Source: Candidatus Desantisbacteria bacterium CG1_02_49_89
GTDB taxonomy: Bacteria > Desantisbacteria > UBA1551
Length of the DNA stretch: 31,263 bases
Direction: 5' to 3'
Assembly (NCBI GenBank): GCA_001871075.1
Contig: MNUP01000006.1
Span: 1-31,263 of the forward strand
Shown here: one piece after another, positions 1-31,263 of the stretch
How positions within the stretch are numbered: the first letter of the stretch is position 1
Layout: every line of letters starts with the position of its first letter
Program-made: the position numbers and the translations under genes
Notes under the pieces: model-generated
Told to the model about the DNA's origin: nothing
What the model saw: only the letters and a program-made list of their open reading frames with translations
Database searches by the model: none

Positions 1-61
1 CCCACTTGTGTTCCGCAACATTCAAAAGCGGACATTTGGGAACCTTAAAACCGAACATTAA

Positions 62-190
62 TTAAAGATGGAACTCTCCAATTTTCTGCTCATCCTTTAA
101 AACAATAATCTTTCTGTTGGGGATAAGACCCACGGTTACTTCCTGTTCTGGAAATCGTCCTACTTTCCAGGTTCTGCCTTCGAGAGTACC
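62..190 (-). pseudogene. Transposase C-terminal remnant
   Basis: On the minus strand a frame of about 42 codons ends at a TAA (62-64) and reads GRTWKVGRFPEQEVTVG followed by LIPNRKIIVLKDEQKIGEF. This resembles the small beta-barrel tail of DDE transposases and integrases. Upstream the frame runs straight into the palindromic repeat at 186-245, so the rest of the gene is lost. No start codon or catalytic DDE core is present. Confidence 0.35.
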
Positions 191-245
191 CACCCCCCTC
201 ACCCTACCCCTCTCCCTCGAGGGGAGAGGATAAAGGAGAGGGTGA
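186..245. repeat. Dispersed palindromic CTCGAGG repeat, copy 1
   Basis: The arms TCTCCCTCGAGG and GGGGAGAGGAT surround a CTCGAGG centre, flanked by CCCTCACCCT and its inverse. A near-identical copy in opposite orientation lies at 25425-25483, where it encodes the tail of TrpG. It has no coding content of its own and probably forms a hairpin. It interrupts the transposase remnant here. Confidence 0.75.
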
Positions 246-350
246 TTATTACCTGATTTTTAAACCAGCCAGCCTAAATAATTTTCCCCCGGCTATGTGA
301 CACTTTGATTGTTCCCAATGTGACCTTTTGATTATTTCCGCACAGGAAAA

Positions 351-400
351 AACCCACTTGAGAACCCAGAGACGAAGACCCTGGCGTAGCTAGGGGCAAG
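351..400. repeat. Structured repeat family, copy 1 (truncated)
   Basis: This piece starts with the family signature AACCCACTTGAGAACCCAGA and GACGAAGACC, but the body is degenerate and ends at GGGGCAAG. It is followed by an iterated CTGAGGCG(T/A)AGC word (401-430) and a GTCCCGAT...ATCGGGAC hairpin (about 444-464). No gene lies in 191-679 apart from these repeats; an 85-codon frame here is an artefact of the iterated words. Confidence 0.5.
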
Positions 401-473
401 CTGAGGCGTAGCCTGAGGCGAAGCCGAAGTCCCTCCTGTTTTGTCCCGATTTTATATCGGGACTGGGGGGAGA

Positions 474-611
474 AAAACCCGCTTGAGGACCCAAAGACGC
501 AGACCCCAGCAGCATGTTCTAATCCCTGCAACCCCTTCGGGGTTCAACGCAGGGACCTACGAGTCAGAATCTTCGATCAATGACTCTGCGGAGAAATTAG
601 CAGGGGTCAAG
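474..611. repeat. Structured repeat family, copy 2 (full length)
   Basis: This copy of about 138 bp has a nested fold: GACCCC 502-507 with GGGGTC 603-608; CTAAT 519-523 with ATTAG 596-600; CCCTGC 524-529 with GCAGGG 549-554, enclosing an AACCCC/GGGGTT hairpin at 530-544; and GAGTCA 561-566 with TGACTC 581-586. That is a closing stem, a junction stem and two side hairpins. The same helices appear in copy 4 with compensatory changes. It could be a structured RNA or a miniature mobile element; the transcribed strand is unknown. Confidence 0.7.
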
Positions 612-679
612 TAAAAAAGTTGAAGTGAAAAATACAGGCTCAACAGTATTTTTTTAAATTTAATGCATCAACCCGTTAT

Positions 680-1090
680 TTAAGGTTTTTTAACTTCAAG
701 CCCTTCTATTTTTTTAAAATCTTTTTCATCATAGGTGTATACAGTAGTGAAGCCCCTTTCTAATCCCCAATAACCCATTACCGCGTCAGCAAATTTTATA
801 TTTTTTGTTTCATAGGCTGACAGAGCTTTTCTGAAGACTTCTTCGTTTTCCGTTTTTATTCCCGGCGTGTTTAAAATAGCCCCCACCAGCTCCACTGTGT
901 TTTGCCTGGAGTACTTATAAACTTTTTCCAGCACCCAGACTATTTCAAGAATCGTAACCGGAAGAAGATGAAGCGAGGACTCACGCTCGTTGGCGTTCTT
1001 GATAAGTTCAAGGCAGGACTTGATTTTTACCTCGTCATCCTTTATCAAGAGCCGCAGAATGATATTGGTGTCCAAGAATGCTTTACTCAT
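680..1090 (-). CDS. PIN-domain toxin (VapC-like ribonuclease)
   Basis: This 136-residue protein has the length and layout of VapC toxins, Mg-dependent ribonucleases of toxin-antitoxin modules. The acidic PIN residues are visible: D7 in FLDTNI, E49 in ILEIVW, D102 in KFADAV and D121 in TYDEKDF. It follows an AbrB-type antitoxin gene with an 8-base ATGAGTAA overlap, which implies translational coupling. The RNA target cannot be told from sequence. Function as a toxin is inferred from family and pairing. Confidence 0.88.
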   Translation of the reverse strand: MSKAFLDTNIILRLLIKDDEVKIKSCLELIKNANERESSLHLLPVTILEIVWVLEKVYKYSRQNTVELVGAILNTPGIKTENEEVFRKALSAYETKNIKFADAVMGYWGLERGFTTVYTYDEKDFKKIEGLEVKKP

Positions 1091-1313
1091 CTTTCATTGC
1101 CTCTTGTGTTGCCTTGTTCCTTATTTCTTCAATGCTCATCCCGGTGCCGGGCAGAGTCCCGACATAGTCGTAAATAGTCTTCCCTTTACTGAGGACTATT
1201 TTTTCTTTTTCTTCTACAAGCACAACAGCGTCTCCCAGGTGCAGGTTTAATTTTTTACGAATTAGCTTTGGGATAGTTATTTGATATTTTGGTAAAACTT
1301 TAACGCTTGTCAT
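1083..1313 (-). CDS. AbrB/MazE-type antitoxin
   Basis: This 76-residue protein opens with a swapped-hairpin AbrB DNA-binding domain (VKVLPKYQITIPKLIRKKLN, then HLGDAV). The tail with GMSIEEIRNKA is probably the toxin-binding segment. It is the partner of the overlapping PIN gene and, as in related modules, probably binds its own promoter as repressor, alone or with the toxin. The start is supported by an AGGAGG Shine-Dalgarno (complement of 1321-1327) and a strong promoter just upstream. Confidence 0.88.
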   Translation of the reverse strand: MTSVKVLPKYQITIPKLIRKKLNLHLGDAVVLVEEKEKIVLSKGKTIYDYVGTLPGTGMSIEEIRNKATQEAMKDE

Positions 1314-1355
1314 TTTAAATTCCTCCTGTTGAAATAGTCTATCCTACCATAAATT

Positions 1356-1383
1356 ATTATACTACAAAATTTCAATTTGTCAA
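1356..1383 (-). promoter_or_regulatory. Sigma70-type promoter of the toxin-antitoxin operon
   Basis: On the minus strand TTGACA (1383-1378) is separated by 16 bases from TATAAT (1361-1356). It lies about 45 bases upstream of the antitoxin start. The AT-rich spacer contains an AAATT/AATTT symmetry that could be an operator; that part is speculative. Confidence 0.8.
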
Positions 1384-1385
1384 GG

Positions 1386-1463
1386 AAAAAACCACACTTA
1401 TGAACCCCGAGACGCAGACCCCAGCAGCTTAATCCCGATTTATCGGGATTAGCAGGGGTCAAG
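1386..1463. repeat. Structured repeat family, copy 3 (short form)
   Basis: This copy has the same left signature (GAGACGCAGACCCCAGCAGC) and right end (AGCAGGGGTCAAG) as copies 2 and 4. The middle is replaced by one hairpin, TAATCCCGAT (1430-1439) with ATCGGGATTA (1442-1451). The closing stem GACCCC (1417-1422) with GGGGTC (1455-1460) is kept. It shows that the ends define the family and that the core can be swapped or lost. Confidence 0.7.
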
Positions 1464-1467
1464 AAAA

Positions 1468-1609
1468 AAAGCCCACTCATGAACCCAGAGACGAAGACCC
1501 CAGCAGCATGCTCCGATCCCCGTAGTTCAGATAGAACCGGAACTTAACACAGGGACCTACGAGTCAGAACAAAGCTAATGACTCTTCGGTCGGAGCAGCA
1601 GGGGTCAAG
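1468..1609. repeat. Structured repeat family, copy 4 (full length)
   Basis: Helices: GACCCC 1496-1501 with GGGGTC 1601-1606; GCTCCGA 1510-1516 with TCGGAGC 1590-1596; CCCCGT 1518-1523 with ACAGGG 1549-1554 (one mismatch) around AGTTC/GAACT at 1524-1528/1540-1544; GAGTCA 1561-1566 with TGACTC 1579-1584. The second and inner stems differ in sequence from copy 2 but still pair. The rest of 1314-1775 holds only repeat-like sequence and a TGCCAATATTGGCA palindrome (1668-1681); I see no gene there. Confidence 0.7.
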
Positions 1610-1775
1610 AAAAATCGGCTTCCTGGAAAAATATACTCTTCAGACATAGAGACGCAAACCCCGCAAATGCCAATATTGGCATACTGAACTATTCGCAAGC
1701 TTCCACCTAATAAACTTGGCGGACACGGCAAGTTCAGGGCAGGCCAGGGAATTGCATAAAATGCTTGTCAAATAC

Positions 1776-3779
1776 CTATATCCTTATGGATTTAAAAAAA
1801 TCCCTGACTTCCGATAGGTCCTCCGCGATACGGCATTCGGGCAAAGAGTTTATGAATATCCTGCCGTAATACCTGGTCCGGAGGCGCGGGTCAAGTATCG
1901 CCACCATCCCCTTGTCTTCCTTCGTCCTTATAAGCCTGCCGAACCCCTGCCTGAGCAACACCACAGCCCTGGGTATGTGGTAGTAAACAAACGGGTCCTT
2001 GCCTTCTGCCTGGAGCATTTCTGTCTTCGCCTCTGTCACAGGATCGTCCGGCACAGCGAACGGCAGCTTTGTTATTATAACGCACTCCAGGGCTTTGCCG
2101 GGCACGTCAACCCCCTGCCAGAAGGTCATTGTGCCGAAAAGCGCGAAACCCTTGCCCTCTTTCCTGTGCTTGAGGCCTTTCCGGAACTTTTCAAGCATTT
2201 TATACCTGGGCATTATACCCTGACACAATATTTCAACCGATTCCGTTTCCTTCAGCGACTCATAAACCTTTTCCATCATTTTATAGCTGGTGAAAAGGAC
2301 AAAGGTGCTTCCGCGTGTGATATCCAGTATCTTTTCTATTTCCGAAGTGACCTCAAGGGTATATGCGCCTGTTTCTTTGCCCGGGTCAGGCATGCTCCTG
2401 GGAACGTAGAGAAGGGCGTTCTCAATGAAATTGAAAGGCGAACCAAGCATAAGCTCTTCGGCATTTTCAATCCCCAGGCGTTCCCTGATGAACGCGAAGG
2501 AATTGCCTGCAGAAAGCGTTGCCGAGGTCAACACGACAGGCTTTGACCCGTCAAACACCTTTTCCCGCATCAGCCCGCTTATGTCAACAGGCAAAGCGTG
2601 CACGGAAAAACGCGGGTTCTTTTTCCTCACAGCTTCCGCCCAGAAAACGTATCCTTCCTGCTCCTGGCTTATGACCGCCTGAGCGCCCTTAGCGAAAAAC
2701 ACCGCGCGCATGGAAAGCGCCCCGATCTCTTTCTTATCCTCTGTATCCCTTACGGAATCCGCAAGGCTTTTGAGCGCGGCCGCAAGCTCTGCAAGGGGCT
2801 GGGTAAGGTTGTTGGGAACGAAATTCGGGGCCCTTATCCTGAAAATATTCTCGTCTTCCGGAAATTTATCAGCGACGTTTGAAAAAAAAGCGTCGGCCGC
2901 CTTTCTCGCGGCGGCTGTAAGCATTATGACATCTTCGGCCTTTTCCCCGCCCGGATGCTCAATCCTGGAAATAAACCCCCTGCCCGGCCTTGTCCCTGCT
3001 ATCGAATCAAAAAGGAATTTCAGCGCGGGGCTGGATATTTCTGCGCCAAGGTGGTCTGTGGCAACCTCCTCAACGCTGTGCGCTTCGTCGAAAACAACGG
3101 CGTCGTATTCGGGCAGGATCCTTTCACCCGCTGAAAGGTTGGCAAAGAACATGTGGTGGTTGGTAACAAGGACGCGGGCCGCGAACTCCCGCTTTTTCGC
3201 CCTGCGGTAAAAGCAATCCTCGTTGTGCGCGCATTTGTTTCCCATGCACAGGTCCGACTCCCTGCACACCTTGTACCGCAGAGATTCCGAGATCTCAAAA
3301 TCCATTTCCTGGAAAAGCCCGGTATCCGTCTTCGACGCACTCCATTCAAAGATGTCGTCCAGCTGCTTCTCTTCGGACCCGGAATCGAAAAACCCTCTCT
3401 GCCCCGTCCTTTCGAGCCTGCGCCTGCACAGGTAGTTCTGGCTCCCCACGCATAGCGCGCAGCTGAAATCCAGGCCCAGGGCCTTTTGCAGGAACGGTAT
3501 GTCCTTCTCTGTGAGCTGCTGCTGCAGGGCTTTCGTATACGTGGATATGACAACGCGGGTGTTCTGCTCAACCGCCCAGTATATCAAAGGGACTAAATAA
3601 GCAAGGCTCTTGCCAACGCCTGTGCCGGCTTCGACTATAAGGTTATTCTCTCCGTAGATAGCTTTGCATACCGCGGCTGACATCCGGATCTGCTCCAGAC
3701 GCGGCTCAAAACGCGGCAGGTGTTCTGCAATGGGGCCGTTTTCACCGAAGATCTTTTCAATTATTTCTAAGGTATTCAT
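1776..3779 (-). CDS. dinG: DinG/YoaA-family ATP-dependent DNA helicase
   Basis: This superfamily 2 helicase of the XPD/DinG group (667 residues) is a 5'-3' helicase expected to unwind damaged or structured DNA. Walker A is GTGVGKS (residues 52-58), the DEAH box is in VVFDEAHSVEE, and motifs VTNHHMFFAN, LTSATLS and QGFGRLIRTKEDKG follow. Four cysteines likely to hold the Fe-S cluster lie in SQNYLC and in VCRESDLCMGNKC. I start at ATG 3779; the upstream in-frame TTG (3809) only lengthens the overlap with the carboxypeptidase gene. No clear Shine-Dalgarno is seen, and the 23-base overlap suggests coupling. The symbol is by family; exact orthology to E. coli DinG is not certain. Confidence 0.88.
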   Translation of the reverse strand: MNTLEIIEKIFGENGPIAEHLPRFEPRLEQIRMSAAVCKAIYGENNLIVEAGTGVGKSLAYLVPLIYWAVEQNTRVVISTYTKALQQQLTEKDIPFLQKALGLDFSCALCVGSQNYLCRRRLERTGQRGFFDSGSEEKQLDDIFEWSASKTDTGLFQEMDFEISESLRYKVCRESDLCMGNKCAHNEDCFYRRAKKREFAARVLVTNHHMFFANLSAGERILPEYDAVVFDEAHSVEEVATDHLGAEISSPALKFLFDSIAGTRPGRGFISRIEHPGGEKAEDVIMLTAAARKAADAFFSNVADKFPEDENIFRIRAPNFVPNNLTQPLAELAAALKSLADSVRDTEDKKEIGALSMRAVFFAKGAQAVISQEQEGYVFWAEAVRKKNPRFSVHALPVDISGLMREKVFDGSKPVVLTSATLSAGNSFAFIRERLGIENAEELMLGSPFNFIENALLYVPRSMPDPGKETGAYTLEVTSEIEKILDITRGSTFVLFTSYKMMEKVYESLKETESVEILCQGIMPRYKMLEKFRKGLKHRKEGKGFALFGTMTFWQGVDVPGKALECVIITKLPFAVPDDPVTEAKTEMLQAEGKDPFVYYHIPRAVVLLRQGFGRLIRTKEDKGMVAILDPRLRTRYYGRIFINSLPECRIAEDLSEVRDFFKSIRI

Positions 3780-4644
3780 CGAAGCGGAATTTCGCGAAGG
3801 CAAAATCAAGCATGCGGGGAGAATCCTTCCATATGTCCTTTGAACCGAGTAGTATGCAAATAACCTCGCGGCCGTCCCTTTTGCAGGTGACGGTTATGCA
3901 TTTGCCCGCCTGCTTGGTGTAACCGGTCTTGACGCCGCTGACGCCGTCATACATGAAAAGCATCCTGTTCACGTTCTTAAGGTGCCTTTTGCGGACATAG
4001 TTTCCCGTCCATTTTATGTCCGCCTCTTTCATCTGCACGATCTCCCTGAAAACCGGGTTCTCAAGGGCGTACCGCGTTATTTTGAGTATGTCATAGGCAG
4101 TGGAGAAATTAGAGCTGTTTACTTCCAGGCCGTGGCAGTTGGTGAACACGGTGTTGTCCGCCCCTAGTTCCTCCGCCTTCCTGTTCATCATTGTGACGAA
4201 TTCATCCTCGCTCTTCTTCACGCTTTCAGCCGCGTAAAGAGCTGCGTCGTTCCTTGACTCAAGCATAAACGCCAGCAGGAGGTCCCTTACGGATATCTTC
4301 TGGTCCTTCCTAAGGTTCAGGAGCCACGAGTTAAGTGTCCTGTCAGTCCTGCGGATCCTCACAACCTCGTCCAGTCCCTTGTTTTCAAGCAGGACCACTG
4401 TTGTCATGATCTTCGCAAGGCTCGCGATCTGGCGTATCACGCCCGCGTCCTTCTCGTATATGATCTTCCCGGTGTTCAGGTCGGCTATGAGCGCGGATTG
4501 CGCGGATATTTCCGGGGGATCTCCGACCGCGGCTGCAAGCATACTTAATTCATCGCCTTCCGGAACGCTCATCATCGACGTTGACCTTGAGCCTGCGGCC
4601 ATTAACCCGGCCAGAATAATAGAAATCAGTATTGCCTTTTTCAT
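3757..4644 (-). CDS. D-alanyl-D-alanine carboxypeptidase (peptidase S11, PBP5/6 type)
   Basis: This periplasmic penicillin-binding enzyme trims the terminal D-Ala from peptidoglycan pentapeptides. All three active-site motifs are present: S-x-x-K in ASLAKIM, S-x-N as SRN in MLESRNDAA, and KTG in SGVKTGYT. The N-terminus MKKAILISIILAGLMAAG is a signal peptide. At 295 residues it lacks the C-terminal beta domain and amphipathic anchor of PBP5, so it may be soluble in the periplasm. ATG 4644, preceded by AGGTGGG, is preferred over TTG 4665, which lies in an AACC-word repeat. It sits downstream of the DUF47 gene and overlaps the helicase gene. Confidence 0.92.
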   Translation of the reverse strand: MKKAILISIILAGLMAAGSRSTSMMSVPEGDELSMLAAAVGDPPEISAQSALIADLNTGKIIYEKDAGVIRQIASLAKIMTTVVLLENKGLDEVVRIRRTDRTLNSWLLNLRKDQKISVRDLLLAFMLESRNDAALYAAESVKKSEDEFVTMMNRKAEELGADNTVFTNCHGLEVNSSNFSTAYDILKITRYALENPVFREIVQMKEADIKWTGNYVRKRHLKNVNRMLFMYDGVSGVKTGYTKQAGKCITVTCKRDGREVICILLGSKDIWKDSPRMLDFAFAKFRFDEYLRNN

Positions 4645-4655
4645 CTTTTCCCACC

Positions 4656-4690
4656 TAACCAACAAACCAACTAATTAACCAACCAACTAG
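4656..4690. repeat. Iterated AACC word repeat
   Basis: A run of imperfect 4-base AACC/AACT units fills the gap between the DUF47 and carboxypeptidase genes. It is one of about a dozen different word-like repeats in the window, each made of 4-11 base units. Confidence 0.6.
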
Positions 4691-4699
4691 TTTTTGACG

Positions 4700-5365
4700 T
4701 CAGGATTTTACTATCAGAAGGCGCACGAGGTCTGCCGCGTCCTCCGCCCTGTCACTCACCCCTTCTATGCAGTTTATCAATTCCAGGGCCATAATGAGGG
4801 TCGGGGTGTCAAAGCTTCCCTTCATTAGCATGCCGCGAAGTTCCTGGGTGCAATCATCTCCCTTTTCTTCGAGTGTTTCAACCTCGGTGCAAAGGCTAAG
4901 GACCTTTTTCACGTCTTTCGCCATGTATAAAATCGCCTCGCTTAATTTACTGACAGCCTGGACCCCGATATCGGCGAATTCCACCATTTTCCTGCACATT
5001 TCATCGGAAAATTTCTTATCGAACACTTTCAGCAGTCTTGCCCCGGCGTTCGCCCAGTCCGCTATGTTATCCAGGGCCTTGCCAAGGTGGACCAGGTCTT
5101 CCCTGTCAGGCGGCATGAACATGCCCTCTGAAAGATGGTCCATTACCTCCCTGCGGATCATGTCAGCCTCGTGCTCAGCGACAGACACTTCCTTTATTTT
5201 CTCGTGGCAGGCGGGAATGTTGCCTGTTTCAAAAAGCTCGAACGCCTCTTTCATTTTTGTCACTGTCTCGGAAACTTTTTCGATCTGTTTCTGGGCGTTG
5301 CCCATGGCCTCTTTTTCTTTTTCCATGCCGAACCAGCCCAAGATATTCCTTTGTTCTCCGCGCAT
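4700..5365 (-). CDS. PhoU-like DUF47 protein, partner of Pit
   Basis: This 221-residue all-helical protein belongs to the DUF47 (PhoU-related) family, whose genes typically adjoin pit transporters and are thought to modulate phosphate uptake. Helical repeats carry acidic/His metal-ligand-like stretches such as VAEHEADMIRREVMDHL and EEKGDDCTQELR. The start is ATG 5365, with a strong AGGGAGG Shine-Dalgarno 5 bases upstream. A longer frame to 5428 exists only because an 8-base word repeat (5396-5431) happens to be open. It lies 70 bases after pit in the same direction, so co-transcription is likely. Confidence 0.9.
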   Translation of the reverse strand: MRGEQRNILGWFGMEKEKEAMGNAQKQIEKVSETVTKMKEAFELFETGNIPACHEKIKEVSVAEHEADMIRREVMDHLSEGMFMPPDREDLVHLGKALDNIADWANAGARLLKVFDKKFSDEMCRKMVEFADIGVQAVSKLSEAILYMAKDVKKVLSLCTEVETLEEKGDDCTQELRGMLMKGSFDTPTLIMALELINCIEGVSDRAEDAADLVRLLIVKS

Positions 5366-5395
5366 ATAACCTCCCTTAAAAATTCCTTGTTTTTG

Positions 5396-5431
5396 CTCTG
5401 ACACGTTGATACGTTGACACGCTGACACGCA
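5396..5431. repeat. Iterated ACGTGTCA 8-base word repeat
   Basis: On the minus strand about four 8-base units (GCGTGTCA, GCGTGTCA, ACGTATCA, ACGTGTCA) lie between pit and the DUF47 gene. The same word occurs inside trpG (about 25178-25204), so the two loci share a dispersed sequence. Confidence 0.7.
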
Positions 5432-5435
5432 GTTA

Positions 5436-6374
5436 TTAAAAAAGGCGCATCAGCACGTAGCTTAATAATCCGGTAAGCACGGGGGTCAGCACCCAGGCGA
5501 AAATTATATCCTTTAGCAGCTTCATATTAACGCCCACGATCCCCCTTGCAAGCCCTACTCCGGCAACCGCCCCCACTATCGCGTGGCTTGTGGACACAGG
5601 CATTTTCATATACGTGAAGAAGTGGACTGTTATGGCTGTACCGAGGTTCGCGTATATCGCCATTATTTTTGTCATGCGCGTGATATTGAACCCCACGTTT
5701 ACCGCGACCCTGGCGCCGAAAGTCATCACGCCCAGGTACATGCTTAAACCCCCGAGCGCGCACGCGGCAAGGATCGGCAATATTTTACTGCCGGATAAAA
5801 GCGCTATGGAATTCCCCACGTCGTTGGCACCCCAGCTGTACGCCACGTAGCAGCTGCTTATTGTCATCAGGACCGCGGTGGCCATGGAGAATCCTTTTTC
5901 CCAGTTGAACTTTGTAAGTATAAACCACAATGCGATAAAGATCAGGAATGAAACAAGGCAGGCGCCAGTGGGAGTGGTAAACCAGCATAAAATTATCTTC
6001 CACATCGAGTTCCAGTTCACAGGAGCCTTTATTGCCAGCCCGACCCCGATGATCGAACCTACCACCGCGTGGCTGCTGCTCACCGGAAGCCCGAAATAAG
6101 AGGCAAAAAACATCCATATCCCCATGCCTATCATCCCTATCGCCGCGGCTTTGGCGCTCAGATAGCTTGCGGGGATAATGCCGCTTCCAAGGGTCTGGCT
6201 GACCTTCCCTCCTTCAAGCAGGGCTCCTGCAAGCGCGCAGGAACCGCACAGGATCATGGCAGTTCCGACCTTGCCGATGCGCGCGCCTATCCACGTTCCG
6301 AATGAATTGGCACCGTCGTTCGCCCCTATCGCCCAGCCGTTAAAAACCGAAACAAGAATCGCGATCATTTCCAT
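5436..6374 (-). CDS. pit: PiT-family inorganic phosphate transporter
   Basis: This 312-residue integral membrane protein takes up inorganic phosphate (usually as metal phosphate) with a cation gradient. The two PiT signature repeats are visible: GANDGANSFGTWIGA near the N-terminus and WGANDVGNSIALLSG in the second half, each followed by hydrophobic helices and PVSSSHAVVG / PVSTSHAIVGAVAG pairs. ATG 6374 is chosen; TTG 6404 in the same frame is less likely. A promoter lies at 6440-6467. With the DUF47 protein it forms the usual low-affinity phosphate pair. Confidence 0.93.
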   Translation of the reverse strand: MEMIAILVSVFNGWAIGANDGANSFGTWIGARIGKVGTAMILCGSCALAGALLEGGKVSQTLGSGIIPASYLSAKAAAIGMIGMGIWMFFASYFGLPVSSSHAVVGSIIGVGLAIKAPVNWNSMWKIILCWFTTPTGACLVSFLIFIALWFILTKFNWEKGFSMATAVLMTISSCYVAYSWGANDVGNSIALLSGSKILPILAACALGGLSMYLGVMTFGARVAVNVGFNITRMTKIMAIYANLGTAITVHFFTYMKMPVSTSHAIVGAVAGVGLARGIVGVNMKLLKDIIFAWVLTPVLTGLLSYVLMRLF

Positions 6375-6439
6375 ACTGTATATCCGTGATCCCTTAGAGC
6401 GCAAATGAATAAAGTATATGCTATAAAAAAATAAGTAGG

Positions 6440-6467
6440 ATTATAGCACAAATCACAAAAAAGTCAA
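6440..6467 (-). promoter_or_regulatory. Sigma70-type promoter of the pit operon
   Basis: On the minus strand TTGACT (6467-6462), 16 bases, then TATAAT (6445-6440), about 65 bases before the pit start. No phosphate box was recognised. Confidence 0.75.
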
Positions 6468-6482
6468 GTAAGTATCCTGAAT

Positions 6483-7949
6483 TTATTTCTGTATCGTTAT
6501 TTCCACCCTGCGATTTTTAATTCGTCCTTCCTCACTAGTATTGAGCGCAATTGGTTTTTTCTCTCCATATCCTTTCTTTATCAATTTCTCGTCAGGTATA
6601 TCTTGTTTTACAAAATATTGCGCTACATTTTCAGCCCTGTCCTTAGAAAGCTCTAAGTTTGAAGGATATTTCGCTTTCAATCGCGGACTAATTGGCACGT
6701 TATCCGTGTGCCCCTCAATAAGAATAATTGACCCTGGATAAGCTTTTAACGCGTTTGTAATCAGGTCAAGCGCCTCATAACTCTCGGGGAGTATTTCGGC
6801 GCTGCCTGAAGCAAATCTGATCGCGGATTCCTGTGCTACTATAATAATTTTTTCATTATCTTCCGTTAGAATTAATCCTTCCAGTTTTTTCAAATCTTCC
6901 AGTGCTTTTTGATGCTCGCGCAGAAGTTTTTCAAGTTCTTCTTTTGCGCGTTTTTCCTTTTCTCTCTCAAGTCTTTCTTTTTCCCATCTATCCGCATCGC
7001 CAAAGAGGAAAGAAAGCGAAACCCACGCACCGCCCGTAAAGAACTCTGTTGAAGAATGATATGGAAGCGCAAATGCGCAATCTAATTTCCAGTCTGTCTT
7101 TTTAATGTTGTTTGATTTAACGCTTCCTCCAAAAACAAATGAAAAATCTCCATCGCCGCCTATTTTTGTTCCTGCGCGCACTCCCAAAATATTGTCCTGT
7201 ATAATTTTTTTTAAACCTTCTGTTTGTTTAAACCATGTTTCATAACCCAAGTTTAATTTAAAATCGCCGTTTCCTCTTATCGCTATGTCAGTTGAGCCCA
7301 CGATGTTATTAAAAACAGAAAAGCCATCAAATTTATAACCTGCTCCTGCTCTAAAACCCCATATTCCTGTTCCTATCTCAGTGCAAGAAATACCCACGCT
7401 TAATTTTTCAGTCTTTAGAGGCTTAAAAAAACAAGCCAAATCAGCGCTTAAATCTGCCGGAAATCTCTCGTCAAAGAACCTGCTGTCAGAAATTGCGGAA
7501 ATTGTTCTTGTATTATCAGGATAATTCTTAGAACACATTTTTAAAGTAACACCCCAGGATATTTTGGGATTTATTATCCCACAATAAGAAAGTCCCAAAA
7601 TGTTCTCTCTGTAACGAGCGGAAAGATTCACGCCACGGCTGAGGAGAGATATCCCAACATGCCCTATCTCAGAAATGCGGTTTACATAGCCTATGAATCC
7701 ATACAGGCTGTTTCCAGAGAGATGAAATAGATAAGAACCGTTTACTAGTAGTTCCGGGCGAGTAATTTGGAATAAACCTGCGGGGTTGTAGAAAAGAGTG
7801 GATGCGTCATCAGCAACCGCAATAAAAGCTCCCCCCATTCCAATACTGCGGGCACTAATGCTTAGGTCCTCAAAAGCAGCGTAACCGCCAGAGCAAAACG
7901 CAAAATATAAAATGCAGAATGTAAGTAATAAAATTTTGAGCTTCATCAT
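6483..7949 (-). CDS. Outer-membrane beta-barrel (PorV/UPF0164-like) fused to OmpA peptidoglycan-binding domain
   Basis: The 488-residue protein has four parts: a signal peptide (residues 1-24), a barrel domain starting with ARSIGMGGAFIAVADD and FYNPAGL, as in PorV/FadL-like proteins, a charged coiled coil (about 320-360, KERLEREKEKRAKEELEKLL), and a C-terminal OmpA domain (about 365-488; EGHTDNVPI, NLELSKDRAENVAQYF, GRIKNRRVEITIQ). It probably anchors the outer membrane to peptidoglycan. GGAGGTG precedes a double ATG (7949/7946). It lies 42 bases after the AsnB-like gene and is probably co-transcribed. The hydrophobic core FCILYFAFC is encoded by a sequence resembling the window's GCATTTTGC word repeat. 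Confidence 0.85.
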   Translation of the reverse strand: MMKLKILLLTFCILYFAFCSGGYAAFEDLSISARSIGMGGAFIAVADDASTLFYNPAGLFQITRPELLVNGSYLFHLSGNSLYGFIGYVNRISEIGHVGISLLSRGVNLSARYRENILGLSYCGIINPKISWGVTLKMCSKNYPDNTRTISAISDSRFFDERFPADLSADLACFFKPLKTEKLSVGISCTEIGTGIWGFRAGAGYKFDGFSVFNNIVGSTDIAIRGNGDFKLNLGYETWFKQTEGLKKIIQDNILGVRAGTKIGGDGDFSFVFGGSVKSNNIKKTDWKLDCAFALPYHSSTEFFTGGAWVSLSFLFGDADRWEKERLEREKEKRAKEELEKLLREHQKALEDLKKLEGLILTEDNEKIIIVAQESAIRFASGSAEILPESYEALDLITNALKAYPGSIILIEGHTDNVPISPRLKAKYPSNLELSKDRAENVAQYFVKQDIPDEKLIKKGYGEKKPIALNTSEEGRIKNRRVEITIQK

Positions 7950-7990
7950 ACACCTCCAATAATTTTTTTAATTCTGGCTTTATATCAAAA

Positions 7991-9412
7991 TTACCAGATG
8001 CTCCTGCCGATTACCCGAAGTGCTGAATCGGATGGAAAGAATTTCTTGAAAATTCTGTAATATAAAAGCTCTTCCTTGTTCCTGAGCGTTAACGAATTGT
8101 CTATAATTCTTTCTTTTTCAAATTCCTTATCAGAAATCTGCGTATTTGCTGCTTTCTCCATCATTTCGTAAGAACCTGAACCCTGGGAAAATTTCTGTTT
8201 TTTTCTCCAGACTATCTCTTTGGGCAGAATGCCCTCAAATGATTTTCTCAGGATCCATTTTTCCTGCAGGTTAGCCGCGGTTTTCAAAGCGGGAGAAATC
8301 CTCAAAGCGAACCGGACAAAATCAGTGTCAAAAAAAGGTATCTTTGCCTCTATGCCGCACGCTGAAGGTATCCTGTCGCAGCGCTGGAAGCCGGTATTAT
8401 AAAGCGCAAGCAGCAGATTGGTCATTTTTATCTGCAGCTCCCTGCCTTTCAGGTTTTTCAGGAAATCATAGCCAGCGAATAATTCATCTCCCCCCTCGCC
8501 GATAAAAACGGTGTCAATGCCTTTCTCCTTCGCAAGCCGTGCAACAAGGAAATTCGGTATTGAACTGCGCACAAGCAAAGCGTCAAAAGATTCAAGGCTG
8601 TATATGACTCCGGGCAGGATTTCTTCCATGTCTTTCCTGCCGTATACGATCGTAAAATGCGGCGTCTTGAGATACTCGGCAAGCATGGATGAAAATTTCA
8701 GATCCGGGCTCCCCCTGGTCCCCGCGGACAGAAAAATTACATTCCCGAAATTTTTTTTAACGAGATAAGCGATTATGCTGGAATCTATCCCGCCGCTCAG
8801 GAATATACCAACCCGGGACTTGCCTTCCAGCCTTTTGCGCACCGCTTTTTCAAGATTTTCCCTGAGGAGCGGCATTATTTTCTCAGGCTCAGAAAGCAGC
8901 GGGGCGGCATAATGGGCGGTCCAGTGCCGGTGCAGGCCGCATTCCGAACCGATGAAATGGCCGGGGGGCAGCGAGCTGATTTCTTTGGCGGCTGCCTGCA
9001 ATGACTTTATTTCCGAGGCGAAGTATATCTTATCCCCGCACCTGCTGTAGTAAAGCGGCTTAACGCCCAGTCTGTCCCTGACCAGCATGAGGGATCCCGC
9101 GTCATAAACCGCTATTGCGTATTCCCCGTTAATGCATTTGACGAAATCATTCTTCCTCTCCCGGAACAGGGACAGCAAATCCTCGGAGCTGATCTTTCCC
9201 GCGTTTCTGCCGTAAACTTCCCCGTCGACAAGAATGCAGCCTCTCCTGTCTCTGAAAAAACTTGAATCCGGATGTATCGCAAAGCCAAGCGAGCAGCTGT
9301 CGCCGTAAAAAAACATCGCCCTTCCGCTTAGGCCCCTGTGCTCTATTTTACTGAGCATGGTCCCTAGCAGTTTCCTGCCGCCCGATTTATATATGCCCGC
9401 GATCCCCGACAT
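7991..9412 (-). CDS. Asparagine synthetase-like ATP-dependent amidase/ligase with degenerate glutaminase site
   Basis: This 473-residue protein has the AsnB layout: Ntn glutaminase-like domain (about 1-165) and ATP-pyrophosphatase synthetase domain with SGGIDSS (206-212) and GEGGDELFAGY (305-315). The second residue is Ser (TCG) where glutamine-dependent enzymes have the catalytic Cys. The usual NGE is DGE (63-65), and the HRRL arginine region is not preserved. It therefore probably cannot hydrolyse glutamine. It may use ammonia or join an internal amine, as in beta-lactam synthetases, carbapenam synthetase and lasso cyclases, which share this loss. It is first in the transcript behind leader RNA A. 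The true substrate is unknown. Confidence 0.85.
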   Translation of the reverse strand: MSGIAGIYKSGGRKLLGTMLSKIEHRGLSGRAMFFYGDSCSLGFAIHPDSSFFRDRRGCILVDGEVYGRNAGKISSEDLLSLFRERKNDFVKCINGEYAIAVYDAGSLMLVRDRLGVKPLYYSRCGDKIYFASEIKSLQAAAKEISSLPPGHFIGSECGLHRHWTAHYAAPLLSEPEKIMPLLRENLEKAVRKRLEGKSRVGIFLSGGIDSSIIAYLVKKNFGNVIFLSAGTRGSPDLKFSSMLAEYLKTPHFTIVYGRKDMEEILPGVIYSLESFDALLVRSSIPNFLVARLAKEKGIDTVFIGEGGDELFAGYDFLKNLKGRELQIKMTNLLLALYNTGFQRCDRIPSACGIEAKIPFFDTDFVRFALRISPALKTAANLQEKWILRKSFEGILPKEIVWRKKQKFSQGSGSYEMMEKAANTQISDKEFEKERIIDNSLTLRNKEELLYYRIFKKFFPSDSALRVIGRSIW

Positions 9413-9436
9413 GCTGATTTCCTTTTTGGTTCAGCG

Positions 9437-9571
9437 TTATTTTTGCCGCGCGCGTTTTTTTAACTTTTGCCGCTTCGGTAAAAAACAGGAGGCCCATGTT
9501 TTACGCGTTATGCAAAAGCCTCTTTTAGAAGCAAGCCTGCATTTGACGCCGGTGTATCTGCATGTCCGCAA
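9437..9571 (-). CDS. Possible small basic Cys-containing ORF (unrecognised)
   Basis: A 44-codon frame starts at TTG 9571, four bases after GAGGAGG (complement of 9576-9582), and ends 24 bases before the AsnB-like gene. The peptide has four Cys and about sixteen Lys/Arg and no acidic residues (ends KRQKLKKRARQK). I do not recognise it. It lies between leader RNA A and the synthetase gene, so it could be a leader peptide, a small protein, or chance; lack of homology evidence keeps confidence low. Confidence 0.25.
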   Translation of the reverse strand: MRTCRYTGVKCRLASKRGFCITRKTWASCFLPKRQKLKKRARQK

Positions 9572-9619
9572 TGTTCCTCCTCTGCTCTTTTTATATTCTA
9601 ACGTCCTTGATATTTGCAA

Positions 9620-9727
9620 TAAAAAAAGCCGCCTGCCTGGATTCCTTTTCCAGGATAGCGGCCCGACTATCGCATTTAACCTCTGGGAATGCTGTTCCCA
9701 GACCCTTGCACCTTAGCTCCAGATTCT
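9620..9727 (-). promoter_or_regulatory. Leader RNA A: unrecognised structured 5' leader (riboswitch/attenuator candidate)
   Basis: Transcribed from the promoter at 9734-9762. The RNA contains GGGTCTGGGAAC, a hairpin CTGGGAA/TTCCCAG (9695-9701 with 9683-9689), AGAGGTTAAAT, a stem GATAG/CTATC around TCGGGCCG (9654-9671), then a terminator hairpin and U-tract (9621-9662). The GATAG/CTATC stem shares bases with the terminator's 5' arm, so the two compete. Leader B (14316-14425) matches it almost base for base in the core, with a compensatory A-U to G-C change. It does not match any riboswitch consensus I can recall. It serves the AsnB-like and OmpA-barrel genes downstream. Confidence 0.75.
9621..9662 (-). 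terminator. Intrinsic terminator of leader RNA A
   Basis: In the minus-strand RNA, GCCGC (9662-9658) and TCCTGG-type pairing (TCCAGG 9649-9654 with CCTGGA 9636-9641) close with GCGGC (9632-9628), followed by seven U (9627-9621). It lies about 200 bases before the AsnB-like start, so read-through is needed to express that gene from this promoter. Confidence 0.8.
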
Positions 9728-9733
9728 AATTAT

Positions 9734-9762
9734 ATTATACCATATCAATTCCCTCTTGTCAA
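9734..9762 (-). promoter_or_regulatory. Consensus sigma70 promoter of leader A / AsnB-like operon
   Basis: Minus strand TTGACA (9762-9757), 17 bases, TATAAT (9739-9734), with TGG before the -10 (extended -10). This is a perfect-consensus promoter, expected to be strong, which fits control by a downstream terminator rather than at initiation. Confidence 0.88.
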
Positions 9763-9866
9763 CAAAAATTTCTATTTCTGGTTAAAATTTATTATATTAT
9801 TTTCCCTAAGCTGCATCGAACCAGGTATAATCAGCCGGAAGCAATATAATGGAATCCCCGGCATAC

Positions 9867-11051
9867 CTATTCCTGCTTTGCTCCTATTTCTCCGGCTTTT
9901 TTCAGGGCAAATTTGGTACAAAGGGGGCCGAATAATTCATATATTATGCTGGTAGTCACGATGGTAGTAATAATAATTCCGCCGATTTCCGGGAATGTAG
10001 CTTTTGCGATAAGCGCTGTGCCGAGTGCAACGCCTGCCTGAGGAAGAAGCGCAAGCCCCAGATATTTCCTAACCGAATGCCCTGCGTTTGCGATCTTAGC
10101 CCCGATTGAAGCGCCCCAAATTTTACCCAGAGAACGAAAAACAATATATACCAATCCGATCATCCCCAATTTCGGCAATACGGCAATCTCAAGGCTCGCT
10201 CCCGCGAGCACAAAGAAAATTAAATACAGCGGAGAATCAATCGAATTGAGACTGTTAAAAAACTTCGAACTTTCCCTGTCTATGTTAACGAGGACTCCAC
10301 CCAGAAACATACTTGCCAGAAGAACCGAAAGGTGCAAATAGATTGCAAGCCCTGCATTTAAAAGAATAAAACCGAGGGTATATGTTAAGAGTTCAGCCTG
10401 AGTACGGATATAGCGGGAAAACCGCTTCATTGCCCATGCAATACCGCCCCCGAGGATCAGGGCGCCGAAAATCTCCAGCAGCGATAAAAATACCACCTTA
10501 ACAAGAAACAACGCTGAAAGCATGTGGAAGTGAACTGCTCGCGCGATTGCAAGGGAAATAGCAAAAATAATCAGGCACCACGCATCGTCAATAGCAACAA
10601 CGCCCAGCAGCGTATCCGTAAAGATGCCTTTCGCCCTGTATTCTCTCACCACCATAAGTGTTGCTGCCGGAGCAGTGGCAGATGCTATTGCCCCAAAAAC
10701 CAAAGAAAGATAAAATGGCTGTTTGAGTATGAGCCAGAAAGAAAGGGTAGTAAGCAACCACGATCCACACGCCTCAAGAATTGAAGTCCATAAAACAGGC
10801 CTGCCTATCCTCTTGAACGATTCCCTTGAAAAGCTCTGCCCCAGGGAAAAAGCAATGAAGCTAAGTACGATATTTGATATGAACCCCGAATTATTTATTA
10901 GTGACGGCGAAATAAGGTTAAAAATGGACGGTCCGATAAGGATCCCGATAACCAAATAAGCTGTAACGCTGGGAAATTTCATCCTCCCTATCAGCTTTGC
11001 GCTAAGCAAGCCGACGAGAAGGATAAAACTGAAACTCAGTATCGCGTTCAT
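9867..11051 (-). CDS. CPA2-type cation/proton antiporter (Kef/NhaA-like exchanger domain)
   Basis: This 394-residue protein has about 12 hydrophobic segments and no C-terminal RCK/TrkA domain. GVVAIDDAWCLI carries the paired aspartates of electrogenic CPA2 exchangers, and FPSVTAYLVIGILIGPS is the typical first re-entrant region. It would exchange Na+ or K+ for H+ across the inner membrane; the ion cannot be told. Its ATG overlaps the CBS gene stop as ATGA, so the CBS protein may be its detached regulatory domain. It is last in the operon that starts with the opine-dehydrogenase gene. Confidence 0.9.
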   Translation of the reverse strand: MNAILSFSFILLVGLLSAKLIGRMKFPSVTAYLVIGILIGPSIFNLISPSLINNSGFISNIVLSFIAFSLGQSFSRESFKRIGRPVLWTSILEACGSWLLTTLSFWLILKQPFYLSLVFGAIASATAPAATLMVVREYRAKGIFTDTLLGVVAIDDAWCLIIFAISLAIARAVHFHMLSALFLVKVVFLSLLEIFGALILGGGIAWAMKRFSRYIRTQAELLTYTLGFILLNAGLAIYLHLSVLLASMFLGGVLVNIDRESSKFFNSLNSIDSPLYLIFFVLAGASLEIAVLPKLGMIGLVYIVFRSLGKIWGASIGAKIANAGHSVRKYLGLALLPQAGVALGTALIAKATFPEIGGIIITTIVTTSIIYELFGPLCTKFALKKAGEIGAKQE

Positions 11052-11536
11052 TTAATAAGTCCCTTCTTTTCAAATATTGCCAAAAGGATATCAAATACTC
11101 CTATTATGCCCGTAAGCCTGCCTTCTTTATCGGTAACCGGCAGCCTGTCCACGGAATTTATCTTCATTGTCGTGTATGCTTTTTCAAGGGGCATATCCTC
11201 ATCCAGATGCAGGAATTTTGCGTCCATTATGTCCTGGGCTATAAAAAGCACCCCCGCGTCTTCGTCTATGTCCAGGTTGAATATGTCCACTTCTTCTTTT
11301 TCAAGGAAAGGCACTCCCTTTATGAGACTGGTCCCTTTTGTCTGAAATATTTCTATAAGGCCCCTGAAAGAAATAGTACCTATCATAATACCTTCTTTGT
11401 TAACAACGGGAACCACGGGAAACGTGTGGAAACCCCTGAATTTCTTAAGCAGTTCCTGGAGGGTTGTTCCGGGGCTTATGAAAATCACCTCTCTGTCCAT
11501 CACGTCACTGACTAAAATAGGATTATCATTATTCAT
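11048..11536 (-). CDS. Tandem CBS-domain protein
   Basis: The 162-residue protein is made almost entirely of two CBS motifs (about 8-75 and 98-160; VSDVMDREVIFISPGTTL, then AQDIMDAKFLHLDEDMPL and VDRLPVTDKEGRLTGIIG). Such pairs bind adenine nucleotides or related ligands and regulate a partner. It overlaps the antiporter by 4 bases and the B12-fold gene by 8 bases (ATGAATAA), so translation is coupled to both. I infer that it senses a nucleotide and gates the antiporter. Confidence 0.9.
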   Translation of the reverse strand: MNNDNPILVSDVMDREVIFISPGTTLQELLKKFRGFHTFPVVPVVNKEGIMIGTISFRGLIEIFQTKGTSLIKGVPFLEKEEVDIFNLDIDEDAGVLFIAQDIMDAKFLHLDEDMPLEKAYTTMKINSVDRLPVTDKEGRLTGIIGVFDILLAIFEKKGLIK

Positions 11537-13163
11537 TTATTTTCCCTCTCAGAGAATCCATTCTTGCTTTTTCTGAAATTATTTTTCCCGTCTTTCCGTT
11601 TACCGCGCAGCATTTTCCGTCAATAATCATGGTCGCTATTCCGCCCTTCGCGCAGGGATTTTTTTTCAGGTGGGGCGCGTCTAACAGACCGGTCTCTATC
11701 GCGCGCGCTATGACTTCCGGGTCCGACCACGGGTTCCCGGAGCCCTTCCCCAGTTCCTTCAGCGCGCTGAGGAGTATCCCGGCTTCCTTTACCAGTTCCT
11801 TTTTCCTGCGCTGCACCCTTGAGTCGTTTGTCATATCCGGAAAATCATCAAGCGAATTATGGGCCATACCTCTGATGATCTTGCAGCTTTCTATAAGTTC
11901 CCCCGGGCTCACGATATGATGAGCTTCGCAGTAACCTACCACGTGCAGTATGTGGGGCTTAAGTGCAAGGCTCAGCAATCCGGACGCGGCAAGCTGCCCC
12001 TTCGCGATGTCCATGTCAGGCAGGAAACTTGCAAGCCCTGCGCGCACCTGGCGGAAGGAAGTGAAATTATCGTCGTGCAGCCCTTCTATCAGTTCAATCT
12101 TGGCAAGCATCTTGCCGAGATCCATCGCAGGGGAGGTACCGGGCGGCGTGTTGAACATATACTGCGAAACGTAGTATCTTGCACCGAGCTTCTTCGCGTT
12201 ATAAGCCGCCAAAAAAGCCATTGCGACCGCAAGGGAATCATGGGCGTTCCTCAGGCTCCACTGGTGGGATTCATTCACCTCAACCGGTATTCCCCGGCCT
12301 GCATACCACCTGATCGCTTCCTGATTTTCTTTTATCGCGTCGCGTATCGGCCTGTCCGAGCGTCCGTCAAGCTCGCTGTACCAGCACAGCGGAACCGCTC
12401 CCCAGGCAATGTTTATGGTCTCCTTGAGCATCTCCGCCCATTTTATAAGGTCACGCGTCCCGCTGTAGCATCGCAATAGCGGATAATTACCGCGCCTTGC
12501 CGCGTCATATATAGCGCGAAGGTCTTCGGGTTTCCTTAAAGGCACTCCTCCAGCTCCGTCCTGCCCCGGCTTCATCTCGTCCGGCCGGAAAAAACTTTCC
12601 TGAGCGTTCTGGTCAGGCCCAAGCGAAAGCACGTCCAGGACACCCGATTGCGCGATCAGGCTTGCCCCCTCAACGGTATCCTTCACGGAGGGTAGACCGA
12701 AATGATGGCGCAGGATCGGAAAAGGATAACTCTTGTTGATTCTCGATACAAGGTCCTGCGGAAATGCCTCTTCGCCCTTGTAACTGGTTTCTCCTTTAAG
12801 GTATGCCTTTATCTCGTCCAGCGGTTCGGCTCCCTCGAAAACGCGCTCAAATAATCCGCTTTTTCGCGCGGTCTCTGCGACAGCCGGAGTTCCCCCGAAA
12901 ACAATCCTTGTTCCCGAAATATCATTCTCCCGTATCTTTGCTTTTATCTGTTCAAAAAGCCTGCCCGCGACTTCCGGGTCAAGCCTGTAGCTTATCGCGA
13001 CCAGGTCAGGGCTCTCTTCTTTTATAAACCGCATTAATCCTTCAGGCGATATTGCGGAACCGAGGAATTTCGCTGTATGGCCCTCTGCTTTGCACAGATC
13101 AAGGAAATTCAGCAGTCCGGCGACGTGAATGCAGGTGCCTATGGATGCCCCTATAATCTTCAT
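11529..13163 (-). CDS. Cobalamin-binding-fold protein with mutase-like C-terminal domain
   Basis: Residues 1-125 form a B12-binding Rossmann fold: CIHVAG (11-16) at the D-x-H-x-x-G position with the axial His kept but Asp replaced by Cys, VAISYRL at the S-x-L position and IVFGGTP at the GG position. The larger C-terminal part (about 140-480) has AQSGVLDVLSLGPDQNAQES and YMFNTPPGTSPAMDLGKM, which remind me of the barrel of glutamate mutase E-type enzymes; this is weak. The last 40 residues (HLKKNPCAKGGIATMIIDGK, CCAVNGKTGK) form a small Cys-bearing tail. The gene follows the opine-dehydrogenase gene after one base. The reaction is unknown; a carbon-skeleton or amino mutase is a guess. Confidence 0.6.
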   Translation of the reverse strand: MKIIGASIGTCIHVAGLLNFLDLCKAEGHTAKFLGSAISPEGLMRFIKEESPDLVAISYRLDPEVAGRLFEQIKAKIRENDISGTRIVFGGTPAVAETARKSGLFERVFEGAEPLDEIKAYLKGETSYKGEEAFPQDLVSRINKSYPFPILRHHFGLPSVKDTVEGASLIAQSGVLDVLSLGPDQNAQESFFRPDEMKPGQDGAGGVPLRKPEDLRAIYDAARRGNYPLLRCYSGTRDLIKWAEMLKETINIAWGAVPLCWYSELDGRSDRPIRDAIKENQEAIRWYAGRGIPVEVNESHQWSLRNAHDSLAVAMAFLAAYNAKKLGARYYVSQYMFNTPPGTSPAMDLGKMLAKIELIEGLHDDNFTSFRQVRAGLASFLPDMDIAKGQLAASGLLSLALKPHILHVVGYCEAHHIVSPGELIESCKIIRGMAHNSLDDFPDMTNDSRVQRRKKELVKEAGILLSALKELGKGSGNPWSDPEVIARAIETGLLDAPHLKKNPCAKGGIATMIIDGKCCAVNGKTGKIISEKARMDSLRGKINE

Positions 13164-13164
13164 C

Positions 13165-14298
13165 CTAAACGTCCTCCCCTATCGCGTATGCCCTCAGCTC
13201 TTTCACCGTCATACCCGCTATTCCGAGTTTTTCCACAGTCCTGCCTTCTTTCCAATAATCTTTTTTGTGGATGGCTGACGCGAGATATATTACCGACTTT
13301 ATAGCCGGCGTTGGCACACCAAGCATTTCCCCCACGGAAGCTATGGGAACAAGGCTGCATGGAACGTCCTCACTGATGTAGCGGCTGTTCAGCGAGCCGG
13401 GAGACAGGATCCTCTGATAGGCCGGATTTGAATGTATCATTTCGTAAAGGCTGTTTTTCTTTCCGCCGTACGAGAAGTAAAACCAGTCCTTGGCGGACAT
13501 CGCCCTCATGCCGAGAGCCGCCGCTACCGCTACCCTTTCCTCATCGAGCTTTTCCAGGACCGCGGCGACCGAGGGGGAGCAGCCGTCCACGTAAAACCGG
13601 AAACGAGGGGTTTTCAGTCCAGGCAGGCGGATGCCCAGAAATTTAAGGTCAGAAGAATTCTCCACCCATCCGGTGTTCAGGATCGTTATTGCCGGATGGA
13701 ATATCGAACCGATATTATTCAGGCTTGTCTTAAATATATCGTCTCCGGGGACAAACTGAGGAAAGGCTTCCCTGAGCGTATCCACCACTTTTGGTATATT
13801 ATGTGCGCCTATTGAAGCAACCGGGACTTCCTTTTTTATCCCGTAGATCCTAACCTCGCCGAACGCGCTTGCCCGTGAAGCGTAAAGCAGGGTTTCCGCT
13901 TCCGCGATGATTACGTCTGCGCTGCAGCCCTTTTCCTTCAATACCTGCCTGAATTCCAGGGCGCCGAACGTCCTGCCTGGGTTGAGCACGATTATCTGGC
14001 CGTTCTGCAGGTGCGGCGCGCATGCCTCCGCGATAAACCTGTGCGCCGTGGCAGGAGTCACCACCATCAGCACATCGGTGCCTGTTACGGCTTCCCCTGC
14101 GTCTGTGGTGACCATTTTAAGCTTTCCATATCCCTCGACTTTTCCCCTGACCCGTAATCTTTTGATCATTGAAAGGGAGAAGATCCTTTTTTTGCCGCGG
14201 TTGTAAAGATTAACGGGGAAACCCATTATAGCAAGGTGCCCTGCCATGGCAAGGCCGCCGTTACCCGCGCCTAATACGCAGAACTTCAATTTCTCCAC
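13165..14298 (-). CDS. NAD(P)-dependent opine (octopine/nopaline) dehydrogenase family protein
   Basis: The 377-residue enzyme has an N-terminal Rossmann motif GAGNGGLAMAGHLA (10-23) and a C-terminal opine-dehydrogenase domain with the conserved helix NNIGSIFHPAITILN (His201 is the likely catalytic residue) and EDVPCSLVPIASVGEMLGVP. Family members reductively join an amino acid to a keto acid, or run the reverse oxidation. The start is GTG 14298 with GGGGGA 8 bases upstream, immediately after the U-tract of leader RNA B. It is the first gene of a four-gene operon with the B12-fold, CBS and antiporter genes. The substrate is not deducible. Confidence 0.85.
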   Translation of the reverse strand: MEKLKFCVLGAGNGGLAMAGHLAIMGFPVNLYNRGKKRIFSLSMIKRLRVRGKVEGYGKLKMVTTDAGEAVTGTDVLMVVTPATAHRFIAEACAPHLQNGQIIVLNPGRTFGALEFRQVLKEKGCSADVIIAEAETLLYASRASAFGEVRIYGIKKEVPVASIGAHNIPKVVDTLREAFPQFVPGDDIFKTSLNNIGSIFHPAITILNTGWVENSSDLKFLGIRLPGLKTPRFRFYVDGCSPSVAAVLEKLDEERVAVAAALGMRAMSAKDWFYFSYGGKKNSLYEMIHSNPAYQRILSPGSLNSRYISEDVPCSLVPIASVGEMLGVPTPAIKSVIYLASAIHKKDYWKEGRTVEKLGIAGMTVKELRAYAIGEDV

Positions 14299-14315
14299 TT
14301 TTCATCCCCCGCAAT

Positions 14316-14353
14316 AAAAAAAACCGCCCGCCTGGTTTTTTCCAGGATGGCGG
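14316..14353 (-). terminator. Intrinsic terminator of leader RNA B
   Basis: In the RNA, CCGCC (14353-14349) and CCTGG (14346-14342) pair with CCAGG (14335-14331) and GGCGG (14328-14324), followed by eight U (14323-14316). The 5' arm overlaps the competing CCATC strand. Confidence 0.83.
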
Positions 14354-14425
14354 CCCGACCATCGCTCATTTAACCTCTGGGATATGGTTCCCAGACCCTC
14401 TTTCACCGCGTCCACTTTCCAATAA
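14316..14425 (-). promoter_or_regulatory. Leader RNA B: paralogue of leader RNA A
   Basis: Same order of elements as leader A: GGGTCTGGGAACC, hairpin CTGGGA/TCCCAG (14389-14394 with 14377-14382), AGAGGTTAAATGAGC, stem GATGG/CCATC around TCGGGCCG (14346-14363), then terminator. The stem is GATAG/CTATC in leader A, so the pair covaries. The U-tract ends about 10 bases before the Shine-Dalgarno of the opine-dehydrogenase gene, which places the terminator decision directly before that operon. The remaining 14456-14634 holds no clear gene, only a 26-codon plus-strand frame (from ATG 14482). Confidence 0.78.
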
Positions 14426-14426
14426 T

Positions 14427-14455
14427 ATTATACCACACCTGCCCTGTTTTGTCAA
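14427..14455 (-). promoter_or_regulatory. Consensus sigma70 promoter of leader B / opine-dehydrogenase operon
   Basis: Minus strand TTGACA (14455-14450), 17 bases, TATAAT (14432-14427), again with TGG before the -10. It has the same architecture as the leader A promoter, although spacer sequences differ. Confidence 0.88.
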
Positions 14456-14634
14456 TAAAAAATCAGGCTTAGGCACGAAATATGAAGAGCATGCAGAAGA
14501 TAGAGCTGCCTTTATTTGAATTACCCCATGGCAAGCCGCGGGGAGCTAAATCATACTACTGATTAGAATTTTAAAAAGTGCTCCGAATTCCTTTTATTTT
14601 TCAATGCCTTTAAAAATAGTGCCTGTCCCTGCCT

Positions 14635-15579
14635 TTAAATATATTCAATCGTGCTGGGGGGTTTTGGCGTGACGTCGAAAAGCACCTTTGTCACGTCAGG
14701 AACGCTTCCGGTTATCCTCTTCTGCATTTTCTCAAGCGCGCTGAACGGTATCCTGGTCACCCCTGCCGTGATCGCGTCCCTTGAATCAACTGAGCGCACT
14801 ACCACTATCTGGCCGAAAGTCCTTTTTCCGTTTATGACCCCTGTTGCCCTGTCTTTCAGGAGCACCGCGAAAGCCTGGAACGGCTTTATCCCCGCCTTTT
14901 TGATCTCTTCTTCGACTATGACAGTCGCTTTACGCAGGGTTTCGACTCTTTCAGGCGTTACTTCACCTATAACTCTTGTCGCAAGGCCCGGGCCTGGGAA
15001 CGGCATCCTTTCGCTGTATTCCGGCTGGACACCCAGGGCCCTGGCAACCATCCTTACCTCGAACTTGTAAAGGTCTTTTATCGGCTCAAGGATTGTCAGG
15101 CCGTATTTTCTCGGGCTTATGCCTATCTGCTGCAGGATATTGTGCTGTGTTTTTATGCCCGCCTTTGTTTCCATGATGTCAGCCGCGATCGTGCCCTGTA
15201 TCATGAACGACGCCTTGCTGATCCTTACTGCCCTGCCAAGGGTTTTATAGAACGTGTCCCTGAATGCCTTTCTTTTTATTTCAGGGTCCTCGATCCCCTT
15301 AAGCGCCCTGAAGAAATCAGCCCGGACGTTCAAGATCTTAACATTAACCCCCAGCCTTGCAAGGTCCTTCTTCACCTTCCTGCCCTCATCCTGCCTCATC
15401 AGCCCGTCATCAATGAAAAGTATGACCGCCCTGCTGCCGATCGCTTTGTGCGCGAGCACCGCGCAGGTAACGCTGTCCACCCCGCCTGAAGTCGCGACAA
15501 GCGCCCTTTTGTTTCCGACCCCGGACTTGATCTCCTTTATCCTTTTCCCGATATACGCCTTTACGTTCTTTAGCCCCAT
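14635..15579 (-). CDS. guaA: GMP synthetase, ATP-pyrophosphatase subunit (two-subunit type)
   Basis: This 314-residue protein aminates XMP to GMP with ATP. The PP-loop TSGGVDS (30-36), FIDDGLMRQDE, GTIAADIMETKAGIKTQHN, ERMPFPGPGLATRVIG and the C-terminal dimerisation part ending PPSTIEYI are all present. The usual bacterial N-terminal glutamine amidotransferase domain (about 200 residues) is missing, as in archaeal split enzymes, so a separate glutaminase subunit is expected elsewhere or ammonia is used. Shine-Dalgarno GGGGGAG precedes ATG. It lies downstream of purC, making a purine pair. Confidence 0.92.
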   Translation of the reverse strand: MGLKNVKAYIGKRIKEIKSGVGNKRALVATSGGVDSVTCAVLAHKAIGSRAVILFIDDGLMRQDEGRKVKKDLARLGVNVKILNVRADFFRALKGIEDPEIKRKAFRDTFYKTLGRAVRISKASFMIQGTIAADIMETKAGIKTQHNILQQIGISPRKYGLTILEPIKDLYKFEVRMVARALGVQPEYSERMPFPGPGLATRVIGEVTPERVETLRKATVIVEEEIKKAGIKPFQAFAVLLKDRATGVINGKRTFGQIVVVRSVDSRDAITAGVTRIPFSALEKMQKRITGSVPDVTKVLFDVTPKPPSTIEYI

Positions 15580-15600
15580 TGCTCCCCCTTTCTCTGCTTC

Positions 15601-15640
15601 TTTGCAGTTTGCAGATATTAAATTTACATTTTACATTTTA
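15601..15640. repeat. Iterated TTTGCAG / TTTACAT word repeat
   Basis: Two TTTGCAG units and three TTTACAT-like units lie between purC and guaA. A CCCCCG...CGGGGG hairpin with an inner AAATCT/AGATTT stem follows (15641-15676). It has no T-run, so it is not a convincing terminator. Confidence 0.5.
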
Positions 15641-15711
15641 CCCCCGCAGATTTTTTATGAAATCTAAACACGGGGGTCCTTTCGGGACAATTTGACTTTT
15701 GCAATAATATT

Positions 15712-16605
15712 TTATGAAAGCGTTCTACCTGTGATGCGTCTATACGCTTCAAGGTATTTTTCCGAAGTTTTTTTCACCACGTCGTCCGGAAGCCTGGGAG
15801 CCGGGGGCTGTTTGTTCCAGTTTACGCTCTCGAGCCAGTCGCGCACGAACTGCTTGTCGAACGAATCCTGCGATCTTCCGGGAGCGTAACCTTCCTTAGA
15901 CCAGAACCTGGATGAATCAGGCGTCAGGACTTCGTCTATCAGAAGCACGTCGCCGTTGGTTTTGCCGAATTCGAATTTCGTGTCCGCTATTATTATGCCC
16001 CGCTCTTCGGCGTAATCGCACGCGGCCTCGTATATCTTCAGGCTCTTTTCCTTCAGCTCTCTGCCTGCCTTCTCTCCCACTATCTCCATCATCTTTTCCT
16101 CGGCGATGTTCTGGTCGTGGCCTGTGTCCGCCTTGGTTGAGGGAGTAAAGATCGGGAACGGTATGCGCTGGGACTGTTTCATGCCTTCAGGCAGCTTTAT
16201 CCCGCATATGGACCCTTTTTCCCGGTACTCTTTCCAGCCTGAACCCGCAAGGTATCCCCGGACAACGCATTCAACCGGAAGCGGCTTTGTTTTCCTGACA
16301 AGCATGGACCTATTCTTGAGCATATCCTCGTATTCTTTCGGGATATCCGCTTTTGTTATTATCTCTGTGCTCTCCGTGGTTATTATGTGATTCGGCACTA
16401 TTTTTTTCATTAAGTCAAACCAGAAGGACGATATCATATTGAGGACAGAGCCTTTGAACGGAATGCCGTTCGGAAGCACAACGTCAAAAGCGGATATGCG
16501 GTCCGTGGCCACGATGAGAAGCATGTTCCCGGCCTCGTATACGTCCCTCACCTTTCCCTTTTTAAATTTCTTCATCGGCAGTTTCGTTTCCAGCACTATA
16601 CCCAT
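15712..16605 (-). CDS. purC: SAICAR synthetase (phosphoribosylaminoimidazole-succinocarboxamide synthase)
   Basis: This enzyme of purine synthesis joins aspartate to CAIR with ATP. The 297-residue form is the longer eukaryote/ some-bacteria type. Motifs: FKKGKVRDVYEAGN, ATDRISAFDVVLPNGIPFKG, STKADTGHDQNI, IIADTKFEFG and LIDEVLTPDSSRFW. ATG 16605 with AGGAGA 6 bases upstream is chosen; an in-frame start at 16635 lies in the CACAGATT-type word repeat. It follows mnmG after 66 bases of repeat and precedes guaA. Confidence 0.94.
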   Translation of the reverse strand: MGIVLETKLPMKKFKKGKVRDVYEAGNMLLIVATDRISAFDVVLPNGIPFKGSVLNMISSFWFDLMKKIVPNHIITTESTEIITKADIPKEYEDMLKNRSMLVRKTKPLPVECVVRGYLAGSGWKEYREKGSICGIKLPEGMKQSQRIPFPIFTPSTKADTGHDQNIAEEKMMEIVGEKAGRELKEKSLKIYEAACDYAEERGIIIADTKFEFGKTNGDVLLIDEVLTPDSSRFWSKEGYAPGRSQDSFDKQFVRDWLESVNWNKQPPAPRLPDDVVKKTSEKYLEAYRRITGRTLS

Positions 16606-16617
16606 ACAATCTCCTTT

Positions 16618-16673
16618 TTTGACACAGATTTTCACTGTAAAAAAACTGTGTCAATCTGTGTAAATCAGTGTCT
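16618..16673. repeat. Iterated ACACAGATT word repeat
   Basis: Imperfect units of CTGTGT / TTTACAC type make up the whole space between mnmG and purC; they can also pair as ACACAG/CTGTGT. The last bases form the end of mnmG. Confidence 0.55.
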
Positions 16674-18459
16674 AATGCTTCTTTAAAAATATCATCAGAA
16701 CTGAGATGTCTGACGCCGTAACGCCCTGGATACGGGACGCCTGGCCAAGTGAGGCCGGGCGTATCCTTGTGAGTTTCTGCCTTGCTTCTGTTTTCATCCC
16801 GTGTATCTTCATGTAGTCAAAATCTTCCGGGATCCTGTTGTCTTCCAATTTTTTAAATTGTTCCGCTTGTTTCTTCTGTCTTTCCAGGTATCCTTTATAC
16901 TTCAGCTCGATCTCAGCTTCTCGCAGGATGTCTTCGGATATTCTATCCCCGTGTAACGCAGGCTGTTTATTCTCTTTGCGACGTACGACGTACGACCTAC
17001 GACCTACGACGTCATCTACGGCCTCCCACTTTCTCTCAAATCTCCCGTATATTTTCTCAGAGATCAGCCCGAACTCGCGCCCGAACGGCATCATTCTGCG
17101 ATCAGCGTTGTCGCAGCGCAGGAGCAGGCGGTATTCAGCGCGGGAAGTGAACATCCTGTACGGCTCTTCCACCCCTTTTGTAACAAGATCGTCGATCATT
17201 ATACCGATATACGCCTGGGATCTATCGAGAATGAAAGGCGGTTTCCCTTTCAGTTTAAGCGCCGCATTTATGCCCGCGGTTATTCCCTGCGCTGCCGCTT
17301 CCTCATAACCGGTTGTGCCGTTTATCTGGCCGGCGAAATACAGGCCTTCAATAAGCTTTGTTTCAAGCGTGGGCTTCAACTGGGTGGGGTTAAAATAATC
17401 ATATTCTATCGCGTATCCGGGGCAGTTTATCTTTGCTTCTTCAAGGCCTTTTATCGAATGTATATATTCTTCCTGCACTTTTTCAGGCAGGCTTGTTGAA
17501 ATGCCGTTAGGGTAGATCTCATTGCTGTCCCTTCCTTCCGGCTCAAGGAATACCTGGTGCCTTTCCCTGCCAGCGAACCTTACGACCTTGTCCTCAATGG
17601 AGGGGCAGTACCTTACGCCCGTCGCCCTGATCTTCCCGCCGTACATCGCTGAAAGGTGAAGGTTTTTCTTTATTATCTCATGGGTTTTGGGATTTGTGTA
17701 GGTTATGTAACAGGGGATCTGGCCGCAGGATATCTTTTCCGTGAAGAACGAGAAGGGCCTGGGATCTTCGTCTCCGTTCTGGACGATCAGTTTTGAAAAA
17801 TCGATCGTTCTTCTGTCAAGCCGCGCAGGCGTTCCTGTCTTGAGCCTTCCTGCCCTGAAACCGAGTTTTTCAAGGCTTTCGGTCAATCCTTTTGCCGCAG
17901 GCTCCCCGAACCTGCCGCCTTCAAACGATCTGTCCCCGATATGCATCAACCCGTTTAAAAAAGTCCCTGCGGTCAGTATCACCGCTCTTGCTTCGTATTC
18001 TTTCCCATCTTCAGTTCCCACAATTTTGCATTTTGCCCCAAAGGGACTCGTTCGAGCATTTTGCATTTTGCATTGGACAGCGATGCCTTCTTTAACCTCC
18101 AGCCCCTTCTGGTTCTCCACAACATCCCGCATCGCGGTCCGGTATGCCTGCCTGTCACACTGCGCCCTGGGCGCCTGAACCGCAGGGCCTTTTTTAGTAT
18201 TGAGCATCCTGAACTGTATGCCTGTCCTGTCAGTGACCTTCGCCATTTCGCCGCCCAGCGCGTCCACTTCCGCGACAAGGTGGCTCTTGCCGATCCCTCC
18301 TATTGACGGATTACAGGACATCTGCGCTATTGTGCCGCGGCTTATGGTCAGCAAGAGAGTGCGGCATCCCATTCTCGCGGAAGCGAGCGCCGCCTCGCAC
18401 CCCGCATGCCCCGCTCCAACTACAATTACGTCGTACGTCGTACGTCGTACGTCATGCAT
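16672..18459 (-). CDS. mnmG: tRNA uridine-5-carboxymethylaminomethyl modification enzyme MnmG (GidA)
   Basis: This FAD protein works with MnmE to modify the wobble uridine of several tRNAs. FAD motif [61 protein letters not shown] and the C-terminal tail ([15 protein letters not shown]-like) are clear. Near-normal length (595 residues from ATG 18459; ATG 18477 adds six). Neither start has a Shine-Dalgarno. Three coding stretches come from dispersed repeats: the N-terminus HDVRRTT (18428-18454), [16 protein letters not shown] (about 18021-18074) and GRRSYVVRR (16979-17013). They fall in poorly conserved spots, so the protein is probably functional. Confidence 0.93.
16979..17013. repeat. ACGTACGAC word repeat inside mnmG
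   Basis: About four units of TACGACG/TACGACC type lie in frame and encode GRRSYVVRR. The same word occurs at the mnmG N-terminus (18428-18454) and in trpG (about 25291-25330). Confidence 0.75.
18021..18074. repeat. GCATTTTGC word repeat inside mnmG
   Basis: ATTTTGC units flank CCCCAAAGGGACTCGTTCGA, in frame within mnmG. Reverse-strand reading gives the residues [16 protein letters not shown], absent from the usual MnmG sequence at this point. A related word underlies the signal peptide of the OmpA-barrel gene (7895-7920). Confidence 0.65.
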
Positions 18460-18503
18460 GGTTTTAAAAACAGTCATGTGTCATGAGTCATATGTCATGA
18501 GTT
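18428..18503. repeat. Two adjacent word repeats at the mnmG start and 5' leader
   Basis: ACGTCGT units (18428-18454) encode the first residues of MnmG, and a (A/T)TGACACATGACT-type run (18472-18503) fills its untranslated leader. Together they cover most of the mRNA from the promoter at 18527-18554 to the first conserved codon. Confidence 0.7.
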
Positions 18504-18526
18504 GAATTTGTTCTAATCATTATAAC

Positions 18527-18554
18527 ATTATAACAAAAAAGATTTTATTGTCAA
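18527..18554 (-). promoter_or_regulatory. Sigma70-type promoter of mnmG-purC-guaA
   Basis: Minus strand TTGACA (18554-18549), 16 bases, TATAAT (18532-18527); a second TATAAT follows 8 bases downstream. It is divergent from the mtrB promoter, with about 65 bases between the two -35 boxes. Confidence 0.82.
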
Positions 18555-18619
18555 CTTTATACGCCTGCTTTTTCCAAAGGTCAGAACGTTAGAAAAAAAT
18601 AATTGAATAATGATTTTTC

Positions 18620-18648
18620 TTGACAAATATATGAATATCTGATACAAT
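18620..18648 (+). promoter_or_regulatory. Sigma70-type promoter of mtrB
   Basis: TTGACA (18620-18625), 17 bases, TACAAT (18643-18648), about 50 bases before the mtrB ATG. Confidence 0.85.
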
Positions 18649-18697
18649 AGTATTTGTTTTGTTCGAAGAAGTAAGGATAGGATAAACAGGTGCAAAT

Positions 18698-18940
18698 ATG
18701 GAAGTTGAATACATTGTAGTAAAAGCTTTGGAAGACGGCGTGTCAATAATGGGAATGACGCGCGGAAAACAGACCTTCATACACCACACGGAAAAACTGA
18801 ACAAGGGTGAGGTTTGGCTGTGCCAGTTCACGGACGACACGTCCGCGATCAAGATACGGGGAAAAGCAAGGGTATTCACAAAACACGGTGAGATAGAGTC
18901 AGGCCAGTCAAAAACCGTGAAAGTAGTAAACAAGCAGTAG
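18698..18940 (+). CDS. mtrB: Tryptophan RNA-binding attenuation protein (TRAP)
   Basis: This 80-residue protein aligns along its length with Bacillus TRAP (75 residues), which forms an 11-subunit ring and, with tryptophan bound, wraps GAG/UAG repeats in trp leader RNA. RNA-contacting residues equivalent to Bacillus K37, K56 and R58 are K33, K52 and R54 (TEKLNKGE, SAIKIRGK). Tryptophan-pocket positions in MGMTRGKQT, CQFTDDTSA also match. ATG 18698 has AGGTG about 7 bases upstream. The gene stands directly before the trp operon but is separated from it by a terminator. There is no anti-TRAP gene in the window. Confidence 0.95.
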   Translation: MEVEYIVVKALEDGVSIMGMTRGKQTFIHHTEKLNKGEVWLCQFTDDTSAIKIRGKARVFTKHGEIESGQSKTVKVVNKQ

Positions 18941-18969
18941 ATAGAGTCCAGATCAGCGTAAGCCGGGAC

Positions 18970-19039
18970 CAGATAAGAACAGGATACAATTCGTGTATTC
19001 GTTTTTATCTGTTGACCGGGCTTATTGCCCGGTCTTTTT
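18970..19039 (+). terminator. Hairpin plus intrinsic terminator between mtrB and trpD
   Basis: GACCGGGC (19014-19021) pairs with GCCCGGTC (19027-19034), followed by TTTTT (19035-19039). Just upstream CAGATAA (18970-18976) pairs with TTATCTG (19005-19011) around an ATACA/TGTAT hairpin. GCCGGG (18962-18967) could alternatively pair with CCCGGT of the terminator's 3' arm, so attenuation of the trp genes here is possible but not shown. Confidence 0.8.
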
Positions 19040-19056
19040 ATTCCATAAAGAAGAAT

Positions 19057-19145
19057 AGCCACAGAGGATACAGAGAGTCAGCCACTGAGTTCACTGAATT
19101 CTCTGAGTTTTAACCGCGAAACCTTTAAGCCTCGAAACCGCGAAA
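19057..19145. repeat. CACAGAG / CGCGAAAC word repeats before trpD
   Basis: Units of CACAGAGGATACAGAG, CACTGAG and CTCTGAG type, then three (A)CCGCGAAAC-like units, fill the space between the terminator and the trpD Shine-Dalgarno (AAGGAG). The words supply several GAG triplets, but their spacing is not the 2-3 bases TRAP prefers. Confidence 0.6.
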
Positions 19146-19171
19146 CAAATACAATAAGGAGTAAGCTCAGT

Positions 19172-20194
19172 ATGATACGGGAAGCGATAGCAAAAGTAAT
19201 ACAGAAACAAGACATGGCAGAGGAAGAAGCGGCTCAGGCGATAAATGAGATAATGGACGGGGCAGCCACGCCTTCCCAGATATCCGCCTTGATCACCGCC
19301 CTGCGTATGAAGGGCGAGACCGTTGAGGAGATCACGGGTTTCGCGAAAGTCATGCGCCGGAAAGCTGTCCCTATCGATATCGATAGGGACGGCAAAATAC
19401 TCGCTGATACCTGCGGCACAGGCGGGGACGGGGCAGGCACGTTCAATATATCCACTGCCGTCGCGTTAGTCGCGGCCGGGGCCGGGCTTGCCGTGGCAAA
19501 ACACGGCAACCGCTCGGTCTCAAGCTCATGCGGCAGCGCTGACGTGTTCGCCGCGCTTGGGGTTAATATCGAGATCCCGGCGGAAAAAGTGAAGGAATGC
19601 GTGGAAAAGATCGGGATAGGTTTTTTGTTCGCTCCCCTCTTCCACTCAGCGATGAAACACGCCGGTGCGACGCGCAAAGAAATAGGTATCCGCACGATTT
19701 TTAATATACTCGGGCCCCTTACTAACCCGGCAAACCCCTCTGTCCAGCTTGTTGGAGTCTATGATCCAATGCTGACTGAGATCGTGATCGAAGTCCTGAA
19801 AAACCTCGGCCTTAGATCAGCCATGGTTGTGCACAGCGAAGACGGGCTTGACGAAATAAGCATATCAGCGCCCACCAAGATCACGCATTTCGAAGAAAAC
19901 GCCGACGTCGAAACATACTCCGTAAAACCTGAGGATTTCGGGCTGAGCAGAGCCGCGCTGAAAGAAGTGGCAGGCGGCAGCGCGAAGAAAAACGCGGAAA
20001 TAGTAACAGATATTCTCGCGGGAGAGAAAGGCCCGAAAAGGGATATAGTAATCCTGAACGCGGCAGGCCTTTTTGTCACTGCGGGTATTGCGAAGGATTT
20101 CTTTGAAGGAATAAAAAAGGCTGAGCATTCCATAGATTCAAGCCTCGCACTTAAAAAACTCAATGACCTCATTGAATTCACACAGGGGTTATAA
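19172..20194 (+). CDS. trpD: Anthranilate phosphoribosyltransferase
   Basis: This enzyme transfers phosphoribose from PRPP to anthranilate. The 340-residue protein has the family signature [37 protein letters not shown] and GPLTNPANP. It is normal in length and not fused to TrpG. AAGGAG lies about 11 bases before ATG. It is the first trp gene after the terminator and is followed by trpB after two bases, so the order departs from the common E-G-D-C-F-B-A. Confidence 0.96.
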
Positions 20195-20196
20195 CA

Positions 20197-21369
20197 ATGA
20201 TGCCTGACAAAAAAGGATATTACGGGATCTTCGGCGGAATGTTTGTGCCCGAGACACTTGTTCCCGCTCTCAAAGAGCTGGAAAAAGTATATAATAAGGA
20301 AAAGAGAAGCCGGAGATTCAGGGATGAGCTGGGCTTTTACCTGAAATATTACGCGGGAAGGCCCACGCCGCTTTATTTCGCGGACAGGCTGAGCGCGCGC
20401 CTTAAGGGCATTGAGGTCTATCTTAAAAGGGAGGACCTCCTGCACACGGGCGCGCACAAGATAAACAACGCGCTGGGCCAGATACTGCTCGCAAAAAGGA
20501 TGGGTAAGAAACGCGTTATAGCTGAGACAGGCGCGGGCCAGCACGGGGTCGCAGTCGCGACAGTCGCGGCGAAATTCGGGTTTGAATGCTGCGTGTATAT
20601 GGGAACGGAAGACATGGAAAGACAGGCGCCGAACGTGCTCCGCATGAAACTTCTGGGCACGAAAGTCATACCGGTAAACTCGGGAAGCAGGACACTTAAA
20701 GACGCGATCAACGAAGCTTTGCGCGACTGGGTCTCAAATGTCGGGACAACCTATTACCTTTTCGGCTCTGTAGCCGGCCCACACCCCTACCCTCTTATCG
20801 TGCGCGATTTCCAGTCCGTAATAGGAAAGGAAACAAGAAAACAGATACTGGACATAAAAGGAAGGCTGCCTGATTACATTTTTGCGTGCGTTGGAGGCGG
20901 AAGCAACTCGATCGGGATATTCCACGCTTTTTTGAAAGACCGCCGGGTAAAACTTATCGGGGTGGAAGCGGCAGGCCTGGGGCTTGGCTCAGGAAAACAC
21001 GCGGCAACCCTTTGCAAGGGTTCACCCGGTGTCCTGCACGGAGCTAAAAGCTACGTCCTTCAGGATAAAGACGGCCAGATACTGGCAACCCATTCTGTCG
21101 CCGCAGGCCTTGATTACCCCGGAGTAGGTCCTGAGCACAGCTTCCTGAAAGAAACAGGGCGCGCTCAATACGCGTCCGTCACGGATAAAGAAGCTCTTGA
21201 AGCGTTCAATCTTCTGAGCAGGCTTGAAGGAATAATACCCGCGTTTGAATCATCGCACGCGCTTGCCTATCTGGTAAAGATCTCAAAAAAACTAAAAAAA
21301 GGAACCGTCGCAGTCGTAAACCTGTCGGGCAGAGGGGATAAGGACCTGGGAAATCTGGTTGAAAGTTAA
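20197..21369 (+). CDS. trpB: Tryptophan synthase beta chain (TrpB1 type)
   Basis: This PLP enzyme condenses indole with serine. The 390-residue chain has HTGAHKINN with PLP lysine K88, the catalytic Glu E110 in AETGAGQHG, the TrpB1 insert typical of TrpA-partnered enzymes, and the phosphate loop VGGGSNS. It starts at a double ATG two bases after trpD. It probably pairs with TrpA, although a 199-base repeat-filled gap separates the two genes. Confidence 0.96.
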
Positions 21370-21568
21370 AAGTTGAAGGTTAAAAGTTCAAGGATTTCAA
21401 ATATACAATTTCAAATCTTCTTCTGCCGCGAGGTGCTTTCCCGTAGCGGGCTTTAAAGATTTTTTCACAGGACCCTACGGAAAAAATTTTAGAGCGAGCA
21501 GTCAGATGCGAGCGACCCGCCGAGGGAAACACCGAGAAAAGACAGAAGAAACATAAATTCAAACTAAT
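21370..21568. repeat. Word repeat plus fold-back element between trpB and trpA
   Basis: An AAGTT(A/G)AA word run (21364-21393) comes first. Then nested inverted arms: TTCTTCTG (21418-21425) with CAGAAGAA (21543-21550); GGTGCTTTCCC (21432-21442) with GGGAAACACC (21524-21533); CCGTAG (21441-21446) with CTACGG (21475-21480). The last 50 bases carry several GAG triplets (GAGCGAG, GCGAG, CCGAG). No Shine-Dalgarno is evident before trpA, so this element is its immediate 5' context. Confidence 0.65.
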
Positions 21569-22390
21569 ATGAATAGGATAGAGGAAAAGTTCAGACAATT
21601 GAAAAGAAACGGAAAGAAAGCCTTCATACCGTATATCACATGCGGCTTTCCCGACCTGCGGACCACTGAAAAGCTCATCCCGGCAATGGAAAAAGCCGGA
21701 GCTGACATCATTGAGCTGGGCGTGCCGTTCTCTGACCCCATAGCCGACGGGCCCGTGATCCAGTTCTCCTCGCAGGAAGCGCTGAAGAAAAAAGTAAATC
21801 TTCGAAAGATCCTGAAAATGGTGTCCGGCCTGCGCCGCCGCAGGACCCAGGTCCCGGTGGTGCTTATGGGATATTACAACAGCATCTGCGCTTACGGGGA
21901 GAAAAAATTTCTCAGAGACGCGGCAAAAGCAGGGATAGACGGGCTTATTATCGCGGACCTTCCAGCGGATGAGGGAAAGGCATTCAGCAGGCAGGCCGCG
22001 GAACGCGGTATTGACGTCATTTTTCTCGCTGCTCCCACAAGCGGGGCGCAAAGGCTTAAAAAGATAGCGCGCCTCAGCAGGGGTTACGTATATTACGTTT
22101 CCCTGACAGGCGTTACAGGAGCCAGAAAAGAACTGCCTCCCGGGCTAAGGGAAAAGATCAGGTCTGTGTGCCGCCTGACCTCAACGCCGGTATGCGTGGG
22201 GTTCGGCATTTCAAAACCCGGGCATATAAGGTCCCTCGAAGATGCCGGTGACGGCATTATCGTGGGAAGCGCCATAATAAACATAATGAAAAAGAACGCG
22301 GGCCGCCGTCGTAGGGACCTGGTCCGGAAAACCGCGGAATTTGTTGGGAAGCTTGCCGGGGCACTTACCGGGGCATGCGGAGAAAGATAA
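21569..22390 (+). CDS. trpA: Tryptophan synthase alpha chain
   Basis: This chain cleaves indole-3-glycerol phosphate to indole, which passes to TrpB. The 273-residue TIM barrel has the catalytic E49 (IIELGVPFSDP) and D60 (IADGP), and the phosphate-binding GFGIS and GSAI segments. No Shine-Dalgarno is visible in the 20 bases before ATG. The C-terminus (GALTGACGER) overlaps the first possible trpC codons. Confidence 0.95.
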   Translation: MNRIEEKFRQLKRNGKKAFIPYITCGFPDLRTTEKLIPAMEKAGADIIELGVPFSDPIADGPVIQFSSQEALKKKVNLRKILKMVSGLRRRRTQVPVVLMGYYNSICAYGEKKFLRDAAKAGIDGLIIADLPADEGKAFSRQAAERGIDVIFLAAPTSGAQRLKKIARLSRGYVYYVSLTGVTGARKELPPGLREKIRSVCRLTSTPVCVGFGISKPGHIRSLEDAGDGIIVGSAIINIMKKNAGRRRRDLVRKTAEFVGKLAGALTGACGER

Positions 22391-22392
22391 AA

Positions 22393-23160
22393 ATGTACCT
22401 TGACAGGATAATCGAAAATAAGAAAATTGAGATCAAGAAGAACAGGAAGGCGTACGAAAAACTCGCAGGCAGATCCGGTAAAAAAAAGAACACCAGAGAT
22501 TTTTTAAAGGCGCTTTCAAAGCCCGGGCTGAACGTGATCGGCGAGGTTAAAAGGTTTTCGCCCACAAATCCCCTGCCCCTTCGGAAGTTCGACCCCGGCG
22601 CAATAGCCAGGAAATACGAACAAGGCGGGGTTTCAGCCGTGTCCGTGATAACGGACAGGAAATTTTTCGGCGGAAGCTTTGAGATCCTTAAAGAAGTAAG
22701 TGAAAACATCGGCATCCCGGTGCTTTGCAAGGAATTCGTGATAGACGAGATCCAGATAAGGATGGCGCGCGCAAGCGGGGCGGATGCCGTCCTGCTCATA
22801 GCCAGGATCCTGGACGAAGAAAAGCTCAGGTCTTTCCTGTTAAGCGCACGCTCCCTGGATATGCGCGCGCTGGTCGAGATACACGACGAAGATGACCTGA
22901 TAAAAGCGGTCGGATGCGGGGCGAAGATCATCGGCATCAACAACCGCGACCTTGACACCCTGAAAACAGACCTTGGCGTCACCGTAAGGCTTGCCGGGTT
23001 GGTCCCTGATGACAAGATCATTGTGAGCGAAAGCGGGATTAAAACATATAAAGATATCCTGAGAGTGCGCGGGGCCGAAGTTGACGCGGTCCTTATAGGG
23101 GCCGGGCTTCTGACGAGATCTGAGATCGCGGACAGGATCCATGAATTCAGGGGGATATAA
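22393..23160 (+). CDS. trpC: Indole-3-glycerol phosphate synthase
   Basis: This enzyme closes the indole ring from CdRP. About 255 residues; motifs VIGEVKRFSPTNPLP, AVSVITDRKFFGGS, LCKEFVIDEIQI, ALVEIHDEDDL, GINNRDLDTLKTD, VSESGIKTY and GAGLL. The usual SPS motif after KR reads SPT here. I prefer ATG 22393 (GGAGA upstream, homologues begin with a leucine-rich MxLDxII) over ATG 22375, which would overlap trpA by 16 bases. It joins trpE by TAATG, so translation is coupled. Confidence 0.94.
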   Translation: MYLDRIIENKKIEIKKNRKAYEKLAGRSGKKKNTRDFLKALSKPGLNVIGEVKRFSPTNPLPLRKFDPGAIARKYEQGGVSAVSVITDRKFFGGSFEILKEVSENIGIPVLCKEFVIDEIQIRMARASGADAVLLIARILDEEKLRSFLLSARSLDMRALVEIHDEDDLIKAVGCGAKIIGINNRDLDTLKTDLGVTVRLAGLVPDDKIIVSESGIKTYKDILRVRGAEVDAVLIGAGLLTRSEIADRIHEFRGI

Positions 23161-24650
23161 TGCTCTGCCCGGACCTGAAAAGTTTCTGCAGGCTTGCGAA
23201 AAAAGCGAATATCGTCCCGGTATACAAGGAAGTCCTCGCGGACCTTGAAACGCCCGTATCCGCTTTCCTGAAGATCTCAGGGAATTCAAGCCACGCGTTC
23301 CTGCTTGAAAGCGTTGAAGGGCAGGAAAAAATAGGCCGGTATTCGTTCATCGGCGCGGACTTTTTCCTTACCTTCAAAAGCAAGGGGAACAAGGTCCGGA
23401 TCTGCGAACGCGGCAGGGAAAAAGAATGCGCTGTCGGAAAGGGGGACCCGCTTGAGAACCTGAAAGAGATAATGCGGGAATACAGGCCGCCAAGCACAAG
23501 CGCCCTTCCGATATTCGCCGGAGGAGCGGTCGGGTACCTTTCCTACGACCTTGTAAGGTTCTTTGAAAAACTGCCTGACAAAAATCCGGACGCGCTGGGG
23601 CTTCCGGACGCTTACTTCCTGCTCACGGACACGTTCCTGATATTTGACCACATAGAGCACTCCATAAAGATCGTGTGCAACGCCCGGGTCGCGGACGGCA
23701 ATCCCGCTTCTGCTTACGCATCCGCCCGCAGGAAGATCGAGGGCATAGAGCGCAGGTTGAAAACAGGCAGGGTTTCGCACATCGATTATTCCCCTAACAA
23801 CAAGGAAATCCTTTTTAACTCAAATTTCACTAAAGCGGAATTCACGGAAGCGGTCAGAAAAATAAAGGCTTACGTGCGCGGCGGGGATATCATACAGGCA
23901 GTGCTTTCCCAGCGGTTCAGCGCAAAGATAGACATAGAGCCCTTTAACCTGTACCGCGCCCTGCGCGTGGTCAACCCCTCGCCATATATGTTCTACTTCA
24001 AACTGCCGGAATGCAGCATCATAGGTTCTTCCCCGGAGATATTCCTGCGCATAGAGAACGGCAGGGCGATACTGCGGCCGATAGCGGGCACAAGGCCGCG
24101 GGGAAAAACCCCGGACGAGGACAGGAAACTGGAAAAAGAACTTTTAAAGGATAAAAAGGAAAAAGCCGAGCACCTGATGCTGGTTGACCTGGGCAGGAAC
24201 GACCTGGGAAGGATATGCGAATACGGCAGCGTTCGCCCCAGTGATTTCATGAACGTGGAAAGGTACTCACACGTGATGCACATAGTTTCCGAGGTTACGG
24301 GCAAAATGAAGCGCGGCAAAGACTGTTTTGACGCCGTGCGCGCCTGCTTTCCCGCGGGCACGGTGAGCGGGGCGCCGAAGATCAGGGCGATGGAGATCAT
24401 AGAAGAGACCGAAAAAGAAAAACGCGGGATCTACGCGGGCGCGATCGGGTATTTCTCCTACAACGGCAACATGGACACCGCGATAACCATCCGCACGATA
24501 CTTATGCTCGACAGCCGCTGCTGCATACAGTCAGGCGCCGGCATAGTCGCTGATTCGGTGCCTGAAAAGGAATATTCGGAAACGCTCAACAAGGCAAAAG
24601 CCATGCTGAAGGCGATCTCGGTGACAAGCGGTCTTCGAAAAAAGAAATAA
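23160..24650 (+). CDS. trpE: Anthranilate synthase component I
   Basis: This chorismate-binding subunit makes anthranilate with the TrpG glutaminase. The 496-residue protein has an N-terminal feedback region ([19 protein letters not shown], where LES is the tryptophan-binding motif) and the catalytic chorismate domain ([59 protein letters not shown]). Feedback inhibition by tryptophan is likely. It follows trpC by overlap and precedes trpG by 11 bases. Confidence 0.96.
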
Positions 24651-24661
24651 AAGGAAAAAAC

Positions 24662-25495
24662 ATGATCCTTATGATCGATAACTATGACTCTTTCACCTAC
24701 AACCTTGTCCAGTACCTGGGGGAACTCGGGCAGGACGTAAAGGTCTGCAGGAATAACAGGATATCCCTGAAAAAAATATCTTCGCTCAAACCGCAAGGCA
24801 TAATAATATCTCCGGGCCCCGGTACGCCTGACGATGCGGGCATCTCCAGGGAAACGATCAGGGCGTTTGCGGGCAGGATACCGATACTGGGCGTGTGCCT
24901 GGGGCACCAGTGCATAGGAGACGTTTTCGGAGGCAGGATAGTGCAGGCAGGAAGGCTTATGCACGGCAAAACATCCCTTGTCTACCATGACGGCAGGACC
25001 ATATTCAGGGGCCTTTCCAATCCCTTTGAGGCAACCAGGTACCACTCGCTCATCATTGAAAGAAGATCGATCCCGGACGCGCTTGAAATTTCCGCCTGGA
25101 CCAAGGAAGGCGAAATAATGGGAGTGCGCCTTAAGAAAAAAGCGTGTCCCGCCCAGCAAGCGTTGGCGGGCAAGCGCCGTATCAACGTGTCAGCGTGTCA
25201 GAGTTCAAAACGCACGACCTGGGACGTACAACGCACGACGCACAGCTTGCCCGCCAATCTTGCTGGGCGGGACGCACGACGCACGACCCGCAACGTACGA
25301 CGTACGACGTTCGACGTTCGACGTATGACGTGTATTGTAGAGGGTGTTCAGTTCCACCCGGAATCCATCCTTACGGCAGAAGGCAAAAAATTGCTTAAAA
25401 ATTTCCTTAATATAAGTCGTGCTACTCACCCTCACCTTTATCCTCTCCCCTCGAGGGAGAGGGATGGAGTGAGGGGCAAGGAGAAAAAATGGTAA
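24662..25495 (+). CDS. trpG: Anthranilate synthase component II with in-frame repeat insertion
   Basis: This glutamine amidotransferase subunit feeds ammonia to TrpE. The catalytic triad is intact: C79 in GVCLGHQ, H232 and E234 in VQFHPES. At 277 residues it is about 85 longer than usual. Residues 160-224 (between MGVRLKK and [11 protein letters not shown]) are encoded by dispersed repeats, and the tail from about residue 254 ([18 protein letters not shown]) by the CTCGAGG palindromic repeat. Both keep the frame. The insert sits in the loop before the His-Glu strand. It overlaps trpF by 7 bases. Function is probable, but an insert so close to the active site deserves a test. Confidence 0.92.
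25143..25333. repeat. Composite repeat inserted in trpG
   Basis: A 30-base arm (25146-25175, itself a CCCGCCCA/TTGGCGGG hairpin) recurs inverted at 25245-25273. Between them lie ACGTGTCA words (about 25178-25204) like those at 5396-5431, and GCACGAC/ACGTAC words. After the second arm come further ACGACGTTCG-type units to 25330. No stop arises in the trpG frame. Confidence 0.85.
25425..25483. repeat. Dispersed palindromic CTCGAGG repeat, copy 2
   Basis: Opposite orientation to copy 1 (186-245), with the same CCTCTCCCCTCGAGGGAGAG core. It forms the last codons of trpG and ends just before the trpF Shine-Dalgarno (AAGGAG). It may form a hairpin in the mRNA between these genes. Confidence 0.8.
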
Positions 25496-26139
25496 AAGTA
25501 AAGATCTGCGGTATCGTGAAGGACAAGGACGCGCATTTCGCCGAGGGTTTCGGCGCGGATATACTGGGCTTCAATTTCTTCAAAGGTTCGCCGAGGCGCA
25601 TAAGCTGCAAGGCTGCAAAGGAGATCGTAAAGGGCCTGCGGTATTCCACGAAATCCGTGGGCGTCTTCGTTGACGAGAAATTGGAAAAGATCGCCGAGAT
25701 CATAGATTTCTGCGGCATCAAGCTCATCCAGCTGCACGGCGGCGAAACCCCGGAGTTCTGCGCCGAGCTGAAAATGAAGTACCCGTGGATCCAGGTGATA
25801 AAGGCTTTCAGGATAAAGAAAGCGGTCGACTTCAAGCAGATATACACGTTCTTAGCCCCCCAGAGGGTCATTGATTTCATACTGCTGGACACCCATAAGA
25901 AAGGGATCCCGGGCGGAACCGGCAAAAAGTTCAACTGGGGTCTCGCGCTGAAAGTTAAAAGGTACGCTCCCGTAATTCTTGCAGGGGGCCTTAATCCGGA
26001 AAATGTCAGGGAAGCAGTGTCAAAAATACATCCCTACGCCGTTGACGTTGCAAGCGGCGTAGAGAAAGGGGGAAGTAAAAGAGGAGAGAAGGATTACGAC
26101 AAGATGAGCCTGTTCATAAGGAACGCCAAATCAGTTTAG
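25489..26139 (+). CDS. trpF: Phosphoribosylanthranilate isomerase
   Basis: This enzyme converts PRA to CdRP. The 216-residue barrel has KICGI with the catalytic Cys (C7), [30 protein letters not shown] with the catalytic Asp, [10 protein letters not shown] and [14 protein letters not shown] lies 6 bases before ATG, and it overlaps trpG by 7 bases. It ends the contiguous trp gene run; trpB2 follows after about 200 bases of repeats. Confidence 0.95.
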
Positions 26140-26336
26140 AAAAATTGATTACACCGATTTTTTTAAGACGATTACACCGATTACCACGCGGTCATTGCGA
26201 GCGTCAGCGAAGCAATCCCATGTATTTAGATTGCTTTGTCGCTTTGCTCCTCGCAATGACAGCTTCAAATCTTGTAATCTGAGTAATCATTGTTTAAGAA
26301 ATCTGTGTAATCATCTTCAAGAAAAAGGAGGAGAGC
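26140..26336. repeat. GATTACACCGATT words and inverted CATTGCGAG repeat before trpB2
   Basis: GATTACACCGATT-type units (26145-26183) and a TAATC(T)GAGTAATCAT run (26275-26315) enclose an inverted repeat of about 70 bases: GTCATTGCGAGCG plus GCGAAGCAATCC (26191-26219) against GATTGCTT and CTCCTCGCAATGAC (26229-26260). Related sequence recurs after trpB2 at 27714-27749. I see no gene or promoter here. Confidence 0.75.
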
Positions 26337-27692
26337 ATGGATCAGAACAAGATCATTTTAAGCGAGAAGGATATGCCGCAGGCCTGGTATAATATCCTTC
26401 CGGACCTGCCTGCGCCGTTCCCGCCGCACCTGCACCCGGGGACCATGAAACCGCTGGGGCCGGCGGACCTGGCGCCGCTGTTCCCGATGGAGCTGATAAA
26501 GCAGGAAGTCAGCATGGAACGGTTCATACCGATCCCGGATGACATCCAGAGGATCTACAAACTCTGGAGGCCGTCACCCCTGCACAGGGCGTACAGGCTT
26601 GAAAAGGCGCTTGGGACACCCGCAAGGATCTATTACAAGAACGAAAGCGTAAGCCCCGCGGGCAGCCACAAGCCGAACACGGCGGTCGCGCAGGCGTATT
26701 ACAACAAGAAGGAAGGCGTCACGCGGCTTGCCACGGAAACCGGAGCCGGCCAGTGGGGAAGCGCGCTTGCTTTCGCGTGCAACCTGTTCGGGCTTAAGTG
26801 CACGGTTTATATGGTAAAAGTGAGCTACGAGCAGAAGCCGTACAGAAAGATAATGATGCAAACATGGGGAGCAGAGGTTCACCCGTCCCCCACAACGCTG
26901 ACTAACTCCGGCAAGGCAGCGCTTCAGAAAGACCCGAACTGCCCCGGAAGCCTGGGGCTTGCGATCTCAGAGGCTGTTGAAGACGCGGCAACCCATGATG
27001 ACACAAAATATTCGCTGGGAAGCGTGCTCAACCACGTGCTCATGCACCAGACGATCGTCGGGCTTGAAGTTGAAAAGCAGCTGAAGATAGCGAAGGAAAA
27101 ACCGGATATAATGATCGGCTGTGTCGGCGGCGGAAGTAATTTCGGCGGGTTCATGATGCCGTTCGTCAGGGAAAAAATGAAGGGAAGGAACATCAGGTTC
27201 ATCGCGGTAGAGCCGACATCCTGCCCCTCACTCACAAAAGGGCCGTACATCTACGATTACGGCGACGTCGCTAAACTGGCACCCATCGCGAAAATGTACA
27301 CGCTGGGGCATGGTTTTATCCCGCCTGCGATACACGCGGGAGGACTGCGCTACCACGGGGACGCCCCTATTCTCTGCCTGCTTGTGAACAAAAAGCTCAT
27401 AGAAGCGGTCGCGTATGACCAGAAGCCGGTATTTGAAGCAGCCCTGATGTTCGCGCGCACAGAGGGCATCATTCCCGCTCCTGAAACCGCGCACGCGATA
27501 AAAGCGGTGATAGACGAAGCCCTGAAATGCAAGGCATCTAACGAAGCCAAGTGTATCGTGTTCAACTTCAGCGGTCACGGGCACTTTGACCTGGCAGCGT
27601 ATGATGCCTATTTATCGGGAAAGCTTGAGGACTTTCCTCTGCCCGAGGAAAAGATCAAGGAAGCCCTTAAGGACGTCCCTAAAGTGGACTAG
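26337..27692 (+). CDS. trpB2: Tryptophan synthase beta-like chain, TrpB2 type
   Basis: This PLP enzyme of the TrpB2 subfamily is able to condense indole and serine without a TrpA partner in studied members. The 451 residues include the long N-terminal extension typical of TrpB2 ([19 protein letters not shown]), the PLP lysine K112 in [27 protein letters not shown] and [21 protein letters not shown] is just before ATG. It is in line with the trp operon but flanked on both sides by CATTGCGAG-type repeats. It may salvage free indole. Confidence 0.94.
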
Positions 27693-27713
27693 CCTACCCT
27701 GATTTTTACGACT

Positions 27714-27749
27714 GTCATTGCGAGTCCCGATTCGGGACGAAGCAATCTC
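27714..27749. repeat. CATTGCGAG...GAAGCAATCTC repeat after trpB2
   Basis: It carries GTCATTGCGAG and GACGAAGCAATCTC around a GTCCCGATTCGGGAC hairpin; it is a relative of the repeat at 26191-26260, so trpB2 sits between two members. Confidence 0.75.
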
Positions 27750-27763
27750 TTGGGAAAGAACAA

Positions 27764-27801
27764 ACAAAAAGCCGCGGTTTTTCTGCCGCGGCTTTTTTGT
27801 T
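27764..27801. terminator. Bidirectional terminator, direct repeat copy 1
   Basis: GCCGCGG (27771-27777) pairs with CCGCGGC (27786-27792), with A5 before and T6 after, so it can stop transcription from trpB2 and from the L,D-transpeptidase gene side. A 38-base identical copy in the same orientation lies at 30101-30138. Confidence 0.88.
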
Positions 27802-27845
27802 CTTCTGCCTTTTAACTTGCCTTTATTCAACCAACTGCTCTTTCT

Positions 27846-28589
27846 TCATTCTCTGAAGCGATTAAGGTCTGACTTAATTGCTTTATAAAGCTCGGTTGTC
27901 CAGATCGGGTCATATCTCAGTTTTAATTTTTCGTTTAAACGGAATTTTCTGAAATCAACGGGGCTAATGGTAATACTGGTATTTTCTATGCCTGCCTTCG
28001 CGGCAATAACAAACAATTCCTCGATCGCCTGATCGCCAACCGCCAGACATCCTGCTGAAACCTCGCCGCCGTGTACGAAAATATCTTTTCCTAAATTAAG
28101 GCGTTTATCCTTAATTCCCATCTTCCTGTCAAATTCGTTTGGGTACCCGATTTTCATGGACAAATGAAATGCGCTGTTGGGATTCAACCCGGTTATCCTA
28201 TACATACCTTCGGGAACCTGGAAGTCCCCTTCTGCCAGCTTCGGGCCCAATCCGCCGCTTAGGCAGAGAATCGGGTAAACTCTGACCTTAACCCATTCGC
28301 CGTCTTTTTGCGGAACCCAGACCTCAATAATCTTCTCCTGTTTGAATGCGAGGAATTTCATCTTTTCAGGCGGATAAACAGCCTGTTTTTTGTCAAAATC
28401 TTTCAGGAGCCTTTTGCAAACCGTTTCTCCTATTTGAGATGTAACATCGTTTACCGTTTTTTTGCCTTTCAATCTGAGTATAACAGGACTAGAGCCAAAA
28501 ATATCCTGCCTATAACGAAATGCGATCTTGTAAGCTAAAACAAGCGTGCAGGATATCAGCAAAATAGTTAAAATCTCTTTTTTGGTCAT
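27846..28589 (-). CDS. L,D-transpeptidase (YkuD/YafK-type) with N-terminal membrane anchor
   Basis: The 247-residue protein begins with a hydrophobic anchor (ILTILLISCTLVLAYKIAF) and carries the YkuD catalytic motif as FVHGGEVSAGCLAVGD, with the nucleophile Cys and partner His. Such enzymes make 3-3 peptidoglycan cross-links or attach proteins such as Braun lipoprotein to the wall. The preceding segment GDFQVPEGMYRITGLNPNS is as in ErfK/YafK proteins. It lies downstream of the AbiE-type pair on the same strand, 42 bases away; no own promoter was recognised. Confidence 0.88.
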   Translation of the reverse strand: MTKKEILTILLISCTLVLAYKIAFRYRQDIFGSSPVILRLKGKKTVNDVTSQIGETVCKRLLKDFDKKQAVYPPEKMKFLAFKQEKIIEVWVPQKDGEWVKVRVYPILCLSGGLGPKLAEGDFQVPEGMYRITGLNPNSAFHLSMKIGYPNEFDRKMGIKDKRLNLGKDIFVHGGEVSAGCLAVGDQAIEELFVIAAKAGIENTSITISPVDFRKFRLNEKLKLRYDPIWTTELYKAIKSDLNRFRE

Positions 28590-28631
28590 TTTTTTTAGGT
28601 TTTGCTAATGAACAAGTATTGCCTGCTTTTC

Positions 28632-29411
28632 CTAGCCCGCATTTAGGCTTTCCAAATATTCCCGGAAAAACAAAATCTTCTTTACATCTTCCCGGACAAA
28701 CAAAAAGGGTTCTGCGTCCTTAGCCAGCCGGCGGAAATCAAGGCCCTTGCACTTTAAAAGTAGTTTTTCTTTCAGATCAGGCATATCTTTAATCTTCAGT
28801 TTTGAATCAAGGTATTCAAAATTCGCCTTTGTTCTTCCGAACAGATAAACCGCATCATAGAAATCCCTGCCCATCGGCCGCCTGCGGTTGAAAATGGAGA
28901 ATATTTTCTGAGCCAGCAGAATATCGGCGGGCACGGTGTTGATCTGCAGAAAGACGTCAAACTTATTTAAAATGACCCTTTGCGGGTTATATTCAAATTG
29001 CTGGGGCTCGGTATCGATCTGTATCAAAAGTTTTTCTTCCTTGTGTTTTGATATGCCGTATTCAAAAAGAACGTCTGCTATCCTCAAATAACACCTGTAT
29101 GCGTTTTTAAAAACATTTTTAATGTCCGTCCTGTATCCCTCTAGACTCAGCTTCCGGTCTATAATGCCGATCAATTGCTGAAAATCCTTTTTTTGCAGGC
29201 CCATGTTGTCAAAATCCAGGTCTTCCGAGAAACGCGCGTTCTGGTGTATTATGTGTATGGCGGTGCCACCCATAAAACATAGCTTTTGGCCGAGAGGCGC
29301 ATCGAATATCGCTTCCAGGATTTTATACTGCAGATATTCGGTCAGGAGATTCTTCTTAAAAACGCGCAGGTTTTGCGGATAAAAGGATTGTATTGTTTCA
29401 ATATCGATCAT
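28632..29411 (-). CDS. AbiEii-type nucleotidyltransferase toxin
   Basis: The 259-residue protein of the AbiEii/AbiGii family has the nucleotidyltransferase signature MGGTAIHIIH followed by ARFSEDLDFD, and the conserved GRDFYDAVYLFGR region. Relatives are bacteriostatic toxins or phage-abortive-infection effectors that modify tRNA acceptor ends. It overlaps the AbiEi-like gene by 14 bases, the usual antitoxin-first arrangement. Toxicity is inferred. Confidence 0.9.
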   Translation of the reverse strand: MIDIETIQSFYPQNLRVFKKNLLTEYLQYKILEAIFDAPLGQKLCFMGGTAIHIIHQNARFSEDLDFDNMGLQKKDFQQLIGIIDRKLSLEGYRTDIKNVFKNAYRCYLRIADVLFEYGISKHKEEKLLIQIDTEPQQFEYNPQRVILNKFDVFLQINTVPADILLAQKIFSIFNRRRPMGRDFYDAVYLFGRTKANFEYLDSKLKIKDMPDLKEKLLLKCKGLDFRRLAKDAEPFLFVREDVKKILFFREYLESLNAG

Positions 29412-30021
29412 TTTTCAGGAACTCCATGAATGAATTTACCCTCTTTTTAAGCCTTTTCTGGCCCAGCTTGTTAAGAAGACCGAACAGTTTTTTCATATCA
29501 ACCTTATTTAAAAATACCTCCCTGTTGATCCTTAAGCTCGCAAAATCATCTTTGTTCTTTAAAGAAGGATTTATATAAAGATAATCCAGTATCGCTTTTT
29601 CTATACAGGCTATTTTAAAACTTTTTGTCCCGTCTGTGATTATTGAATACCCAAAAAACGCGCCGGGCTTTATCGTTCTATATATAAACCGGGCTGTTTT
29701 TGTTTCGAAGGCGTAGGTCCGCCGGGTTGCGGCGGAAGTTATCGCGTAGACCTTCTCGGGTATTAATCCGTGGTGGGACAGAGCCGATTCAAAAGAAACA
29801 TAGGACGGGCTGTATATCCTGTTGGCTATGCAAAATAACATGCTCTCGCCAAGGTTCAGATCCGAAAAAATATAATAGCCCCTTATGACCTTCCTTATGT
29901 AATCCTTATCCTGCCATTCGTTCAGCCTTCTCCTGTCAAAACCGCTGTCTATCTTTCTTATATCCAGAAGAGAAAAGACTGTAAAATTTCTTAAGGACTG
30001 CCTTAACTCTATATACTGCAT
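29398..30021 (-). CDS. AbiEi-type antitoxin/regulator
   Basis: The 207-residue protein has an N-terminal winged-helix region (NFTVFSLLDIRKIDSGFDR, RRLNEWQDKDYIRKVIRGYY) and the AbiEi core (PSYVSFESALSHHGLIPEKVYAITSA-like and KACIEKAILDYLYINP-like segments). It would bind the operon promoter and counter the toxin. ATG 30021 with GGAG 7 bases upstream is chosen over an upstream in-frame start at 30057. Promoter at 30063-30091. Confidence 0.88.
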   Translation of the reverse strand: MQYIELRQSLRNFTVFSLLDIRKIDSGFDRRRLNEWQDKDYIRKVIRGYYIFSDLNLGESMLFCIANRIYSPSYVSFESALSHHGLIPEKVYAITSAATRRTYAFETKTARFIYRTIKPGAFFGYSIITDGTKSFKIACIEKAILDYLYINPSLKNKDDFASLRINREVFLNKVDMKKLFGLLNKLGQKRLKKRVNSFMEFLKNDRY

Positions 30022-30062
30022 AGTATTTCTCCAAAATGTTATTTTTAACACTTTCACGAAAT

Positions 30063-30091
30063 ATTATATCACATTTATCGGAGAAAGTCAA
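30063..30091 (-). promoter_or_regulatory. Sigma70-type promoter of the AbiE-type operon
   Basis: Minus strand TTGACT (30091-30086), 17 bases, TATAAT (30068-30063). It lies about 10 bases after the direct-repeat terminator at 30101-30138, so the module is insulated from smc read-through. Confidence 0.83.
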
Positions 30092-30100
30092 GGAAAAAGC

Positions 30101-30138
30101 ACAAAAAGCCGCGGTTTTTCTGCCGCGGCTTTTTTGTT
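30101..30138. terminator. Bidirectional terminator, direct repeat copy 2
   Basis: Same 38 bases as 27764-27801: GCCGCGG (30108-30114) with CCGCGGC (30123-30129), A and T runs on each side. It ends smc transcription. Confidence 0.88.
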
Positions 30139-30148
30139 TTCTTCCTTC

Positions 30149-30180
30149 ACTGACATCTGACCACTGAACACTGACCACTG
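30149..30180. repeat. Iterated TGACCACTG word repeat
   Basis: Three to four TGA(C/A)CACTG-like units directly after the smc stop codon. It is the same kind of word repeat as elsewhere in the window but a different unit. Confidence 0.6.
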
Positions 30181-30183
30181 TTT

Positions 30184-31263
30184 CTAAACAGGCACCGGCT
30201 CTCCCATTTTCACTGACACTATCTTCGACACCCCCACCTCTTCCATCGTGATGCCGTACAGGATGTTTGCCGCTTCCATAGTGCGCTTGTTATGTGTTAT
30301 CACGATGAACTGCGAAAGGCGCGAGAATTCCTTCAGCAGCTTCGTGAATTTCAGTATGTTCGTTTCGTCCAGGGGAGCGTCAATTTCGTCCATAAAGCAG
30401 AACGGGCTGGGCTTCGCGAGGAATATCGCGAACAGGAGGGATATGGCCGTGAGGCATCTTTCTCCGTCAGAAAGCTGCATTATGTTCCTCAGGGTCTTTC
30501 CCGGAGGCTGCGCCTCTATCTCGATGCCGGTCTCAAGCGGGTTGTCGGGGTTTGTCAGGAATATCCTTGCCGAACCTCCCTCAAAAAGCTTCTGGTAGAT
30601 GCTCTCGAAATTTTCCTTGATCTTTTCAAATGCCTGGGTAAAGCGCGACTTGCACTCTTTCTCTATTTCCTCCACTATCCTGTTCAGGTTTGTCTCCGCT
30701 CCCGAAAGGTCTTCTGTCTGATCTTTGAGGAACAGGTACCTTTCCTTCAGCCTCTGGTACTCGTCAACAGCGACAAGGTTGACCTCTCCTATCCTCTCGA
30801 TCCTCTCGCGCAGCAGCATTGCCTGCTCTTCGGCGGCTTCCGGCACGAAATCCTGCGGCACAGCTCCGGCTTCCTGGCCTTCGCTCTGCACAACGGCAGC
30901 CGGGTCAAAATTGTAGTCCTGCCTCAGCTTCTGCATTATGTTCTCCGTCTCAAGCCTGAACTCTATCTCTTTGACTTCCAGCTGGCGCAGGTTCTCCTCG
31001 TTCCCTTTTGTCCTGCGCATTTCCCTCAGTTTTTCCTCTTCCTTCATAAGTGCGTCCCTTGTTCCGGTGTACGCCTCCTCGTATTTCTGGATCTCCTGCT
31101 TGCCTGAGTCCGCCTCTTTCAGCAGCCTTTCTATCTGCGCCTTTACCTCTTTAAGCTCAGAGTCCAGGCCTGACGAGGTCTCAGGGATGCTGTCGCTTTC
31201 CTTTTTCCATTCATCCCCTGCGTGTGCAAACTCTTTCTTTTCCTCGTTAAGCCTTGCTTCCTC
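30184..31263 (-). CDS. smc: Chromosome segregation protein SMC, C-terminal part (runs off the window)
   Basis: The frame is open to the window edge, so 360 C-terminal residues are visible: distal coiled coil (EEARLNEEKKEF onwards), the ATPase head with RIGEVNLVAVDEY, a signature motif read as LSDGERCLTAISLLFAIF, Walker B FCFMDEIDAPLDETN and VITHNKRTMEAANILYGITM. SMC organises and separates chromosomes with ScpA/ScpB. The signature is usually LSGGE; here the second Gly is Asp. The methionine at 31047 is internal, not the start. Confidence 0.93.
   Translation of the reverse strand, partial: EEARLNEEKKEFAHAGDEWKKESDSIPETSSGLDSELKEVKAQIERLLKEADSGKQEIQKYEEAYTGTRDALMKEEEKLREMRRTKGNEENLRQLEVKEIEFRLETENIMQKLRQDYNFDPAAVVQSEGQEAGAVPQDFVPEAAEEQAMLLRERIERIGEVNLVAVDEYQRLKERYLFLKDQTEDLSGAETNLNRIVEEIEKECKSRFTQAFEKIKENFESIYQKLFEGGSARIFLTNPDNPLETGIEIEAQPPGKTLRNIMQLSDGERCLTAISLLFAIFLAKPSPFCFMDEIDAPLDETNILKFTKLLKEFSRLSQFIVITHNKRTMEAANILYGITMEEVGVSKIVSVKMGEPVPV

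Follow-up and report, generated by a model that had tools for sequence, protein, structure and literature searches.

Two paralogous RF03057 leaders as probable Na+-triggered on-switches for an antiporter operon and an asparagine-synthetase-like gene

The window analyzed here, a 31,263-nucleotide stretch of DNA from Candidatus Desantisbacteria bacterium CG1_02_49_89 (contig MNUP01000006.1), contains two similar leader RNAs, here referred to as leaders A and B, which raises the question of what these RNAs sense and how they act on the genes that follow. An initial annotation had described them as paralogs of no recognized class, with shared segments and a terminator with a U-tract, each preceded by a perfect promoter and possibly responding to an amino-acid-like ligand. 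Every structural element in that description was found, on the minus strand, as listed below.

14455-14427, minus strand: promoter of leader B, TTGACA-N17-TATAAT with extended -10, 12/12 consensus positions
14425-14316, minus strand: leader B, paralog of leader A
14345..14398, minus strand: leader B aptamer, RF03057 (nhaA-I), covering the whole model (positions 1-55) at 44.2 bits (gathering score, 37)
14316..14358, minus strand: leader B intrinsic terminator, overlapping the 3' strand of P2, with eight T (folding and terminator rule)
9762-9734, minus strand: promoter of leader A, TTGACA-N17-TATAAT with extended -10, 12/12 consensus positions, aligning with the promoter of leader B
9727-9620, minus strand: leader A, paralog of leader B
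9653..9705, minus strand: leader A aptamer, RF03057 (nhaA-I), covering the whole model (positions 1-55) at 45.7 bits (gathering score, 37)
9620..9666, minus strand: leader A intrinsic terminator, with a 5' arm, GGGCCGCUAUCCUGG, that overlaps the 3' strand of P2 and is followed by seven T (folding and terminator rule)

Pairwise alignment and a repeat search showed that the two leaders align from the promoter to the U-tract, and over this length they are true paralogs. Common to both are GGGTCTGGGAAC, AGAGGTTAAAT, GTCGGGCCGC and a terminator with a T run. When the core common to both was written as a degenerate pattern, the window contained it twice, at leaders A and B, with 0.00 matches expected from shuffled sequences. 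Within the scanned region, no promoter sequence other than these two reaches 12/12.

Searched against Rfam 15, the window gave two matches at gathering level, both to RF03057 and located exactly at the two leaders, which are also the only RF03057 copies in the whole genome. Their aptamer core is near-identical to that of the known family. No other riboswitch family reached its gathering score in the window, a permissive covariance-model scan of the leader region gave no other credible family, and the DUF1646 motif (Na+-I) had no match in this region at E values up to 1. Since both leaders match RF03057, the claim of an unrecognized class is wrong; a significant Rfam match was the very outcome that the annotation had named as decisive against it. 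The nhaA-I motif is the Li+-I riboswitch, and the characterized ligands of the family are Li+ and Na+ (PMC9646797). On the strength of the RF03057 matches, and with no other riboswitch in the window, amino acids, opines and cobalamin were dropped as ligands, and membership in the Na+-I class was rejected because there was no covariance-model match.

Two kinds of search covered the relatives of the two leaders. Pattern matching across 84,980 species genomes yielded 52 places. Rfam was queried with 39 of them and confirmed RF03057 for 37 (L032 and L051 being unconfirmed), among them members in Nitrospirae, Nitrospinae and Verrucomicrobia records; the remaining 13, mostly in GC-rich genomes, looked by eye like chance matches. 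In family searches, RF03057 exceeded the cut-off in 68 of 285 Omnitrophota genomes, in 26 of 198 of the Elusimicrobia/Elusimicrobiota phylum and in 22 of 247 of the Thermodesulfobacteriota/Desulfobacterota phylum (phylum labels were taken from the titles of the database records). An Alphaproteobacteria control set of 240 genomes gave only two sub-threshold matches, a scarcity that is probably due to the small number of first-look candidates scored per GC-rich genome, and it was replaced for comparison by six Proteobacterial plasmid-borne RF03057 copies.

Among 119 distinct relatives, pairs 1 to 6 of both P1 and P2 are paired in 94 to 100% of sequences, compared with 42 to 55% at slid P1 positions, and most positions show several, compensatory pair types. 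P1 pair 3, for instance, is GC in 58 and AT in 55 sequences, and P2 pair 3 is GC in 87, AT in 27 and GT in 5. The latter is the position at which the two leaders differ, with a P2 stem of GATAG/CTATC in leader A and GATGG/CCATC in leader B. The compensatory change reported in the annotation is thus present; it is the 119 relatives that establish covariation, for which two copies alone are insufficient.

A strict terminator rule was passed by 106 of the 119 distinct aptamers, compared with 1.4% of control positions; a looser rule fires at 40% of control positions, and the strict rule was the one relied on. Published reports of terminator-bearing nhaA-I copies had been confined to Deltaproteobacteria, where the genes that follow have no known function, and the one tested was named Na+-II (White et al. 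2022, PMC9646797). As predicted from sequence, the terminator type is much wider than this and is widespread in Omnitrophota, Elusimicrobiota and Desulfobacterota. RF03057 also occurs in tandem, at positions 6526-6784 of L036 (a Nitrospinae record) and in several Desulfobacterota-type genomes (L139/L142, L147/L162, L150/L164, L153/L167 and L145/L163), and most of these copies have a terminator each.

How might these leaders switch? In both, folding places GGGCCGC(U/C)AUCCUGG, including the 3' side of P2, in the terminator hairpin, and the terminator halves fold with z scores of about -2.6 (leader A) and -3.5 (leader B). In leader B, the run of eight T lies just upstream of the Shine-Dalgarno sequence GGGGGA. 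The overlap between stem and terminator, from which an on/off choice had been proposed, therefore holds in both leaders, with the 3' arm of P2 being the 5' arm of the terminator. Because this arm serves in both structures, the aptamer and the terminator are mutually exclusive and ligand binding should favor readthrough. A terminator pairing that competes with the aptamer is also the platform of Na+-II from Desulfobulbus propionicus, a terminator-type member that was shown by assay to be a Na+-activated transcription switch (PMC9646797), and from this member we infer the direction of the response, making leaders A and B probable ligand-on antitermination switches. Without ligand, the 3' strand of P2 would pair with the downstream GC-rich segment and transcription would stop at the U-tract. 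A rise in an intracellular alkali cation, most likely Na+, would stabilize the P1-P2 aptamer, P2 would retain its 3' strand, and RNA polymerase would read through. The genes expected to be turned on are the following.

13165..14298, minus strand: opine dehydrogenase (ODH), first gene under leader B (PF02317, E 3e-46)
11529..13163, minus strand: B12-binding-domain protein of 544 amino acids (PF02310 only, E 9e-11)
11048..11536, minus strand: tandem CBS-domain protein (PF00571)
9867..11051, minus strand: CPA2/NapA-like Na+/H+ antiporter, fourth and last gene of operon B (PF00999, E 4e-35)
7991..9412, minus strand: asparagine-synthetase-like protein of 473 amino acids, presumed target of leader A (PF00733, E 9e-62)

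Readthrough of leader B would switch on the first four of these genes, and readthrough of leader A the asparagine-synthetase-like enzyme. The control of neighboring transcription units that the annotation had proposed is supported. Taken together, we estimate a probability of about three in four that both leaders are terminator-type RF03057 (Li+-I/Na+-II) RNAs that act as antitermination on-switches for the neighboring genes in response to an alkali cation, most likely Na+.

Among solved structures, the ODH matches N-(1-D-carboxylethyl)-L-norvaline dehydrogenase (1bg6, E 3e-70), and the best solved relatives of the antiporter are the Na+/H+ antiporters 5bz2/4bwz. For the B12-binding-domain protein, a profile search gave no family match in the C-terminal part, the structure model (mean pLDDT of 44.6) resolved the B12 domain alone, and no relatives were found in Omnitrophota, Elusimicrobiota or plasmids at the cut-offs used. 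The CBS protein shares 45% identity (blastp) with a CBS protein in a riboswitch-led cluster of L033. Both this relative and the antiporter at the end of operon B count in favor of the proposed switch. The order ODH-B12-CBS-antiporter is kept, at 65 to 79% identity, in the one other genome of the phylum that was covered, a member of the same order (G001), where the counterpart lies as follows.

L174 (G001:C81:1-14000), 1689-6099, minus strand: counterpart of operon B, behind a plain promoter

No RF03057 precedes this copy, and since the four-gene operon is conserved without it, the riboswitch was gained by or lost from a stable operon.

The asparagine-synthetase-like protein has AsnB (1ct9) as its closest solved relative. 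Its N terminus reads MSGIAGI, with Ser at the position expected for the glutaminase residue Cys2, the nucleophile of glutamine-dependent AsnB. The start codon lies about 240 nt from leader A. Between the two, at 9430-9575 on the minus strand, a strong Shine-Dalgarno sequence, AGAGGAGGAACATTG, precedes a short, very basic frame of about 43 codons, either a leader peptide or a chance frame. The gene is closely followed by those for an OmpA-family protein, a PHO4 phosphate transporter and its DUF47 partner (4700-9412, minus strand); all four may share a transcript starting from leader A. Elsewhere, the window carries a tryptophan-type cluster at 19172-27692 on the plus strand, with two PALP (TrpB-like) proteins at 20197-21369 and 26337-27692, and at 28632-30057 on the minus strand an AbiEii-type nucleotidyltransferase with an upstream partner gene, a possible type IV toxin-antitoxin pair.

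With the family and the platform in place, the remaining question is which cation is sensed. The first genes downstream of 76 relatives encode trehalose-6-phosphate synthase (Glyco_transf_20) in 29 cases, MscS in 11, Band_7 in 8, DUF1646 in 4 and a Na+/H+ exchanger in 2; CitMHS, Usp and others occur once each. Terminator-type members from Omnitrophota and Elusimicrobiota mostly precede osmotic or Na+ genes (trehalose-6-phosphate synthase, MscS and DUF1646); Na+ and osmotic stress were already raised for trehalose-linked copies by White et al. (PMC9646797). This gene context favors Na+, which we regard as the best candidate and quite likely the ligand of both leaders, with Li+ as its rival. It also leaves the proposed amino-acid-like ligand unsupported, as relatives of the same architecture mostly precede osmotic-stress and cation-transport genes and the family ligands are Li+ and Na+. 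Several points weigh against the overall reading of Na+-triggered on-switches: a link to Na+ is not obvious for ODH, the B12 protein or the AsnB-like protein, the operon of G001 has no riboswitch, some 240 nt separate leader A from the start codon, and the loop-closing nucleotide of P2 is U in both leaders, as in canonical Li+-I. In the Na+-II RNA of D. propionicus, nucleotide 54 is C, in contrast to the U of most family members (PMC9646797), and, judging from lengths, this nucleotide probably corresponds to the loop-closing position. Members that do have a loop-closing C occur in Deltaproteobacteria, mostly before periplasmic binding proteins (Peripla_BP_6) and once before a CitMHS transporter. 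Three such copies, in L154 (1501-1553, before the CitMHS-type transporter), L151 (957-1009, with a similar protein of the same N terminus as its second frame) and L169 (1501-1552), are candidate Na+-II members.

It is conceivable that the leaders, with the same family and mechanism, are true Li+-I RNAs, with antiporter expression protecting against Li+. RF03057 was defined mainly on Li+-I RNAs, with which the leaders share a full-length model match, GGGU, AGGUU, GUCGGGCCGC, P1 and P2, and the loop-closing U. The same U is present in all six plasmid copies, of which four precede an annotated nhaA, one a putative Na+/H+ antiporter and one lies in an unannotated record. However, the bottom P1 pair is G-C in all six and none has a visible U-tract before the gene, whereas leaders A and B have a bottom C-G pair and a terminator. 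In both features the leaders resemble the collected relatives, 118 of 119 of which start this pair with C or U; the one exception, L144, has G and no terminator. Furthermore, the terminator-type relatives precede osmotic and Na+ genes, with nhaA absent from their listed families. We consider Li+ unlikely in light of this. Neither leader is followed by nhaA; operon B does hold a cation transporter gene, that of the NapA-like antiporter, in fourth place. The DUF1646 motif has a similar overall architecture and overlapping downstream genes (DUF1646 and Na+/H+ antiporters), but differs from the leaders in lacking any match to them.

Broad sensing of Li+, Na+ and NH4+, as seen with the C54U mutant of the D. 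propionicus RNA (PMC9646797), is improbable. The loop U agrees with it if the positions correspond, and ammonium would fit an amide-forming enzyme, since an AsnB-like protein without the glutaminase Cys might use free ammonia; yet the idea draws on a single mutant, and ammonium-linked genes are absent from the downstream families of the relatives. That the leaders are an undescribed class with an amino-acid-like ligand, as the amino-acid-acting look of the downstream enzymes might suggest, is hardly credible given full-length Rfam matches above the curated score for both copies and an aptamer core near-identical to a known one.

Leaders A and B are thus most likely salt-triggered on-switches for an antiporter operon and an asparagine-synthetase-like gene. 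A salt-induced solute pathway built from these target genes is a fair guess. A more specific version, in which the Na+-triggered pair runs an undescribed osmoprotectant pathway, with ODH, the B12-domain enzyme and the Cys-less AsnB-like ligase making an opine-type or amidated compatible solute, is speculative and doubtful; if true, such a solute would replace trehalose, whose synthase this riboswitch type precedes in other candidate phyla. None of the target genes of the window (ODH, B12, CBS, NapA-like and asparagine-synthetase-like) is mentioned in the main text of PMC9646797, and octopine, asparagine and related terms are absent from the main texts of the two ion-riboswitch papers.

In summary, a known class explains both leaders and the claim of a new riboswitch falls; they are additional members of that class, in its rarer terminator form and with unusual target genes. 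Terminator-type RF03057 RNAs form a large group outside Proteobacteria, and although their loop nucleotide is Li+-like, their osmotic gene context suggests that they sense Na+. The basis of the choice between Li+ and Na+ in this fold thereby becomes testable, with the loop-closing U or C set against the bottom P1 pair, and the gene context of the relatives draws attention to salt-response genes of candidate phyla that have yet to be studied.
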